Positions 1-64,000 of a stretch of 64,000 nt of DNA are shown here, piece after piece. How positions within the stretch are numbered: the first letter of the stretch is position 1; each line of letters begins with the position of its first letter. The notes below the pieces were generated by a model. It was not told the origin of the DNA and did not search any database. It saw only the letters and a list, made by a program, of their open reading frames with translations. The stretch is from Clostridia bacterium (lineage in GTDB: Bacteria > Bacillota > Clostridia > Oscillospirales > Acutalibacteraceae): NCBI GenBank assembly GCA_017507805.1, contig JAFWAC010000005.1:17696-81695 (forward strand). The letters run 5' to 3'. A program made the translations under genes and the position numbers.

Positions 1-2148
1 GCTTTCCAAGGAGTGCCGGAAATTACTGTTGTAGCTGCTAACGAGAATGTAGTCAACGCAACGCTTAATTCTGGTGCAAGAAAATTCACGCTTAATTTAT
101 CAGAATTACAAACACCTATTAATGATACTAAAATTGTGATTCCCGAAACTACAAAATATTTTGCTTTAATTGGTAATGGTTCAATTTATACAAATATTCA
201 AATAATTTCTAATGCTGAAGAAACCTTTATCAGTAATATGAATTTTGAAGGCAACATAGATACTCCTCTTAAATTGAACTCAGGAACTGTAACATTAAGC
301 AGAGTCACTGTGAAAGACTCTCCTGGATTTGCTTTGATTTTACCAGCAGAAAAAACGGTACTAAATTTGTATGGTACTATTGAACTTTCATCGCAAGGCG
401 ATAATGCTATGATTAGTAAATATTTAGCCCTTCAAAAAGCAAATTCAGAAGTTGCAGGCAAATTAAAACTCACCGGTGACTGTTTGTTGTGTGGCGAGTT
501 AACAAATCAATCTATGTTGACATTTGATGATGGTGAATTAATACCGATTGATGAGGATACATACAACAGTATGTTGTCTTCCAGCCTTATTGCCTTTGAT
601 GCAAATGGTGGAACCATAGCTGAAACAACTAAGACAGTTTATTATGGTCAATATTATGGTGATATGCCTGTACCTACTAAAGAGGGATATTCTTTCGTAG
701 GATGGTTCACAGAGAAGAGCGGCGGAGAACAAGTAACGGCGGAAACGATTGTTACTGCTTTGGTAAATCAAACTTTATATGCTCGATGGTCTGCGATGGC
801 ATACACAGTTAATTGGAATGACGGCACAGGATATACAATTACAGTAAATCGAACAGCATCTCCTTATGCGAATGCTACTACAGGAATATTGGAAAGTGGT
901 GCAGTTATTTATTTCGGTGATGTATTAGGTATTACTTATACCGCTAAAACCGGCTATACTATAAATAGTAAAGGTGATACTTCTATAACTGTATCTGGTA
1001 ATGTTACTTCCTCAAATATCCATGCATCTTCGTCGGTAAATCAGTACAATGTTAGTTGGAATACTGGAATCGGATACACCATTGCAGTAAATCGAACAAG
1101 TTCACCTTTAAAAGGCGCATCAACCGGTGCCTTAAATAATAACTCACCGATTTACTATGGCGATGTTCTGTCAGTAACTTATAATTCACAAGCAGGTTAC
1201 ACTATAAATAGTAAAGGCAGTACTTCTATAACTGTAACTGGAAATGTAACTTCTTCAAATATATATGCATCAGCGTCAGTAAATCAATACAAAGTCAGTT
1301 GGAATACCGGAACTGGGTACAGTATAATGGTTAAACGAACCAGTTCCCCTTACAAAGGCGCTTCAACTGGAACTTTGAGCAATGGTGATGCTATATATTA
1401 TGGTGATGTTCTTTCTGTTACTTATACAGCATCTACAGGATATTCTATAACTAGTAAGGGTATAACATCCGCAACAGTAACAAGAAATATTACTTCTTCG
1501 GATATTAAAGCCTCTGCTTCTCTAAATGAATATACATATAATATTGTGTATAAATCTATCAACGGAACATCCTTAGGAAGCGATAAAGTTACTTATAAGT
1601 ATGGTACCACAAACACAATTTACCCAAAGACTTTTTCAGGCTATAACACCCCTCCGGCACAAAGTGTAAAATGGGATTCAACAGGCAATAAGACAATTAC
1701 ATTTACTTACACACCAACAGGAGTTTCTACCTCTCAATTCCTAGTAAGTGGTTGGTGGTGGCAAGATGTATCAGGTTACGGTGTCACCTATAGCGTTAAT
1801 GCTGAATATCAAAACAGAACCGCTAACAGTGTTCAGGTTAGACTTGTTTGGACTCAGTCTATAAATAGAGCCGCATATGGATATACTCAAAAATTTTATG
1901 CAAGTTTTTGGCATAATGGAGATAGAAAGGGTGCTACTGGTGACGTAATAATTGCAACCGCATCCACTTGGCCATGGTATAGTAGTAGTGGCCCCTGGCA
2001 TACCGGAAGTGTGACTGCTTATTCTGGTTGGGTTACAATTCCTTTAACTACAACAAACGCAACAACCGTAAGTGTGCTCTGTGATTACTTCGATACGGAA
2101 TATATGGGCACATGGGGTTATAAGGATATTTCTATTCCCGCTTATTAA
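1..2148 (+). CDS. Secreted repeat protein with InlB B-type repeat, 5'-truncated by window edge
   Basis: The frame is open from base 1, so the true start and any signal peptide lie outside the window. Numbering from the GTG at 13, the first ~190 residues are a Thr/Asn/Ser-rich beta-helix-like stretch. A Listeria-Bacteroides (InlB B, Flg_new) repeat follows at about 195-260, recognised by FDANGG, GYSFVGWF and LYARW. Three tandem copies of a ~81-residue module begin near residues 263, 344 and 425 (each starts YxVxWNxGxGYxI and contains SITV/SNI). A MucBP-like segment starts near 506, and a Trp-rich C-terminal domain runs from about 575. No sorting signal is visible at the C-terminus. It is probably an extracellular adhesin-like or surface protein; no enzymatic motif is seen. 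Family assignment of the B repeat is firm, overall function is unknown. Confidence 0.75.
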   Translation, partial: AFQGVPEITVVAANENVVNATLNSGARKFTLNLSELQTPINDTKIVIPETTKYFALIGNGSIYTNIQIISNAEETFISNMNFEGNIDTPLKLNSGTVTLSRVTVKDSPGFALILPAEKTVLNLYGTIELSSQGDNAMISKYLALQKANSEVAGKLKLTGDCLLCGELTNQSMLTFDDGELIPIDEDTYNSMLSSSLIAFDANGGTIAETTKTVYYGQYYGDMPVPTKEGYSFVGWFTEKSGGEQVTAETIVTALVNQTLYARWSAMAYTVNWNDGTGYTITVNRTASPYANATTGILESGAVIYFGDVLGITYTAKTGYTINSKGDTSITVSGNVTSSNIHASSSVNQYNVSWNTGIGYTIAVNRTSSPLKGASTGALNNNSPIYYGDVLSVTYNSQAGYTINSKGSTSITVTGNVTSSNIYASASVNQYKVSWNTGTGYSIMVKRTSSPYKGASTGTLSNGDAIYYGDVLSVTYTASTGYSITSKGITSATVTRNITSSDIKASASLNEYTYNIVYKSINGTSLGSDKVTYKYGTTNTIYPKTFSGYNTPPAQSVKWDSTGNKTITFTYTPTGVSTSQFLVSGWWWQDVSGYGVTYSVNAEYQNRTANSVQVRLVWTQSINRAAYGYTQKFYASFWHNGDRKGATGDVIIATASTWPWYSSSGPWHTGSVTAYSGWVTIPLTTTNATTVSVLCDYFDTEYMGTWGYKDISIPAY

Positions 2149-2172
2149 TTTAACAAAAAATACCGTCCACTA

Positions 2173-2213
2173 AAAAAATACAGTACCTTTTATACCGAAG
2201 GTGCTGTATTTTT
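2173..2213 (+). terminator. Rho-independent terminator
   Basis: Inverted repeat with arms AATACAGTACCTT and AAGGTGCTGTATT around a 7-base loop, ending in a run of five T, 25 bases after the stop of the repeat protein. Confidence 0.8.
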
Positions 2214-2346
2214 GATTGAAGGATTCATCACTTTCTCTGTTTGCGATATTTTGGATGTTTTTTACCGGTGAAAGAACTGTTTTCTTGACTTTTCAGAGTA
2301 ATTATAATACACTTAATACAGATATTCAAAACAGGAGGTTAAAATA

Positions 2347-2718
2347 ATGACAAAAAGAATAGCGCTTATCGCGCATGATAATATGAAGCCCACCATAATC
2401 GAATGGTGCATAAAGAACAAGGATGTATTGGCGCATCATTTCCTTTGCGGTACAGGCACAACCGCCACACGCATAAACGAAGCCACAGGGCTTCCCGTAA
2501 AGGCATATTTAAGCGGTCCGCTGGGCGGAGACCAGCAAATCGGCGCAAGGGTTGCGGGAGGAGAAATTGACATTATAATTTTCTTTTCCGACCCTCTCAC
2601 CGCCATGCCTCACGACCCCGATGTCAAGGCGCTTTTGAGAATTGCTCAGGTTTACGATATTCCGATTGCCAACAACAAGGCTACCGCCGATTGTATACTT
2701 AAATCGTTAGAGGAATAA
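2347..2718 (+). CDS. mgsA: Methylglyoxal synthase
   Basis: Converts dihydroxyacetone phosphate to methylglyoxal and phosphate, a cytoplasmic bypass of lower glycolysis. The 123-residue length is at the short end for the family, and the phosphate-binding and catalytic set is intact: H10 (ALIAHD), GTGTT at 35-39, SGPLGGDQQ with the catalytic Asp at D62, and H89/D92 in the PHDPD segment. An AGGAGG ribosome site lies 8 bases upstream of the ATG. luxS starts two bases after the stop, so the two are almost certainly co-transcribed and translationally coupled. Confidence 0.95.
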   Translation: MTKRIALIAHDNMKPTIIEWCIKNKDVLAHHFLCGTGTTATRINEATGLPVKAYLSGPLGGDQQIGARVAGGEIDIIIFFSDPLTAMPHDPDVKALLRIAQVYDIPIANNKATADCILKSLEE

Positions 2719-2720
2719 AA

Positions 2721-3182
2721 ATGGAGAAAATTTTAAGCTTCAGGGTAAATCACGATATTCTTGAAAGAGGGATATATGTTTCCAGAATAGACGGGGATGT
2801 TATAACCTATGATATAAGAATGAAAAAACCGAATAGCGGTGACTATCTCGCAAATGCCGCCATGCACACAACCGAGCATCTGTTTGCCACCTTTGTCCGC
2901 AACAGCGCTTTCGGCGGCGAGGTTATATATTTCGGCCCAATGGGCTGCCGCACCGGCTTTTACCTGCTTTTGAGGGACAGTGTAAGCCGTGAGAATGTGC
3001 TAAAGCTTGTAAATGAGGCATTTGCCTTTATAGCTTCCTTTTCGGGTGAAATTCCGGGCAACAGCAAAATCGAGTGCGGTAACTATTTAGAGCACGATTT
3101 GCAGGGCGCTAAAGCCGAAGCCGAGGCAATGCTTCCGGTAGTTAAAGAGCTTACTGTCGCGGATATGGATTATAAGGAGTAA
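2721..3182 (+). CDS. luxS: S-ribosylhomocysteine lyase (LuxS)
   Basis: Splits S-ribosylhomocysteine into homocysteine and DPD, the precursor of autoinducer-2, in the activated methyl cycle. The metal site HTTEH gives H49 and H53 with general base E52; the third ligand is C119 in IECGNYLEHDL, and the catalytic Cys is C76 in GCRTG. Length (153) is normal. The start is fixed by the two-base spacing after mgsA. Its 3' end overlaps the convergent dehydrogenase gene by 13 bases. No pfs (nucleosidase) gene is nearby. Confidence 0.96.
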   Translation: MEKILSFRVNHDILERGIYVSRIDGDVITYDIRMKKPNSGDYLANAAMHTTEHLFATFVRNSAFGGEVIYFGPMGCRTGFYLLLRDSVSRENVLKLVNEAFAFIASFSGEIPGNSKIECGNYLEHDLQGAKAEAEAMLPVVKELTVADMDYKE

Positions 3183-4057
3183 TCTCCCTGCATTTCACCG
3201 TAAATTTTCTCGGCATTCCGGAAAATCCTCTCTGCCTCGTCAGAGGAGCAGGTATTAAGCCTTTGATATTTCGGGCTTCCCCAAATGCCGAATATCCGCG
3301 GGCCAATCCAATAATTTTCGGGGGTGTCCCTGAAAACACCGTAAAGAATATTTAAAGCCGCACGCTCCGGCTTCATAAAAAGCACCTTCATAGGGTGCTT
3401 TATTATTGCAAAAATAAGCTTGGGATAATGGGCGGTTATATTTGTGAGGGTGATGCCCGGATGCACCACGGCAAGTCCCTTTTCGTTTGCGAAAAGTCTG
3501 TAAAGCGAAAACATCAGAAACCTTTTTGCATTGCCGTAAACCAAGCTTGACCTTACGCGGGTGGAAAAATCAATGTCGCCGCTGTCGGTTTTGGAATAAT
3601 TGTGGGCAATGCTTCCGACAGCCACAACCCTGCCGCCTCTTTCTCTGATAGAGGGCTTTAGCCTTCTGACTATATAATAAGGCGAAGCAAAATTTATCTG
3701 AAAAACATTGTCAAGTCCTGTTTCACACCTGCGGCGCGGTATGTGGTAAGCCCCGGCGTTAAGAATGAGCACATCGGGCACAGCCTTTAAAAGCGCCTCT
3801 GTTGCAGTTTTTACTGAGGAAATATCCTCAAGGTCGAGTGTGATGTAGGAAATTTCGGTATGGGGAAAGCTTTTTTGCAGGCTTTCGCCCAATGCTCTTG
3901 ATTTTTCGGGATTGCGGTCAAGCAGAATGAGCCTTGCCCCCAAAGCTGCCAGCAATCGGCAGAGCTTACAGCCGATGCCGCCGGTAGCACCGCTTACGGC
4001 AACGCTTTTGCCCTTTAGCGATGCGGTATTTTGTTTAATCCAATCAGATGTTTTCAT
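3170..4057 (-). CDS. Short-chain dehydrogenase/reductase family oxidoreductase
   Basis: Rossmann NAD(P)-binding SDR protein of 295 residues. The cofactor motif GATGGIG is at 23-29, the NAG motif at 100-102, catalytic Ser near 149 (VGSIA) and the YxxxK pair at Y174/K178 (YGNAK). The sequence pattern (SSLVYGNAKRFLM, substrate-side insertion after the catalytic Lys) resembles the retinol-dehydrogenase-like or WW-domain-oxidoreductase-like SDR group, but the substrate cannot be deduced. Single gene, convergent with luxS. Confidence 0.85.
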   Translation of the reverse strand: MKTSDWIKQNTASLKGKSVAVSGATGGIGCKLCRLLAALGARLILLDRNPEKSRALGESLQKSFPHTEISYITLDLEDISSVKTATEALLKAVPDVLILNAGAYHIPRRRCETGLDNVFQINFASPYYIVRRLKPSIRERGGRVVAVGSIAHNYSKTDSGDIDFSTRVRSSLVYGNAKRFLMFSLYRLFANEKGLAVVHPGITLTNITAHYPKLIFAIIKHPMKVLFMKPERAALNILYGVFRDTPENYWIGPRIFGIWGSPKYQRLNTCSSDEAERIFRNAEKIYGEMQGDYSL

Positions 4058-4117
4058 TTTACCTTCCTTTTCGATGTGATAGGTGAATTTTATGCTTGTG
4101 TTAAGTTAGGAACAAAT

Positions 4118-4519
4118 CTACACCTCGGCTCCCTCTGACGAGGGAGCTGTCAGCGAAGCTGACTGAGGGAGAGATTTTTTAACAGCTAAATCTATAGATT
4201 CACATACACCGCTAAAATTACGGTCAATATCTAAATTGCAAATTCTTAAAACTGTTAATTTCATCTCTTCTAACTCTTTTGTGCGGACTTTGTCTCTTTC
4301 TATTTGTTCTACAGTGTAGTGACCACCACCATCAAGTTCAACAACAAGTCTTGCTTTTGCACAATAGAAATCTACTATGTAATTTCCAATAGCTTTTTGT
4401 CTTTGAAATCTTGTAGGGTAATATCTTAAAAACTCATACCAAAGTTTTCTTTCCCAAGGTGTCATATTTTTTCTTAAAATTTTTGCAAGAGGGATATTTG
4501 ATTTATTATATTCCTTCAT
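4118..4519 (-). CDS. DUF559 (Vsr-like) endonuclease domain protein
   Basis: 133-residue protein of the DUF559 family, which has the very-short-patch-repair/PD-(D/E)XK nuclease fold. Visible residues: PWERKLW near 21-27, the RFQRQKAIGNYIVDFYC segment with D50, and ELDGGGH with E61, D63 and H67. The last ~16 residues (SASLTAPSSEGAEV) are encoded by an intergenic repeat rather than by the nuclease fold, so the C-terminus has been overwritten by, or has always carried, the repeat. Cellular role of the family is not established. Confidence 0.8.
   Translation of the reverse strand: MKEYNKSNIPLAKILRKNMTPWERKLWYEFLRYYPTRFQRQKAIGNYIVDFYCAKARLVVELDGGGHYTVEQIERDKVRTKELEEMKLTVLRICNLDIDRNFSGVCESIDLAVKKSLPQSASLTAPSSEGAEV
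4129..4146. repeat. 18-base palindromic repeat, left of DUF559 gene
   Basis: CTCCCTCTGACGAGGGAG. It is the exact reverse complement of the copy at 4555-4572, so the DUF559 gene sits between inverted copies of the same palindrome. Confidence 0.75.
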
Positions 4520-4550
4520 AGTTCTCTCCCTCCGTCAAAACTTCGTTTTG

Positions 4551-4720
4551 CCACCTCCCTCGTCAGAGGGAGGCAAAGTCAGTAACAAGGGAAAAGGATT
4601 TCCACAAGTTAAAAACAATAAAATTCTTCTTAAATTAAATATAACATTCTCCATCAAAATTTTCAAGGTATATATGATAATAGAGTCATCTCGGAATTAC
4701 GAGATGACTCTATTTTTTGA
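4551..4720. repeat. Interspersed intergenic element, copy 1
   Basis: Begins with the palindrome CTCCCTCGTCAGAGGGAG (4555-4572), then GGCAAAG, an A/T-rich middle with ATTTCCACAAGT, and ends with a stable hairpin (arms 4681-4693 and 4700-4712, TAGAGTCATCTCG) and six T. A second copy of the same architecture lies at 11276-11450. It looks like a MITE-like or small-RNA-like element. The hairpin can also act as a terminator. Confidence 0.7.
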
Positions 4721-4793
4721 TAAGCATAACAAAGCTATATAGACAATGTGAAAATAAAACCAGAGTAATTAAAGTTAAAAACTGTAATTCGGC

Positions 4794-6332
4794 TCACAAA
4801 TTTAAAAGCTTTATATCAAACCTACCGTTTTGCTTAAAGTAACCTAAATTAAATATTTCTCCGGCATGTTTTTTATTCCATGCTTCGGCAACAGCTTTCA
4901 ACTCATCCGCTGTTATAAGCAGTATTTGAGTATCATTATTCAAAGAATAATCTACACATTCCTGTACACTTTGTGGTGTAAAGTCGGGTGCGATAACCAT
5001 AAACACAACGACATCTTTATCAGATGTTTTAATATATCTATCAAATTGCTGTATATGATCTTTAAGATTTACAGGTGTTTCTTTTGATTTATTATCCCAC
5101 ATTATATATTTATCTTTAAAAGATAATTTCCCATCAGGATGCTCTGTTCCCGTTAAAGTCAAAGGCTTATTTAACAACATTTTTTCAAATATATAATTAG
5201 TTGCATCTTCAAAATAATGTTCACACTGTAAATCTTTTTCTATTATGCTATTTGATCGCAAAAACTTCAAATTTCTTCTTGCTAACTCATTATATACAGA
5301 AACAAGTTTTTCTCTTGCATCTTCTGTTTTTAATTCAATACGCCGCACCGAATCATAATATTCTAATATTCTGTCAATTAAGGTTTTCTTTGCACCTGAA
5401 ACGCTCAAACCTAATTCTGCGCACCAGCTTGAAAGCTCTTCCACATTCATTCCATCATAAGCAGAAAAACCACCAATCAAATTTGAAGGTTGAACTGATT
5501 TTAAAATAATAGTCTTTAATTCATTGACTGTAGGATTATTAGAAATTTCAATGTTCGCTTTTTCACAATGTTTGCTTGCTTTTATTACTATGTCAATTAA
5601 ATATTGTTTCTTTGTTTTCTTAATAATATAATCAACTAATTTTTCATATCCATAAGAACGAATCTCAACACTGTAATATTTACGAATTTCCCTTGCTATA
5701 TCGTTAGGTATCATATCACACATAATACCATCTGAATTCTTTATACACACAAGCAAACCTTTTGCTTGTAACAATCTTCTGGCTGCATCAATATCATCAA
5801 ATGTATGCAACACATTTTCAAAGTTCGGGAATCTACCGGATTTTGCCTCCAAGATTTGTTGTTCTCTAACAGTAATAGATAAATATTTTCGTAACGATTC
5901 TAGCAAATTCTTTTCATCTATGGAAATATCATCATTAAGTGCCCACGCTGTATCAAGCATGTGCTTAAATAATGCTAAATCTTTAGAAATTTTACTGATA
6001 TCAAAATTATTAGATTCATCAATTATTGTTTTCTCGTAGTTAAGAATGGCAGAATCTGTTTCTTTGCAGGGAGAAATAAAATCGTCTTGATCAAGCAAAT
6101 AATCACGCAACAAAATAGGGACAATTATTCTTACTGCCCTATTACTGTCAAGTTTTAGTTCTTCCAAACGATTAAATATATTTTCGTAAGAAGTATATTG
6201 CTTTGCCGTTTTGATTAGAAACTCTTTAATCTCGTCTAACTCTAATCGTCTATAATCAGCAACATATGCAGACGCAATTCTCTTAGCTATCGTTATGTTA
6301 GGTATTTGTTCGACAAATTTAATAAAATCCAT
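4794..6332 (-). CDS. SAP-domain protein with a restriction-endonuclease-like C-terminus
   Basis: 512 residues from the ATG at 6332, chosen because GAGGTGG sits 7 bases upstream and the longer reading would start inside the promoter -35. The first ~280 residues are helical with no recognised motif. A SAP-like DNA-binding helix-extension-helix is at about 291-330 (MNVEELSSWCAELGLSVSG then KKTLIDRI). The C-terminal ~150 residues contain a PD-(D/E)XK-like core (DGKLSFKDKY followed by MWDNKSK near 411) and strand VVVFMVIAP. It is a plausible DNA nuclease, possibly defensive, acting alone: no methyltransferase is adjacent. Function is inferred only from these motifs. Confidence 0.55.
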   Translation of the reverse strand: MDFIKFVEQIPNITIAKRIASAYVADYRRLELDEIKEFLIKTAKQYTSYENIFNRLEELKLDSNRAVRIIVPILLRDYLLDQDDFISPCKETDSAILNYEKTIIDESNNFDISKISKDLALFKHMLDTAWALNDDISIDEKNLLESLRKYLSITVREQQILEAKSGRFPNFENVLHTFDDIDAARRLLQAKGLLVCIKNSDGIMCDMIPNDIAREIRKYYSVEIRSYGYEKLVDYIIKKTKKQYLIDIVIKASKHCEKANIEISNNPTVNELKTIILKSVQPSNLIGGFSAYDGMNVEELSSWCAELGLSVSGAKKTLIDRILEYYDSVRRIELKTEDAREKLVSVYNELARRNLKFLRSNSIIEKDLQCEHYFEDATNYIFEKMLLNKPLTLTGTEHPDGKLSFKDKYIMWDNKSKETPVNLKDHIQQFDRYIKTSDKDVVVFMVIAPDFTPQSVQECVDYSLNNDTQILLITADELKAVAEAWNKKHAGEIFNLGYFKQNGRFDIKLLNL

Positions 6333-6351
6333 AATATTCCACCTCAAAATA

Positions 6352-6380
6352 ATATTAACACAAAATATGTCATTTGTCAA
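6352..6380 (-). promoter_or_regulatory. Promoter of the SAP-nuclease gene
   Basis: Reading the minus strand: TTGACA (6375-6380), 17-base spacer, TAATAT (6352-6357). It ends 20 bases before the chosen start codon and excludes the upstream alternative start. Confidence 0.75.
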
Positions 6381-6523
6381 AACAAGATATATTACCCTAT
6401 GGTTTTTCCGTACAGTTAAACTTGTTTCTATTGTGGCGCAGATATAGCATATACCCTTATGTTTGCGAGTGAAAGAAAAAATGTGTCAAAATCGGTTTTT
6501 TTATATTAATAAGGGCTTTGGGG

Positions 6524-6552
6524 TTGACAATTTTTGCTTGAAAAGTTATAAT
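6524..6552 (+). promoter_or_regulatory. Promoter of alaS
   Basis: TTGACA (6524-6529), 17 bases, TATAAT (6547-6552), a consensus match. The leader is only ~42 bases, too short for a T-box, so this synthetase does not appear to be tRNA-sensed. Confidence 0.85.
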
Positions 6553-6600
6553 CTAAACTGAGCCGTTACGGCAAATTTTTTAAAATAAGAGGACATATAA

Positions 6601-8394
6601 ATGAAAGAATTTACCTCAACCGAATTGAGAAATACCTGGAAAAAATTCTATTCCGAGCGCGGTCATATTGATGCAGGCACCGTTTCCCTTGTTTCAGATG
6701 GCTCAACCGGAGTGCTTTTTAATGTTGCCGGTATGCAGCCCCTGATGCCCTACCTTTTGGGCAAAACCCACCCTCTGGGCAACAGACTTTTTAATGTTCA
6801 GGGCTGTGTGAGAACAAATGATATTGATTCTGTTGGTGATGAGAGCCATGTTACCTTTTTTGAAATGATGGGTAGCTGGAGTCTTGGCGATTATTTTAAA
6901 AAGGAGAGAACACAGTGGAGCTATGAGCTTCTTACAGATGTTCTCGGCTTTGCGCCGGACAGACTTGCCGCAACCGTTTTTGAGGGCAATGAAAAAGCCC
7001 CTCGCGATACAGAAACGGCTGAATACCGCATCGCTTCGGGCTTTAGTCCCGAAAATATATACTACCTGCCCGAGGAGGACAATTGGTGGGGACTTGAATA
7101 CGGTCCTTGCGGTCCTGACAGTGAAATGTTCTACATCACCGATAAGGCACCCTGCGGCCCCGATTGCCGCCCCGGCTGCTCCTGCGGAAAGTATGTGGAG
7201 CTGGGTAATGATGTGTTTATGCAGTATGAGAAGCATGAGGACGGCACAATAACCCCCCTGCAGAAAAAGAATGTGGACACCGGCTGGGGTCTTGAACGTA
7301 TACTTGCCTTTTTACACGGCACAAGCGATGTTTACCGCACCGATTTATTCACCGCCGCAATTGCCTATATTGAAAAGGCAGCCGCTAAGGGCTACGGCGA
7401 GGATGCCGCAGTTACAAAGGCAATGCGCATTGTGGCTGACCATGTCCGCACAAGCGTTATGCTCATAGGAGACGAGGCAAGACTCGTTCCCTCAAATGTA
7501 GGAGCAGGCTATATTTTAAGACGCCTTATCCGCCGCGCAGTAAGATATGCACGCATGCTTGATATGACGGTGGAAAATCTTAAGGAATTAGCCCTCATTT
7601 ATGTAAATGAGGTTTATGCTGAGTCCTACCCACAGCTTAAAGAAAACCGCGATATTATCGTGGACGAATTTGCAAAGGAATGCAGCCGTTTTGAGTCTAC
7701 ACTTGAAAAGGGAATTAAGGAATTCAACAAGATAATCAGACAGAGACTTGAAGCTTCTGCTGACGATAAGATGCTTGACGGAAAATCTGCCTTCCGTTTA
7801 TATGATACCTTCGGCTTCCCGATTGAGCTTACCGTTGAGCTTGCCGAGGAAAACGGCTTCACGGTTGATACTGACGGATTTAATGACGCATTTAAGGAGC
7901 ATCAGGAGAAAAGCCGCAGTGTGGCTAAGGATGCTTTGAAAAGCGGACTTGAAAATACTTCTGAGGGCAGTACCAAGCATCACACTGCAACCCACCTGTT
8001 AAATGCCGCATTGAAGCAGGTTTTGGGTGCCGACACACATCAACGCGGTTCAAAGGTTTCAGAGGATCAGCTCCGCTTTGACTTTAACTGTGACGATAAG
8101 CTGACCGATGAACAGTTAGCGGCAATTGAAAATGTGATTAACGGTTGGATTTCTGAGGGGCTTGCCGTTACCCGTGAGGAGATGCCCAAGGAAAAGGCGG
8201 TTGAGGTTGGCGCTGAACATGAGTTCATTGAAAAATATCCCGACATAGTAAGTGTTTACTTTATCGGTGAGATTTCAAAGGAAATTTGTGCCGGCCCCCA
8301 TGTGGAAAACATTTCCACTCTCGGCAAATTCAAGATTTTGAAAGAAAAATCAAGCTCAAGAGGGGTGCGCCGCATAGTTGCCGCCGTTGAGTAA
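6601..8394 (+). CDS. alaS: Alanyl-tRNA synthetase, short form
   Basis: Charges tRNA-Ala. The class II catalytic core is complete (FNVAGMQPLMPYLLG, RTNDIDSVG, FFEMMGSWSLGDYFK, GWGLERI). The editing/zinc site is kept: H461 and H465 in HHTATHLL, C563 and H567 in CAGPH. The protein is 597 residues against ~870-880 for usual bacterial enzymes. Two blocks are missing: the beta-barrel linker normally lying between the helical domain and the HxxxH site (here they are separated by only ~20 residues), and everything after the editing core, i.e. the coiled coil and C-Ala domain. The reading frame ends in a normal terminator, so this is not a truncation by frameshift. Single-gene transcription unit. Confidence 0.93.
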   Translation: MKEFTSTELRNTWKKFYSERGHIDAGTVSLVSDGSTGVLFNVAGMQPLMPYLLGKTHPLGNRLFNVQGCVRTNDIDSVGDESHVTFFEMMGSWSLGDYFKKERTQWSYELLTDVLGFAPDRLAATVFEGNEKAPRDTETAEYRIASGFSPENIYYLPEEDNWWGLEYGPCGPDSEMFYITDKAPCGPDCRPGCSCGKYVELGNDVFMQYEKHEDGTITPLQKKNVDTGWGLERILAFLHGTSDVYRTDLFTAAIAYIEKAAAKGYGEDAAVTKAMRIVADHVRTSVMLIGDEARLVPSNVGAGYILRRLIRRAVRYARMLDMTVENLKELALIYVNEVYAESYPQLKENRDIIVDEFAKECSRFESTLEKGIKEFNKIIRQRLEASADDKMLDGKSAFRLYDTFGFPIELTVELAEENGFTVDTDGFNDAFKEHQEKSRSVAKDALKSGLENTSEGSTKHHTATHLLNAALKQVLGADTHQRGSKVSEDQLRFDFNCDDKLTDEQLAAIENVINGWISEGLAVTREEMPKEKAVEVGAEHEFIEKYPDIVSVYFIGEISKEICAGPHVENISTLGKFKILKEKSSSRGVRRIVAAVE

Positions 8395-8414
8395 AACGCA
8401 CTAATAACAAAAAG

Positions 8415-8454
8415 ATGCTATAGAAGCTTACCTTTGGTTTCTATAGCATTTTTA
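8415..8454 (+). terminator. Terminator of alaS
   Basis: Perfect 11-base arms ATGCTATAGAA (8415-8425) and TTCTATAGCAT (8439-8449) followed by T-rich sequence. Confidence 0.85.
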
Positions 8455-8562
8455 ATTGCAACATTGAATATTATCGTAAAATTTATGTTGGTGGTTTGTA
8501 CTATATTTTATTAATAATCAATACGAAATCTTATCAAACACTTTTCTTGAAAATCAAAAGTA

Positions 8563-8591
8563 TTGACAAAATTATAAAACAATATTATAAT
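8563..8591 (+). promoter_or_regulatory. Promoter of antitoxin RNA
   Basis: Perfect consensus TTGACA (8563-8568), 17 bases, TATAAT (8586-8591), with no coding sequence downstream. It drives a short RNA convergent with the toxin mRNA. Confidence 0.8.
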
Positions 8592-8597
8592 AAAAAT

Positions 8598-8690
8598 ACA
8601 AAAGGACTACCAAGCAGACGGTTGTCCCATAGTTTAGTTAAAAAGATTTAACCGCACATGTTGGAAGCAGGGCGGTTATTTCTTTTTTGT
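8598..8690 (+). ncRNA. Antisense RNA antitoxin of type I toxin-antitoxin locus
   Basis: Predicted ~90-base transcript starting 7 bases after a consensus -10 and ending in a terminator whose stem is AACCGC/GCGGTT (8650-8677) followed by ATTTCTTTTTT. Its 3' end is complementary to the last codons and 3' end of the toxin mRNA on the other strand. This convergent arrangement matches known type I systems (TxpA/RatA, Fst/RNAII). The transcript ends are inferred from promoter and terminator positions. Confidence 0.7.
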
Positions 8691-8843
8691 TATATTGATA
8701 ACAAGTGCTATAATTGACACAACAAGAGTTCCTAAAAGGAACAATTCTTCGTATGTAACCATTTGGCACCACCCCCTTTATTAAAGAGGGCGAAAAGTGT
8801 GCCCTCTTAAAAGAGGGGCAACCGCCTACCGTTGTGATAGTCC
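8604..8843. repeat. Imperfect inverted repeat framing the toxin-antitoxin locus
   Basis: Left arm 8604-8628 (GGACTACC...GGTTGTCCC) and right arm 8815-8843 (reverse complement GGACTATC...GGTTGCCCC) share most bases. The 5' ends of the toxin mRNA and antitoxin RNA are therefore similar to each other rather than complementary. Confidence 0.6.
8676..8762 (-). CDS. Holin-like type I toxin peptide, 28 aa
   Basis: 28-residue peptide: MVTYEELFLLGTLVV, then SIIALVINITKKK. One hydrophobic membrane helix (about 7-24) with a short acidic start and a KKK tail, the pattern of the Hol_Tox / TxpA-like family of membrane-damaging type I toxins. A strong Shine-Dalgarno (GGGGGTGG) precedes the ATG. It is buried in an 8-base-pair hairpin of the mRNA leader (CCCTCTTT against AAAGGGGG, loop AAT), a typical way of blocking toxin translation. 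The stop codon lies inside the antitoxin terminator region. A 76-residue reading in another frame over the same bases is a shadow. Confidence 0.8.
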   Translation of the reverse strand: MVTYEELFLLGTLVVSIIALVINITKKK

Positions 8844-8868
8844 TTAAGGGTGCAAATGCACCGCACAT

Positions 8869-8897
8869 ATAATACCATAATACGACAAAACAATCAA
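8869..8897 (-). promoter_or_regulatory. Promoter of the toxin mRNA
   Basis: Minus strand: TTGATT (8892-8897), 17 bases, TATTAT (8869-8874). It gives a ~100-base structured leader before the toxin start. Confidence 0.7.
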
Positions 8898-8927
8898 CCC
8901 TTATTTAACATTTGTTTCACCTTAAAA

Positions 8928-8963
8928 CCCCCGCTTAAAATGCTTTCACATTCTAAGCGGGGG
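8928..8963 (-). terminator. Terminator after the M23 peptidase gene
   Basis: Perfect 10-base arms CCCCCGCTTA and TAAGCGGGGG. On the minus strand the stem is followed by TTTT. Confidence 0.75.
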
Positions 8964-8975
8964 GTAAAATATCGG

Positions 8976-10223
8976 TTAATTTAATCCTATATAGGGTGCG
9001 GGGTTTACCCTCACATCGTTCACAATAACCTCAAAATGCAGATGGTTTCCGGTTGAGTAGCCCGTGTTGCCCACTGCGGCAATCATATCACCCTGAGAAA
9101 CCTTTTCTCCCACACCGGCGCACAAAATGCTTGCGTGGGCATACTTTGTCTGAATTCCGTTACCGTGGTCGATTACTATGCTGTAGCCGTAATCACTGCG
9201 GTATCCGGCATAGGTGACGGTGCCGCTTGCGGCGGCAAAAATTGCAACACCGTAGTCGGCGCCCAAATCAATTCCCTTGTGGTTTCTGCCGTCCCCGTAA
9301 TAAGAGGTGACAACAAATTTACCCTTTGCTATCGGGCAGATAAAGCCTGCTGAGGTCACATTTGCCTTTTCAGCGGCGCTCAGCTTCACAGGTGCTGTGC
9401 CGATGGTTACAACCTTTGTGACAGGGGTGAAAATAGTTTGCTCAGAAACCTTGGTGCGTGATTTTTCACTGCCGTTAAGGGTTTCAACCGTCTCGACCTT
9501 GCGGGTTAATCCGTTTTTGCCGGCGGTAGTTACCTCATTATAACCACAGGGCTGAGTGTTGGTCTTAACCTCTTTGGTGGTATAGGGAACAGTGACATCG
9601 GTTGTCACAGAGGAAACGGTTTTAACCGAAAGGCTGTTTATAAGCTTCTCAGCTTCCGAAATATCGCAGATCTCGGATTTGAGAAAATAACCGCTTTTGG
9701 TTTCAACCTTATCTGTAAATGAAGCGGCGTTTTGCGCTCCCTTGATATAAAAAGCGGTGCGTCTGGCTTCAAGTAAAAGGGATAAATCGTTTTCGGTCAC
9801 ACAGGCAACCTGCTCACCGTTTATCGAAAGTGCAGTAGCGCGAACAAAATCACCTGTGTTTTCAATAATCGCGTCTGCAACGGCGGCGGCACTGTCAAGC
9901 TTGTCCACCACGGTTACGGTGAGAGCAAAACGGGGTGTTTGGATATTATCGTAAGCATCCTCGGTGCTGATATTTTTTGCCGCAATGCTTTTTGCATTCT
10001 CAAAAACGGCTGTATTCTGCACCGTTGCAATTATTTTACCCGAATATTCCACATCAAAGCCGAGGGTTATGCCCACAGCCACAATACTTATAACAACGGC
10101 AAGCAATCCCGTTAAGCAAAGAGAAAGCGCCCTTACAAATATTCTGTTAGATTTTATGAATTTGAAAGCCTTTACGAACCAATCAGCAGAAAGGAGCTTT
10201 TTAAAAAGGGCTTCAATGTCCAA
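8976..10223 (-). CDS. Membrane-anchored M23 peptidase with G5 domain
   Basis: 415 residues. A single membrane anchor at about 31-55 leaves the rest outside the cell. A G5 domain spans roughly 204-276 (VPYTTKEVKT ... VETVETLNG ... VVTIGT), a module often found beside peptidoglycan-binding or -cleaving domains. The LytM/M23 zinc peptidase at 293-413 has all ligands: H315 and D319 (HKGIDLG), H363 (YAHAS) and H394/H396 (HLHFEV), so it is probably active on peptide cross-links. The start is a TTG; a GGAGG lies ~20 bases upstream, farther than normal, so the exact start is uncertain. Confidence 0.85.
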   Translation of the reverse strand: MDIEALFKKLLSADWFVKAFKFIKSNRIFVRALSLCLTGLLAVVISIVAVGITLGFDVEYSGKIIATVQNTAVFENAKSIAAKNISTEDAYDNIQTPRFALTVTVVDKLDSAAAVADAIIENTGDFVRATALSINGEQVACVTENDLSLLLEARRTAFYIKGAQNAASFTDKVETKSGYFLKSEICDISEAEKLINSLSVKTVSSVTTDVTVPYTTKEVKTNTQPCGYNEVTTAGKNGLTRKVETVETLNGSEKSRTKVSEQTIFTPVTKVVTIGTAPVKLSAAEKANVTSAGFICPIAKGKFVVTSYYGDGRNHKGIDLGADYGVAIFAAASGTVTYAGYRSDYGYSIVIDHGNGIQTKYAHASILCAGVGEKVSQGDMIAAVGNTGYSTGNHLHFEVIVNDVRVNPAPYIGLN

Positions 10224-10291
10224 ATCCGTAAAAATAACAGTCGCCTCCTTAAATAATTACAATTTGTAATCTTTACAGGTTTTATTATAAC

Positions 10292-10319
10292 AAAAAGGTT
10301 ACAAAATTGCAACCTTTTT
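10292..10319 (-). terminator. Terminator after birA
   Basis: Arms AAAAAGGTT and AACCTTTTT around a 10-base loop, T-rich on both sides, so it may act in both directions. It separates birA from the M23 gene. Confidence 0.7.
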
Positions 10320-10428
10320 TGTAAATCTTTTTAATTTTTTTCTTAGGATTTGGTAAAATCGTTGCTTTTCACAGTTAATGGGCAAGGTGACAAGGTATTT
10401 TGTAATTATTACACATATAGGTCGGAAA

Positions 10429-11214
10429 TCAGGAAAGCTTCAGGCTTACTTCGCCGGAGGAAAGCAGTTCTTGGCTTCCGTCCTCAAGCTCCACAAGCAG
10501 GTGGCAATCGCTGTCAATTCCGAGTGCGGCGGCTCTACGGCGGCTCTCCCCCGATATTACGGTCACATTTTTCCCGATAACACAGCTTCGGGATATATAG
10601 TAATCGAGGAAGCTTCTCTCAGCAATCTGAGGGTACTGCTCAAAAAAGCGGTTGATTATTTCGGCGGCAAAGCGGTTTCGCAGGTTTTCATCCGACCTTT
10701 CAAAAACCGCGCCCGCTATATCCTTTATTTCATCGGCAAAGCCGTCCTTCGGGGTATATACATTGATGCCTATACCCAAAATCACCCGTTCGAGCCTGCC
10801 GTTTTGGAGGTTGAGGGTGGCTTCGGGGAGAATACCGCAAACCTTTTTGCCCTTTATCAGCACATCATTCACCCATTTGATTTCCGCCCTTGCGGAGCTT
10901 AAGGCTTCGATTGCTTCGCTGACCGCAACGGCGGCAAGCGCGGTTATAAGCACTGCATCAGCCGCCGGAATACGTGGCCTTAAGAGAATACTCATATAAA
11001 TACCGCTGTTTTCTGGGGAATGGAAGGTGCGGTTAAAACGGCCTCTGCCGCAGGTTTGCCTGCCTGCAATTACGGTTGTGCCCTCAGGCTTATCGGCAAA
11101 TTCTGCGGTTTTCATATAGCTGTTGGTCGAATCAACGCAGTCAAGCACAAAAATATTGCTTTGCGGATTTTTAAGGTGCTTTTTCACACCCTCGGCAGAA
11201 AGAATATCATTCAT
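10429..11214 (-). CDS. birA: Biotin--[acetyl-CoA-carboxylase] ligase, non-regulatory form
   Basis: Attaches biotin to carboxylase carrier proteins via biotinyl-AMP. Signature elements: STNSYMK (29-35), the adenylate loop GRGRFNR, and KWVNDVLIKGKKVCGIL. At 261 residues it begins directly with the catalytic domain and lacks the N-terminal winged-helix repressor domain found in E. coli and B. subtilis BirA, so it should not act as a biotin-operon repressor. A C-terminal SH3-like domain is present (VIGKNVTVIS ... LEDGSQELLSSGEVSL). Confidence 0.93.
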   Translation of the reverse strand: MNDILSAEGVKKHLKNPQSNIFVLDCVDSTNSYMKTAEFADKPEGTTVIAGRQTCGRGRFNRTFHSPENSGIYMSILLRPRIPAADAVLITALAAVAVSEAIEALSSARAEIKWVNDVLIKGKKVCGILPEATLNLQNGRLERVILGIGINVYTPKDGFADEIKDIAGAVFERSDENLRNRFAAEIINRFFEQYPQIAERSFLDYYISRSCVIGKNVTVISGESRRRAAALGIDSDCHLLVELEDGSQELLSSGEVSLKLS

Positions 11215-11275
11215 TAAGGCACCCCACTTTTATATTATATGATTGTGTTAAATCAGGGAGAAATTTAACATTTGG

Positions 11276-11450
11276 CCCCCTCGTCAGAGGGAGGCAAAGG
11301 CTACAATTTGTGACAATCATTTCCACAAGTAAAAAATTCTATATAATAACAAGCATTTTTCTGAATTTAATATAACATTTTTTACTGTTGTTTTCAAGTT
11401 ATATATGATAATAGAGTTATCTCGAAATTACGAGACAACTCTATTTTTTA
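11276..11450. repeat. Interspersed intergenic element, copy 2
   Basis: Same architecture as 4551-4720: CCCCTCGTCAGAGGGAGG, GGCAAAGG, ATTTCCACAAGT, AATATAACATT, TTTTCAAG, TATATATGATAATAGAGT, then a hairpin (11412-11443) and six T. No DUF559 gene accompanies this copy. The intergenic space 11215-11480 holds nothing else. Confidence 0.7.
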
Positions 11451-11480
11451 TGGTATGACAAAAGCATACCGACATGCTGA

Positions 11481-11956
11481 TCATACCAAAGAATTCTTTT
11501 TTATAGCGAACAAAATATTTTTTGCGATAATAACAAGCGAAAGAAAAATGTAAAAAATCCGGATGTATTTTAAAAAAGAGAATTTCTTTACTAAAATATA
11601 AGAGGAAATGTAATAAGTCTGAAATGGAATCATCATAAAAACAAATAAGGATAGTGCTATTAATACAGAAAGTAATATATTTAGTCTTCTACTTACTTGT
11701 TTTTTTAATGTTGAAACAGTTAAAAGAACTACAGTTGTAATACTTAAAAGAACAAACGGTACGGAAAAACACATCCCAAAATATTCCCCATTTTATATAT
11801 TAAAGTAGGTATATCTGCACCGCCGATTACTTCTATACCATTCATCCCTATCGCCACAGTAGATAATTCAAAAAACAGGCTTTTAATAAGTACATAACAC
11901 CAAAAAAGCGATACGATACCGTAAAGCATTGATATAAAAGAAATAATGCGCTTCAT
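11481..11956 (-). pseudogene. Small multi-pass membrane protein gene, probably frameshifted
   Basis: Two overlapping frames: residues 1-70 from the ATG at 11956 (helix about 6-30) and a 97-residue frame ending at 11481 with three further hydrophobic segments. If one A is added to the AAAA run at 11791-11794, the first frame continues smoothly (IYK-NGEYFG-MCFSVPFVLL) into the second, giving a ~158-residue protein with about four membrane helices. The start overlaps the stop of the upstream lipoprotein (ATGA), so it is the last cistron of that operon. It could alternatively be two separate small genes. No family recognised. Confidence 0.55.
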
Positions 11957-13440
11957 CTTGAATCCTCATTAAATACAAATAATGCCGCCGCAAAATCAAC
12001 ACCTGACGGGAATTTCAAATCAAACGGATTTTCATCCGCTGAAACTTTTCCGGCAATGACTAAAGAGCCGTTTAACAACAGAGCAGAATCGCAAGGTTCA
12101 TTATTTACATCACACCTGAAAATCTTTCTGTCAAGTTCTTTGCCGTCTTTGTCTATGCAGGCATTATATACACAGAAAACCCGTTCCCCTTTTTGTTTTT
12201 CTTCAGGTAAAATCTGTTCACAGGGATATTTTATCTGATAGCCGTCAAAATAATCTGTCATACCAACTACATAAGCCATGTCGTCTTTTATGTGTATTCC
12301 GAAAACATGGTCAACAGCCATTCCCTTATTTGAAAGCGGAACTTTATAAACGATATCACCGGTTTTATTTAATTTAACAAGCATTCGGCGATAAGGCATA
12401 GACCGTTCAACACTCATATCCCAAAAAGAATCTGCACCATACCAATTTGTACCTACAGCAAGATAAAAATTACCGTTACTGTCTATAACAGCTTCTTCTA
12501 TCCAATCGTCTCCGCCACCGCCTAATGTTTTAGCCCATATTAGTTCCCTTTCAGCAGAAAAATGCATTATTATTGCCTCTGTTGCTTTTGAACTATCATA
12601 GCTTTCTGCAACCAACGGATATTTTTCTGCCAAAGATTCGTTACAAGCAGATAATAGATAAAATCCACCGTTACCGTCAGCAATTATATCAGCATCTTGT
12701 GGGTCAATATTTTTCATAAGGTCAATAGTTTCTATAAGTTCTCCCGCTTTATTCAAATAGGAAATTTTGAGCCTTCTTCCAAAATCCGATGAATTAACCG
12801 ACACAAACAATACGGCAATTATATCGGGTGATATTTCTTCAATATCATGTACCGTTGCCTCAAACTCAATGCTTTCGTAAGGCATAAACCATTCGGTTTC
12901 TAAATCACTATTTATTCTCGTAATACAAGGCGGGCAGTATGATGCCGCAACAAAACCACCGTCACTGCAAACCGCTATTTTATCAAAGCCGTTTCCGTTC
13001 TCATAAAAGTGTTCTCCATTTAGGTTTGAATTTTCATCATAGATTTGTATAACCGAATAAACCAAATCCTCTGTAACACGATGTCCCGAAACAGCAAATC
13101 CACCGTTTGGAAGATTTACCATGTCTGTAAACCTATGATTACTATCCCTGACTGAAAATTTCACTTCGGGCAATCTGCTTTCAACTACAACGGTTTCGTT
13201 TTTGGTGACAGTTTCTTCCTTTGATTTTTCTTTATTTTCTGTCTTTTCTTTTTGGGAATTGACCTTTTCATTTGATTTAGCATTCTGCTCCTCAGAACTA
13301 ACAACCGAATCAGAATCCTCTGAAATTAGATTTTGTACTTCCGAAACAAAATCGCTGTTAATATTTTCCACTATTTCCTCACAACCGCAAAGGCACACAG
13401 ATAGAGCAAAAATTAACAATATGGATGTAAATTTTTTCAT
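11953..13440 (-). CDS. Lipoprotein with acidic/lysine-rich linker and beta-propeller-like body
   Basis: 495 residues. Lipoprotein signal with lipobox LCGC (Cys about 20), then a ~60-residue Ser/Glu/Lys-rich linker (to about 88), then repeats of the type DSNGNFYLAVG / PNGGFAVSG / DGGFVAAS typical of bacterial beta-propellers. It would be anchored to the outer face of the membrane with the propeller projecting outward. Second of three tightly packed genes below the AraC regulator. Function not recognised; sensing or binding is more likely than catalysis. Confidence 0.7.
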   Translation of the reverse strand: MKKFTSILLIFALSVCLCGCEEIVENINSDFVSEVQNLISEDSDSVVSSEEQNAKSNEKVNSQKEKTENKEKSKEETVTKNETVVVESRLPEVKFSVRDSNHRFTDMVNLPNGGFAVSGHRVTEDLVYSVIQIYDENSNLNGEHFYENGNGFDKIAVCSDGGFVAASYCPPCITRINSDLETEWFMPYESIEFEATVHDIEEISPDIIAVLFVSVNSSDFGRRLKISYLNKAGELIETIDLMKNIDPQDADIIADGNGGFYLLSACNESLAEKYPLVAESYDSSKATEAIIMHFSAERELIWAKTLGGGGDDWIEEAVIDSNGNFYLAVGTNWYGADSFWDMSVERSMPYRRMLVKLNKTGDIVYKVPLSNKGMAVDHVFGIHIKDDMAYVVGMTDYFDGYQIKYPCEQILPEEKQKGERVFCVYNACIDKDGKELDRKIFRCDVNNEPCDSALLLNGSLVIAGKVSADENPFDLKFPSGVDFAAALFVFNEDSR

Positions 13441-13451
13441 TTTACCACCTT

Positions 13452-14729
13452 TTATTTCATAGCATTCTTTAAATCTAATATTTCAGTATAGCTTTCATTT
13501 TCTGCATTATATGTAATCATTATATGTGTTTCATCAAGCCATTGCTTAAAAGATATATTACAGCCTTTATATTTATCTATCGAAAAGTGTTTGATATGTT
13601 TTGTTATATCAATAACTTTATCCTTTTCCATATCAATAAAAACAGGAATATATGGTTCTACAGTGTTTTCGTATACAGCATTGCCCTCATCATAATACGA
13701 AATTGGCATTTCTTTATATCCGCCTAAAAGATATCTTCCGCTTTCATTTGGGATGCCGACTATATCCATAAACGGTTTCATTTTAATGGTAAAATGCTCA
13801 TTGGTTTTTAAATTATATAAATCTAATTTTCCTTTTTCCCAATTGTTTTTTATTATAATATGTGAAGTCGGATAACCTCCATAATAGGTTGCAGACTGAT
13901 ACGAATCAAAAGACTTTTCTAAATCCCATTTGGTGATTTTATCATCCTTAATGTCATAATAGTAAGTTTCTGAATAATTTTCTTCGGTATTCGGTTCGTG
14001 CTCAAAATGAAAGGTTACAATTAACTTATCACCAATAAACATTTGTGGTGAGACGGTATAGCTTGTATATTTATTTTTATCATATTCCGGAATGGGAATT
14101 TGCTTTGAGTCACCGCTTTCTAAATTCATAACATAATACTTTGCTGTGCCATGTAGAATATCATATGAAGTTCCACCGTGCAAAGCAATATATTTTCCAT
14201 CCGCACTTATTCCTGCATAGGATAAAGCGTAGTCTTCCGTTTCGGTAAAAATCAGATTATATTCATCGTTAAACACATTATAAATAATTGGCTTTGTTAC
14301 AGCAGAACCCCATATCAAAATATTTTCAGGGTTATTAGGAATCGGCTCTAATACAATCTGTGCACCAATTTGTTTGTAATCTATATTTGCATAGGGATAA
14401 ACCGTGCTTTTGTAAATATAATACTTGATTGGTAATTTAAATTCTTCAAATAAAGCACTAATATCCGAATTTAATTTTATTTCGGTTTCAAACGATTCTA
14501 ATTGCAATAGGTCACCATCGATGTATGCGTATGCGTTCTCAATAGTGTTAACCTCTTGTTGCATAAAAGAAAGCGCATCTGTTTCTATTATTAGTCCGTC
14601 TTTATACCCGTGAAAACCCGCGAGAGGTAAATCTACCACACCTATAGAATGTGTGATTTCTTTGCTTCCGCAAGCAGTCAAACATAAAATTAAGATGAAT
14701 GTAGTAATAAAAACAACTGATTTTTTCAT
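13452..14729 (-). CDS. Lipoprotein, TolB/WD-like repeat protein
   Basis: 425 residues with lipobox LTAC (Cys 20). The body has repeated strands such as GISADGKYIALHGG and GRYLLGGYKE that look like beta-propeller blades. Its start codon overlaps the stop of the AraC gene upstream (ATGA), so regulator and lipoprotein are translationally coupled. No specific family recognised. Confidence 0.7.
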   Translation of the reverse strand: MKKSVVFITTFILILCLTACGSKEITHSIGVVDLPLAGFHGYKDGLIIETDALSFMQQEVNTIENAYAYIDGDLLQLESFETEIKLNSDISALFEEFKLPIKYYIYKSTVYPYANIDYKQIGAQIVLEPIPNNPENILIWGSAVTKPIIYNVFNDEYNLIFTETEDYALSYAGISADGKYIALHGGTSYDILHGTAKYYVMNLESGDSKQIPIPEYDKNKYTSYTVSPQMFIGDKLIVTFHFEHEPNTEENYSETYYYDIKDDKITKWDLEKSFDSYQSATYYGGYPTSHIIIKNNWEKGKLDLYNLKTNEHFTIKMKPFMDIVGIPNESGRYLLGGYKEMPISYYDEGNAVYENTVEPYIPVFIDMEKDKVIDITKHIKHFSIDKYKGCNISFKQWLDETHIMITYNAENESYTEILDLKNAMK

Positions 14730-15649
14730 CTAATCTCATCCTTCCGTTTTTGCACCGCCGATTTGCGGAACTCGGCAGGGGTTGTGCCCGCTATTTTTTT
14801 GAAAATACGATTAAAGTGTTGTACCGTTTTAAATCCAACCATGCTTGCAATATCTTTAACCGGCACATCGGTAAAGCTGAGTTGGTTTTTTGCAATAGTA
14901 ATTCGGTATTGCATCAAATATTCGATTGCAGTACAACCAAGTTCTTCTTTCATAAGTGCAGTAAGAGTGGTGTGGTTTATTCCTGCATTCACCGCTATAT
15001 CCGAAAGTGTTATATTCTCGCCGTAATGTCCTTCTATATAAAGCACCGCATCCCGAAGCATTGGATTATTGATAATTGGTATATTGTCTGATTTTTGATG
15101 GGTTAGTCCATAACCTATAAGACCGTACATACGCTCTAAGGCAATAATAATCTCCATAAAATAAGAGCGACCTCGACAAGACCAATACCAATCCCGTTGT
15201 TCCTCTAATTCCTGCATCATATAATCTGCAGAATGCTCGATTTTTTCTACCTGTGTTTCCGCGATAGGAATAACATACGCTTTATGGGTAAACGGTTTTA
15301 ACATAAACATATCGTGAGTGGTGGCAATATCACTATAGTTTTCAGAACGCAAAAGTTCAAAGGACATATTGATATTTAAGAATTTAGGGTGGAAGTACAC
15401 ACAAGTGTATTGAGCCTTCGCTTTCGACACAAGCACAGGATTTTCTGATTCGTCAAAGCACAAAAAAGACGGTGCGGTAGCAACAATTTTCTTTTCACCA
15501 ACAGTAAATTCCAATTTGCCCTTGGCAAGAAGGATCAACAAAAAACACTTGTCCTTAATATTGATATCATCCAGTGAACTGTTTTTGGTGCACTCTACAA
15601 AGGCAACTTTTCCTTCGTTATATTTTCTACCAACCGTAATATGTTCCAT
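14726..15649 (-). CDS. AraC-family transcriptional regulator
   Basis: 307 residues. An N-terminal cupin-like ligand domain (about 1-130) precedes a C-terminal double helix-turn-helix at about 205-303 (ITLSDIAVNAGINHTTLTALMK, second HTH VPVKDIASMVGFKTVQHFNRIFKK, ending GTTPAEFRK). First gene of an operon with two lipoproteins and a small membrane protein, which suggests it controls its own operon in response to an extracellular or metabolic cue. A plausible promoter (TTGTAG-17-TAAAAT) lies in 15665-15700. Confidence 0.9.
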   Translation of the reverse strand: MEHITVGRKYNEGKVAFVECTKNSSLDDINIKDKCFLLILLAKGKLEFTVGEKKIVATAPSFLCFDESENPVLVSKAKAQYTCVYFHPKFLNINMSFELLRSENYSDIATTHDMFMLKPFTHKAYVIPIAETQVEKIEHSADYMMQELEEQRDWYWSCRGRSYFMEIIIALERMYGLIGYGLTHQKSDNIPIINNPMLRDAVLYIEGHYGENITLSDIAVNAGINHTTLTALMKEELGCTAIEYLMQYRITIAKNQLSFTDVPVKDIASMVGFKTVQHFNRIFKKIAGTTPAEFRKSAVQKRKDEIR

Positions 15650-15838
15650 GTTTCCACCGCCTTTAATTACTCATATTTTACCATAATATGTATAGTGCTA
15701 CAACAAGCAAAATTTATCCGATTTCTAATTTGTTTTATCTAAAATTAAATTTTAACATCTTATATCCTCTGATTTTTTATATAAATAATAAAAACCTGCC
15801 AAACAATACATAAAGACAGGTAAATTTAAGAAAATATA

Positions 15839-15867
15839 TTGATATTTTTATTTAGTTTCAGTATAAT
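15839..15867 (+). promoter_or_regulatory. Promoter of the murD operon
   Basis: TTGATA (15839-15844), 17 bases, TATAAT (15862-15867), 41 bases before the murD start. Confidence 0.75.
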
Positions 15868-15908
15868 AAAAATGTATATACATTTTCGTTTTTGAGGGGG
15901 CAGTCAAA

Positions 15909-17297
15909 ATGGATTGCAAAAGATTTTTCGAGCAGATAAAGGGCAAAAGAATTGCCATGTGCGGTATAGGGGTGAGCAACACTCCCTTAATTCTTGATTT
16001 TCTTTCAAAAGGTGCCAAGGTTTATGCCTGTGACCGCCGCAGCCGTGAGCTTATCGGTGAAACGGCGGAAAAGCTTGAGGCGGCAGGCGCACGGCTCCGT
16101 CTCGGAGAGGATTACCTTGATAATCTGGAGGTTGATATTATTTTCCGCACCCCGGGAATGAATTTCAATCTGCCTGAGCTTGAGGCGGCGCGCAAAAAGG
16201 GTATTGCTGTTACAAGCGAAATGGAGGTCTTTTTCGATTTGTGCCCTGCAACGGTCTTTGCCGTTACCGGCTCGGACGGTAAAACCACCACAACCACACT
16301 TATTGCCAAAATGCTTGAGGCTGAGGGAAAACGAGTGTTTGTCGGCGGAAATATAGGCACTCCCCTGCTTCCCGAAATTGAAAACATAACCGCAGAGGAT
16401 TTTGTTGTGGCGGAGCTTTCTTCCTTCCAGCTCATCTCAATGAGAAAAAGCCCCGATGTAGCTGTGGTTACAAATGTTGCCCCCAATCACTTGGATGTTC
16501 ATAAGGATATGGACGAATATGTTGAGGCAAAGAAAAATGTTATTTTGCATCAAAACGCATTCTCGCGTACCGTTTTAAACCGCGATAACGAAATCACCGA
16601 GGGCTTCCGTCAGTTCGTGAGGGGACAGTCTCTGGGCTTTAGCATGGAGCGCCAGCTTCACAACGGCGCATGGCTTGACGATGAGGGTTATCTCCACATG
16701 GCTTACCGCGGAATTGACGTGCCGATTATGCACAAGAGCGAGATTACAATTCTCGGTGACCACAATGTTGCAAACTATCTCACTGCCATTGCCGCCGTTT
16801 GGGGCTATGTGGGTGTGGATACAATTAAAAAGGTGGCAAAGGAATTTGGCGGTGTGGAGCACCGTATCGAATTTGTAAGAGAGGTAAAGGGCGTTAAGTA
16901 TTATAACGACTCCATCGCCTCAAGCCCCACAAGAACAATCGCAGGCTTAAAGGCTTTTGACCGCAAGGTTCATCTCATTGCAGGGGGCTACGATAAGCAC
17001 ATCCCCTTTGAGCCGATGGTTCCCTTTGTTTTGGAAAAGGTAGAAAAGCTTTACCTTTGCGGTCACACTGCAGATAAAATTGAAACGGCGGTAAGAGCAA
17101 GCCGCGACTATAACGGAAATCCCGAAATTATCCGCGTGGAGAATATCGCCCAAGCGGTTGAGATGGCATATAACACAGCAAAGCCGGGAGATATTGTAAC
17201 CCTTAGTCCTGCCTGCGCCAGCTTTGACGCATACCCCAACTTTGCCGCAAGAGGAAATCATTTTAAGGAATTGGTGAACGGGCTTGAAAACAATTAA
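15909..17297 (+). CDS. murD: UDP-N-acetylmuramoyl-L-alanine--D-glutamate ligase
   Basis: Adds D-Glu to UDP-MurNAc-L-Ala in cytoplasmic peptidoglycan synthesis. 462 residues, normal length. N-terminal Rossmann-like UDP-binding domain (MCGIGVSNTPL), ATP P-loop GSDGKTTT at 121-128, central NHLDVH, and C-terminal ligase domain with HRIEFV, YYNDSIASSPTRT and LSPACASFDAY. It lies apart from a dcw cluster and heads an operon with two peptidases; the next gene overlaps its 3' end by 14 bases. Ribosome site GAGGGGG precedes the ATG. Confidence 0.96.
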   Translation: MDCKRFFEQIKGKRIAMCGIGVSNTPLILDFLSKGAKVYACDRRSRELIGETAEKLEAAGARLRLGEDYLDNLEVDIIFRTPGMNFNLPELEAARKKGIAVTSEMEVFFDLCPATVFAVTGSDGKTTTTTLIAKMLEAEGKRVFVGGNIGTPLLPEIENITAEDFVVAELSSFQLISMRKSPDVAVVTNVAPNHLDVHKDMDEYVEAKKNVILHQNAFSRTVLNRDNEITEGFRQFVRGQSLGFSMERQLHNGAWLDDEGYLHMAYRGIDVPIMHKSEITILGDHNVANYLTAIAAVWGYVGVDTIKKVAKEFGGVEHRIEFVREVKGVKYYNDSIASSPTRTIAGLKAFDRKVHLIAGGYDKHIPFEPMVPFVLEKVEKLYLCGHTADKIETAVRASRDYNGNPEIIRVENIAQAVEMAYNTAKPGDIVTLSPACASFDAYPNFAARGNHFKELVNGLENN

Positions 17298-18300
17298 GGA
17301 AACGCTTTTTGCACTTTCCTCTGCAGATGCAGTGGGCAATGTAAGGGAAGCGGCAGATTTAGGATTTGAGCTTTTGTCGCAGTACACAAAGGCCGAAAAG
17401 ACCGACAGCTTAACCGTAATCGGATATTTAAAGGGTAACAGTGACTATACCCTTATGCTGGACGCACACATTGACCAGGTTGCAATGGTCGTTACCGATG
17501 TGGACGATAACGGCTTTTTAACGGTTGCAAAATGCGGCGGAATAGATATAAGGTCACTGCCCTCGCGCTCGGTTACGGTACACGGCAAGGAAAAAATCCC
17601 TGCTGTTTTTTGCAGTACACCGCCCCACCTTGCAAACGGTGAGACAGAGTATGACGATATTTCAAAAATAAAGCTTGACACCGCTTTGGGCGAAGGGGCA
17701 AAGACAGTTGTTTCGGTGGGAGATTTTGTCACCTTTAATAAACTGCCTGCCGAGCTTTGCGGCACAAGGGTTACAGGCAGGTCGTTTGACGACCGCGCCG
17801 CCGTCACCTGTCTCATAGAGGTTGCAAGGCGGTTGTCGGACAGGGAGCTTCCTGTTAATGTAGTTTTTGTTTTAAGTGACAGCGAGGAGCTTGGGCTTCG
17901 CGGAATACGGACTGCCACCTATAAAATAAATCCCGATGAGGCGCTCGCCGTTGATGTAAGCTTCGGTGACGGGCCCTCAATTTCTGCGGAGGAGTGCGGA
18001 AAATTAGGCGGCGGAGGTATGATTGGTATATCGCCTGCCTTGGAAAAGCGCATTTCAAAAAAGCTTGTGAGAACGGCAGAGCAGAAAAATATTCCTTACC
18101 AGCTTGAGGCAATGGGAGAAACCAGCGGAACCAATGCCGATATGATTGCTGTCACAAGAGAGGGTGTGCCCTGTTGTACCCTTTCGATACCCTTACGCAA
18201 TATGCACACCGATACCGAGCTGTTGGATTTAAAGGATTTGGAAGCGGTTTGCGATTTGCTTTGTGAATACATCCTTTCGGGAGGTGTTATGAATGACTGA
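17284..18300 (+). CDS. M42-family metallo-aminopeptidase, paralogue 1
   Basis: 338 residues, TTG start overlapping the end of murD. Binuclear-metal ligands are in place: H62 (DAHIDQV), D170 (SFDDRAA), E201/E202 (SEELGLRG), D224 and H308 (NMHTDTE). The family (FrvX/PepA-type, TET aminopeptidases, also endoglucanase M-like annotations) trims peptides in the cytoplasm. Overlaps the next M42 gene by 8 bases. Confidence 0.9.
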   Translation: MKTIKETLFALSSADAVGNVREAADLGFELLSQYTKAEKTDSLTVIGYLKGNSDYTLMLDAHIDQVAMVVTDVDDNGFLTVAKCGGIDIRSLPSRSVTVHGKEKIPAVFCSTPPHLANGETEYDDISKIKLDTALGEGAKTVVSVGDFVTFNKLPAELCGTRVTGRSFDDRAAVTCLIEVARRLSDRELPVNVVFVLSDSEELGLRGIRTATYKINPDEALAVDVSFGDGPSISAEECGKLGGGGMIGISPALEKRISKKLVRTAEQKNIPYQLEAMGETSGTNADMIAVTREGVPCCTLSIPLRNMHTDTELLDLKDLEAVCDLLCEYILSGGVMND

Positions 18301-19303
18301 CCTGCTTAAAAGGCTTTGCCTGCTTGACGGCACCTCGGGTGACGAGGGGGCGGTCAGGGAGCTCATAATTTCCGAAATCAAGGATTTTTGTGAGCTTAAA
18401 ACCGACCCGTTAGGAAATATTATAGCCTTTAAAAAGGGCAAAAAGCCCTCTGCCAAAAGGCTTATGCTTGATGCTCACATGGATGAGGTCGGCCTTATCA
18501 TAACCTCTGTAACGCATGAGGGATTTTTGAAATTCAAAACGGTTGGGGGTATTGACACCTCTGCCCTTTTGTTCCGCTGCGTGAGGATAAACCGAGATAT
18601 TACGGGTGTTATCGGCGGAAAACCGATACATCTTATTTCTGCCGCGGAAAGAAAAAAACTGCCCAAATGTGACAGTCTTTATATAGATATCGGCGCTCAA
18701 AACCGCGAGGAGGCGCTGAAAAGCGTCTGCATTGGGGATTGCGCAATTATGGAAAGTGATTTCACCCTTATGGGGGACAAGGTCATCTCCAAGGCGCTGG
18801 ACGACCGCATCGGCTGTGCCTTGCTTATAACCCTGCTTAAGGAGGAAAGCGAGTTTGATTTTCACGCTTCCTTTTCGGTACAGGAGGAAATTGGGCTTCG
18901 CGGAGCTAAGACCGCTGCCTTCGGCATAAATCCGCAGTGTGCAATCGTGCTTGAAGCAACCACCGCCGCCGACATAGCGGGTGTGGCAGAGGAAAACACC
19001 GTTTGCAAATTGGGCGCAGGTCCTGCCGTTTCCTTTATGGACCGTTCGACCGTTTATGACCGCGGTTTTTATAATGCTGCCCTTGAAAGCGGAATTGACT
19101 GCCAGCCCAAATCAGCGGTTGCAGGGGGTAACAACTCGGGCGCGGTGCATCTTACACGCGAGGGTGTGAGAACGCTTGCAATTTCCGTTCCCTGCAGATA
19201 TATTCATACCGCCTGCAATATGGCAGATATTAAGGACATCGAAAACGCATTAAAGCTTTGCAGATTTATGTTGAACGGCATTTGCGGCGGAGAAATAGAA
19301 TGA
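18293..19303 (+). CDS. M42-family metallo-aminopeptidase, paralogue 2
   Basis: 336 residues with the same ligand set: H62 (DAHMDEV), D170/D171, E198/E199 (QEEIGLRG), H305 (RYIHTA). Position 221 is Glu (LEATTA) where paralogue 1 has Asp, a known M42 variation. Clear tandem relative of the preceding gene but strongly diverged, so the two probably differ in peptide preference or form mixed assemblies. Confidence 0.9.
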   Translation: MTDLLKRLCLLDGTSGDEGAVRELIISEIKDFCELKTDPLGNIIAFKKGKKPSAKRLMLDAHMDEVGLIITSVTHEGFLKFKTVGGIDTSALLFRCVRINRDITGVIGGKPIHLISAAERKKLPKCDSLYIDIGAQNREEALKSVCIGDCAIMESDFTLMGDKVISKALDDRIGCALLITLLKEESEFDFHASFSVQEEIGLRGAKTAAFGINPQCAIVLEATTAADIAGVAEENTVCKLGAGPAVSFMDRSTVYDRGFYNAALESGIDCQPKSAVAGGNNSGAVHLTREGVRTLAISVPCRYIHTACNMADIKDIENALKLCRFMLNGICGGEIE

Positions 19304-19986
19304 TAAAGCTCACAGACCGTCTACCGTCTTTAAGGGAGCTTAATGCCGAGGACCTTAAAATTCACTGCCTCTTTGATTGCTATAAGGACGACAGCCGCGT
19401 TATGTTCTGGCTTCAGGACGGCGGACAGGCTGTTATTTCCATGACGGACGGAAATATGATAATACAGAATAACGGTGCAGACACAGCCGAGCTTGAGGAA
19501 TTTGTTTCGGTTTTGTCTCCTGTTTGTATTTTCAGCGATTATGAAACCCTGAGGGCAATAAACCGCTTGCCGAGAGAGCGAATTAATATAATGTACCGCT
19601 GTGCCGATATTGAGGGGGAAACTCCTTGCGACAGCCTTTCAAGCCGCGAGCTTTATAACCTTTTGGATGTTGAGGGACTTTCTCTGCCCGAATATCCATA
19701 TTTTGCAGTGGATTACTGCCGCCGCCTTAATCACGGCGGCGCCGAATATTTCGGAATACGGGACAAATGCGCCGCCATTACCTTTCATTCGGGCAAAAAT
19801 GCAATCATAAACGGCATAGCCGCCCGACAGAAGGGCTTTGGCAGTGTGGCACTTAAAGGAATTCTGCAAAAAAATCACGGCAGAACACTTTTGGTTTGCT
19901 GTCGCGACAAGGTAAAAGGATTTTACGAAAAAAACGGATTTGAGCTGCTTTATTACGGCGGCTATTGGATTGGAGCAGACTTATAA
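19300..19986 (+). CDS. GNAT-family N-acetyltransferase
   Basis: 228 residues from the ATG at 19300, which overlaps the stop of the peptidase gene (ATGA). An upstream in-frame start would lie inside that gene and is rejected. The C-terminal half has the GNAT acetyl-CoA motif (AARQKGFGSVALKGIL) and the closing VKGFYEKNGFELL. The N-terminal half matches nothing recognised. Substrate unknown. Confidence 0.75.
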   Translation: MIKLTDRLPSLRELNAEDLKIHCLFDCYKDDSRVMFWLQDGGQAVISMTDGNMIIQNNGADTAELEEFVSVLSPVCIFSDYETLRAINRLPRERINIMYRCADIEGETPCDSLSSRELYNLLDVEGLSLPEYPYFAVDYCRRLNHGGAEYFGIRDKCAAITFHSGKNAIINGIAARQKGFGSVALKGILQKNHGRTLLVCCRDKVKGFYEKNGFELLYYGGYWIGADL

Positions 19987-21270
19987 ATGAACATAACAAG
20001 CTTTTTTAATATAGATGACAGGCTTTTAAGACTTGATAAAGCCGCTTTGGAAAATTCCCAAAAGCAGTTTGGTGAAATAGACGATATTGCAGAATTCAAC
20101 CAGCTCAAGGTGCTTTCTGCCTTTATAAAAAACGGTGTGAGCGAGGCTGTAATGTCGGGCTCCACGGGCTACGGCTACGATGACCGCGGCAGAGAAATCC
20201 TTGAACGGATTATGGCTGACTGTATGGGCGCGGAGGATGCGCTCATGCGCCACAGCTTCGCCTCGGGCACACACACCCTCACGGTTGCACTTTTCGGAAT
20301 TTTGCGGCCGGGTGACAGGGTGCTTTGCATTACCGGCAGACCTTATGACACAATTACCGGAGTTTTCGGCATTGATTCCGTCACAGACGGCTCGCTTGCC
20401 GATTTTGGGGTAAAATATGCTCAGGTGGATTTGCTTGGGGACGGTACACCCGATATAGATGGCATAAAGGCAGAGCTTAAAAGAGAAAAATACAAAATGG
20501 CTTATATTCAGCGCTCCCGCGGCTACAGCACAAGACCAAGCCTTACAATCAGCGATATAGAAGGACTTGTGAAGGCTGTGCGCGAGGTCTCTCCCGAAAG
20601 CGTTGTTATGGTTGATAACTGCTACGGCGAGTTTGTGGAAAGAAAGGAGCCCTGCGAGGTGGGCGCCGATTTGGTTGCCGGCTCGCTGATTAAAAACCCC
20701 GGCGGCGGCATTGCTCCTACCGGCGGTTATATTGCAGGCAAAAAGGAGCTTATAGAAAAATGTGCCGCCCGAATGACCTGTCCGGGTGTGGGCAGAGAGG
20801 TCGGCGCCACATTAGGTCACAGCCGCGAGCTTTATATGGGGCTTTTCGCGGCTCCCCATGTTGTGGGCGAGGCGGTTAAAACCGCGGTTTATACCTCGGC
20901 TCTGTTTGAGCTTCTGGGCTTTGAGACTTCTCCCCGTCCGCAGGAAAAACGCGGTGATATAATACAGTGTGTAACCCTTGGCAGCGCAGAGGGACTGATT
21001 GCCTTTTGTCAGGGTATGCAAAGCGGAGCTCCGGTCGATGCCTTTGTCGTACCCGAGCCTTGGGAAATGCCCGGATATACCGATCCTGTTATAATGGCGG
21101 CAGGTGCCTTTACATTGGGAGCTTCAATCGAGCTTTCTGCAGACGGTCCCGTCCGCGAGCCCTATGCCGCATGGATGCAGGGCGGTCTTAACTTTCACAG
21201 CGCCAAAGCAGGGGTACTGCTTGCGGCGCAAAAAATGCTCGAAAAGGGCGCATTAAATATAGGAGAATGA
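19987..21270 (+). CDS. PLP-dependent methionine gamma-lyase-like (aluminium-resistance family) protein
   Basis: 427 residues of the COG4100 family, often annotated as aluminium resistance protein or methionine gamma-lyase family. PLP fold signs: GSTGYGYDDRGR near the start, SFASGTHTL, VMVDNCYGEF and the Schiff-base lysine K236 in SLIKNPGGGIAPTGGYIAG. Starts immediately after the acetyltransferase stop. The true reaction in this subgroup is not well established. Confidence 0.88.
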   Translation: MNITSFFNIDDRLLRLDKAALENSQKQFGEIDDIAEFNQLKVLSAFIKNGVSEAVMSGSTGYGYDDRGREILERIMADCMGAEDALMRHSFASGTHTLTVALFGILRPGDRVLCITGRPYDTITGVFGIDSVTDGSLADFGVKYAQVDLLGDGTPDIDGIKAELKREKYKMAYIQRSRGYSTRPSLTISDIEGLVKAVREVSPESVVMVDNCYGEFVERKEPCEVGADLVAGSLIKNPGGGIAPTGGYIAGKKELIEKCAARMTCPGVGREVGATLGHSRELYMGLFAAPHVVGEAVKTAVYTSALFELLGFETSPRPQEKRGDIIQCVTLGSAEGLIAFCQGMQSGAPVDAFVVPEPWEMPGYTDPVIMAAGAFTLGASIELSADGPVREPYAAWMQGGLNFHSAKAGVLLAAQKMLEKGALNIGE

Positions 21271-21274
21271 AAAT

Positions 21275-21943
21275 ATGAAGCAGGTTTTCGCCGGTGAGGT
21301 ATACGAGGTAATGCCCCTTTCAAACGGCATAATATTTTCCTACTGCAAGGATGTTATAGAAAAAAATGTAATCGTATCCTATAAAATGATTACATTTGAC
21401 AACGGGCATTTTACCGATGTGGCCAAAAATATATACCTTTTAACAAAGTTTGGCAGTAACTATAAATCGGTCACAGCCCTTTGCGATAATTATATAACCG
21501 AAAAATCCATTCTGCTTCCAAACGGCAAGGTGTTTCTGCTCTCACCTGACGGCACAGCCCGTCTTTTGGACACAGATGCTCTGCCTATCTGGACGGGGAC
21601 ATTTGCCTACCGCGGATATAAACCGGCAGATATTGTGATGGCTGAAAACTCCCTTTGGGCAAGCTACCCCGAATGTAACGCTCTTATCCGCTACAGCCTT
21701 GCCACAATGCGTGAGGAGCTTCGCATTGGCGGAAAAAAATCACCCTTTGACAAACCGCGCGGTATGTTTTTGGAGGGTGATACTGTAACGGTCAGCAATC
21801 TCGGCTCTAAAAGCCTGGTGCAGGTCAACCTCAACACCTACAGCGTCTTTGAATATCAGACCTTTGAGGAGCCGGTTTACCAATACCTTAATGTTTGCGA
21901 CCACAAATTTGCTGTGTTGCAATCGGGACTTTATCTGATTTAA
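21275..21943 (+). CDS. Hypothetical protein, beta-propeller-like
   Basis: 222 residues, starting 4 bases after the previous stop, last gene of the murD operon. No signal peptide. Short repeats (LLPNGKVFLLSPDG, AENSLWASYPECNALIRYSLAT, LEGDTVTVSNLGSKSLVQVNLNTY) suggest propeller blades. Not recognised as a named family. Confidence 0.6.
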   Translation: MKQVFAGEVYEVMPLSNGIIFSYCKDVIEKNVIVSYKMITFDNGHFTDVAKNIYLLTKFGSNYKSVTALCDNYITEKSILLPNGKVFLLSPDGTARLLDTDALPIWTGTFAYRGYKPADIVMAENSLWASYPECNALIRYSLATMREELRIGGKKSPFDKPRGMFLEGDTVTVSNLGSKSLVQVNLNTYSVFEYQTFEEPVYQYLNVCDHKFAVLQSGLYLI

Positions 21944-21963
21944 TAAGGGATTGCAAAAATTAT

Positions 21964-21998
21964 CGCAAGGGAGGGTTTTTCCCTCCCTTGCGGTTTTA
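21964..21998 (+). terminator. Terminator of the murD operon
   Basis: Perfect 12-base arms CGCAAGGGAGGG (21964-21975) and CCCTCCCTTGCG (21981-21992), then GGTTTT. Confidence 0.8.
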
Positions 21999-22009
21999 TG
22001 TGTTTTTGC

Positions 22010-22145
22010 GGGAGGCGAAACGCCTCCCCTACAAATTATTGTTTGCCGCACTAATTTAATTGACCTTTTGTAGGGGACGATGCCCACATCGTCCCGCCAG
22101 AATTTGCAGAAACCAAACGGGACGATGTGGGCATCGTCCCCTACA
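22010..22145. repeat. Palindromic repeat element with inverted arms
   Basis: Arms 22070-22096 and 22118-22144 are exact reverse complements over 27 bases (GTAGGGGACGATGCCCACAT then CGTCCCG). Each arm is itself a hairpin (GGACGATG-CCCA-CATCGTCC). A small hairpin GGAGGCGAAACGCCTCC precedes it at 22011-22027 and ends in CCCTACA like the main element. This resembles the interspersed TGTAGGGG-type repeats common in gut Clostridia genomes. The 345-base gap 21944-22289 holds only the terminator, this element and the regulator promoter. Confidence 0.75.
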
Positions 22146-22214
22146 ATTAACCCCGATAAACTATAATTTATATATCAAATAAAATAATAATCTTAATATA
22201 ATTATGAAGCCACA

Positions 22215-22257
22215 TATGACCCAAGTCAAGAGGGTAATTTATGACCCGTGATATAAT
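22215..22257 (+). promoter_or_regulatory. Promoter/operator of the small XRE regulator
   Basis: TATAAT at 22252-22257 without a good -35. Two direct TATGACCC copies (22215-22222 and 22240-22247, 25-base period) flank the -35 position and could be binding sites for the regulator itself. Confidence 0.4.
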
Positions 22258-22289
22258 CTACTTATCACACAAAAAGGGATTGTTGAATT

Positions 22290-22514
22290 ATGAAAAAATA
22301 CAGCGAAATATTAAAAGAATTAAGGGAGGATAGAGACCTTACACAACAAAACTTAGCCGACATATTAAAAACAGAAAGAAGCTATTACGGAAAATATGAA
22401 AGAGGCATAAGACCTTTGCCAATTGAGCATCTTATCACCCTTTGCAAATTTTATAATGTTTCGGCAGATTATATTTTGGGGCTTCCCGAGGGGCTGAAAT
22501 TTCCAAAAAAGTAG
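22290..22514 (+). CDS. XRE-family HTH regulator, 74 aa
   Basis: Single Cro/C1-type helix-turn-helix at about 8-62 (LTQQNLADILKTERSYYGKYERG ... LITLCKFYNVSADYILGL) and no effector domain. Lone gene between a repeat element and a convergent MATE gene. Probably a DNA-binding autoregulator, perhaps of mobile origin. Confidence 0.9.
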   Translation: MKKYSEILKELREDRDLTQQNLADILKTERSYYGKYERGIRPLPIEHLITLCKFYNVSADYILGLPEGLKFPKK

Positions 22515-22533
22515 AAATATAAAAAGGCGTTTT

Positions 22534-23943
22534 TTATATTCCGTTTTGCAAGGAGGATAAGCTTGATGCCTTGCGAGTGAATTTTTTGATTACATACATA
22601 AAAATACATAAATTCACAATTGAAGCCAAAACAAAGGAAATCGGGTAGGCGGAAAAAAGTATCTCCCAGGCATATTCCGAAGCCCTGAGGGGCTTGAACA
22701 CCCAGAACACCCAGATAATTCTGAAAATACAGTTAGCAAAAAGGGTAACAAGCATCGGCTTTACCGAATGACCGAGACTTCTCAGTGCGCCGGAAAGCAC
22801 ATTCATAACTCCCCCCATAAAATAAAAGCCTGCAACCAATAAAAGTCTGCTTTTTCCATATTTTATTGCCGCCGGTGAATCGGTTATAAAAAGTGATAAA
22901 AGGGTTTCGGAAAAAATATTTGCGGCACTTCCCAAAAAGAGCACAAGTAATACAGTAGATAAAATGCAAAGCTTAACGGTGCGCTTAACGCGGTCCGGTT
23001 TTCCGGCACCTGCATTTTGCCCGACAAAGGTAAGGGTGGTTTGCTGCAATGCATCGGCACTTAACCAGATAAAGGAATCTATATTATTGGCGGCGGCATT
23101 GCCGGCAACTGCCGCTGAGCCGAAGGAATTGATAGAGCTGTGAATAATCACATTTGAAACAGAAAAAAGTGAGCTTTGTACTCCTGCCGGCACACCGATT
23201 TTTAAAATGCTTTTTATCTGCTCACCGTAAAGCCGTACCTTTCGCAGATGAAAACCGCAAGCATCCTTACGGCGCATAAGCTCTCTTACCGCAAGCACAG
23301 CCGAAACGGTCTGTGAAACGGCGGTAGCAAGCGCAACCCCTGCAACATCCATCTTAAAAAACATTACAAAAATCAGATTAAGTAAGACATTTATAACCCC
23401 TGCAAGAGATAAAAACATAAGCGGGCGGCGTGTATCCCCAACAGCGCGCAGGATGCCTGCGCTGAAATTGTAAATCATGGTGGGTATCATACCACAGGAG
23501 TATATTTTGATATAAAGTGCCGCTAAGTCTATAATATCATCGGGCGTCCCCATAATATGAAGCATAGGCTCGGCAAAAAGTAGAAAAAGAATATTGACAA
23601 TTCCGCCGCAAATCACCGATAAAGGAAGGGCTGTATGTACGGTGCGCCGAACGGTCTCATCGTTCTTAGCGCCGGTTGCGGTGGCAACCATCACACTAAC
23701 ACCCGAGGATACCCCCAAAAATAAATTTGTTATAAGGTGGCAAAGGGCTGAGGTTGCGCCCACAGCGGCAACAGAACGGCTTCCGGCAAATCTGCCAATA
23801 ACCATAAGGTCGGCAGTGTTGAACAGAAGCTGCAAGCAACCGGTTAAAAAAATCGGAATGGCAAAGATTAATATTTTCCCGAATAAAGGTCCGTTACACA
23901 TATCGATAGCGGCACCTTGTTTTTTTAATGCAGAAGCTGACAT
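22534..23943 (-). CDS. MATE-family multidrug/cation efflux pump
   Basis: 469 residues with about 12 membrane helices and MatE signatures (FAIPIFLTGCLQLLFNTADLMVIGRFAGSRSVAAVGAT at the first repeat, QNAGAGKPDRVKR at the second). Imports H+ or Na+ in exchange for drugs or metabolites in the cytoplasmic membrane. A weak convergent hairpin (AATATAAAAA/TTTTTTATATT) at 22515-22540 probably terminates both this gene and the XRE gene. Confidence 0.93.
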   Translation of the reverse strand: MSASALKKQGAAIDMCNGPLFGKILIFAIPIFLTGCLQLLFNTADLMVIGRFAGSRSVAAVGATSALCHLITNLFLGVSSGVSVMVATATGAKNDETVRRTVHTALPLSVICGGIVNILFLLFAEPMLHIMGTPDDIIDLAALYIKIYSCGMIPTMIYNFSAGILRAVGDTRRPLMFLSLAGVINVLLNLIFVMFFKMDVAGVALATAVSQTVSAVLAVRELMRRKDACGFHLRKVRLYGEQIKSILKIGVPAGVQSSLFSVSNVIIHSSINSFGSAAVAGNAAANNIDSFIWLSADALQQTTLTFVGQNAGAGKPDRVKRTVKLCILSTVLLVLFLGSAANIFSETLLSLFITDSPAAIKYGKSRLLLVAGFYFMGGVMNVLSGALRSLGHSVKPMLVTLFANCIFRIIWVFWVFKPLRASEYAWEILFSAYPISFVLASIVNLCIFMYVIKKFTRKASSLSSLQNGI

Positions 23944-23969
23944 TTATAAACCCTCTTTTCAAAAACAAA

Positions 23970-24012
23970 GCACAGTGCAGCCGCCTTTTGGCAGTTACAC
24001 CGTGCATTTTTT
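23970..24012. terminator. Hairpin terminator between yebC and the MATE gene
   Basis: Imperfect long stem GCACAGTGCAGCCGCC / GGCAGTTACACCGTGC with T-rich tails on both strands. Confidence 0.65.
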
Positions 24013-24015
24013 TAT

Positions 24016-24756
24016 TTATTCATCGTCACCCTCGGGCATATCCCAATTGTGCCAGACTGCCTGAACATCATCGTTATCCTCGAGCATATCAATAAGCTTC
24101 TCCATTTTTGTAACGGCTTCCTCGTCCTCAATGGCGGTCATAGTCTGGGGAATGTAGGCAACCTCTGCCGAAAGGAAGCTATATCCCTTTTCCTCAAGCA
24201 CATCGCGGACAGCGCCCAAATCGTTTGGCTCTGTTGTGATTTCAAAAACATCGCCGTCAAAATTAAAGTCGTCTGCTCCGGCTTCAAGGGCGGCCTCCAT
24301 AACGGTGTCCTCGTCAAGCCCCTCGGCTTCAATCTGAATGACACCCTTGCGGTCAAACATAAACATAACCGAGCCTGATTGACCGAGATTTCCGCCGCAT
24401 TTATCAAAATAATGCCGCATTTCGCCTGCGGTGCGGTTTCGGTTATCCGAAAGGGTTTCAACCACAACGGCAACACCGCACGGACCGTAGCCCTCGTAGA
24501 TTAGCTCCTCGTAATTATTAGCCTCACCGTCTCCGGCGGCTTTTTTGATAATTCTTTCAATATTTTCATTTGGCACATTTGCCGCCTTTGCCTTGGCAAT
24601 GGCATCCTTAAGCTTACTGTTTTCGTTCGGATTTGCACCGCCTGTTTTAACTATAACAGCAATCTCTCTGCCTATTTTAGTGAATATTTTTGCCTTTGCG
24701 GCATCTGTCTTTTCTTTTTTGCGCTTAATATTATTCCATTTGGAATGTCCGGACAT
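24016..24756 (-). CDS. yebC: YebC/PmpR-family transcriptional or translational regulator
   Basis: 246 residues from ATG 24756 (MSGHSKWNNIKRKKEKTDAA), the invariant family N-terminus, with AAGGATG upstream; an in-frame extension to 24840 is not used. Family landmarks: KTGGANPNENSKLKDAIAKAKA, EGYGPCGVAVVVE, NRNRTAGEMRHYFDKCGGNLG, SGSVMFMF. Members act as DNA-binding regulators or, for some YebC proteins, help ribosomes through proline-rich stretches. The C-terminal tail is acidic. Confidence 0.93.
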   Translation of the reverse strand: MSGHSKWNNIKRKKEKTDAAKAKIFTKIGREIAVIVKTGGANPNENSKLKDAIAKAKAANVPNENIERIIKKAAGDGEANNYEELIYEGYGPCGVAVVVETLSDNRNRTAGEMRHYFDKCGGNLGQSGSVMFMFDRKGVIQIEAEGLDEDTVMEAALEAGADDFNFDGDVFEITTEPNDLGAVRDVLEEKGYSFLSAEVAYIPQTMTAIEDEEAVTKMEKLIDMLEDNDDVQAVWHNWDMPEGDDE

Positions 24757-24799
24757 ATTTTCGCATCCTTTCTCAAATCTGCCATTAATATTACCACAT

Positions 24800-25762
24800 T
24801 TATCGGTTTTGTTCAAGGGCTTTGGCACAAATATTTTCAATATCTGAAAGAGAATTTATTTCACCGCACAGCCGCCGAAGCGCGGCGGCGCCGTTCAAGC
24901 CCTGCATATACCACGCGGTGTGCTTTCTTGCTTCAAGAATTGCATTGCGGGGGTCTTTGTATTCGTGCATAAGGGCAACCTGCTCCATAAGCACCCTGAA
25001 TTTTTGCTCCAATGTGGGCGGTGTGTAGGCTTTACCGCTTAAAAAGCTGTTTATTTCCTCAAAAACAAAGGGATTTCCCTGTGCGGCGCGCCCGACCGAC
25101 ACAAAGGAACAGCCTGTAGCCGAATACATATACTGCGCGGAATCACCGTCACGCACATCGCCGTTGGCAATAACGGGAATTGAAAGTCTTTTCACAACCT
25201 CGGCAATTACATTATAATTAATGCCCTGCGCGTACATCTGCTTTCTTGTTCTGCCGTGAATTGTTACCGCCGCGGCGCCTGCCGCCTCACAGCGCACCGC
25301 CAATTCGGGAGCGTTTATGCTCTCCTCGTCCCAGCCCGTCCGCATTTTAACCGTCACCGGAACATTAACCGCCTTTACCACCGCCTCAACGATTTTTTCC
25401 GCAAGCAATGGGTCTTTCATAAGCGCGCTTCCGCCGCCGTTACCTGCAACCTTAGGGGCAGGACAGCCCATATTAATGTCTATGAAATCAGGCTCAAATT
25501 CAAGCGCCTTTACCGCCGCCTGAGCCATAATTTCAGGCTCGCACCCGAAAAGCTGTGAGCCAATCGGTCTTTCCTTTTCGTTGCAGGAAAGCAGTGCCGC
25601 CGATTTTTTGTCCCCAAGGGTTACTCCTCTGGAGCTTGTAAGCTCGCCCACACAAAAGGCGGCGCCGTGTGCCATACAGATTTCACGCATTGCACGGTCG
25701 GCTACCCCCGCCATTGGAGCTAATGCGGCAAAGCCGTTTATTTTTAAGCTACCTATATTCAT
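24800..25762 (-). CDS. dus: tRNA-dihydrouridine synthase
   Basis: Flavin-dependent reduction of uridine in tRNA. 320 residues from ATG 25762, where AAGGAAGC is well placed. TIM-barrel signatures: LAPMAGVADRAMRE, NMGCPAPKVAGNGGGSALMKDP with the catalytic Cys, VTVKMRTGWDE, TIHGRTRKQMY and IPVIANGDV. C-terminal helical tRNA-binding domain present. Belongs to the DusB-like bacterial group by pattern. Confidence 0.93.
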   Translation of the reverse strand: MNIGSLKINGFAALAPMAGVADRAMREICMAHGAAFCVGELTSSRGVTLGDKKSAALLSCNEKERPIGSQLFGCEPEIMAQAAVKALEFEPDFIDINMGCPAPKVAGNGGGSALMKDPLLAEKIVEAVVKAVNVPVTVKMRTGWDEESINAPELAVRCEAAGAAAVTIHGRTRKQMYAQGINYNVIAEVVKRLSIPVIANGDVRDGDSAQYMYSATGCSFVSVGRAAQGNPFVFEEINSFLSGKAYTPPTLEQKFRVLMEQVALMHEYKDPRNAILEARKHTAWYMQGLNGAAALRRLCGEINSLSDIENICAKALEQNR

Positions 25763-25792
25763 AAAAGCTTCCTTTTCAAACAAAAAAGTGGA

Positions 25793-26542
25793 TTATTTTC
25801 TAAATACAAACAAATACTCATGTGCTATAAGTAAAAAGTTGTATTTGACACTATTCGTTTTCCAATATCCCGTTGCTTTACAATTATGCTGTTCTTTAAT
25901 AATCAACTCTTTGAGTTTAAACCCAGCATTTTCAAAAACATGCATAACATCAAAGGACATTGGTATCATATGACCTTTTTGACGAGTATCACCCATAAGA
26001 ATAGCGCAGAATTTGTCTTTTTTCAAAACACGATAGCTTTCTGCCGCAACCTTTTTCATTTCCTCAAGAAAATCTTTGACCTTTAGCAAAGACAAATCGT
26101 TAGGAATATCCTCGCTATACTTAATAATGTCCGCATACGGCGGATGGGTGCAAATTAAATCAATGCTGCCACCCGGCACAAAGTCGAGATTTCTTGCATC
26201 TCCTTTGTGTAGATACACTTTCCCGTTTGCACCAATGTGTTCAAAATCGGTTTTTTCCTTGCAACGGGCAAGCGCACTATCGTTTATGTCAACACCGATA
26301 ATATTTCTGTTAAGTAATTTGGCTTCTACAAGGGTAGTGCCACCCCCGGCAAATTGATCGAGAACTAAATCGTTTTCTTTGGAATAGCGGAGCAAAATAT
26401 TCCGCGGAATGTATGGCGACCAATTACCGCGCCATTTAGCATCATGGGTTGCCCAATCGCCGCGTTTTGGAAACGACCAATGTGTAGTCATCTCTAATTC
26501 AAAATTTTCAGGCTCCCATTTGGTGATTTTTTTAGTTTTCAT
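25793..26542 (-). CDS. DNA methyltransferase (N4-cytosine/N6-adenine type), second MTase of R-M operon
   Basis: 249 residues from ATG 26542, just after the nuclease stop; an ATG at 26554 overlapping that stop is also possible. AdoMet motif I DQFAGGGTT comes before the catalytic motif IV THPPY, whereas the usual PF01555 beta-class enzymes have motif IV first, so the domain order is circularly permuted. Also GVDIND and MGDTRQKGHMIP. Probably protects the same or an overlapping site, or the other strand, alongside the first methyltransferase. Confidence 0.85.
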   Translation of the reverse strand: MKTKKITKWEPENFELEMTTHWSFPKRGDWATHDAKWRGNWSPYIPRNILLRYSKENDLVLDQFAGGGTTLVEAKLLNRNIIGVDINDSALARCKEKTDFEHIGANGKVYLHKGDARNLDFVPGGSIDLICTHPPYADIIKYSEDIPNDLSLLKVKDFLEEMKKVAAESYRVLKKDKFCAILMGDTRQKGHMIPMSFDVMHVFENAGFKLKELIIKEQHNCKATGYWKTNSVKYNFLLIAHEYLFVFRK

Positions 26543-26543
26543 A

Positions 26544-27074
26544 TCAAGCCTCATTTGGAACAGGTAAGCCAAATTTATATAATGGTATATACTCAAAATA
26601 ATAGTGACACCTTACACTATGAATATAATCTAACACATCTTTGTATCTGGGATCTCTAAACCAATCACTTAACAAATACATATATTCGACATCTATGTTC
26701 GCTTTAGATAATAATTTCTGATATTGCTTTTTCTTAAAATCGCAGGTTTGTAATTTTTCATCAACCGAGCCTGCTACTTGTTGAAATTTACATTCTATAA
26801 TATACAGAGTATTTTTAATTATTACAAAAATACTATCGTCAGGCAAAAGTTGCTTTGAAATGATTTTAGTCCAATCTATTTCAAGCTCTTTTAAAAATAT
26901 TTTGTAAAAATCGTATTTTTTGAATATTCTTGCAACCAATTCATTTTCGTAATAAACTCTATCCTTAATAACTTCATATCCTTTTTGCATAGAAAGAAAT
27001 GTAGACAAATCGGTTTTTCCTTCAAACACAAGCCCCGTTTTAGTGTTGCCCCCGCCTTTTCCGTTTTTTATCAT
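26544..27074 (-). CDS. Type II restriction endonuclease, PD-(D/E)XK fold
   Basis: 176 residues. The metal site reads P78-D79-D80 (LPDDSIFVII) and E94-C-K96 (IIECKF), the PD-(D/E)XK core; an upstream acidic residue (E18) in TGLVFEGKTDL may complete it. A conserved-looking block QQVAGSVDEKLQTCDFKKKQY follows. Its start overlaps the stop of the first methyltransferase (ATGA) and it is followed by the second methyltransferase, so it is the R gene of an M1-R-M2 operon. Recognition site cannot be read from sequence. Confidence 0.82.
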   Translation of the reverse strand: MIKNGKGGGNTKTGLVFEGKTDLSTFLSMQKGYEVIKDRVYYENELVARIFKKYDFYKIFLKELEIDWTKIISKQLLPDDSIFVIIKNTLYIIECKFQQVAGSVDEKLQTCDFKKKQYQKLLSKANIDVEYMYLLSDWFRDPRYKDVLDYIHSVRCHYYFEYIPLYKFGLPVPNEA

Positions 27075-28162
27075 GCTTTTTCTCCTCCCTTAAAATTGCA
27101 GATAAGCAATTCCTTGATTTTTCCTCTTGCTTGAGCCTGACAGTTAATCATTCGTGTCGCCTCAACGCGTTTAATATTATATTCAGAGTAGATGTTGTCA
27201 AAAAAAGCATCTTTGGTATTCGTGTTTTTAGGATCTGAATTGCTGAGCAAGATCTTTGCACCCTTTTTGCGCATATCATTGACAAATCGTGCGAGTTCAA
27301 TTTGCTCGTTATCATCAAACAAATTTTCGGTATATGCGGTGAAGCTTGCGGTACCGGTAATAGGTCTGTACGGCGGATCAAAATAAACGAAAGTGTTTTT
27401 ATCAATAAAATCAGCTGACTTTTTATAATCTCCGCACACAATGGAAACTCTTTGCAGCTTTTCCGATACTGCCCTGAGATTGTTTTCGTCACAAATCATA
27501 GGATTTTTATATGCACCCATAGGAACATTAAAGAAGCCTTTTCTGTTTACTCGAAACAGACCATTGAAACAAGTTTTATTTAAGAATATCATCAATGCCG
27601 CTTTTTCAACATTAATATTCTCCTTTTCGTTATCTTTCAAATTGTTGAAACGGTCGCGCTTTTCTATATAATATGCTTTACGAGCAACTGTATCTAAAGG
27701 AATAAACTCATTTTGCATATTATAAAGTGTTTTAATTAAAGCATCAATATTATTTCGAATAATGTGATAGGTGTTAATTAGTTCAGCATTAATATCGCTG
27801 ATATAAACCTCTTTCAAAGTATATTTACTGAGTATATCGAATAAAACAGCGCCGCCACCAACAAAGGGTTCTGCATATTTTGTGATATGTTCGTCATCAA
27901 AAGGATAATATTGCTCAATTTCTTTGATAAGCTGACCTTTGCCACCTGCCCATTTCAAAAAAGGTTTAACAACTTTTTCTTTACTTTCCGCATATTCGCG
28001 GCTTCGCGCGTCTTCCGGCTTTTGAGCATTAATTGGGATAATCCACATATTACCTAACATTGCAACATCTGTTATACGGTTTTCCTTACACAGTGTCAAA
28101 ACTCGTCTGTGAGATATATTCCATTTTTCGGCGGCTTCGTTTGCTGTCATATATGCTATCAT
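27071..28162 (-). CDS. Dam-family (D12 class) N6-adenine methyltransferase with N-terminal HTH
   Basis: 363 residues. Residues 1-45 form an excisionase/MerR-like helix-turn-helix (TANEAAEKWNISHRRVLTLCKENRI). The D12 catalytic domain follows: FLKWAGGKGQL (68-78), FVGGGAVLFD (100-109), target-recognition-like FNGLFRVNRKGFFNVPMG, and DPPY at 262-265. First gene of the operon, so modification is made before the nuclease. The GLxRVN..G.FNVP segment resembles that of GATC methylases, but GATC specificity is only a guess. The extra HTH could bind the palindrome in its own promoter. Confidence 0.9.
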   Translation of the reverse strand: MIAYMTANEAAEKWNISHRRVLTLCKENRITDVAMLGNMWIIPINAQKPEDARSREYAESKEKVVKPFLKWAGGKGQLIKEIEQYYPFDDEHITKYAEPFVGGGAVLFDILSKYTLKEVYISDINAELINTYHIIRNNIDALIKTLYNMQNEFIPLDTVARKAYYIEKRDRFNNLKDNEKENINVEKAALMIFLNKTCFNGLFRVNRKGFFNVPMGAYKNPMICDENNLRAVSEKLQRVSIVCGDYKKSADFIDKNTFVYFDPPYRPITGTASFTAYTENLFDDNEQIELARFVNDMRKKGAKILLSNSDPKNTNTKDAFFDNIYSEYNIKRVEATRMINCQAQARGKIKELLICNFKGGEKA

Positions 28163-28185
28163 CAGTTCACAACCTTTCTGAAATG

Positions 28186-28214
28186 ATTATATTCCAAAAT
28201 TGGAATAAAAGCAA
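28186..28214 (-). promoter_or_regulatory. R-M operon promoter with palindromic operator in the spacer
   Basis: Minus strand: TTGCTT (28209-28214), 17-base spacer, TATAAT (28186-28191). The palindrome ATTCCAATTTTGGAAT (28191-28206; 7-base arms) almost fills the spacer, so a bound protein would block RNA polymerase. Confidence 0.75.
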
Positions 28215-28224
28215 TACCGTTTTT

Positions 28225-28276
28225 AAAAAATTATAAAATTCAAGGGAGACAAATTCCTTTTGAACAGTCTCCCTTG
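28225..28276 (-). terminator. Terminator of pnp
   Basis: Perfect arms CAAGGGAGAC (28241-28250) and GTCTCCCTTG (28267-28276). On the minus strand it is followed by AATTTTATAATTTTTT. Confidence 0.8.
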
Positions 28277-28299
28277 AATGGTCAATTTTTATATTTAAA

Positions 28300-30492
28300 T
28301 TAATCGTGCTTTCTGAAGCCGCGGCGATCTCTGCCACCGTTTCTCGGCTGGGGAACATTATCGGCATCGGGGTCAACAACCGCGCCGTTAATCTCAACCA
28401 AAGCATCGCGTCTTGAAAGGTTAATTCTACCCTGGTCGTCAATCTCGGTAACCTTAACAAGCACCTGATCGCCAACATTTACAACATCCTCAACCTTTTC
28501 AACACGCTTAACATCAAGCTTGGAAATGTGAACAAGACCTTCCTTGCCGGGAGCAATCTCAACAAATGCGCCAAAGGTCATAAGTCTTGTTACCTTGCCG
28601 CTGTAAACTGCGCCGATTTCGGGATCGTTTGCGATAAGCTCAACAATGGAGATTGCCTGCTTTGCCTTTTCAATATCAAGACCGGCAACATAAACATGAC
28701 CGTCCTCCTCGATATTGATTGTGCAGTCGCACTGCTCCTGAATGGACTGAATAACCTTACCCTGCTTACCGATAACATCACCGATTTTATCGGGGCTGAT
28801 AACGGTGGAGAGCATCTTGGGTGCATACTTCGAAAGCTCTGCACGGGGTGCAGGGATTGCTTTAAGCATAACCTCGTCAAGAATGTGAAGTCTTGCCTTG
28901 TGTGTCTTGGCGAAAGCTTCTTTAATAATAGCAGGTGTAAGACCGTGTACCTTTAAGTCCATCTGGATTGCGGTGATACCCTTGTGAGTACCTGCAACCT
29001 TAAAGTCCATATCGCCGTAGAAATCCTCTAAGCCCTGAATGTCTACCATGGTCATAAAGTCACCGTAAACACCGTCATCCCCTGTGATAAGACCGCAGGA
29101 AATACCTGCAACGGGAGCCTTAATCGGAACACCTGCCGCCATAAGCGCAAGTGTTGAACCGCAGATAGAGCCCTGTGAGGTGGAGCCGTTGGAGGAAAGC
29201 ACCTCGGACACCACGCGGATAGCATAGGGGAATTCCTCAACAGAGGGGATTACAGGCACCAAAGCCTTTTCAGCCAACGCACCATGACCGATTTCGCGTC
29301 TGCCGGGACCACGGGAGGGCTTGGTTTCACCCACAGAATATGAGGGGAAATTGTAATGGTGGATATATCTCTTGGAAACCTCCTCGTCAAGACCGTCAAG
29401 CTTCTGAGCCTCGCTTACGGGAGCCAGGGTGGCGATTGAAAGCACCTGTGTCTGACCGCGAGTGAACATACCTGAACCGTGAACGCGGGGCAACAAATCA
29501 ACCTTTGCGTCAAGAGGACGGATATCGTCAATACCTCTGCCGTCAACACGCTTTTTCTCGTCCTTAAGCCAACTTCTTACAACATGCTTCTGGATAAGAT
29601 AAAGGATTTCGTCAATCTTTGCCTCGTTACCCTCAAACTGAGCATCGTATTTCTCGTGCAAAGCGTTGCTTATGGGCAGTAAAGCCGCATCGCGAACAAG
29701 CTTATCGTCTGTATCGAGTGCCTTTTTAACATCCTCAATGCAGAATGCCTCCATCTCGGCAAAGATAACGGGGTCGGGGTCGTTAGACTCAAACTCAAAC
29801 TTAGGCTTGCCGATTTCTGCAACGATACCGTTTATAAACTTAACAACCTCTTTGTTTGCCTCGTGACCTGCCATAATGCAGTCAAACATAAGTTCATCAT
29901 CAATCTCATTAGCACCTGCCTCAATCATAGCCACCAAATCGGCTGTTGAGGAAACGGTCAAATTAAGGTCGGTCTTAGCGCGCTGCTCCAAGGTGGGGTT
30001 GATAACGATTTCGCCGTCAACCAAGCCAACATTAACGCTTGAAATAGGGCCTGCCCACGGAATATCGGAAATTGCAATGGCGCAGGAAACACCGATTGCG
30101 GCGGCTATCTCGGGTGAGCAATCAGGGTCAACCGACATAACGGTTGCTACAACCGAGCAGTCGTTCCTCATATCCTTGGGGAACAAGGGGCGGATGGGAC
30201 GGTCAATACAACGGGAAGCCAGAATTGCCTTGTCGCTTGCTTTTCCCTCGCGTCTTGTGAAGGAGCCGGGAATTCTGCCCACAGAGTACATCTTTTCCTC
30301 ATAGTCTACCGACAAGGGGAAAAAGTCCACACCCTCGCGGGGCTTCGGTGAAGCGGTAACGGTGCAGAGCACCTTAGTATCGCCATAGGTTGCCATAACA
30401 GCCGCATTTGCAAGCTGTGCCATCATACCGGTTTCAAGGGTTAGCCTTCTGCCGGCAAGCTCTGTTTCGTAAATCTTGAAATTTTCAAACAT
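28300..30492 (-). CDS. pnp: Polyribonucleotide nucleotidyltransferase
   Basis: 3'-5' phosphorolytic exoribonuclease of RNA turnover. 730 residues from ATG 30492 (MFENFKIYETELAG), preceded by AAAAGGAGA; an upstream in-frame start is rejected. Order: RNase PH domain 1 (LETGMMAQLANAAVMATYGDT), helical domain, RNase PH domain 2 (PRVHGSGMFTRGQTQ ... GRREIGHGALAEKAL ... SSNGSTSQGS), KH domain (VISPDKIGDVIGKQGKVIQ) and S1 domain (GAVYSGKVTRLMTFGAFVEIAPGKEGLVH), then a basic tail. Sits downstream of rpsO, the standard bacterial order. Confidence 0.97.
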   Translation of the reverse strand: MFENFKIYETELAGRRLTLETGMMAQLANAAVMATYGDTKVLCTVTASPKPREGVDFFPLSVDYEEKMYSVGRIPGSFTRREGKASDKAILASRCIDRPIRPLFPKDMRNDCSVVATVMSVDPDCSPEIAAAIGVSCAIAISDIPWAGPISSVNVGLVDGEIVINPTLEQRAKTDLNLTVSSTADLVAMIEAGANEIDDELMFDCIMAGHEANKEVVKFINGIVAEIGKPKFEFESNDPDPVIFAEMEAFCIEDVKKALDTDDKLVRDAALLPISNALHEKYDAQFEGNEAKIDEILYLIQKHVVRSWLKDEKKRVDGRGIDDIRPLDAKVDLLPRVHGSGMFTRGQTQVLSIATLAPVSEAQKLDGLDEEVSKRYIHHYNFPSYSVGETKPSRGPGRREIGHGALAEKALVPVIPSVEEFPYAIRVVSEVLSSNGSTSQGSICGSTLALMAAGVPIKAPVAGISCGLITGDDGVYGDFMTMVDIQGLEDFYGDMDFKVAGTHKGITAIQMDLKVHGLTPAIIKEAFAKTHKARLHILDEVMLKAIPAPRAELSKYAPKMLSTVISPDKIGDVIGKQGKVIQSIQEQCDCTINIEEDGHVYVAGLDIEKAKQAISIVELIANDPEIGAVYSGKVTRLMTFGAFVEIAPGKEGLVHISKLDVKRVEKVEDVVNVGDQVLVKVTEIDDQGRINLSRRDALVEINGAVVDPDADNVPQPRNGGRDRRGFRKHD

Positions 30493-30615
30493 TTTTAATC
30501 TCCTTTTCTTGCTTTTCTTTTTTCGGAGATCTTTGTTTAGCAATAAATCCGAAGCCCGACCTTTCGGACACCCGATTTATCGCTAACCGCAAAAATCCCC
30601 GATAATTTACAACAA

Positions 30616-30645
30616 GGCAGACCGAAAAGTTAAAAGCGGTCTGCC
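30616..30645 (-). terminator. Intergenic hairpin between rpsO and pnp
   Basis: Perfect 9-base arms GGCAGACCG and CGGTCTGCC without a T-run, and a second stem lies at about 30540-30586. More likely a processing or attenuation structure than a full terminator, as in other rpsO-pnp junctions. Confidence 0.5.
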
Positions 30646-30655
30646 CTGAGTGTAC

Positions 30656-30919
30656 TTACTTACGGATGCCAAGTCTCTTAATAAGAGAACGGTATCTTTC
30701 GATGTCAACCTTCTGCAGATAAGCCAAAAGGTTTCTTCTGTGACCTACCATCTTAAGCAGACCGCGATAGGAATGCTTATCCTTCGGATGCTCCTTAAGG
30801 TGAGCGTTAAGCTCATTGATTCTGGTGGTAAGAACTGCAATCTGCACCTCGGGTGAACCGGTGTCCCCCTCATGAGTTGCATACTCAGCCATAACCTGCT
30901 GCTTTGTTTCCTTTGTCAT
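30656..30919 (-). CDS. rpsO: 30S ribosomal protein S15
   Basis: 87 residues, full length ([49 protein letters not shown]). Primary 16S rRNA-binding protein of the platform. Its ~115-base leader contains GC-rich stems, consistent with S15 autoregulation, but no specific motif is confirmed. Confidence 0.97.
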
Positions 30920-31034
30920 TAGTTTTCACCTCTTTTTTTATTTTCCGCAAACCAAGCAACGGGTCAGGTGATTCCCCTTTGGGGCAGACGCCCGAAGCAT
31001 AGTAAACGGTAACGCGCTGCATAACAGCTTTAGT

Positions 31035-31063
31035 ATTTTACCACAGTTTTCTGAAAATGTAAA
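31035..31063 (-). promoter_or_regulatory. Promoter of rpsO-pnp
   Basis: Minus strand: TTTACA (31058-31063), 17 bases, TAAAAT (31035-31040). Confidence 0.7.
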
Positions 31064-31112
31064 GCATTTTTTTAAAAAGCTTAGTTCACCTGTCGAAAAG
31101 CATAGAAATTTG

Positions 31113-31141
31113 TTGACAAGGTATATTTATATATGTTAAAC
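31113..31141 (+). promoter_or_regulatory. Promoter of the DUF2752-TM2 gene pair
   Basis: TTGACA (31113-31118), 17 bases, TTAAAC (31136-31141). Confidence 0.55.
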
Positions 31142-31159
31142 TATTAATATAAATTAAGG

Positions 31160-31531
31160 GTGAGTGTTTTGCTTGAGTTTTTTAAGGCACACAAGTATTT
31201 AAGACGCGGATTTTGGCTGTTTCTTATCATAAGCTACTTTGTTGTTACGATTTTTGTTATGGATTCCTTGGGTGTGGGTTGTGTATTCAGAGACCTTTGC
31301 GGTTTCCCTTGCCCCGGTTGCGGAATGACAAGTGCCTTTTTAAGCCTTTTGCAGTTGGATTTTTCTGCCGCTTTGCGATACAATCCTCTTGTTTTTTGTA
31401 TGCCTTATCTTATAATTTACCTTTTCTTTGACCTTAAAAACAAAAGACTTCATAATTTTTTGCTTGCCACCATCGGTATTCTGGCGGTAATCAATTGGCT
31501 TTTGAGGCTTTTTGGAATATTAAGTATTTAA
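31160..31531 (+). CDS. DUF2752 membrane protein
   Basis: Up to 123 residues, GTG start at 31160 (a TTG nine bases later would have a better-spaced AAGGGTG). Family motif CPGCGMTSAFLSLLQLDFSAALRYNPL between two to three membrane helices. Function of the family is unknown. Co-directional with the TM2 gene 18 bases downstream. Confidence 0.8.
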   Translation: MSVLLEFFKAHKYLRRGFWLFLIISYFVVTIFVMDSLGVGCVFRDLCGFPCPGCGMTSAFLSLLQLDFSAALRYNPLVFCMPYLIIYLFFDLKNKRLHNFLLATIGILAVINWLLRLFGILSI

Positions 31532-31549
31532 TTTTAGGAGGAAATAAAA

Positions 31550-31951
31550 ATGTTTTGTAAAAATTGCGGTGCAGAAATCGATCCGAATGCAGCTATCTGC
31601 GTAAAGTGCGGCTTCAACAAGGGCACAGGCAACAAGTTCTGCCACAACTGCGGTGTTGAAACTGTTGAGGGTGCAAGCGTTTGCACAAACTGCGGTTATG
31701 CGCTTGGCGGTATTCCGGTTAGCGGTGAGCAGAAATCTAAATTGGTTGCTGTTTTGCTGGCTTTCTTCTTGGGTGGTATTGGTATTCACGATTTTTATCT
31801 TGGCTACACAAAGTACGGCATTATCAAAATTATTCTCACTGTTTGCACCGGCGTGGGCGGTAGCATCTGGGCTTTGATTGATTTTATCAGACTTCTCACA
31901 GGCTCAATCAATGCAGATGCTAACGGTGTTCCGCTTAAGAACGAGTTTTAA
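31550..31951 (+). CDS. Zinc-ribbon / TM2-domain membrane protein
   Basis: 133 residues. Two zinc ribbons at the N-terminus (CKNCG...CVKCG and CHNCG...CTNCG), then a TM2 domain with two helices (LVAVLLAFFLGGIGIHDFYLGYTKYGIIKI). AGGAGG ribosome site. Role unknown; the pairing of DUF2752 and TM2 proteins is common in Firmicutes. Confidence 0.88.
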   Translation: MFCKNCGAEIDPNAAICVKCGFNKGTGNKFCHNCGVETVEGASVCTNCGYALGGIPVSGEQKSKLVAVLLAFFLGGIGIHDFYLGYTKYGIIKIILTVCTGVGGSIWALIDFIRLLTGSINADANGVPLKNEF

Positions 31952-31959
31952 TTTTAAAA

Positions 31960-31984
31960 CCCTCCGAAAAGGAGGGCTTTTTTT
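31960..31984 (+). terminator. Terminator after the TM2 gene
   Basis: Stem CCCTCC/GGAGGG, loop GAAAA-type, then C and seven T. Confidence 0.88.
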
Positions 31985-31999
31985 GATTATATAGATAAA

Positions 32000-32702
32000 T
32001 AAACCACCTGCTATGCAGGTGGAATGTACGGACTTTAGTGTCAGCATTGGTATATACAAAAAATCACCGTTCTGTTATATTGGAAACGGCTACCAACCGA
32101 AACCAAACAGAACGGAGGACATTAGAAATGTTAAACAAAGCTAATGACACATTTAGTTTAGCACACACAAGTTGGAAATGTCAATATCACATAGTGTTTG
32201 CGCCTAAGTATAGACGCAAAGCAATATATGGGAAATTGAAAAGAGAAATAGGAGCAATACTGCGAGAGTTGTGCGAGCGCAAACACGTAGGAATAATAGA
32301 AGCACATGCAATGCCGGATCATATTCATATGCTTGTTGAGATACCACCAAACCAACGAGTAAGTGATTTTATGGGATACTTAAAAGGCAAAAGTACAATG
32401 ATAATATTCGAGAGATTTTCAAATTTAAAATATAAATATGGAAATCGACATTTTTGGTGTAGGGGATATTATGTAAGTACGGTAGGTGGAAACAAAGAAG
32501 GTATTGCAAAATATATAAGAGAGCAAGAGCACGAAGATCAAATATATGATCAGTTAGCAATAAAGGAGTACACAGATCCATTTAAGGATTAGTATACTCC
32601 TTGCGGTTGGTAGCTTTAGCGTGCAGCGTACCCCTTTAGGGGTTGCTGGTGAAGTTCCCTTTAGGGTTGTTGTTAAAACCACCGGCTTAGCCGGTGGATA
32701 TT
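32000..32702 (+). mobile_element. IS200-type insertion sequence (IS200/IS605 family, tnpA only)
   Basis: ~700 bases. Left-end hairpin CCACCTGC-TAT-GCAGGTGG (32004-32022) and right-end hairpin CCACCGGC-TTA-GCCGGTGG (32679-32697) are the imperfect subterminal palindromes expected for Y1-transposase single-strand transposition. Between them lies one transposase gene and an ACCCCT/AGGGGT stem. No tnpB. Exact ends were not defined because target-site cleavage sequences cannot be compared here. Confidence 0.85.
32128..32592 (+). CDS. tnpA: IS200-family Y1 transposase TnpA
   Basis: 154 residues from the ATG at 32128 with GGAGG upstream. HUH motif H65-I-H67 (PDHIHMLVEIP) and the catalytic tyrosine in FWCRGYYVSTVGG (Y114/Y115). 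Length is normal and there is no internal stop, so the element may still be active. Confidence 0.93.
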   Translation: MLNKANDTFSLAHTSWKCQYHIVFAPKYRRKAIYGKLKREIGAILRELCERKHVGIIEAHAMPDHIHMLVEIPPNQRVSDFMGYLKGKSTMIIFERFSNLKYKYGNRHFWCRGYYVSTVGGNKEGIAKYIREQEHEDQIYDQLAIKEYTDPFKD

Positions 32703-32849
32703 TATTTTAGATTGATTTTTTCGTAGGCTCTACTTGGTTACCCCAACATTTATTATAGAGCCCTTAAAATAAGCTTACTAAAGGAATTTTTATTCTAATT
32801 ATTTATATATGTTTTCGGAAAATCCATTTGTAATAATTCTTTTTAAATT

Positions 32850-33192
32850 CTTTAACCGAGTGAAAGAATTCCATTTCAGAGTTTGAGAAAAGGTCTGCTA
32901 CTGTGAAATAATGTAAAACGAAACAAGAACCACCTTGCCTCGTTTCATTACTTCTCACTATTAGGTAGAAAAACACCTTATTTTACAGCCTCCCTCTTAT
33001 TGGCGGGGAAACGCCTGCTTTTAAGGATCAAACCCTTCATTTGTCCATAACAATCTATAGAATGTTTTCTTTCGGTGTTACCCTATTCGAGTCTTGGTAA
33101 ACATACAACCGTCATAAGACTCCACACTACACCGCATCCCGAAACGGCACAGTGCCTCAACATCTAACAAACACTCAAGTTGTCTATCTTGT
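32850..33192 (-). ncRNA. Candidate structured non-coding RNA, ~340 nt, family not assigned
   Basis: A consensus promoter fires into a region with no open reading frame. The minus-strand transcript can form many stems: GGCAC/GTGCC; GAGTCTT/AAGACTC (7 pairs); AAGG-GTTTGAT-CCTT; GGCG-TTTCCC-CGCC; AGGT/ACCT; a long arm GTGAGAAGTAATG...CATTATTTCAC enclosing GAAACGAG/CTTGTTTC; and an outer closing pair GAGGGAGGCTG/CAGACCTTTTCTC. A further AATTCTTT/AAAGAATT hairpin lies near 32845-32870, but no T-run follows, so the 3' end is uncertain. It lacks the hallmark sequences of RNase P RNA, tmRNA and SRP RNA. Bases 32703-32845 hold nothing recognisable. Confidence 0.55.
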
Positions 33193-33198
33193 GCTTGT

Positions 33199-33227
33199 AT
33201 TATAACATAACACAAAATTTTATTCAA
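33199..33227 (-). promoter_or_regulatory. Promoter of the candidate ncRNA
   Basis: Minus strand: TTGAAT (33222-33227), 17 bases, TATAAT (33199-33204). Located just after the AbiEii gene. Confidence 0.7.
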
Positions 33228-33233
33228 GTATTA

Positions 33234-34145
33234 TTATCGCAATATCAATATATCGCTTTCTAAAACTGTTTCCAATGCTTTAATTGCAGTGTCGTATTCT
33301 ACAGGTTCAAAAAGCAAGGCAGAGGTTATACCTTCATAATCTTCCTTATAAACCTTTTTATCGATTATCTCCCGTAATAATTTTGCAATATCTACGCCAT
33401 CCTGTGCAGAAAGACAGGCAGAGTGAGTTTTACGCTCGGCGGCAACCTCAACTGCCAATGCTTTTAAATCATAATTTAAATCAACTACATTAAGTAGCTT
33501 GTATATATCATAAATATGCCTTGAATGCTCGGTAACCTTATCAGCTAAATAATAATCACCCAAGGCAAACAGTTTATCAATTAAGGTGCGTTCTGCTGTT
33601 TGCACATTTAGTTCAAACGGTTCAAGACCATGCTCAGAAATAATCTCATCATAGCCATTTTTGTGAAGATAATCGTAATTCAGACTGGATGCCATCATTT
33701 TGTTTGACGGATAGGCGCGAAGATATACAGAAGTCTCAATAATCAAATTTTCTTTTAAACATTCCGTACCAAAAACAGAGGGGTAATCCACAATATATTT
33801 GTTATAGAATCTGCGACTGCGGATATTATCGACATTAGTTAAAGTAAACCCAAAGAAATCTATTACCGAAACGATACTTCTCTTTAAATTCTTGCGTTGA
33901 CCCTCTGTGGGATTACTCTCAGTATCAATATTAAGGTCAATATCCTCTGAAAAGCGGTCAATCAGCTTGTAGCACTTGGATAGTGATGTGCCTCCCTTAA
34001 AAATAATATCGGGCAGTTCTCTAACGATATATTTTAAGAAAAGGGTTACATAATAGTCCTTTTCAATGATAGCAGCTTTAATGCCCGTATCCTCAGAGGT
34101 TCTAAGGATAATCTGCTTAAATAATTCGTTATTATTGTGCAACAC
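33234..34145 (-). CDS. AbiEii/AbiGii-type nucleotidyltransferase toxin
   Basis: 303 residues. Nucleotidyltransferase core FKGGTSLSKCYKLIDRFSEDIDL with GGTS at 51-54 and the metal pair D68/D70, plus EKDYYVTLFL upstream and ERTLIDKLFALGDY later, all typical of the AbiEii family. Members transfer nucleotides to tRNA or other targets and cause abortive infection or stasis. Its 5' end overlaps the antitoxin gene by 14 bases. Confidence 0.92.
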   Translation of the reverse strand: MLHNNNELFKQIILRTSEDTGIKAAIIEKDYYVTLFLKYIVRELPDIIFKGGTSLSKCYKLIDRFSEDIDLNIDTESNPTEGQRKNLKRSIVSVIDFFGFTLTNVDNIRSRRFYNKYIVDYPSVFGTECLKENLIIETSVYLRAYPSNKMMASSLNYDYLHKNGYDEIISEHGLEPFELNVQTAERTLIDKLFALGDYYLADKVTEHSRHIYDIYKLLNVVDLNYDLKALAVEVAAERKTHSACLSAQDGVDIAKLLREIIDKKVYKEDYEGITSALLFEPVEYDTAIKALETVLESDILILR

Positions 34146-34752
34146 TGTAAATCAACTCACTTTCAACTAAGGTTCGGATTGCTTTGTCCGGAAATAAGGG
34201 TGCATACTGTAAAATATCTTTTCTTGTAATGCTGTTATCGGAAATGTATTTTTCAATAAGTAGCTTTTTATCTTCATCTATAAATTTAGATGAGATGGTG
34301 TTCATCATTTCAAGGAAACTGAGTACAGCGACATTACCAGCATTTACGGTGGTTCTTGCTCTACGCAAAAGCACTTTTTGTTTTCCTACTGTTGCATCAC
34401 GAACATTAGATGGCTCATTATTAGTATAAATCTCAATAACATTAGGGCATTGCGTAGTCAGGCGCAACTGATTTAAAAAGGTAACACCTGAATAAAAACC
34501 AACAGTGTCTTTACCATCGTTTATATATTTTTTTGTAATAACCTTGTTAGGGTCGAGAATACTGGACCCGAAAATCGTTTGAGTAGGAATATAATATAAT
34601 CCACGCTCATAACGGATAATCTTTCCTTCCTCACAAAGCTTGTTAAGTTCTTTATAAAGCCAAGGTTTTGAGTATTCGCCAAAACTAATTTCGGTAGTAT
34701 AAAATGGTTCATCTGTACCAAACACACTCAACAGATAATCATATAATTTCAT
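34132..34752 (-). CDS. AbiEi-like antitoxin (DUF6088-type)
   Basis: 206 residues from ATG 34752, with AAGGTG at good distance. N-terminal winged helix (about 1-55, FYTTEISFGEYSKPWLYKELNKLCEEGKIIRYERGLYYIP) and C-terminal antitoxin domain. Upstream and overlapping the toxin gene, as in type IV AbiE pairs where the antitoxin also represses the operon. Confidence 0.85.
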   Translation of the reverse strand: MKLYDYLLSVFGTDEPFYTTEISFGEYSKPWLYKELNKLCEEGKIIRYERGLYYIPTQTIFGSSILDPNKVITKKYINDGKDTVGFYSGVTFLNQLRLTTQCPNVIEIYTNNEPSNVRDATVGKQKVLLRRARTTVNAGNVAVLSFLEMMNTISSKFIDEDKKLLIEKYISDNSITRKDILQYAPLFPDKAIRTLVESELIYSVAQ

Positions 34753-34798
34753 CAAGTTACACCTTCCTTTCTTTTATACTATGTACATTTACAAGAAT

Positions 34799-34827
34799 AT
34801 TATACTACAACTTACAACTCTTGTCAA
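34799..34827 (-). promoter_or_regulatory. Promoter of the AbiE operon
   Basis: Minus strand: TTGACA (34822-34827), 17 bases, TATAAT (34799-34804), a consensus match. Direct GTTGTA repeats in the spacer may be antitoxin binding sites. Confidence 0.8.
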
Positions 34828-34860
34828 CTTTAATATAACGCACGATAGCATTTTTCCCGG

Positions 34861-34902
34861 ACTGTCGAAAAAGTCCAGATTTTACTGGGCTTTTTCGACA
34901 GT
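34861..34902. repeat. 18-base inverted repeat
   Basis: ACTGTCGAAAAAGTCCAG pairs with CTGGGCTTTTTCGACAGT with a single G-U-type mismatch and a 6-base loop. It has the look of a short MITE-type palindrome. It lies between the AbiE promoter and the next terminator. Confidence 0.65.
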
Positions 34903-34906
34903 CTGA

Positions 34907-34936
34907 AACGCCCCACTTGAAGTGGGGCGTTTTTTA
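34907..34936. terminator. Strong hairpin terminator
   Basis: AACGCCCCACT / AGTGGGGCGTT with a 3-base loop, six T on the plus strand and TTTC on the minus strand. It closes the minus-strand glycan locus after the AraC gene. Confidence 0.75.
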
Positions 34937-34948
34937 ACAAAATTATAT

Positions 34949-35845
34949 TTATAGGTTTGAATATTGTGTAGCGGTTATTCCAACCCTTCGCTTAAACAAA
35001 CGGGAGAAGTAATTTGGATTAACATAACCAAGTCTTCTTGCTATTTCTGTAAAGGTCAGATTGCCCTCAGAAATCATAAGCTTTGCGCGCTCGATTTTTA
35101 TTCCGATAAAATAATCAATTATACTTTCCCCGATTTCAGCCTTAAAGCTTTTTTGTAGCTGAGAAATGCTAAATCCGTTATCCTTAGCGATTTGTTCAAG
35201 GGTAAGATTTTCAGTAATATGCTCTTCCAAATAGTGTTGGATTTGCTGTGTTATAGACTTTTGACGTGTCTGCTTAGCAAAGGAATTTATTCGGTATTCC
35301 TTAGATTCGCCGATACCCCTTTGTCTAAGTGACAGCAAAAGTAGTTCTATATGAAGCTTCAGCATCTGCTCAGAGCCAAAGGGCTGTTGGTCGGATGCTT
35401 TTTCTTGCATATAGGAAACACCGTTCTTCACACGGTAGCCCTCATAAAGCCTATGCGAACATTTAAGGGCATAATAAAGGTTTTCGTGTTCAAAATTATT
35501 AATTGCAATAATTTTGTTTTTAAAGAAATTCAAATCCGAGGATTTTGGATAAAAGGAAACCGAAATAAAGCTTGCATTGCCGTTTTCAAAAGGTGTGATA
35601 CTAAACGCCTGTCCCGGCTCAGTAAATACAATCTCACCTTTATTGATAATGTATTTATTACCCAACGTAGTAATAACAGCAGTACCCGATTCTATAAATA
35701 TAAAGGTCCAAAAATCAAACGAACCATTTATAGATTTCTCATCATTAGGATACGATACTGCCAATTCTCTTCGAAAGATAGAAACCAAGCGGGCAATTTC
35801 AATCTCCATTTTTAGTTTAATTGTTTTAAAACTATTTTCAGCCAT
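34949..35845 (-). CDS. AraC-family regulator of the glycan locus
   Basis: 298 residues from ATG 35845, where GGGAG is 7 bases upstream. N-terminal cupin-like domain (IFIESGTAVITTLGNKYIINKGEIVFTEPGQAF) and a C-terminal double HTH (LTLEQIAKDNGFSISQLQKSFKAE, then LTFTEIARRLGYVNPNYFSRLFKRR, VGITATQY). Last gene of the minus-strand locus, 60 bases after the hydrolase-like gene. By position it is the likely activator of the sugar-uptake genes. Confidence 0.9.
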   Translation of the reverse strand: MAENSFKTIKLKMEIEIARLVSIFRRELAVSYPNDEKSINGSFDFWTFIFIESGTAVITTLGNKYIINKGEIVFTEPGQAFSITPFENGNASFISVSFYPKSSDLNFFKNKIIAINNFEHENLYYALKCSHRLYEGYRVKNGVSYMQEKASDQQPFGSEQMLKLHIELLLLSLRQRGIGESKEYRINSFAKQTRQKSITQQIQHYLEEHITENLTLEQIAKDNGFSISQLQKSFKAEIGESIIDYFIGIKIERAKLMISEGNLTFTEIARRLGYVNPNYFSRLFKRRVGITATQYSNL

Positions 35846-35907
35846 AAGCCTTCTCCCGACATAACCTATTAATCTGAATAATAACACATTTTATAATAAT
35901 ATGCAAA

Positions 35908-37761
35908 TTAAGATTTTTCAATATTAAAGGTATTGTCTTTAAAATCTACAGTAACCGTTACACCATTTGCAAAGCGAGTTCTCTGGCGAGAATAATCATC
36001 AGTTAAGAATTCGTGCGAAACCATCTCGCTGAAAACTACCTGCTCTTGTAATTCGGATACAATATTAATTCTTTCAATCTGCTCTAAATCCGCATCGATA
36101 TCAAGATACGACGGTCCGCCGTTAAGCAAGGAATATAGGTATCTGCTTTCAACAATATCAACCTCATCACCCTCGTGAATTGTCCACGGAACAATAGCAC
36201 AATCGTGATAGCAAAGGTTGAACAGCGGAACCTTTACACCTACACTCGGCTCATGCGCAAAGCTTGGGAAATAATGGCACAAAACAAGATAAGGCGCAAA
36301 GCAGTCAACCATAGACTCACTGCTTATAATCATACCTCTTGAAGCGAGTAATGACATACACCTGCGTCTGAAATCCACACTCTCCCTACGTGTCATCACG
36401 TGCTCAGGATTAGAACATTCATCCTGTGCAGTGCAAGAGAATACATCAAGATACACACCGTCGGGCTCAAGTCCCATATCACGAAGCATATCGTAATTTC
36501 GTTCTACATAATAAGGCGCCAATGTCTCACAAAGGAAATTCTGGTCGCCGCCGTTCCAGATACATTCCTCATGAATATCTCCCTTATAATCCATTACAGC
36601 GTTATTCTTATCGTGAGTGCGGGCATCAAAATAATAATCACGGTATTGGTCATGCAAAGCAAAAAGCACATTGCTTTCGCGACATATATCGATAAGGCGC
36701 TTCATAGCCTTTTCTCCGCCAGCCTTTTCGCAAGGAGGCAAAATATCGGGATGCTCGCGGTCATAACCGTCAACTCCCCAACCGTCAAGGTGGAGATAGC
36801 CCTTTTTTAGTCCCTTTTTATGAAGCTCGGCAATCTGGTCTGCACGGCGGTCAAAGGTAGTAAAGCGGTAATTTGCCTCAGGGTTCTCCTTATCGTAAAT
36901 ATAAGCCTCGGGCTTAATATTAAAGTAAATACAGCTATGAATAACAGGTGAGCCGATAAGCTCATCCATTTTAGGCAACAGCTCACGCTTTTGCTTTAAT
37001 GTGACAAACTCGCCCTTTTCCTTAATGTAATTTCTAAAGGCTTTGCAGAGTGTTACATAATCGCAGTCATCAAAGAATTCCATCCTAAGTACACGTCTGT
37101 AGCTAAGCTTTCCAAGGGATTCGTACCACTTAAATTTAAGCTCGGTAGGATTCTTTAAATCGTGGTGATACTTAAAGCCTGCATCCCAAGGTGTTTCGGC
37201 AATAGCCATATAGCCTGCCCCGTGGTCCACCTGACCGAGCCAAGGCATATTGCCGTAAATCGAAAGGAAACACGGACTGCCGATTTGTGTTATTTCCTCA
37301 TTAAAATCACTTGGAATCATCATACCGTAGGACAACGGCACCAAGGAATAAGCTTTAGCGTCTGTACGCTCCCATTTCCATGGTGCAGGCCACTGTGCAA
37401 GGCTAATTGAGGCAGAATCAGGTTCATTTATAGGCATAAGCTCGAAATAAATTCGGCCGCTTGTTTTGTGCACCCAAATAAGAGTCCTTAACTCAATTTT
37501 AATGTCCTTACCGTTATAATTCCAGAATTTATAATCGGTGCGCATACCGTCTGCAATACCTGTAGAATAGTATTCACTTTTAATGGTTTTAGCATTGTCA
37601 AAGTAGAATTTAACCTCTTCGCTTACACCCTTTAAGCGCACCATTATATACGGGCGGTGCTTTTCGCTAAAGGTCCAAACCTTTCCCTTTTGCGATACAC
37701 TTATAGAATGGTTCTCTTTGTCGAAATTATAAGTAATATTTTTAGAATTAGTAATTTTCAT
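35908..37761 (-). CDS. Putative TIM-barrel glycoside hydrolase, cytoplasmic
   Basis: 617 residues without signal peptide. An N-terminal beta-sandwich (to about 260) precedes a barrel region with strands ending in acidic residues: KKGYLHLDGWGVDGYD (near 320), LFALHDQYRDYYFD, LEPDGVYLDVFSC (near 432) and GMIISSESMVDCF, then a C-terminal beta domain. This layout resembles GH101/GH129-type and other alpha-galactosaminidase-like barrels, but I cannot assign a family with confidence. Probably acts on imported oligosaccharides, since it shares the operon with a solute-binding protein and a regulator. Confidence 0.6.
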   Translation of the reverse strand: MKITNSKNITYNFDKENHSISVSQKGKVWTFSEKHRPYIMVRLKGVSEEVKFYFDNAKTIKSEYYSTGIADGMRTDYKFWNYNGKDIKIELRTLIWVHKTSGRIYFELMPINEPDSASISLAQWPAPWKWERTDAKAYSLVPLSYGMMIPSDFNEEITQIGSPCFLSIYGNMPWLGQVDHGAGYMAIAETPWDAGFKYHHDLKNPTELKFKWYESLGKLSYRRVLRMEFFDDCDYVTLCKAFRNYIKEKGEFVTLKQKRELLPKMDELIGSPVIHSCIYFNIKPEAYIYDKENPEANYRFTTFDRRADQIAELHKKGLKKGYLHLDGWGVDGYDREHPDILPPCEKAGGEKAMKRLIDICRESNVLFALHDQYRDYYFDARTHDKNNAVMDYKGDIHEECIWNGGDQNFLCETLAPYYVERNYDMLRDMGLEPDGVYLDVFSCTAQDECSNPEHVMTRRESVDFRRRCMSLLASRGMIISSESMVDCFAPYLVLCHYFPSFAHEPSVGVKVPLFNLCYHDCAIVPWTIHEGDEVDIVESRYLYSLLNGGPSYLDIDADLEQIERINIVSELQEQVVFSEMVSHEFLTDDYSRQRTRFANGVTVTVDFKDNTFNIEKS

Positions 37762-37780
37762 ATCAGTATCCTTTTATAAT

Positions 37781-38653
37781 TTATGATATTTGAAGCCCAT
37801 CGTATCCGGGGATAATATTCCAATCCCAACTGCTGAAAAAATCTACCATTTCATCAGGACCTAAAGTATTCAAATGGCAAATATGTGTGAGATATAGAGG
37901 TGTAGTGGTATCAATATTACCGAAATCCTCTAACTTCTCAAGCGCAAATTTCAAATTTTTATAATCGAAATGTCCCTCTAAATAATCGGGAAGCTCATGG
38001 TCACCATAGGTGCACTCAATAACCGCAAAATCGAATTTAATACCGCAGTTTTTAAGATGATCCCACGTGTTTTGACGGTACCAACCCGTATCACTCGCGT
38101 AAAGGAAGGTTTTACCCTCTTTATTGGTGATAATATAATTATAGCCAAGCTCATCCACACCGTAACCGTAATGGCTGGCATAGATGGGAGTAACCTTCAT
38201 ACCGCTTATATCATAGGTTTTATATGCTTCAAGCGGTACAAGCTCATAATTTTTCTCAAAAAATGTTTCCTTGCCAACATTGACAGGCATTACATATTGC
38301 TTTGCAAAATGTGTAATCTGCTTCAAAGTTAAATCCGAGCCGAAAATTTTAACCTTACCCTCAAGAAAAGGTCTGCAGGCAGAACGAAGCATTAATTCAC
38401 TTGCAAAAATATGGTCCTCGTGAGAATGTGTTATAAAAATATTTTTAAGTCCTCTGAGGCTTATACCGTTTTTCACGCATTGATTATAAATATCAGGACC
38501 GTAATCTATAAGACTTTCCTCATCTATCAAAAAATCGCTTCTTGTGCGATTGTATTTACCGCCCATTTCACGCGCGCGTGTACAGGTAGGACATTCACAA
38601 AAAGGCGCAGGAATTCCCTCACTTGCACCTGTTCCCAAAATAACAGACTTCAT
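37781..38653 (-). CDS. PhnP-like metallo-beta-lactamase-fold hydrolase
   Basis: 290 residues. Metal site THSHEDH with H76, H78, D80 and H81, later H155-region ASHYGYG and DTGWY. N-terminal CPTCxRA motif (C21, C24) matches the PhnP zinc-binding feature. PhnP is a 5-phosphoribosyl 1,2-cyclic phosphodiesterase of phosphonate use, but no phn genes are nearby, so here it may process a different cyclic phosphate or sugar ester. Confidence 0.8.
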   Translation of the reverse strand: MKSVILGTGASEGIPAPFCECPTCTRAREMGGKYNRTRSDFLIDEESLIDYGPDIYNQCVKNGISLRGLKNIFITHSHEDHIFASELMLRSACRPFLEGKVKIFGSDLTLKQITHFAKQYVMPVNVGKETFFEKNYELVPLEAYKTYDISGMKVTPIYASHYGYGVDELGYNYIITNKEGKTFLYASDTGWYRQNTWDHLKNCGIKFDFAVIECTYGDHELPDYLEGHFDYKNLKFALEKLEDFGNIDTTTPLYLTHICHLNTLGPDEMVDFFSSWDWNIIPGYDGLQIS

Positions 38654-38668
38654 AATAGCACCTCAAAA

Positions 38669-38708
38669 CCGAGAAGGAAATCCGACAAAAGCCTGTTTTC
38701 CTTCTCGG
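38669..38708 (-). terminator. Terminator after the solute-binding lipoprotein gene
   Basis: 12-base perfect arms CCGAGAAGGAAA / TTTCCTTCTCGG, followed on the minus strand by TTTTG. It may reduce read-through from the binding protein into phnP-like and hydrolase genes. Confidence 0.75.
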
Positions 38709-38722
38709 AATAAAAAATTACT

Positions 38723-40210
38723 TTAACCTACAGTTGCCTTTAAGCTATCCTTAAGCAAAGGAAGCAAGCTGTCAAGTGTAACAGCAGGGTTCTTCTTCTC
38801 CTCAATAATCATATCAAGGAACTTTTCGCGGTTGCCCTTGCCGTTGTACCAACCGGAAAGACCGTCTACCAAAGAGTAAGAAGGCTTAGCCTTTTTGAGG
38901 TATTCCTTACGGATTTTCTCATGCTCAACGCTAAGACGCTTGCGGTAATTTGTAAGACCGGGTTCAACACTGTTTCTCTGTTCAATTGCCTTATTGTATT
39001 CATAAATCCAAGCAACTGCACCGGGAACGTTCTGCGCACAAGCAGCGACACCGATACCGTCTGCGGATACAGGGAAATAGTAATCCGCATTCTTGTCTAA
39101 CTTAGGCATTGGAACCATGCCAACCTTGTCAGACATTGTGTTGTAAGCATCAAGACTTCCTGTAGCATACGACGGACGCTCAATAAACATTGCGACCTTA
39201 CGGCTCTTGAAGTAGTTAACTGTTGAGAAAGGCGCAATAGAGTTATCATTAGCGCACTCATAAAGTAAATTCAAAGCTGCCATACCGTTCTTGTCGGTAA
39301 TATTCACTTCCCACTTATTGCCATTTTGCTTGATTACAGAGTTGCCTGCTGCCTGAGCAAAGGCAAAATAGTTCCAGGTAGCAAAACCATAGGTAGCGAT
39401 AGTCTTACCGTCTTTAGCATAGCTTACAGACTGCTTGGCAACCTGACGGAAGGTATCAAAGGTCCAGTTGTTCTTGAGGTAATAATCCTCATATGGGTCC
39501 TTTATTCCCTTTTCCTTAAAGTAGGTCTTGTTGTAGAAAATATATGTTTCGTGGTCTTCGATTGAATGAGAGCCGTAAATCTTGTCGTTTAAGGTATACT
39601 GATTAAATGCAGGGAAATTAGCATCCTTGTATGTCCAGTTAGAGTCAGTCTTATCAACATACTTAGTAAAATCCTTAATCATATTGCCATAAGCATAGCG
39701 CAAGAATACAACGTTACTAAGGGTACAAACATCAATGTAATTCTTCTTATCCTTAGAAGCAATAATGCTGGGAAGCTTAGTCTGCTGCTCGGCAAAGCTC
39801 ATTGGAACGATAGTAACATCAATACCGTATTTCTTTTCAAACTGCTCAATAAATTTCTTTTCCCAATCGGTCTGCTTAACGTTACCTGGAACGCGAAGCT
39901 TTGTACCTTTGAGATTACCGAAAAGCTTTTCCTGTTTACTGCCTGTTACCTCAACATAATCGTTGTTATCAGGAACAGCAGGTGCTTGAGTGCTGGAAGT
40001 ATTGCTTTCTGTGGATGCGGCACTCTCTGTAGAAGAGGTATCATCAGGCTTTAAAACATCACCGTCTTCAGATTCGGTAACGTCGCTCGTTGTGTTTCCT
40101 GTGGGTGTAGATGTATCGTTTCCCTTATCCTCGGTCTTACCGCAACCAACGATAGAAACGCACATAATAATCGCCAATAAAATAGTTAAAATTCTTTTTA
40201 AGTTTTTCAT
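38723..40210 (-). CDS. ABC sugar-transport solute-binding lipoprotein
   Basis: 495 residues. Lipoprotein signal with lipobox IVGC (Cys 23), a Ser/Thr/Asp-rich linker to about 90, then a family 1 binding-protein fold (GTKLRVPGNVKQTDWEKKFIEQFEKKYGIDVTIVPMSF, VAMFIERPSYATG, YYFPVSADGIGVAACA). Catches an oligosaccharide at the outer face for the permeases encoded upstream in the locus. Confidence 0.88.
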   Translation of the reverse strand: MKNLKRILTILLAIIMCVSIVGCGKTEDKGNDTSTPTGNTTSDVTESEDGDVLKPDDTSSTESAASTESNTSSTQAPAVPDNNDYVEVTGSKQEKLFGNLKGTKLRVPGNVKQTDWEKKFIEQFEKKYGIDVTIVPMSFAEQQTKLPSIIASKDKKNYIDVCTLSNVVFLRYAYGNMIKDFTKYVDKTDSNWTYKDANFPAFNQYTLNDKIYGSHSIEDHETYIFYNKTYFKEKGIKDPYEDYYLKNNWTFDTFRQVAKQSVSYAKDGKTIATYGFATWNYFAFAQAAGNSVIKQNGNKWEVNITDKNGMAALNLLYECANDNSIAPFSTVNYFKSRKVAMFIERPSYATGSLDAYNTMSDKVGMVPMPKLDKNADYYFPVSADGIGVAACAQNVPGAVAWIYEYNKAIEQRNSVEPGLTNYRKRLSVEHEKIRKEYLKKAKPSYSLVDGLSGWYNGKGNREKFLDMIIEEKKNPAVTLDSLLPLLKDSLKATVG

Positions 40211-40228
40211 AATGAAATCTCCTTTAAA

Positions 40229-41662
40229 TTAAATATCGAATTCATACAGCAGATGGTATCCGCCGATTGCATCAATATTATTACTAAGCCTTGCATAACG
40301 CTCCATATCATTTTTAAGGTAGAAGCAAAGCTTATAATGTCCTTTATTTTCAGGTGTTTTAATAACCGCTTGAACCTTATGAGTAAGGATTTTTGTATCA
40401 AGATAATCCTCAGGGTTATGACTATACCACTTTTCTGGGTTGCCTGCCTCAACACTTGATACAACATTATTATCACCGTCCAAAAGGACAAAACCACTCT
40501 TTAAGCAGAATGCAGCGGACATACCGTAATTCTTAAGCTTTAACTCAATAGAAAGGTAAGAATCAGGCTCGTTCTCACCTGCAACCGCCACAGACTGCAG
40601 CTCAACCTTGTAGCCCAAATGGTCACGCATAAAGTCGAAAGCAACGCGCTCTACATCGTTACCCTTTTCATCCTTAAACCAAGAGGGACAATAAGCGATT
40701 TTATTTTCCTCTAAAATTTCGGGGGTAATCGGCTCGCTCTTCCACGGCCACATTGTGGGCATATAGTTTTCTTCGGGTATCGGTTCACCGCCCTTGCCGT
40801 CATAAAGGCCATGCAAAATACTCATTGTATTCTGCCAGTGGTGTGCCGCTTCCTTTATAACCTCAAGTCCTGTAGGCCAGATATTACGGTTAATATTAAT
40901 AGGTCCGCAATTAAGCTCGCCGCCCTGTGGGGTATATGCCCCCTCTTCACAAAGCTGTTGCCACTGAGGTGTACCCATTATAAAACCGCCCGATTCCCAT
41001 TTATCCTGCTCGCCGTACATTGAATCGTTATGAACGGCGATTTTTGAATAGTAGGGATTGGTTTTTTCAATCAGGTTTTTGTATTCAGGCAAACGCAGAG
41101 AAAGATAAATTCCGTTAGGCTCACAAAGGTAACGCATAAGTGCCTTTGCCACATTAGCGTAATTAACCTCAGGCTTTTGATAACAGGAAGCCCATTCACC
41201 GTAAGAACCGATAAATCCGCCCTCAACAGAGTGAATATATTTTTTGTTTCTTGCTATCATAGGAGCCAACTGCTTAATATGCCTTATAATAGTTTCCTCG
41301 TCCGCACCGCGTTCGGGGAAATTCAAATCATCACAGTAAGCAAAGCGAAGCATAACCTTGAAATCCTTAAGCTCGCAGAAATCATAGAACTTTTCCATAG
41401 CTTCCATTGCTTCGTCGGGAATATCCATACCGCGGTATTCGGTAAGATAAAAGTATGCCATACAGCCATGGCAAGGCACCTTTATACGGGCATAATAATT
41501 ATCATACACCTGCTGATAATATTCCATCGGGTTGCCCGAATCAACTGCTCTTTGAGCATACATAACCATATGTGTTCTGTAGGCACGGTCAGGATTGTCA
41601 AAAAGCAGGCTGTCCCCCTCACTTGTGAGAGGCTTTAGTTCTTTATAAAAATTAATTTCCAT
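40229..41662 (-). CDS. DUF4874-DUF4832 protein, cytoplasmic form
   Basis: 477 residues from ATG 41662 (MEINFYKELKPL) with GGTGA upstream; a longer TTG start is less likely. No signal peptide or lipobox. The N-terminal DUF4874 part has FDNPDRAYRTH, FAYCDDLNFPERGA and SVEGGFIGSYGEWAS; the middle has GAYTPQGGE and AHHWQNTMS; the C-terminal DUF4832 beta domain has RDHLGY, KNYGMSAAFC and PEDYLDT. The family is found beside polysaccharide genes but has no proven activity. Paralogue of the next gene and of the C-terminal half of the 1036-residue protein. Confidence 0.82.
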   Translation of the reverse strand: MEINFYKELKPLTSEGDSLLFDNPDRAYRTHMVMYAQRAVDSGNPMEYYQQVYDNYYARIKVPCHGCMAYFYLTEYRGMDIPDEAMEAMEKFYDFCELKDFKVMLRFAYCDDLNFPERGADEETIIRHIKQLAPMIARNKKYIHSVEGGFIGSYGEWASCYQKPEVNYANVAKALMRYLCEPNGIYLSLRLPEYKNLIEKTNPYYSKIAVHNDSMYGEQDKWESGGFIMGTPQWQQLCEEGAYTPQGGELNCGPININRNIWPTGLEVIKEAAHHWQNTMSILHGLYDGKGGEPIPEENYMPTMWPWKSEPITPEILEENKIAYCPSWFKDEKGNDVERVAFDFMRDHLGYKVELQSVAVAGENEPDSYLSIELKLKNYGMSAAFCLKSGFVLLDGDNNVVSSVEAGNPEKWYSHNPEDYLDTKILTHKVQAVIKTPENKGHYKLCFYLKNDMERYARLSNNIDAIGGYHLLYEFDI

Positions 41663-41713
41663 AAAAATCACCAAAATTTAATACGCTGAATTTTATCTCA
41701 ATAATGCCACTGT

Positions 41714-41740
41714 TGGGCTACTGCAAATCGCAGCAGCCCA
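41714..41740. other. Intergenic hairpin without T-run
   Basis: Stem TGGGCTACTGC / GCAGCAGCCCA with one mismatch and a 5-base loop, between two DUF4832 genes. Possible mRNA stabilising or processing structure. Confidence 0.4.
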
Positions 41741-41747
41741 CAATTAA

Positions 41748-43394
41748 TTAAATTACAAATTCGTGAAGAAGTGCATATCCGTCTGCGGTTTCAATATCAT
41801 TTGCAAGTGTTGCAAATTGATTAATTCCGTTCTTTAAATAAAAAGCAACATAGTATTTACCCGATTTAGACGGAAGTTTCACATTTGCAGAAACATTATG
41901 AGTAAGTATTGTTGTATCGAGATAATTTTCGGGGTCGTGGCTGTACCACTTAGAGGGTGAGCCTGCCTTAACAGTTGATACAACATTATAATCCGAGTCA
42001 AGAATTGCAAAACCGCTTGTCATACAAAAAGCTGCAGAGAAACCGTAGTTCTTAATCGGCATTTCAACCTTAACTGTAGCTCCGGGCTTGCTTTCACCTG
42101 TAATCTTAACCGACTGAGCCGCAATTCTGTAGCCCAAATGGTCGCGCAGGAATTCAAACGCATTACGTTCAACCTCGGCACCCTTATCGTCAATAAACCA
42201 ATAGGGGTCAAACACCACCTGAATACCCTTCATAGTAGCAGGGGTAACGCTTTCTTCGGCCCATCTATCCATAATAGCATCATCATCAGAGCTACACTCA
42301 TATTTACCGTGCCATACGCTCATAGTATTACGCCAATGGTGACCAGCCTCAGCAACAACCTCAACACCAATCGGGATTTTGCCTTTTTTCACATAATCTC
42401 CGTTATTAAGAAGCTCGCCACCTTGAGGTGTATATGCACCCTCGCGGCACATCTGAGCATAATCATCGGTACCGTATTGATAACCGCCTGAATGCCAGCC
42501 TTCTCTTAACTGTTCACCGTAAATAGCATCGTTATGGTTGCCTATGTATTTATAATATTTATCGGTTTTAGGAATAAGATTCTTATATTTCGGCAAACGC
42601 AACGAAAGATAAATTCCGTTAGGCATACAGAAATATTTCATAAGTGCGCGTGCAACCGTTTCATAGTCAACCGCAGGCGACTGATAAACACTCGCCCACT
42701 CGCCATAAGAGCCGATAAAACCGCCCTCAACAGTGTGAACAGTATGCTTATATTTCTTAATAAGCGGAGCCAATTGTTTAATATGGCGAATAATTGTTGC
42801 CTGGTCTGCACCACGTTCAAGATGATTTAGGTCGTCACAGTAAGCAAAACGTAAACATGTGGTAAAGCCTTTAGCCTCACTGTAAATAAAGTAGTCCTCA
42901 ATCGCAGCCATTGCCTCATTAGGAATATTCATACCGCGGTATGCTGTAAGATAGAGATAAGTCATAGAAACATTAATCTCCATATCGCAATAGCCGAAGA
43001 AAACGTCATAATCCTTTTGATAGTATGACATCGGGTCGCCTGATGCTACCGCTTCGTCCACATATAAGGTGAGATGTGTTCTGAAGCCTCTATCAGGATT
43101 ATCCTGCATGATAGCATCGCCGCTTGAGGTAAGGGGTTTAAGCTTTTTATTAACATTAACCGAAACCTTGGCTGTGCTATCAGAGCCGCCTGCCTGTGAA
43201 TCAACAGATGAGGTCTCACTCTGAACGTCATCATCAGAGGATGCATCTGACGAATCAACATCAGATACATCACCCTTAGAATCGGTGTTAATACTGCTGT
43301 TATCCGAGCTAACATCCTCTTTGCCGCAGCCCGAAAGCCCCGTAACCATAATCATACAAAGGCATAATATTAGACATAAAAGTCTTGATTTCAT
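41748..43394 (-). CDS. DUF4874-DUF4832 lipoprotein
   Basis: 548 residues from ATG 43394 (AAAGGTG upstream). Lipobox LSGC (Cys about 22), a ~60-residue Ser/Asp-rich linker, then the same two-domain body as the neighbouring cytoplasmic paralogue (QDNPDRGFRTHLTLY, RFAYCDDLNHLERGA, TVEGGFIGSYGEWAS, GAYTPQGGE, HHWRNTMS, RDHLGY, KNYGFSAAFC). Anchored to the outer face of the membrane. Conservation of the acidic and His/Trp residues across all three copies suggests an active or binding site. Confidence 0.83.
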   Translation of the reverse strand: MKSRLLCLILCLCMIMVTGLSGCGKEDVSSDNSSINTDSKGDVSDVDSSDASSDDDVQSETSSVDSQAGGSDSTAKVSVNVNKKLKPLTSSGDAIMQDNPDRGFRTHLTLYVDEAVASGDPMSYYQKDYDVFFGYCDMEINVSMTYLYLTAYRGMNIPNEAMAAIEDYFIYSEAKGFTTCLRFAYCDDLNHLERGADQATIIRHIKQLAPLIKKYKHTVHTVEGGFIGSYGEWASVYQSPAVDYETVARALMKYFCMPNGIYLSLRLPKYKNLIPKTDKYYKYIGNHNDAIYGEQLREGWHSGGYQYGTDDYAQMCREGAYTPQGGELLNNGDYVKKGKIPIGVEVVAEAGHHWRNTMSVWHGKYECSSDDDAIMDRWAEESVTPATMKGIQVVFDPYWFIDDKGAEVERNAFEFLRDHLGYRIAAQSVKITGESKPGATVKVEMPIKNYGFSAAFCMTSGFAILDSDYNVVSTVKAGSPSKWYSHDPENYLDTTILTHNVSANVKLPSKSGKYYVAFYLKNGINQFATLANDIETADGYALLHEFVI

Positions 43395-43435
43395 ATTTTT
43401 AACACCTTTCATTTTGAAAGCAAACTGTTTATAAC

Positions 43436-45511
43436 TTATCTCTTTTTCTTAGCGAGCGGATACATAAATACGGCATTCACACCAAGCATAAATATTATTA
43501 TAACGTAGAAAATTACATTATTATCGCCTGTTGTGGGAATTTCGCTTGAATCGTCGCCAAAGCCGTCCTCATCATCGAAACCGTCTTCAAATCCGTCCTC
43601 ACCGAAGAAATCATCATCAAAGAAATCGTCGTCATCATCGCCGCTGTTGATAACGGTAATAGAATCGTAAATTGCAATCTGCTGACCAAGTGCATCAATT
43701 GCGCGAACAACTACCGAATATGAAGTATCAGGCTCCATACCTGTAAGTGTAGCAGAAGTGCCTGTAGCGGTCTTAACATCAATTGCAGTATATACATTAC
43801 CCTCTGGGGTAAAGGTTTTGCTGTAAAGCTCAACCTTGTAGCTTGCGGCACCCTCAGTAGCTTCCCAAGTAACAGTTACATCTGTATCGGTGTAATCGGA
43901 AGAATCGGGGTCGTTAATAACCTTATCGGTTGTAGAATCGGGAAGAATATCGAACTTGTCGCCAACTTTAACGTCATCTGCAACCTGAACCAAATCCTCA
44001 GCCTTTACTACAGAACCGTCAAAAAGGTTTCTCGCACACTTTGTTTCTGCACCCAAATAAGTAGCGGTTGTACGTCCGCCAATGTGGTTTACAATCCAAG
44101 GAGTTGCAAAGTAGAGTGCATCTCCCGACCAACCGGGTATGTATAAGTTAATCTGCTTAATAGCATCTTCCTTAGTCAAGGATTCCTGACCTTCTACGCC
44201 CCAGAATGCGGAATCCATAAGAATAAAGCCTTCAAATCCGGCGGGCAGGTCAAGAGAATATGCCACAAGCTGAGTTTCCTGCCACTTGCTTTCACCCTTA
44301 GGCAAGAGCCAGCATTTTCCGCCATACTGCCACCAAGAGCGTGATTTTGCAAGGTTACCGCCTGCATAGAAGTTACCCTTGATTTCAACAGTAGTAACAG
44401 CTGAATCCTCAGGCATTTTAACATACATCATAATACCCTCGGCACCTGTTGCCTTATTACCATCTGCATAAATAGAAACGATACAGGAATCTGCACCCTC
44501 GTAGCCAGTTACTCTGCCCTCTGACTTGATAAGTGGATAGCCTGACATAGGATTGGGGTTCTGGAGTGCAGTTACAGAATTCTGATTGCTCTTGAAATCA
44601 AGAATAGTATCTGTGCCGATTTTCTCGCCAACCTTAAGGTCTCCGTAGATAGGCATATCGGTAATCTTCATAATATCAAGTGCGCCGTAATCGATAGCTT
44701 CGCCGTCATAAGCGGGTAAACCTACACCTGCACCTGCGTTACCGCCACCTGTATTGCCACCACCTGCAGGAGCTTCGAAATAGGTCAATTCCTTATCGCC
44801 CATAACAATTTTGTCTGTAGTAGGAAGCTTGTCTGCACCTAAAGTGGCGCGGTCAACAAGCAAGGGAAGACTCATATCAAGAGTAGTAAAGCCATTACCT
44901 TTCCAAGCAATCAAACCATGAATGATATCGGTATCTGCCATAGTAGTTGAGCCGTTGTTCTTTAGAGTATCAAAAGGAATGTAGAGGTAACCGTCAAAGC
45001 CAGCCTTAAATGTAGGGCTGTAGCCCTCTACAGGAGCCTCGGTCCACTTTGTATTGCCCTTTTCAAGGGTATACCAATTAACATATCCCCATTGGTATCT
45101 CTGAAGCATATTGCCACCGCTCTTGTAGATAGTATAAAGCGGAAGCTTAAAATCGGTTGTCGAATCACTTTTTATACGGATAAGCCAACCTGAAACCTTT
45201 GAATTTTCCACAGGAGAGAAATACATATGGCACTGTCCGTCTGCACTGGGGTTAGTATATTTCATACCAACAGGCAACTGGAAGTTAGACGGGTCCTCAA
45301 TAGGGGTGAACTGAGTCTTGTTTTTCTGAATCCAAGACGGAAAAGCTTCGTCTGTAGGATTAACGGTGTACTCACCGTCACCTGCTTCATTTAAGAATTT
45401 AGTTTCATAAACTTTTGTATATGTGCCTGCCGCACCTGCAAGCATTGTAGCTGAAGCTAACATACAAAGCATAACCGACAACGCACATATAATTGCTAAT
45501 ATTTTTTTCAT
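43436..45511 (-). CDS. Cell-wall-anchored multi-domain surface protein
   Basis: 691 residues. Signal peptide to about 28. One copy of the ~225-residue module (starts TYTKVYETKFLNEAGDGEY near 30), a second related beta module (about 265-515), a fibronectin type III domain (about 535-635: VTVTWEATEGAASYKVELY ... LTGMEPDTSYSVVVRA), a 25-residue Asp/Glu/Phe/Gly run, then IPTTGD, a membrane helix and KKKR, i.e. a sortase-type sorting signal. Likely holds glycan-binding modules on the cell wall. Same family of modules as the two following large proteins. Confidence 0.72.
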   Translation of the reverse strand: MKKILAIICALSVMLCMLASATMLAGAAGTYTKVYETKFLNEAGDGEYTVNPTDEAFPSWIQKNKTQFTPIEDPSNFQLPVGMKYTNPSADGQCHMYFSPVENSKVSGWLIRIKSDSTTDFKLPLYTIYKSGGNMLQRYQWGYVNWYTLEKGNTKWTEAPVEGYSPTFKAGFDGYLYIPFDTLKNNGSTTMADTDIIHGLIAWKGNGFTTLDMSLPLLVDRATLGADKLPTTDKIVMGDKELTYFEAPAGGGNTGGGNAGAGVGLPAYDGEAIDYGALDIMKITDMPIYGDLKVGEKIGTDTILDFKSNQNSVTALQNPNPMSGYPLIKSEGRVTGYEGADSCIVSIYADGNKATGAEGIMMYVKMPEDSAVTTVEIKGNFYAGGNLAKSRSWWQYGGKCWLLPKGESKWQETQLVAYSLDLPAGFEGFILMDSAFWGVEGQESLTKEDAIKQINLYIPGWSGDALYFATPWIVNHIGGRTTATYLGAETKCARNLFDGSVVKAEDLVQVADDVKVGDKFDILPDSTTDKVINDPDSSDYTDTDVTVTWEATEGAASYKVELYSKTFTPEGNVYTAIDVKTATGTSATLTGMEPDTSYSVVVRAIDALGQQIAIYDSITVINSGDDDDDFFDDDFFGEDGFEDGFDDEDGFGDDSSEIPTTGDNNVIFYVIIIFMLGVNAVFMYPLAKKKR

Positions 45512-45555
45512 TAGAAATCGCCTTTCTTAACTTAAAAAGAATGTCATTTTGAGTG

Positions 45556-45591
45556 GGAAAACATTCAACCCAAAAAGATTGAATGTTTTCC
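45556..45591. other. Hairpin between two large surface-protein genes
   Basis: Perfect 13-base arms GGAAAACATTCAA and TTGAATGTTTTCC. No T-run on the minus strand after it, so possibly an mRNA-stability or partial terminator structure. Confidence 0.5.
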
Positions 45592-45612
45592 AAAATTACA
45601 TAATTATACTAT

Positions 45613-48600
45613 TTATCCGAGTCTAACGCCTTCACCTGCAAGGTATTTCTTCAAGCGAATAAGGTCAGCAACGTCAACCTTACTGTCGCCGTTAGCATCT
45701 AAATACTTCTTAGCTGATACATCGTTGTTCTTAAGCAGCCACTTTCTCAAAGAAGCAAGGTCGGTTGCACCAACAGTGCCGTCAGCATCAGCGTCGCCGA
45801 CAGATGAGAAAAGTACTTTTTCCTTACCGTCAAGTATAATCTTGTCAGCAGTAGGAACACCTCTGGCATCTAGTGAAGAACGCTTGACAAAGAGTGGCAT
45901 ACTTAAGGTAGCCTCTGTATAGCCCTTACCCTTAGCAGTAACAATACCGCCAATAAGGTCGGTGTCTGCCATAACTGAAAGAGAGCCGTTATTATTCATA
46001 GTATCAAACGGAATGTAAATATAACCATCAAAGCCTGCAGGAAGTGATACACCGTAATCCTGACCCTCAGTGTAAACCCATTCAGTAGCGCCCTTAGCAA
46101 GCACATACCATTTGGTGTAATAACTGTATCTCTGCTGATAAGTCTCACCGCCGTTTGTACTGTAAGCAATATAAATCGGAACAGTAAAGTTTGAAGTAGC
46201 GTCACTTGAAATATGGATTATAAAGCCTGCGGTATCAGCATATGACCTTGGAGCAAAGTATACTGAATTGTTTACATCTGTATCGGTCTGGTTTGTATAC
46301 TTAAGACCTGTTGCAAAACCAAAACCTGTGGGGTCAACTGTAGGAGTGAAGTTTCTGATAGTTTCGTTCATTTGGCTGTACTGCAACCACCAAGGAAGCT
46401 CTTTGTCATAAGAATTAACTTGATACTCGGCATCTCCAGCTTCGTTTAAGAACTTAGCTTCATAAGCTTCGGTAGTAGGCTTTTCAATAACAACATCATC
46501 ACCCGAACCGCCTTCGTTAGAGAAGAAAGCGATTTCATTATCTTCAAACAATACCTTATCTGCTGTAGGCATAGCCTTGTCATTAAGTGTCTTGCGGTCA
46601 ACAAACATAGGAATACTGAGTGTAGCAGTTGTTGTAAGACCCGAAGCATTCCATACTGAAATACCGCAGATAGCGTCTACATCAACAAAGGGTTTGCTAC
46701 CGTTATCAGAAAGAGTATCAAACGGGATATAGAGATAACCGTCAAAGCCTGCGGGCATTTCTACACCGTAGCCGTCAACTGCAACTTCTTCCCAGGCAAT
46801 ATCGCCCTCTTCAAGTAAAAACCACTTAACACCGGAATGCTGATACTTTAATTTAGCACCGTCATTTTTAAAGATTAAATAAATCGGGATTTTAAACGGA
46901 GCAGTATTATCACTTGTTACGCGGATAATATAACCGGCAGCCTCAGCATAGGTCATTGTTGAGAAATAAAGCTGTGCCTGACCGCTTGCAGGATTATTAA
47001 ACTGCATACCTACAGGAAGACCGAAATCAGAATTATCTGCGGTAGGAGTAAAGTGAGTATTAACCTGCTGCATCCAGGAGGGGAATGCAGTGTCATACGG
47101 AAAAACAGGATATTCAGCAGTTCCTGCCGAATTCATAATCTTAGACTCATATACCTTTGTATAGGTTGTTGCAGACTCGTATGTTTTCGAGAAGAACTCA
47201 ACCTCGCTGTCTTCAAATATAACCTTATCGGCAGTAGGAAGTCCGTTTACAAGGGTATCACGGTCGACAAACAAGGGCGCGCTAAATGTAGCATTCATCT
47301 CAACGCCATCGCGTCCGCGAGCTAAGAAACCGCAAATTTCAATATCATCTCTCCAAGCACCCATAGAGCTATTAGGCATACTGTCAAAAGGAATATATAT
47401 GTATCCCTCAAAATTAGCAGGAATTCTTGGACCGTAATTTTCGCCTGTAGCACTCCTCCAAGCAGTATCGCCGTCTCTAAGAATATAATATTTAACATAA
47501 TAGTTATATGCCGCAGCTACACTGTCACCATTAACCTGAAGAATATACATAGGGACATCATATTCAGCATTAAGATGGTTTTTAACGTGGAAAATGTAAC
47601 CCGAAGCCTCACCGTAGGTCATAGTAGAAAACTGCATATAACCATTATTTGTGCTGGTTGGCTCGAACTTCAATCCTGCAGGAAGACCGAAATCAGAACG
47701 GTCGCGTACAGGTGTAAAGTGTTTAGCGGTAGTTGTCTGCACGCTTGAGGGGAATGCAGTGTCACGTGGTGAAACAGCAATTTCTGCCGTTCTATTCGCA
47801 TTCATAAATTTAGATTCGTATACTTTAGTATAAAGCGAGGTTTCTTCGTCATCTGAAGTATTGTCGTCTGCCGAGAAGAAAGTAACCTCAGCATCCTCAT
47901 AAATAACCTTGTCTGCAGTCGGAAGACCGTTTACAAGTGTTGCGCGGTCAACGAACATAGGCATACTGATAGTAGCCTCTGTAAAGCCTGAGCCCATCCA
48001 AGCAACTATACCGTGAATAGTATCGGTATCTGCCCAAGCAGTACCACCGTTTGACATTGACTCAAAAGGAATGTAAACATAACCGTCAAAGCCTGCAGGG
48101 AATTCTGCACTGTAGCCTGCGCCTGCATTTCCATCCTTAAGTTCCCAATTAGATGCACCATCAGCAAGAATATACCAATTTGTGTAATAATGATACTTCT
48201 GCTGCATATCAACGCCGTTAGTACTTTGGATAATATACATAGGAAGCTTAAAACTGCCTGTTGCATCACTTTCGATACGGAAGATATAACCCGAAGCCTC
48301 GGCATAGGTCATAGGTGCCATATAGATTTGTGTCTGAACATCGCTGCTGGGGTTGGTAAACTTTAAACCTGAGGTAAGACCGAAATCAGAAATATCCTCT
48401 GTTGGAGTAAAATAAGCGTTTGCCTTTTGTATCCAAGAAGGAAAGCTTACGTCGGCAGGTCTAACGGTATATTCACCGTCACCCGCCTCATTAAGGTAGT
48501 ATGGTTTATATACCTTAGTGTAGGTTGCTTCGGCTTCAGCAAATACAAGTGATGAAACCAATAAGCAAAGTGCGATGGTAATTGCGAAGGCAGTTTTTAG

Positions 48601-48621
48601 AATTTTTTTCACATTAATCAA
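45613..48621 (-). CDS. Secreted four-repeat protein with C-terminal dockerin
   Basis: 1002 residues with a signal peptide (to about 31). Four tandem ~225-residue modules start near residues 33, 264, 487 and 718; each begins YTKVYxxxxxNxAGxxEYxV and has PAGFDGYxYIPF and (M/L)FVxRxTL...PTADKV. A type I dockerin occupies about 940-1002 (DADADGTVGATDLASLRKWL and DANGDSKVDVADLIRLKKYL, two Ca-binding repeats). The module is not one I recognise by name; beta-sandwich carbohydrate binding is inferred from context. Would be tethered through a cohesin encoded elsewhere. Confidence 0.72.
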   Translation of the reverse strand: MINVKKILKTAFAITIALCLLVSSLVFAEAEATYTKVYKPYYLNEAGDGEYTVRPADVSFPSWIQKANAYFTPTEDISDFGLTSGLKFTNPSSDVQTQIYMAPMTYAEASGYIFRIESDATGSFKLPMYIIQSTNGVDMQQKYHYYTNWYILADGASNWELKDGNAGAGYSAEFPAGFDGYVYIPFESMSNGGTAWADTDTIHGIVAWMGSGFTEATISMPMFVDRATLVNGLPTADKVIYEDAEVTFFSADDNTSDDEETSLYTKVYESKFMNANRTAEIAVSPRDTAFPSSVQTTTAKHFTPVRDRSDFGLPAGLKFEPTSTNNGYMQFSTMTYGEASGYIFHVKNHLNAEYDVPMYILQVNGDSVAAAYNYYVKYYILRDGDTAWRSATGENYGPRIPANFEGYIYIPFDSMPNSSMGAWRDDIEICGFLARGRDGVEMNATFSAPLFVDRDTLVNGLPTADKVIFEDSEVEFFSKTYESATTYTKVYESKIMNSAGTAEYPVFPYDTAFPSWMQQVNTHFTPTADNSDFGLPVGMQFNNPASGQAQLYFSTMTYAEAAGYIIRVTSDNTAPFKIPIYLIFKNDGAKLKYQHSGVKWFLLEEGDIAWEEVAVDGYGVEMPAGFDGYLYIPFDTLSDNGSKPFVDVDAICGISVWNASGLTTTATLSIPMFVDRKTLNDKAMPTADKVLFEDNEIAFFSNEGGSGDDVVIEKPTTEAYEAKFLNEAGDAEYQVNSYDKELPWWLQYSQMNETIRNFTPTVDPTGFGFATGLKYTNQTDTDVNNSVYFAPRSYADTAGFIIHISSDATSNFTVPIYIAYSTNGGETYQQRYSYYTKWYVLAKGATEWVYTEGQDYGVSLPAGFDGYIYIPFDTMNNNGSLSVMADTDLIGGIVTAKGKGYTEATLSMPLFVKRSSLDARGVPTADKIILDGKEKVLFSSVGDADADGTVGATDLASLRKWLLKNNDVSAKKYLDANGDSKVDVADLIRLKKYLAGEGVRLG

Positions 48622-48777
48622 CCTTTCTGTTTTTTATTTGCAAAATACGGTGTTCTCCAAACAGCCGTATAAAACAACATTTTTAACACTTTATACATAT
48701 TATAAAATAAAACTTTTATTAAATCTATGCATTATTTAATTGTGTTTCTACACAATTAAAGATTTTGTAGCACTAAA

Positions 48778-51700
48778 TCACAGATAGAATTCGTGAAGAA
48801 TATTGTATCCGTTTACAACATCAATTCTGTTGCTGAACCTTGCCTTTACGCCCATAGTGTTTTCAAGGCAAAATGCTATATAATACTTCCCTGTTGCTTT
48901 AGGCGCGTTAATTTCCGCATTAATATTGTGTGTTAGAACGGTAGTATCAAGATAATCCTCAGGGTTATGGCTGTACCAAGTTTCCGGCTTGCCTGCACTA
49001 ACCTTAGATACAACATTATAATCCTCATCAAGGATAACAAAGCTACTGTTCATACAGAAAGCGGCGGACATACCGTAATTCTTAAGTGCAAGATTTAAAG
49101 TAAGCTTGCCTGAAGCCACATCCTCACCCGATACACTAAAGCTTTGTGCCTCAAGCTTATAGCCCAAATGGTCGCGTATAAAATCGTAAGCATAGCGGGT
49201 AACTGTATTGCCGTTATCGTCCTTAAACCAAGAGGGGCAGTAAACTATATCATTAGCCTCTAATATTTCGGGGGTTATTACCTCTTTGCGCCAATTGTTC
49301 ATTATGGCGTTTTTACTATCCTCAAACATACCGTGCCAGACGCTCATAGTGTTATGCCAATGGTGAGCCGTTTCCTTAATCATCTGAATACCTGTAGGCA
49401 CAGCGTTATAGTTTAACATTGCACTGTTATTAAGCATTTCGCCACCCTGAGGGGTATACGCACCCTCGTTACAAACCTGAGCCCATTCGGCAGTACCGTA
49501 CTGATAACCTCCCGAATGCCAACCGTCATTACTCTGCTCGCCATACATAGCATCGTTATTATAAGCTATATATTTATAAAGAGAATCTGTTTCAGGAATC
49601 AGATTTTTATATTGAGGCAATCTGTGAGAGAAGAAAAGTCCTGTTGGCACACAGAAGTTTTCAACTATTGCGCGGGTAACGGTTTCGTAATCAACAGCAG
49701 GTCTTTGATAAACAGATGCCCATTCACCGTAAGAGCCTACAAATCCGCCCTCAACAGTATGGATGCAATGGCGGTATTTTGCCACCAACGGAGCTAATTG
49801 CTTTATATGTCTAAGAATTGTTTCCTGATTAGCACCGCGGTCGAGATAATTCAAATCATCGCAATAGCCGAATCTAAGCATAATCTTAATCTGCTCAATC
49901 TCGCAGAATTTAAAGAAAGCTTCAATTGCGTCCATACCATCTTGGGGAATGTCCATATTTCTGTAATCGGTAAGATACAGATAAGCCAAAGCATTATTTA
50001 CACGCTCTGACTTGATATATCCAAAAAATACATCAAAATCATCGCGGTAATACTTCATCGGATTGCCCGAATCAACCGCCTCTTTAACATAAAGAGTAAG
50101 GTGGGTTCTGAAGCCTCTGTCAGGGTTTGCTAAAAGTAGCTTATCACCCTCGGATGTCAAGGGCAAAAAGATTTTATCGGTAACAACAGTAGATTGGCTA
50201 AGTATATGCTGTCTCAAGGCAATCAAATCTCCGGAATCCGCAACCGAGTCACCGTTCATATCGGCAGTAGGCTCCACTACGAAAGCCGCACCACTGACCT
50301 TTGCCATTACACGTTTCATGCGAACCAAATCTCTTACATCAAGCATACCGTTTCCGTCATTATCTCCGGGGTTATACCCTACCGCACCAACAACAGCCTC
50401 GGCATAAGTAGCGACCTCGCCGGTAAAGGGATTGCGCGCATTTTTGGTTATACCATCAACCAAAACATCAGCCGTTTCGCCGATATTGGTAACAATTATC
50501 GGTGCGCTGAAAATAACAGGTTCTGTACCATCCATATCGGTAATTCTGAGATTCATAGTTGTAATAGCATTATTAACCGTCGGCTTAACATCACCAACAA
50601 TTTGGTTGTAAGGCACCATTACGTAACCCTCAAAGCCATCAGGCAGGCTAACAAAGTAATTACTTACAGCCACATTCTGCCAAGTAATTCCGTCCTTAGC
50701 CAAAAGCTTAAAGGTTCCGCTGTGGGTATATGTGTTATAGGTATTATCAAACTGAAAATCAACTCTTAGGAATTTTCCCTTAGCGGTCTTAGGCAATTTA
50801 ACATAAAACATTGCCGCTTCACCGCCGAGTGAAGATGAAGCATCTATACCGAGTGAGCCAATCCAATGATTAGAAGTAGTAGAATTTGTCACCTTTTTGG
50901 TGGACACCATAGGCATATCGGCTATAGCAACTGTACTTTCAATAAATTCGGCTTTACCCGAACGTCCATCCCAATGAACCTGAGAATAAATCGAAATCGG
51001 TCCTAATGGTGCTTCTGCACTCAGTTTGGTGGATTTAACACGGCAAATATCAAGCTTGCCGTATTTATTATCCTCACCGTAATACGCGGGAATACAGCTA
51101 CCCTCACCGAAATAGCCCAGCACCTTGTCACCCAAATCCACAGCAGCTACAGTAGGCAAGCCGTTAGAAGCAAGTGTACCCCTTTTAACAAACATGGGAA
51201 TACTGTAAATTATTTCCTCGGCAGTTGTGCCGTCCCATAATAGCAGACCACAGATTTTATCGGTATTCTGCCAATCAGGATTTAACTTATTATTTTTGAA
51301 AGCATCAAATGGTATATAAATATAGCCATCAAAGCCTGCCGACAGGGTAGGTGCATAACCGCTGACAGTAGCTTTCTGCCAAGCAGTATCACCTGATTTT
51401 AAAGTGTACCAATAAGTACCGCTGTACTGATATTTAGAAGTATTATTGCTTCCATCGCCTGCATTATAAACAATATACATAACAGGCTTTACACCGCTAC
51501 TGTCCTTTGGTGTTTTAACATATAAAAGAAAACCGCAAGACTCGCCATAGGTCATAGGCTCAACTAAAATCTGTGAATTAGTCTGATTATTTACCTTATT
51601 TAAATTTTTCTCGGTATACTTAATCCCACAGTCAAGCGAGAAATAAGAAGGGTCTTTAGTAGGAACACAAACATCAGCACCTAAATCCACTGTTTTCGGT

Positions 51701-51888
51701 AAATCGCCCGAGGTTTCAGTGATTTTTACAGGTTCGCCATCTCTGTTAATAAAGCTCGGCACAATAACCTCTGTGTAAGAAACATCTTCGGCAGAAGCTG
51801 TTAATATCCCGTTATTAGTTATTGCAATTGGTTGAATCAATGTAAAAACAAGTGCTAATACACAAAAACAAGTAAGTATTTTTTTCAT
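48778..51888 (-). CDS. Secreted module-dockerin-DUF4874-DUF4832 protein
   Basis: 1036 residues. Signal peptide to about 34; a ~225-residue module as in the two preceding genes (about 35-255); a second beta module (about 265-500); an internal type I dockerin (about 505-575: DNDGNGMLDVRDLVRMKRVM, DMNGDSVADSGDLIALRQHI); then a full DUF4874-DUF4832 unit (about 585-1036: ANPDRGFRTHLTLY, TVEGGFVGSYGEWAS, AHHWHNTMS). A dockerin in the middle of the chain rather than at the end is unusual. It links the binding modules and the putative catalytic family in one polypeptide. Confidence 0.75.
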   Translation of the reverse strand: MKKILTCFCVLALVFTLIQPIAITNNGILTASAEDVSYTEVIVPSFINRDGEPVKITETSGDLPKTVDLGADVCVPTKDPSYFSLDCGIKYTEKNLNKVNNQTNSQILVEPMTYGESCGFLLYVKTPKDSSGVKPVMYIVYNAGDGSNNTSKYQYSGTYWYTLKSGDTAWQKATVSGYAPTLSAGFDGYIYIPFDAFKNNKLNPDWQNTDKICGLLLWDGTTAEEIIYSIPMFVKRGTLASNGLPTVAAVDLGDKVLGYFGEGSCIPAYYGEDNKYGKLDICRVKSTKLSAEAPLGPISIYSQVHWDGRSGKAEFIESTVAIADMPMVSTKKVTNSTTSNHWIGSLGIDASSSLGGEAAMFYVKLPKTAKGKFLRVDFQFDNTYNTYTHSGTFKLLAKDGITWQNVAVSNYFVSLPDGFEGYVMVPYNQIVGDVKPTVNNAITTMNLRITDMDGTEPVIFSAPIIVTNIGETADVLVDGITKNARNPFTGEVATYAEAVVGAVGYNPGDNDGNGMLDVRDLVRMKRVMAKVSGAAFVVEPTADMNGDSVADSGDLIALRQHILSQSTVVTDKIFLPLTSEGDKLLLANPDRGFRTHLTLYVKEAVDSGNPMKYYRDDFDVFFGYIKSERVNNALAYLYLTDYRNMDIPQDGMDAIEAFFKFCEIEQIKIMLRFGYCDDLNYLDRGANQETILRHIKQLAPLVAKYRHCIHTVEGGFVGSYGEWASVYQRPAVDYETVTRAIVENFCVPTGLFFSHRLPQYKNLIPETDSLYKYIAYNNDAMYGEQSNDGWHSGGYQYGTAEWAQVCNEGAYTPQGGEMLNNSAMLNYNAVPTGIQMIKETAHHWHNTMSVWHGMFEDSKNAIMNNWRKEVITPEILEANDIVYCPSWFKDDNGNTVTRYAYDFIRDHLGYKLEAQSFSVSGEDVASGKLTLNLALKNYGMSAAFCMNSSFVILDEDYNVVSKVSAGKPETWYSHNPEDYLDTTVLTHNINAEINAPKATGKYYIAFCLENTMGVKARFSNRIDVVNGYNILHEFYL

Positions 51889-51903
51889 TATTCTTCCTCC
51901 GTA

Positions 51904-54114
51904 CTAATTTAAAACACAAGCGCTTGAAGCTGGTATTTTATTGCCCGAAAACTCGGCTTCTTTGCTGTCCTCATTAACGGCAATTCTAATTCCGTTGTCA
52001 TAGGTAACAACACTTATGTTCCTTAATCTTTCGTAGGATACAAGCTTTGCTTCACCAATATTTTTACGCAAATCAGAAATTATCTCATTGTGCTTTGCAA
52101 TTTTTTCTTTATTGCTGTCAAAATCGGTATTATAAAGGAATCTCAGATTAGTATCCTTTAATTTGTCTGCCTTACACTCGGTTACTCTGTAGGTAGGCAT
52201 AACGCCGTACTGAGCGCATTTTGAAATCGCCAATTCCGCATCAGCTATATTGTTAATAGGCTCGGAAGCCATTTTTACATATCCCTGCAATACCATAAAA
52301 TAAAAAGGTATACTGTAACTGAAAATCTCAAAATCACTACTGCTAAGCGGTACCTCGGTCAAAAGGTCAGCGCCCTCCAGCATATAAACATTTGCTCCGT
52401 CAGAAGCAACACTTTTGGTAGTATTAGCTGTATTTTTCAAAATTTCGGAATATATTTTTAAAAGCTGTTGCCTGTCAAGAGACTTAGCTTCACTAAAGTT
52501 GTTATAAACCTCACTACCCATACTTTGATATAAAACACCGTAATTTTCGGGATTTTTTAAAGATTTTAATAGTTTTTTGGAATTTTTCAGCATCTGCTCA
52601 CCCGAAAGTAAAAGCCACTTATCCAAGCCTGCAGCAGCCGCTGTACTTAAAGCACCCGTCTCCCTTGCGACAGTCAAGCGGTTAAGGCTTTGAATATACT
52701 TTTTGCCCTTGAAAAATTTATTTGCCGCAGAATAATCGCGGTTAAGGTTGAAAACTGCATAAACAGTAGCATTTTCCGCCATTTTCAATAAAGAATTGAA
52801 ACCCTTGTTTCCGCCGAGACTGCTGTCAAAGGCTTGCTTGGTTATATATTTATTATTAAATCCACCCTTTGAAAAGCCGTAAAGTGCGAGAGAAAAATCC
52901 TTAACACCCGACTTTGAAAGCTTACTATACATATTTTCAACATCAGTAAGAGTTGTTGCCTTTACAGCCTTGTTGTAGGGTATTCCAAGAAAACTGCTCT
53001 TTTTATAGGTTTTGCCGAAAATCTGCAAAAATGGTGACACTGCAAGTGCATCCTCTTTAAGTGGCTCAAGCTTATATTTTTTTACAAGAATCTCACGGTA
53101 AAGCTGTGCCATACCCGAATAATTAGCCTCTTGTCCGCTTAAAAATCTGAAGCCTACAACAGGATTTACAGATGCAGGCTTTTCATCCGCTATACGAACT
53201 GTGCGGATAAGGTTATCGCCGTCTACAATACCTGTTTCGTCACATTCTCTAAAGCTAAAGGAGGACCAAACAGAAGATGCCGAAAATCTATCCTCAGCAG
53301 AGCTTGCGGCAATACGAGCTAAAGCATCGCCCTTTTCTATAACGGCAAAAAAAGCATTGTCTCCTTTTTTCATTCCGTATACAGGCATTTTTATCCCTTT
53401 AGAAGCATCAACAGCCTTTAGATTTATGTTTACTGCCGCATCACTGCCGTAAACAGGCTGTTCATAATCCGACGCATTACGATAACGGTCTTGAAAATCG
53501 ATAATTGCGCCGCTTCCGTCGGGCACGAATAAATATCCCTTATCATCCCCTGTTGCGGCAGAGAAAAAAGGAAACAGCTCTATCTGGCAAAGCTTTGAAA
53601 TTCCGTATTCTTCAATTTCATCAAAGTGTATCTGAGCCTTAATGCCGTACTCCTCGAGGGTAACACTGACAGGAATTTTAAAGCTTTGGGTTGCATCCTT
53701 AAAATCGTAAACCGTCTTAACACCTACAACCTTGCCGTCTTCCTTGACAGTTTTAATTGAATACGTGCCTTGAGAGGTACAGTTGTCGTATGATGTAACC
53801 GTCACATAATTTCGGGATTCATCCAAAAAAGAAACCCTTAGCTGAGAATTAAGCTGTATTTGTGTTGTTTCTGAAATTTCATCATCGGCATCAATTTCGG
53901 GGTTAGTCCCCCAAACAAAGCCGCCGTTTATATCCTCAATTTTAACCACCGCTGTATCCACATTAACATAGAGCTTAAGCTTGCTGTTTTCACTAATAAG
54001 CATAAAGCCCTGTGCTTCAATATCAGCGGCTATGGTTGTGTTTTCAGCCGAAGCTGTAATGCAGGCGGCAAAAATTATCAAAACACAGAGAAAAAAACTT
54101 ATAATCCGTTTCAC
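51904..54114 (-). CDS. DUF5696-family secreted protein
   Basis: 736 residues with a signal peptide (to about 23). N-terminal beta-rich part (KLYVNVDTAVVKIEDINGGFVWGTNPE ... LFPFFSAATGDDKGYLFVPDGSGAIIDF) and a C-terminal barrel-like half. It matches my recollection of DUF5696 proteins, which in Paenibacillus-type genomes sit with a large solute-binding protein, two permeases, a Yip1 protein and an NHL protein, exactly as here. Function unproven; possibly a glycan-active enzyme. Confidence 0.7.
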   Translation of the reverse strand: MKRIISFFLCVLIIFAACITASAENTTIAADIEAQGFMLISENSKLKLYVNVDTAVVKIEDINGGFVWGTNPEIDADDEISETTQIQLNSQLRVSFLDESRNYVTVTSYDNCTSQGTYSIKTVKEDGKVVGVKTVYDFKDATQSFKIPVSVTLEEYGIKAQIHFDEIEEYGISKLCQIELFPFFSAATGDDKGYLFVPDGSGAIIDFQDRYRNASDYEQPVYGSDAAVNINLKAVDASKGIKMPVYGMKKGDNAFFAVIEKGDALARIAASSAEDRFSASSVWSSFSFRECDETGIVDGDNLIRTVRIADEKPASVNPVVGFRFLSGQEANYSGMAQLYREILVKKYKLEPLKEDALAVSPFLQIFGKTYKKSSFLGIPYNKAVKATTLTDVENMYSKLSKSGVKDFSLALYGFSKGGFNNKYITKQAFDSSLGGNKGFNSLLKMAENATVYAVFNLNRDYSAANKFFKGKKYIQSLNRLTVARETGALSTAAAAGLDKWLLLSGEQMLKNSKKLLKSLKNPENYGVLYQSMGSEVYNNFSEAKSLDRQQLLKIYSEILKNTANTTKSVASDGANVYMLEGADLLTEVPLSSSDFEIFSYSIPFYFMVLQGYVKMASEPINNIADAELAISKCAQYGVMPTYRVTECKADKLKDTNLRFLYNTDFDSNKEKIAKHNEIISDLRKNIGEAKLVSYERLRNISVVTYDNGIRIAVNEDSKEAEFSGNKIPASSACVLN

Positions 54115-54125
54115 TTTTTTGCCTC

Positions 54126-54830
54126 CTATAAAAATATTTCCATACTAAGATTTCTGATAAAGCTTACTATTTGCTGTGATATACTGAAAAATAAAAGTCC
54201 TAAAAACAAAAGTGCGAATATCGCAAGTGCTGTAACAACAGCAAGAATTACTGTTTTAGAAACGGTAAACTGCTGACAAACTATCATTCCCAAAAAGGCT
54301 AAAATAAGTGTCCAACCCACCGCTATAACGCTCAAAACACTAAGCATTACAGCCTCGTCCGAAGATGCAACATAGGAAAGCGCAACGCTGATAGGATAAA
54401 GGAAAAGATACGGCAAAAGTGAATATGCAGTCATTATCCAGATTTCCTTAAAAGCACCCTCACCGTCAAACAAGGTGCTTACCGCCCAGTTGCAGATAGA
54501 CCAGATAAGAACAAGACCTGCAGTAGTAGCAAGTATCATCCAAAAGCCCATTCTCTCGGCTTCGGGGGCGCCGAAAAGATAAGCGGTACAAGCTTCACCT
54601 ATAAGTCGCTCGAAAAGGAAAAGCGCAACCATTATGTTAGCAAGCGCAAGGGATGCCTTTCCTTCATATTTAATATCATTAAATGCATCAAGCGGATGGG
54701 TTATAAGCCTGAAAAGGGTGTAAACCGAATCCTTGGAGATTGAAAGCTTAGCCTCACCGCTTTTAATCTGAGAGCATTTATAAATAAAAAATTTAAATAT
54801 CTTTTTTAAATATTCCATATAATCACCCAT
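54126..54830 (-). CDS. Yip1-domain membrane protein
   Basis: 234 residues; the ATG at 54830 overlaps the stop of the NHL/TPR gene (TGATG). Five or so membrane helices after a short N-terminal segment with YTLFRLITHPLDAFNDIKYEGKASLALAN, the bacterial Yip1 hallmark. Role in bacteria unknown; part of the NHL-Yip1-DUF5696 trio. Confidence 0.78.
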   Translation of the reverse strand: MGDYMEYLKKIFKFFIYKCSQIKSGEAKLSISKDSVYTLFRLITHPLDAFNDIKYEGKASLALANIMVALFLFERLIGEACTAYLFGAPEAERMGFWMILATTAGLVLIWSICNWAVSTLFDGEGAFKEIWIMTAYSLLPYLFLYPISVALSYVASSDEAVMLSVLSVIAVGWTLILAFLGMIVCQQFTVSKTVILAVVTALAIFALLFLGLLFFSISQQIVSFIRNLSMEIFL

Positions 54831-56311
54831 CAATCCCCATTACGGTCAATGCCTTTTTTCGCAGAAATAAGCCATTTCCTGATAAATTTAACCGCAAATA
54901 TTAAGCCTACAATCAAAATCACCGCTAAGGGCAGCATCCACACAAGATTATAACGTACAAATTCCTTGCGATATTCTTTAAGGGCTATTGAATAAAAATA
55001 AGGGTCGTTTCCCTTTTGGAGCATTTCCATAGCCTCTTTAAAATCGCCCTCTTGCAAGAGTGCCCGCCCGATACTTCTGTAAGCTATAACATAATTAGAA
55101 TTAAGCTTTAAAACCTCTTGCCATTCCTCAACCGATTCACTGTAAAGACCTGTATTGTACTTTTCCAATGCATTGTGTACCTTTACAATGTAATCCGTAG
55201 GTGAAAATACTGTAATACAGTTACGGTCAGCATCAAGTACCAAATAGCTGTCGCCAAGCTTTTCAATAGCTACAGGCTTTTCGAGCTTTCCCTTTTCGTC
55301 TCCTCTACCACCGAAAATACTAATCATATTACACTCGCGGTCGTATTGAAAAATTCTGCAACGGGTACTATCAACAGCGCAGAATATACCGTCCTCATCG
55401 GTGTGAATATCGGTAAACGAACTGCTTATAAGCTCGCCGTTTTCATAAGAGGTTTCAAGGTCGCCAAAAGCCACTGCATCACGCAATGTTTGAGGTGTGC
55501 GCAAAATATTATCACCCAAAGCGTTAAGGCACTTAATTTCGTCCCCTACCTCTACATTTGCGGCGGTAGTATAAATATATCCGTTTTTACCTATATAGAT
55601 ATTGTTATAGGGAAGCGGCAAGTTTTTCTCCATCTTGTCCTGCTGTTCGTCGGAAAAAATATCCTTCCACATAGCAATTAATTTTACACCGATGGTAACC
55701 TTGACCTCATTTGGTGCGAAAAATCCCATAAATTCGCCCTTTTCGTTGTACTGCAAAATACCCTGATAAATGTCGGGTGCTACAACGTAAACAGTAGAAT
55801 CCTTATCAACCGCTACCTTTGATGGCTTAAACTGTATACTTTCGTTAACTGCAACAAGATTTTCCCCAAGCATTTTTCTTACAACGTTTCTGTTTTTATC
55901 TATTGCAACCACACGGCCGTTTTCTGTATCGCAAATGTATAAAAGACCGTCCTTGCCGTAGAAAACACCCTCGGGTGCAAAAAATTCGCTCTGCTCGCCG
56001 TTTTCGATAACATAATCAATTACCTCAACCAATCCAAAATCAAGGTCGGTTACAATAATCCTGTTATTCTCTGTATCTGCTATGTAAATATTAGTATCAC
56101 TAACATAAAGGTCCTGAGGGTTTCTTAAAGCACTGTCCGTAATATCCTCACCGTAAACAATTTTTTCAGCAGAATATGCTTCAGGCGCGTGATAAGAGCG
56201 GTTATCCTCGTCGTACATATAACTGTCATTAACGGTTATAGCTCCGCAGGATACCGAAAGCTGTAGCAAAGCAAGCAGAAAAACTGCAGTAATTAATAAA
56301 AATCGTTTCAT
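54830..56311 (-). CDS. NHL-repeat / TPR membrane protein
   Basis: 493 residues from ATG 56311 (AAAGGA upstream; an in-frame TTG is rejected). Signal peptide, then a beta-propeller of NHL repeats (IYIADTENNRIIV, LYICDTENGRVVAID, RIFQYDRECNMI), a TPR-like helical segment near 390-440 (YSESVEEWQEVLKLNSNYVIAYRSIGRALLQEGDFKEAMEML) and one C-terminal membrane helix with a basic tail. An extracytoplasmic scaffold or sensor tied to the membrane. Confidence 0.75.
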   Translation of the reverse strand: MKRFLLITAVFLLALLQLSVSCGAITVNDSYMYDEDNRSYHAPEAYSAEKIVYGEDITDSALRNPQDLYVSDTNIYIADTENNRIIVTDLDFGLVEVIDYVIENGEQSEFFAPEGVFYGKDGLLYICDTENGRVVAIDKNRNVVRKMLGENLVAVNESIQFKPSKVAVDKDSTVYVVAPDIYQGILQYNEKGEFMGFFAPNEVKVTIGVKLIAMWKDIFSDEQQDKMEKNLPLPYNNIYIGKNGYIYTTAANVEVGDEIKCLNALGDNILRTPQTLRDAVAFGDLETSYENGELISSSFTDIHTDEDGIFCAVDSTRCRIFQYDRECNMISIFGGRGDEKGKLEKPVAIEKLGDSYLVLDADRNCITVFSPTDYIVKVHNALEKYNTGLYSESVEEWQEVLKLNSNYVIAYRSIGRALLQEGDFKEAMEMLQKGNDPYFYSIALKEYRKEFVRYNLVWMLPLAVILIVGLIFAVKFIRKWLISAKKGIDRNGD

Positions 56312-56332
56312 TAATCTTTTCCTTTCTGCCAA

Positions 56333-57184
56333 TCAGGACTTAATGCCCGAGTGTGTCATAGTCTCAATAACAGAGCCTTGACAAACAGCAAAGACGATTA
56401 TTGACGGCAACATAAGCAAAACCGTACCTGCGGCAGTAACACCTGCACGCATAATACTGCCTGTGCTTATCTGAGAAAGCATTGTGGGAAGCAGTTTCAT
56501 AGTCTCGCTATATGTAAACTGACTGCCTGCTGTAGACCAAGCCGATACAAAGTTAAATATAGTAAGTGTAAGCAGTGCAGGCTTTACTGTTGGAAGTACT
56601 ATGTGGAAAAAAGTGTATTTCTCCCCTGCACCGTCAATACGGGCTGCTTCTAAAATTTCGTCAGGCACAGTAGACATAAACTGCATCATCAAAAACACGC
56701 CGAACGAGGTGGCAAGCAGTGGAAAAATAAGTGCCCAATAGGTATCCAGCATATTAAACTTTGACATCATCATATACTGGGGAAGCGATGTAACCTCTGG
56801 GCGGAACAAAATTGCAAAAACCACAATGTAATATATTACCTTTTTACCGGGGAAATTGCGTTTTGCCATAGGATAAGCCGCCATTGAAGCTATAAGCACA
56901 TAGCCCGCAGTGCCCACAATTGTAATAAATACACTGTTAAATAAGTACCTCTCTACAGGAACTAAGGACTGTGACTGCACTCGCACCACATTTAAAAAGT
57001 TTTGGAAGGTAGGCTCATAAACCACAAAACGCGGCGGAAAAAGAAACAACTCACTTGTAGGCTTAAAAGCATTAATAATAGAATAATAAATCGGCAAAGC
57101 AATGAATACGCCCATAAGCAACAGAAATATTGCGGCTATGGCATTGCCAAACCCAGAACGGGTAGTTCTTTTTTTCTTACGCAT
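56333..57184 (-). CDS. Carbohydrate ABC permease, MalG-type
   Basis: 283 residues from ATG 57184. Six membrane helices and the cytoplasmic coupling loop PDEILEAARIDGAGEKYTFF ... LPTVKP (EAA motif) that contacts the ATPase. Paired with the MalF-type gene immediately upstream. No ATP-binding gene occurs in the window, so a shared MsmK/UgpC-type ATPase elsewhere is expected. Confidence 0.92.
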   Translation of the reverse strand: MRKKKRTTRSGFGNAIAAIFLLLMGVFIALPIYYSIINAFKPTSELFLFPPRFVVYEPTFQNFLNVVRVQSQSLVPVERYLFNSVFITIVGTAGYVLIASMAAYPMAKRNFPGKKVIYYIVVFAILFRPEVTSLPQYMMMSKFNMLDTYWALIFPLLATSFGVFLMMQFMSTVPDEILEAARIDGAGEKYTFFHIVLPTVKPALLTLTIFNFVSAWSTAGSQFTYSETMKLLPTMLSQISTGSIMRAGVTAAGTVLLMLPSIIVFAVCQGSVIETMTHSGIKS

Positions 57185-57203
57185 ATAATTCACCCTTTCC
57201 GCC

Positions 57204-58100
57204 TTAATCGTGAGAAAATGTTTTAATAGCCTTGTTTATAATAAGCCACGAAAGAATCATAATCACAAACAGCACCACCGCAATTGCCGATGCATAACCC
57301 ATTTCAAGTCGGTTTGCACTGTAGTCCTGAATATGTAACAATAGAGTATGTGTTGAATAGTCAGTGCTTGGAAAGCCTGTGAGGGCTATACACTGTGAGC
57401 CTATTGCAAACGAGCCCGATATTGTAAGCACTGCACCAATAAGCAACTGAGGTCCCATTTGTGGGAGTGTTATATACCAAAGCTCCTGCCAACGGTTTCT
57501 TATACCGTCAATAGCACCTGCTTCAAAATAGGATTTATTGAGCGACTGAAAGCCTGCCACGAAAGAAAGGAAGCCTGCACCCATACTGCCCCACAAAACC
57601 ACAACAATAACAACATAAATATTAAAATCGGGGTCGGTAAGCCACTGTACGGGGTCCTTAATAAAACCAAAGTTTATAAGCCAGCTGTTAAGCAAACCGT
57701 ATGAGTCATTGCTGAAAAGGTAAAGCCACATCATATATGAACTACCGAGCAATGTAGGTGAATAGAATAAAAATGTAAGCACAGTTCTTGTCATACGGTT
57801 AAGATCATTAATAAGCCAGCCTACAACAAAGCTCATAATGTAACCAAGAGGCCCTGTAATTACCGCAAAAAGCATTGTATTCATAAATGCCTTTATAAAA
57901 ATATCGTCATCAAGGAACATTCTCAAATAGTTTGAAAGTCCGACAAAGCTCGGTGTCTGAACCATATCAAAGTTAGTAAAGCTGTAACCCACAGCAAAAC
58001 CGATAGGCACCAAGGTGAATACCGTAAAGATTATAAGCCAAAAGGAAAGGAAGAAATAATCGTTACCGTATTTTTTGAATAATTTTTTTACAGTTTCCAT
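57204..58100 (-). CDS. Carbohydrate ABC permease, MalF-type
   Basis: 298 residues, six membrane helices, coupling loop SYFEAGAIDGIRNRWQELWYITLPQMGP. Its start codon abuts the stop of the large solute-binding protein gene (overlap of one base), which links permease and binding protein. Confidence 0.92.
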   Translation of the reverse strand: METVKKLFKKYGNDYFFLSFWLIIFTVFTLVPIGFAVGYSFTNFDMVQTPSFVGLSNYLRMFLDDDIFIKAFMNTMLFAVITGPLGYIMSFVVGWLINDLNRMTRTVLTFLFYSPTLLGSSYMMWLYLFSNDSYGLLNSWLINFGFIKDPVQWLTDPDFNIYVVIVVVLWGSMGAGFLSFVAGFQSLNKSYFEAGAIDGIRNRWQELWYITLPQMGPQLLIGAVLTISGSFAIGSQCIALTGFPSTDYSTHTLLLHIQDYSANRLEMGYASAIAVVLFVIMILSWLIINKAIKTFSHD

Positions 58101-60808
58101 TATTTGCCTCCTAATTTTAATTCTTTCAGCTTGCGCTGTAACTCGTTGTCGGTATCCTTGCCGTATCTATAAATAACATCGCGCGGATTTTCGTAATCGT
58201 AAACCACTCTGCGGAATGCGTTAGAAAGATTTCGGTTAAGGAAATATGTTGCAGGCGACTGCGGAACATCGTTTACAGCCTTGCGCTGTGTCTCTAAAGC
58301 ATCACGCTCGCTTAAGCTCCAAGACATTTCTCCAAGAGTATTAATATTTGCAGGGAAATAACGTGCTGACACACCAAATCTTATTTCACATTCAAAAGCA
58401 AATCTTGTCTGTGTTTCGTCAGAGGTCCACCAGTCAAGGAACTTAAATGCGTTCTGCTTATTTTTAACCGAATGTAATACAGTAGCACCGCTGACATTAC
58501 AGGATTCACTGCGGTTAATACTTCCATCCTCACTCTTAACACCGGGGATTGGGGCTATATCCCAAAGCCCGTCAATTTCAACCGCACCTACAGAAAGCGA
58601 ATTGTAAAAGGATGTAGAAGAAATAACAATCGGAATTTCACCCGAACGAAAACGGTTAAGCGCATCAAACGCCACAGGAACTCCCTGCTTTGTATAAAGG
58701 TTGGTCCATTCGGCAAAGGCTTCTACCGACTCTTTAGAGGACAAAAGTGTTGCCGATAAATCATCCTTATAAACCTTGCCGTTTCTTTGGAAAAGTAAGG
58801 TTTCAAATATAGACTGTGACTCTGCCACACCCACCTGTAAGCCTGCTTTTTGAAGCTTGGTGAGCATATTGTAAAAATCGTCCCAAGTCTTGGGAACTTC
58901 GAGTCCGTATTCTGCCAAAATATCGGTACGGTAATAAAGCATATTGTAGCTTTGTACCTCAGGCAGAGCAAAGGTTTTGCCGTTATAGCTTAAAGATATA
59001 AGTGATGACGGATAAAAACGCTTTTCTATTTCATCATAATTATCCATTTCGTGCAAATCAATAAGCGCATTTCTGTAGTAAAGATTTGCAAGTATTGTCT
59101 CAGGAACAAAAAGTGCCACATCGGGGCCTTTTCCTGAAACCAATGCCTGCAATATAACGCTCGAATCCATAAGCGAGATATTCACAGGTATTTTGGTTTT
59201 ATTGTAAAAATCCTCTTTAACAAGCTGTGTTATAATCTGCGCTTGGTCACGACCTGTTGAAAAGCCCATAGCATCAATCGCATTGGTAGTAACCCAAACA
59301 TTCATAGCGCTCTTACCTGAACCGCTTATGCTGTTATAATCCGAGGCAAAGGAAGCTAAAAAGCTCTTAACTCTAAATGCCAAAACGCTGAAAAATCCGC
59401 TTTTTTCAACCGATTTTTCAGTATCGGCAGAGCGCACGGTAATACTGTCAAGCTCTAAAGGCTGTGTGCTTATGCTTGCAATAAGGCTTGCTAAGGTATT
59501 TATCTGTGCACGGAAATTATCAAGCTCCACCGCAATATCACGGGGCTGTTTTACAAATCCCTTAAGCAGACGTACAATTTGACTCATCTGTGCGGTATTA
59601 TTAGTTGCATTTTCATCAGCCTCTGCTTCAAAATTCTTGGCAACCGCTTCTATTTCCTTTGCGCAAGAGTCAAAATCCTCTAAAAGACCGTCAATATGGT
59701 CCTCTAAATCATAGTCTCTGTAAGAATCGGGGTTTTCGCCTACAATAAGCACAATCTTAGTGTAAAGCTGATTAAGCTTAATTACAGTCTGCTTTAAGGT
59801 CTGCAAAGAATTTCCAACACTGCCCAAAACAACCTTTAGTCTAACAGTATGGTCACCCGCACTCAAGAAAATAGGTGCTTCCTTACCGTCAGCAGTAGAA
59901 AGACTTAAAACCTCAAAGCTGTTTGTGGCAGGGAACTTCATTTCCAAGCAGTCGGAAAATCTGATTTCACCGTCTATATAAAGCTGTCGGCGGACAATCT
60001 GCCCCGGACTTGCATTTTGCCTGTATTTAAAATCAAGCATATACCAACCGTCTTTGGGGACACTCACAGTCCATTCAACCCATTGACCGGGCATTGAATA
60101 ACCTGTTCCGCCTATAATATTCTGAATAATTTTAACAGGGTCGTTAGGTGTTACGTTAGGGGTAAGTCTGTCGTAGGTAACAATTATTTCTGGATGTGAT
60201 TTAGCGGAAGAAAGCTCGGCTTCGTATGTAGCTGAATATTTATCAGTCGCTGTTTTACCGCCCATAGCTTTTACATATTCGTCATATGCAGGCTCTTTGC
60301 CTACCTTAGTGCAGACAACTTTATAAACAACAATACTTTCGCGTACGGCTTCAAATTTTACAGTATGGCTTCCGCCATTTAGCTCAATTCCGTTTTCTGT
60401 GTTACCGTTACTGTCGGGCAAAAGCAGACGCATATACTGCTTGCGCGAAGCCTCTTTCTGAGAGGGCACCTGTTCGTTACCCATATCATCAGTCTTAAAG
60501 CGTTCACCCTCAACAACATTCTGCCATACACGGGGCGCATCAAGAACAGTTTGAGCACCATCATCCACACTAACGCCGATTTGAGGGGTAGTTGTACCGC
60601 CTGCAACAGTGCTGTACTCAAGCTCGATATATGCAGTTATATCAGCAGAGCTAAAACCCACCTCAAGCTCTGCCCCTTCAGACAGTGTATATCCGCTTGC
60701 ATTATTATAAATTACTTGATTTGCCGATTCTTCTGCTCCTACTGTAAAAGAAATCGCAAAGGTCTGAATTAATATGCAGACTATCAGCAAACGTGCGATA
60801 TATTTCAT
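58100..60808 (-). CDS. Large solute-binding protein with N-terminal carbohydrate-binding-like domains
   Basis: 902 residues. Sec signal to about 24, no lipobox cysteine. Two beta-sandwich, CBM-like domains fill about 28-345 (ITAYIELEY ... GSHTVKFEAVRES; PGQWVEWTVSVPKDGWYMLDFKYRQNASPGQIVRRQLYIDGE ... AGDHTVRLKVVLGS), followed by a helical linker (about 345-490) and then a family 1 binding-protein fold from about 500 (VWVTTNAIDAMGF ... TYWDDFYNMLTKL-type, PIVISSTSFYNSLS, FKFLDWWTSDETQTRFAFECE). Ordinary binding proteins are half this size. Without a lipid anchor it would need another way to stay at the membrane. Confidence 0.82.
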   Translation of the reverse strand: MKYIARLLIVCILIQTFAISFTVGAEESANQVIYNNASGYTLSEGAELEVGFSSADITAYIELEYSTVAGGTTTPQIGVSVDDGAQTVLDAPRVWQNVVEGERFKTDDMGNEQVPSQKEASRKQYMRLLLPDSNGNTENGIELNGGSHTVKFEAVRESIVVYKVVCTKVGKEPAYDEYVKAMGGKTATDKYSATYEAELSSAKSHPEIIVTYDRLTPNVTPNDPVKIIQNIIGGTGYSMPGQWVEWTVSVPKDGWYMLDFKYRQNASPGQIVRRQLYIDGEIRFSDCLEMKFPATNSFEVLSLSTADGKEAPIFLSAGDHTVRLKVVLGSVGNSLQTLKQTVIKLNQLYTKIVLIVGENPDSYRDYDLEDHIDGLLEDFDSCAKEIEAVAKNFEAEADENATNNTAQMSQIVRLLKGFVKQPRDIAVELDNFRAQINTLASLIASISTQPLELDSITVRSADTEKSVEKSGFFSVLAFRVKSFLASFASDYNSISGSGKSAMNVWVTTNAIDAMGFSTGRDQAQIITQLVKEDFYNKTKIPVNISLMDSSVILQALVSGKGPDVALFVPETILANLYYRNALIDLHEMDNYDEIEKRFYPSSLISLSYNGKTFALPEVQSYNMLYYRTDILAEYGLEVPKTWDDFYNMLTKLQKAGLQVGVAESQSIFETLLFQRNGKVYKDDLSATLLSSKESVEAFAEWTNLYTKQGVPVAFDALNRFRSGEIPIVISSTSFYNSLSVGAVEIDGLWDIAPIPGVKSEDGSINRSESCNVSGATVLHSVKNKQNAFKFLDWWTSDETQTRFAFECEIRFGVSARYFPANINTLGEMSWSLSERDALETQRKAVNDVPQSPATYFLNRNLSNAFRRVVYDYENPRDVIYRYGKDTDNELQRKLKELKLGGK

Positions 60809-60832
60809 AAAGCTTTTCTCCTCTCCGCGAAA

Positions 60833-61801
60833 TTAACCGACAATACCGCTTCTTTCCAAGCCCTGACGGAAGAATTTCTGTGATAACAGGAACATAACAA
60901 GCAAGGGTAAAATGCTGAATACACAAGCCGCCTGCTGTAATGGAATAGTATAATAAACATTACCCTTAAATGCCGAGGGCAAGTATTGGTTTACAATATT
61001 GAAAAAGTCCATAAGATAAACCGAAAGTGTGCGTATGCTTGTAAGAAAAACATAAGGTCCATAGTAATCGCTCCAATACCATACAAGCGAGAAAATACTG
61101 CAAATAATAAGCGCTGTTTTAGAGTTAGGAAGCATTACACGCATATATGTACCGAAATAACCGCAACCGTCAATCGTAGCCGCTTCTTCAAACTCTACAG
61201 GCATACCTTGAAACAGCATTCTGAAAATAAGTATAAACAAGCCTGCCATAAAGCCCTGCCCAAATAAAGCAGGAACTATAAAGGCAAATGGTGTATTTAC
61301 AAGATTTATCGGCGAGGGCTTTCCAATAATAAGCTCAATTATACCGAAAAAGTCCAAATTTCGCATATTAAGGTAATTTGGAATGTTTATCATCTGTGCA
61401 GGCATCATAATGGTGATAACAACAAAAACAAAAAGCACCATAGAACCCTTAAACTTAAAACGCGCAAAACCGTAGCCCGTAAGAGCGGCAATAAATATCT
61501 GTGCTACCGTACTAAGAGCAGAGATTATAACCGTATTCAAAAGCGGTGTTGCCATACCCATTTCAAAGATGATTTTCTTATAGTTTTCCAATGTAAAATG
61601 CTTCGGTATCCACACAACCGTAACATCATAGAAATCCGCTGCAGACCTGAAAGACATACTGAGCATATAAACAAGGGGATACAAAATAACAAAGGCTATG
61701 CAAATAAGGAAAAACGCGCGAACAATGCTCCAAACAGCCTTGCCTAAATAATAAAACACAGATATATCTGATGCCGAATTTCTGATTTGATTATTTTCCA
61801 T
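60833..61801 (-). CDS. Carbohydrate ABC permease, MalG-type, second pair
   Basis: 322 residues from ATG 61801 (GGAGG 6 bases upstream; a longer in-frame start is rejected). Six membrane helices with coupling loop PVEFEEAATIDGCGYFGTY ... LPNSKT. Downstream partner of the first gene of the locus. Confidence 0.9.
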   Translation of the reverse strand: MENNQIRNSASDISVFYYLGKAVWSIVRAFFLICIAFVILYPLVYMLSMSFRSAADFYDVTVVWIPKHFTLENYKKIIFEMGMATPLLNTVIISALSTVAQIFIAALTGYGFARFKFKGSMVLFVFVVITIMMPAQMINIPNYLNMRNLDFFGIIELIIGKPSPINLVNTPFAFIVPALFGQGFMAGLFILIFRMLFQGMPVEFEEAATIDGCGYFGTYMRVMLPNSKTALIICSIFSLVWYWSDYYGPYVFLTSIRTLSVYLMDFFNIVNQYLPSAFKGNVYYTIPLQQAACVFSILPLLVMFLLSQKFFRQGLERSGIVG

Positions 61802-61814
61802 AACAGCCTCCGTA

Positions 61815-62714
61815 TTACTTTGAATTAAACAGCATTTTGCGGAATATTGCAAAAATACCGCCTATAATCACTAACATCGCAACAAAATACATCCACATCA
61901 TTGCCGATGCAAAGGAATAATCAAAATTTTCAGTTGCCACAACAAGCACGTAATCAATTACGCCGTTATTAATGCCCATACAAGCAGTGATAAAGGTATA
62001 AACCATATTCGCAAATATAAAGGGGCATATTACAGGAAATGTTATCTTCCAAAATGACTCCCAACCTGTTGCACCCTCAACCCTTGCAACCTCATAATAG
62101 GTTTCGGGTATTGAAAGCAGGCCTATAAGGAAAATAAGTATCTGCACACCACTGTCCCAAATAAGGTCGGCAACGCTTGCTATTACTCCTGTAACAGCAG
62201 AAACTATCTTTTGCGATATTCCCGAATTCATAAGCAGTTCTGTGAGCAATGATACATCAAAAATTGTGGAAGAGCTTGTATCAACACCCATTGCTATTGC
62301 ACCTACACCGCGCGAAATTACCAAGGATAATGCGCCCGATGTGAGAATTATAGGCAGAAAGAAAATAGTTCTCATTAAGGCTCTGCCCTTGAAATCTTGA
62401 TTAAGCAAAATAGCCACAAAAAGGCTGAAGAAAACGATTATGGGAACCTCATACAAAAATGTTTTGAATGCATCCGCAAAAGCAACAGGGTATTCCGAAT
62501 CGGAAAGCCAAGCATTTATGTAATTGCCGAAAGCTCCGTTTTCGAGCGGTAACAGGTCATATCCCCCAGTTTGAGACATCTGAAAATCAAAAAAAGAGAA
62601 TATTAAAAATTTTGCAGTGGGCTGTATAAAAAATACAAGCAAGCCAATAAACCAAGGCAAAACAAACATCCAACCTGCAAGCGCACGTTTCTTACTTATT
62701 GTGTTTCTTTTCAC
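61815..62714 (-). CDS. Carbohydrate ABC permease, MalF-type, second pair
   Basis: 299 residues from the GTG at 62714, set by GGAGGG 6 bases upstream; an ATG at 62732 would place the ribosome site inside the gene. Six membrane helices, coupling loop PETYYEVARVEGATGWESFW ... FPVICP. First gene of the minus-strand glycan locus; bases 62733-62930 before it are A/T-rich and hold the promoter region, but no convincing -35/-10 pair was found. Confidence 0.88.
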   Translation of the reverse strand: MKRNTISKKRALAGWMFVLPWFIGLLVFFIQPTAKFLIFSFFDFQMSQTGGYDLLPLENGAFGNYINAWLSDSEYPVAFADAFKTFLYEVPIIVFFSLFVAILLNQDFKGRALMRTIFFLPIILTSGALSLVISRGVGAIAMGVDTSSSTIFDVSLLTELLMNSGISQKIVSAVTGVIASVADLIWDSGVQILIFLIGLLSIPETYYEVARVEGATGWESFWKITFPVICPFIFANMVYTFITACMGINNGVIDYVLVVATENFDYSFASAMMWMYFVAMLVIIGGIFAIFRKMLFNSK

Positions 62715-62934
62715 ATTAAGCCCTCCGTTCATATCTTTAAAAAAAGTTCTAAAATCATATAGACCTATTATTGCAGTTTACAGTTTAATTGTATTTTTTT
62801 ATTAGTTGAAAATCTATGAACAAAACATTTTTTTTTCTACATTATTGTGTATTATTACCACAAAACCGATTTGGAAATATATGTTAATTATACATTACAC
62901 CTTACTATCGTCTGTAGTTTTGATACTGAATTTT

Positions 62935-62973
62935 AAAACCTCCCGTAGCATTAGTATAGCTACAGGAGGTTTT
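62935..62973 (-). terminator. Terminator after the fucose-isomerase fragment
   Basis: 15-base arms AAAACCTCCCGTAGC / GCTACAGGAGGTTTT with one mismatch and T-rich minus-strand tail. Confidence 0.85.
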
Positions 62974-62988
62974 AATTCTTTTATTGTT

Positions 62989-63798
62989 TTATTTTTTAAA
63001 TTGCGGACCGTAGGTAGCATAAGCGCGAAAGTCTGCGCTCTCTTTATCCATACCGAATGCATTCCAACAAGCGGGACGGAAGATATCATCTTCGGATACA
63101 TTGTGCATACAAACGGGGATACGAAGCATTGAACACATTGTGATTAAATCTGCACCGATATGTCCGTAGCTGATTGCACCGTGATTAGCACCCCAGTTCT
63201 GCATTACCTCGTAAGCAGTTTTAAAGGGGCTACCCTCTTTGCCGTCACAGCGTGGAGCAAACCAAGTGCAGGGCCAAGTCGGGTTAGTTCTTTCCCTTAG
63301 AGTATCGGACACCTCCTCAGGGAGATTTACTGTCCAACCCTCTGCTATTTGAAGTACAGGTCCTAAACCTTTTACAAGATTGAGTCTAATCATTGTACAT
63401 GGCATTTCTGCCTTTGTTGTAAAGTGGCTTGAGAAACCGCCGCCACGGAAGTTATCAAAACCTGCCTCGCACCAACAGCAAGCGTCGGTCATCTTCTTAA
63501 TATCCTCGTCGGTTACTTCCCACCATTTTTTCATAGTAGCGTTGCCGTTTTTATCGGTACATACACCGCTTGCGTCAAGGCAAGCCGCACCAGAATTAAG
63601 TAAGTGAATAATTCCGTCTATTCTTTTATATGATGTTCTGAAATTTGCATAGCAGCATAATACTGTATAATAAAAAAGACCCGAACTGCCGCCAGAGCGA
63701 ATGTTCGGGTCCTTGATTAAACTCTGTATTAATTGTCTGTAAATTCTACATCGTGGGGAATCTACAATTTGTTTTATTTGTAATTGATATTCTGACAT
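62989..63798 (-). pseudogene. fucI: Chimera: C-terminal part of L-fucose isomerase fused to an unrelated N-terminus
   Basis: 269 residues from ATG 63798 (GGAGG upstream). Residues from about 61 to 269 are the C-terminal third of L-fucose isomerase (DGIIHLLNSGAACLD, MKKWWEVT, FRGGGFSSHFTTK, RLNLVKGLGPVLQIAEGWTV, NWGANHGAISYGHIGADL, FRPACWNAFG). Full enzymes are ~590 residues. The catalytic Glu and Asp (E337 and D361 in E. coli) lie in the missing part, only the His ligand region remains, so it cannot be active. Residues 1-60 (YQLQIKQIVDSPRCRIYRQ, GLFYYTVLCCYANFRTSYKR) are not FucI; I recall this start from a protein of mobile elements in gut Firmicutes. The joint is in frame near 63610-63622. 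Confidence 0.75.
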
Positions 63799-63822
63799 TT
63801 TTATTTCCTCCAAATAAAAAAT

Positions 63823-63844
63823 CCCTACATTTAAAAATGTAGGG
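63823..63844 (-). promoter_or_regulatory. Terminator-like hairpin just upstream of a ribosome site
   Basis: CCCTACAT / ATGTAGGG stem followed on the minus strand by ATTTTTTATT and then GGAGG and the ATG at 63798. A terminator between promoter and start suggests attenuation of the downstream gene. Confidence 0.5.
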
Positions 63845-63906
63845 AAGCGAACTTAAAATCGTAGCAACATACTCCATTAATAATTGATTTTTTGCGGTTA
63901 ACACTC

Positions 63907-63932
63907 ACTCGGTTGCTTTTTCTACCGAGTGA
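63907..63932. other. Leader hairpin
   Basis: CACTCGGT / ACCGAGTG, 8-base perfect arms, 10-base loop, in the leader upstream of the chimeric gene. Confidence 0.4.
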
Positions 63933-63972
63933 GCTGTTTCTAGAAATTTTCTAAAATTTTAAAAAAGAAAAA

Positions 63973-64000
63973 AGTCAGCAAACACTGATGTTTACTGACT
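63973..64000 (-). terminator. Terminator of a minus-strand gene beyond the window
   Basis: AGTCAGCAAACA / TGTTTACTGACT with one mismatch and six T on the minus strand. It shows that another minus-strand gene ends just past base 64000. Confidence 0.7.

Follow-up and report, generated by a model that had tools for sequence, protein, structure and literature searches.

No activity has been assigned to the DUF4874-DUF4832 domain pair in the families searched here, and the preliminary description of the locus reported below stated that the family had no described activity. That statement is out of date: the pel cluster of S. intermedius encodes a DUF4832/TIM-barrel protein, SIR_1591, that has been reported to be an active glycoside hydrolase and to break up aggregates of Pel, a polymer of alpha-1,4-GalNAc, as does the PelA hydrolase (PMC12345266). 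Its deletion is described as giving no phenotype, and the sections of that paper drawn on here contain no bond-level product analysis (PMC12345266). By description, SIR_1591 resembles the proteins of the present locus: it is a DUF4832 protein by name, its reported order of a TIM barrel and then a seven-strand DUF4832 domain agrees with their two-domain layout, and its gene neighbours (CotH, polyphosphate polymerase and DUF4956) are those of one relative considered below (L105). However, it belongs to a polymer-making cluster, is single-copy in its operon and is membrane-anchored. Two further systems are comparable in architecture. The mucinolysome of Limousia likewise extends dockerin/cohesin-based glycan breakdown beyond plant cell walls and includes alpha-GalNAc enzymes (GH101), although neither GH129 nor a DUF family was found in the main text of the report (PMC12997984). 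A protein of Ruminococcus sp. ERACg_42 combines the same domain pair with a type I dockerin, listed last, whereas the dockerin of the corresponding protein here precedes the unit; the passage that describes it mentions no three-compartment set (PMC7480376).

Three DUF4874-DUF4832 copies and their predicted compartments

The window, by which is meant the whole stretch of 64,000 nucleotides analysed, carries three DUF4874-DUF4832 genes, as had been described without a strand; all lie on the minus strand, which is open where the plus-strand reading is stop-rich. P0001 (40229..41662; 477 residues from its ATG) is predicted to be cytoplasmic, P0002 (41748..43412; 554 residues) to be a lipoprotein, and P0003 (48778..51888; 1036 residues) to be secreted, with a signal and two modules followed by a dockerin and the DUF4874-DUF4832 unit (residues 571-1036; 48781..50178). 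The start previously given for P0002, 43394, is the next ATG after 43412. All three proteins exceed the cut-offs for DUF4874 (PF16173; 86.9-93.5 bits, cut-off 30.1) and DUF4832 (PF16116; 62.3-68.7 bits, cut-off 29.2), and the six motifs named in the preliminary description each occur once per protein and in the same order. P0002 and the P0003 unit are 55% and 57% identical to P0001 and 58% identical to each other, a range (55-58%) that, judged on sequence, is far beyond chance. Two more copies on contig C31 bring the total for the genome to five, and none is present in the five same-genus genomes listed. NCBIfam assigns no family to P0001, P0003, P0006 or P0010.

The proposed division into a signal-less, a lipoprotein and a dockerin-bearing secreted form is borne out at the level of sequence prediction. 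The N-terminus of P0001 is not hydrophobic, its best Kyte-Doolittle mean over 15 residues being -0.09. An upstream signal peptide cannot have been missed, because the frame is closed by a TAA (41678-41680) 18 bases ahead of the ATG at 41662; the open reading frame itself starts with a TTG at 41674, from which P0001 residues are numbered. A hydrophobic signal together with a lipobox marks P0002 as a predicted lipoprotein. In P0003, the type I dockerin spans residues 507-563 (50200..50370, minus strand); it scores 20.1 bits in one scan (cut-off 22.9) and 24.1 bits in another, and both of its calcium loops are intact. With 30 dockerin and 9 cohesin matches, the genome combines a two-loop dockerin with cohesins, as a cellulosome-type system does. 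All three forms together were not found in another genome: among the six classified genomes with at least two copies, forms inside and outside the membrane occur together in three, and the dockerin form accompanies them in the window genome only. A single clade of the window and UBA5423 cytoplasmic copies is rejected (AU p 1.5e-4), and the cytoplasmic form has therefore probably arisen more than once.

Seven P0001 residues (R110, Y113, H132, E160, R194, D217 and E253) are invariant in 13/13 sequences, down to 15% identity. The earlier suggestion that the conserved clusters look like an active site is thus supported by the alignment: VEGGFxGSYGEWAS and AYTPQGGE contain the invariant glutamates E160 (GEW; codon 41195..41197, minus strand) and E253 (GGE; codon 40916..40918, minus strand), whereas the HHW of HHWxNTMS is unconserved in the wider family. 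E160 and E253, together with D217, provide the invariant acidic pair expected of a glycoside hydrolase, and the two glutamates are our candidates for the catalytic residues. Sequence profiles recovered no relative of solved structure (E up to 1 with the broad profile and up to 10 with another); the family would probably form a TIM-barrel domain followed by a C-terminal beta domain, and would act as the glycoside hydrolase of the locus. A Pfam pair still labelled "unknown function" may thus be put to the test as a hydrolase family, for which candidate catalytic residues can be named and one class of substrate is favoured.

The gene block and its GH129 member

The three genes belong to a co-directional, minus-strand block of 17 genes (34949-62732) that includes two solute-binding proteins and four permeases, an arrangement that fits the earlier proposal that one glycan is handled outside, at and inside the membrane. 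The block opens with a putative ABC permease gene (61815..62732) whose product narrowly misses its cut-off (26.2 bits against 26.4), followed by a second permease gene (60833..61852), that of P0009, a large protein with a C-terminal solute-binding domain (SBP_bac_1; 58100..60808), and two more permease genes (57204..58100 and 56333..57193). Next lie the genes for P0008 (54830..56332), which has NHL-repeat and TPR regions, a signal and, by eye, a C-terminal membrane helix, a Yip1-family membrane protein (54126..54833) and P0006, a secreted DUF5696 protein (51904..54114). P0003 is then followed by P0004, with four tandem modules and a C-terminal dockerin (45613..48621), and by P0005, with two modules of the P0004 type, an fn3 domain and an IPTTG-helix-KKKR tail (43436..45511); judged by eye, this tail is a sortase-type anchor. 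Beyond P0002 and P0001 come the solute-binding lipoprotein P0007 (SBP_bac_8; 38723..40210), a metallo-beta-lactamase-fold hydrolase (37781..38653), P0010 (35908..37761) and, as the last gene, an AraC-type regulator (34949..35887). A fucose-isomerase-like gene at 62989-63813 was considered as a member and dropped; it is set apart by a gap of 256 bases in which an inverted repeat is followed by T's, a feature seen by eye and missing from the pattern-scan listing.

A contig scan with a narrower profile gave seven named DUF4874 loci, in five of which, as on contig C31, a P0007-like gene follows the DUF4874 gene; importer genes were found around none of 11 further same-family stretches. The nearest solved binding protein to P0009 is Lin1841, which is not a known GalNAc binder, and the binding proteins gave no clue to substrate.

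P0010 is a GH129 protein with no signal peptide, which matches the alpha-N-acetylgalactosaminidase NagBb of Bifidobacterium bifidum (5wzn) over its full length (604 residues, 440 bits, E 1e-130). NagBb D435 and E478, which we take to be the catalytic residues, align with P0010 D439 and E482. The stacking residue of NagBb, Trp398 (PMC8106489), aligns with W402. By full-length homology and aligned active-site residues P0010 is thus of the NagBb type, although its gene, unlike that of NagBb, shares an operon with those of importers and DUF4874-DUF4832 enzymes, and the activity of P0010 is a prediction.

GH129 and DUF4874 also co-occur. The Pfam GH129 model recovers neither P0010 in the window genome nor any genome with DUF4874, and P0010 itself was therefore used as the query. 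Among 150 same-family genomes, DUF4874 occurs in 14, GH129-like proteins in 10 and both in seven; DUF4874 is thus present in 7/10 GH129-like genomes as against 7/140 others (p 1.2e-6), and the link persists when counted by genus with our own excluded (p 1.2e-4) and within genomes positive for the sialidase-type BNR_2 (p 8.7e-4). Part of it may reflect glycan-rich genomes, because both families also track BNR_2 (p 0.0026 and 2.2e-4), which is carried by 10/14 DUF4874 and 9/10 GH129-like genomes, and related genomes are not independent. The two genes are adjacent in one of the seven named loci (L088), with contig ends limiting the view of the rest, and in one of the six other co-occurring same-family genomes (G056), being on different contigs in the remaining five.

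Relation to Pel-cluster proteins

In one genome (G349), two DUF4874-DUF4832 genes, each with both domains, adjoin PelF/PelG (locus L112). They match the window copies by BLAST at 3.6e-15 and 1.1e-12, and comparison of the window-family profile with a profile of this pair and two more relatives gives E 2.5e-38 (probability 99.95%), the homology being full-length. A second genome (G369) has the order PelG-CotH-VTC-DUF4956-DUF4832; pel clusters of streptococci and clostridia are reported to carry a CotH/VTC/DUF4956 accessory set (PMC7112168). DUF4832 is found in 5/10 PelG genomes as against 19/281 others (p 4.8e-4), and shares a contig with PelG in three of the five genomes that have both. The syntenic type that resembles SIR_1591 (L105/L106) matches more weakly: its match to the broad profile (E 5.5e-8) is confined to the last 86 columns at the C-terminal end, and it matches a small narrower profile at E 0.0016 (probability 16%), shows 16 shared positions and, in L105, receives no Pfam call for DUF4874. 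The window family thus appears to be tied to Pel-cluster proteins by profile comparison and by the conserved E160, D217 and E253, rather than through the sequence of SIR_1591 itself. No match to PelG was obtained in the window genome, which places the window locus outside any pel biosynthesis cluster.

Substrate and competing readings

These observations allow a model, to which we give an even chance, in which the block would be a Gram-positive glycan-utilisation locus and one enzyme family would cut the same linkage outside the cell, at its surface and inside it, alpha-GalNAc being the favoured target. It is proposed that P0003, held in a cohesin complex, and P0002, sitting on the membrane, would cut the polymer outside, that the solute-binding proteins and permeases would take in the resulting oligosaccharides, that P0001 would cut the same linkage again in the cytoplasm, and that cytoplasmic P0010 may take off alpha-linked GalNAc. 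The gene block suggests that the bacterium feeds on a chain rich in N-acetylgalactosamine, and the substrate favoured by the model would be an alpha-GalNAc-rich glycan, either a Pel-like polymer or mucin. A more specific version, which we hold only tentatively and consider rather doubtful, is that the DUF4874-DUF4832 proteins are alpha-N-acetylgalactosaminidases, re-deployed as one family on a dockerin complex, the membrane and the cytoplasm, and that the block forages alpha-1,4-GalNAc polymers of the Pel type or the fungal galactosaminogalactan type from the biofilm matrix of other organisms. Among titles and abstract openings, no published locus foraging such polymers was recognised. If this were the substrate, biofilm matrix would serve as food and the proteins would be natural biofilm-dispersing enzymes.

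The same enzymes and three-compartment scheme could instead be directed at host mucin or another O-glycoprotein, which we regard as doubtful. DUF4874-DUF4832 would then attack either the GalNAc-rich core or alpha-GalNAc attached to peptide, P0010 would release GalNAc from imported GalNAc-Ser/Thr in the manner of NagBb, a cytosolic enzyme active on the Tn antigen (PMC8106489, PMC7232152), and an extra enzyme family would be added to O-glycan breakdown. The association of both families with BNR_2 agrees with this, as does the dockerin/cohesin mucinolysome of Limousia, a genus that databases place in the Acutalibacteraceae (PMC12997984), but the window genome (87.6% complete) has no BNR_2 match. 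Two further GH101-like proteins are encoded on contig C12, one of which shares a mutarotase-like domain with one dockerin protein; however, they are weak in Pfam (30.8 bits), and phmmer at E 0.1 returned no solved GH101. Moreover, a mucinolysome carries mucin glycosidases on its dockerin proteins, whereas the 24 ORFs at the other dockerin matches (two short dockerin frames being left out) have no domain of GH20, GH84, GH89, GH95, GH101, GH33 or GH136 type at E 1e-5 and one weak GH29-like match; the mucin glycosidases listed for Limousia (PMC12997984) did not turn up on these scanned proteins. The sole tested DUF4832 relative, in addition, acts on a bacterial polymer.

It is unlikely, in our estimate, that the glycan lacks alpha-GalNAc altogether and is a plant, algal or microbial one, with DUF4874-DUF4832 diverged in specificity and P0010 acting on another alpha-galactoside. 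GH129 does include 3,6-anhydro-D-galactosidases (5opq), but P0010 resembles NagBb (440 bits) far more closely than it does this enzyme (48.7 bits) and retains the GalNAc-stacking Trp. The conserved importer block is without GH129 in 6/7 named loci, a count that contig ends limit, the dockerin proteins of the genome include GH13 and GH16, and the ERACg_42 protein was found in a rumen consortium fed on lignocellulose (PMC7480376), all of which would suit such a glycan.

That the copies are glycan-binding or structural rather than catalytic, or are recent redundant duplicates without compartment logic, is highly improbable: the window trio does form one lineage-specific clade (100/99), P0001 does have Ala at the nearly invariant G31 and catalysis by the window copies is a prediction, but binding would hardly require E160, D217, E253 and other polar invariants to be kept at 15% identity, forms on both sides of the membrane recur in half of the multi-copy genomes, and the UBA5423 inside form is not sister to that of the window. 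Plain duplication as the entire explanation is rejected in part only, the trio being a recent clade; that the invariants are kept, and that another inside copy arose separately, speaks for the copies being in use. If cytoplasmic copies have, as is probable, arisen twice independently, this suggests that it is of use to the cell to cut one linkage on either side of the membrane.

Three copies of one domain pair and their gene block

The triplication is real and well observed: the minus strand encodes three paralogues, P0001 (40229..41662), P0002 (41748..43412) and P0003 (48778..51888), each matching Pfam DUF4874 and DUF4832, with 55-58% identity among them, and the six motifs attributed to the trio in the preliminary description occur once per protein and in the same order. 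The three compartments it proposed also hold as predictions, as P0001 lacks a signal and is preceded, 18 bases ahead of its ATG, by an in-frame stop, as expected of a cytoplasmic protein, P0002 has the N-terminus of a lipoprotein, and P0003 would be secreted, with a dockerin, both calcium loops intact, ahead of the unit. Between P0002 and P0001 lies a strong RNA hairpin with no T-run (41705-41744, minus strand; -24.6 kcal/mol for all 73 nt between the genes, z -3.97), which may serve in RNA processing or stability and so set apart expression of the cytoplasmic copy.

The copies lie within 17 co-directional genes (62732 to 34949, minus strand; gaps of at most 156 bases), which encode, in order, two permeases, a large solute-binding-domain protein, two permeases, NHL/TPR, Yip1 and DUF5696 proteins, P0003, two module proteins (one with a dockerin, P0004, and one with an IPTTG-type tail, P0005), P0002, P0001, a second solute-binding protein, a metallo-beta-lactamase-fold protein, a GH129 protein (P0010) and an AraC regulator; one permease scores just below the Pfam cut-off. 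The modules of P0003, P0004 and P0005 are mutually related and matched no Pfam family. At about 215 residues, with up to four in tandem (43436-48621, minus strand, and P0003 residues 38-475), they are common to dockerin and wall-anchored proteins and relatives, and are possibly new carbohydrate-binding modules. DUF5696 proteins recur in such blocks (51904-54114, minus strand; L007:4648-6855; L085:581-2815), and because P0010 also matches the DUF5696 model (1.3e-17), these proteins may belong among hydrolases of the GH129/GH101-like kind. Beside the block lie genes for an AbiEii-type toxin and an adjacent AbiEi/DUF6088-like protein (33234-34755, minus strand) and, apart from it near the contig end, one for a 274-aa protein with a fucose isomerase C-terminal domain (62989-63813, minus strand).

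The window genome (2.34 Mb, 87.6% complete) carries a similar block at the end of contig C31 (95000-135075; L006, L007), with importers, DUF5696, a CE2/GDSL-type esterase and two further DUF4874-DUF4832 copies, one of them a lipoprotein and the other contained in a large secreted protein. Other genomes of the same family hold at most two copies each, DUF4874 being above cut-off in 14 of 150 (18 at E 0.001), and a search of 398 genomes found no copies at E 1e-20 in the five same-genus genomes listed. A gene like that for the solute-binding lipoprotein P0007 follows the DUF4874 gene in five of seven named loci (L082, L084, L085, L087, L088); by contrast, none of the 11 same-family stretches read (L114-L124) shows any of the importer genes, and one (L124, G056) shows a GH129-like gene.

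Relation to Pel-cluster DUF4832 proteins

The family had been described as one with no described activity; however, its activity is less unknown than that. SIR_1591, a DUF4832 protein of the Streptococcus intermedius pel cluster in which a TIM barrel precedes DUF4832, is credited with glycoside hydrolase activity on the grounds that, once purified, it breaks up aggregates that depend on Pel, a polymer described in that work as alpha-1,4-GalNAc-rich; deletion of SIR_1591 gave no phenotype (PMC12345266). CotH, polyphosphate polymerase, DUF4956 and DUF4832 adjoin pel genes in streptococci and clostridia (PMC7112168), and one genome here (G369) has the order of that report: PelG, CotH, VTC, DUF4956, DUF4832. 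Another (G349) has two DUF4874-DUF4832 genes near PelF/PelG. Among 291 genomes of the class, PelG is above cut-off in 10, DUF4832 in 24 and both in 5 (p 4.8e-4), the two sharing a contig in G349, G369 and G421. BLAST links the window family to the G349 pair (3.6e-15 and 1.1e-12), and the family also matches, at E 2.5e-38, a profile of that pair and two further relatives in which one row was shortened by the coordinates chosen; the G369/G421 type matches more weakly (5.5e-8 over the C-terminal part; 0.0016 with a small profile), and the control against P0010 as a single sequence gave 0.27. An alignment of 13 sequences has 16 invariant columns, including R110, Y113, H132, E160, R194, D217 and E253 (P0001 residues, numbered from a TTG at 41674), of which E160 and E253 are the likely catalytic pair. 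A sequence profile search found no solved structural relative of the family.

The GH129 protein and the substrate

P0010 matches NagBb, the Bifidobacterium bifidum GH129 alpha-N-acetylgalactosaminidase (5wzn), over 604 residues (1e-130), and an anhydrogalactosidase (5opq) at 3.7e-12. Its D439 and E482 align with D435 and E478 of NagBb, which we take to be the catalytic pair. W402 aligns with the stacking Trp398 (role described in PMC8106489), and P0010 lacks a signal, as does NagBb, which acts on imported GalNAc-Ser/Thr (PMC7232152). Of the 150 genomes from the same family, DUF4874 exceeds its cut-off in 14, a P0010-like protein is present at E 1e-20 in 10, and both occur in 7 (p 1.2e-6; 9.2e-6 without the window genome and 1.2e-4 by genus without it). 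As a control, the sialidase-type BNR_2 is present in 50 of the 150, in 10 of the 14 DUF4874 genomes (p 0.0026) and 9 of the 10 P0010-like genomes (p 2.2e-4); within those 50 the link between DUF4874 and P0010-like proteins persists (6/9 vs 4/41, p 8.7e-4). The window genome, at 87.6% completeness, gave no BNR_2 match. An alpha-GalNAc substrate is thus the favoured candidate, and either mucin or a Pel-like polymer may be its source.

Recurrence of the forms and their dockerin setting

Among 26 N-termini classified, omitting two rows cut to the domain, 18 have a hydrophobic stretch, 7 have none and 1 is borderline; inside and outside forms occur together in three of the six genomes with two or more copies in that set (the window genome, UBA5423 and G002). 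The window trio forms one clade (support 100/99), and a grouping of the window and UBA5423 cytoplasmic copies was rejected (AU p 1.5e-4, the UBA5423 copy filling 48% of columns), so that the inside form probably arose more than once. A DUF4874-DUF4832 dockerin fusion is listed in PMC7480376 and such fusions are thus not unique to the window; the C-terminal end of a relative in G286 also reads like a dockerin. Co-occurrence of all three forms, proposed as a check in other genomes, was seen in the window genome alone. Stepwise handling of a glycan by the trio is a reasonable reading, and Gram-positive utilisation loci commonly follow this general scheme; what is new is that DUF4874-DUF4832, a putative hydrolase family, is in three places coupled, by predicted function, to importers, to a dockerin complex and to an enzyme for alpha-GalNAc.

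The window genome has 9 cohesin and 30 dockerin matches. Leaving aside the window and L009, a scan of 24 ORFs at these dockerin matches found, among others, LRR, RCC1, transglutaminase, GH16 and GH13 domains, a mutarotase-like domain and one weak match of GH29 type, with no GH5, GH9 or GH48 at E 1e-5. In its plain form, neither the plant cellulosome nor the mucinolysome (PMC12997984) fits this set. Contig C12 encodes two GH101-like proteins (L150, L151), of which L150, with Gal_mutarotas_3 and a weak GH101 match, shares that mutarotase-like domain; no solved relative of L150 was found. Finally, seven contigs of the IMG/VR viral collection (L125-L131) encode relatives of DUF4874 type at 26-35% identity, several of which end in tails that resemble sorting signals; these contigs may be bacterial sequence within that collection.
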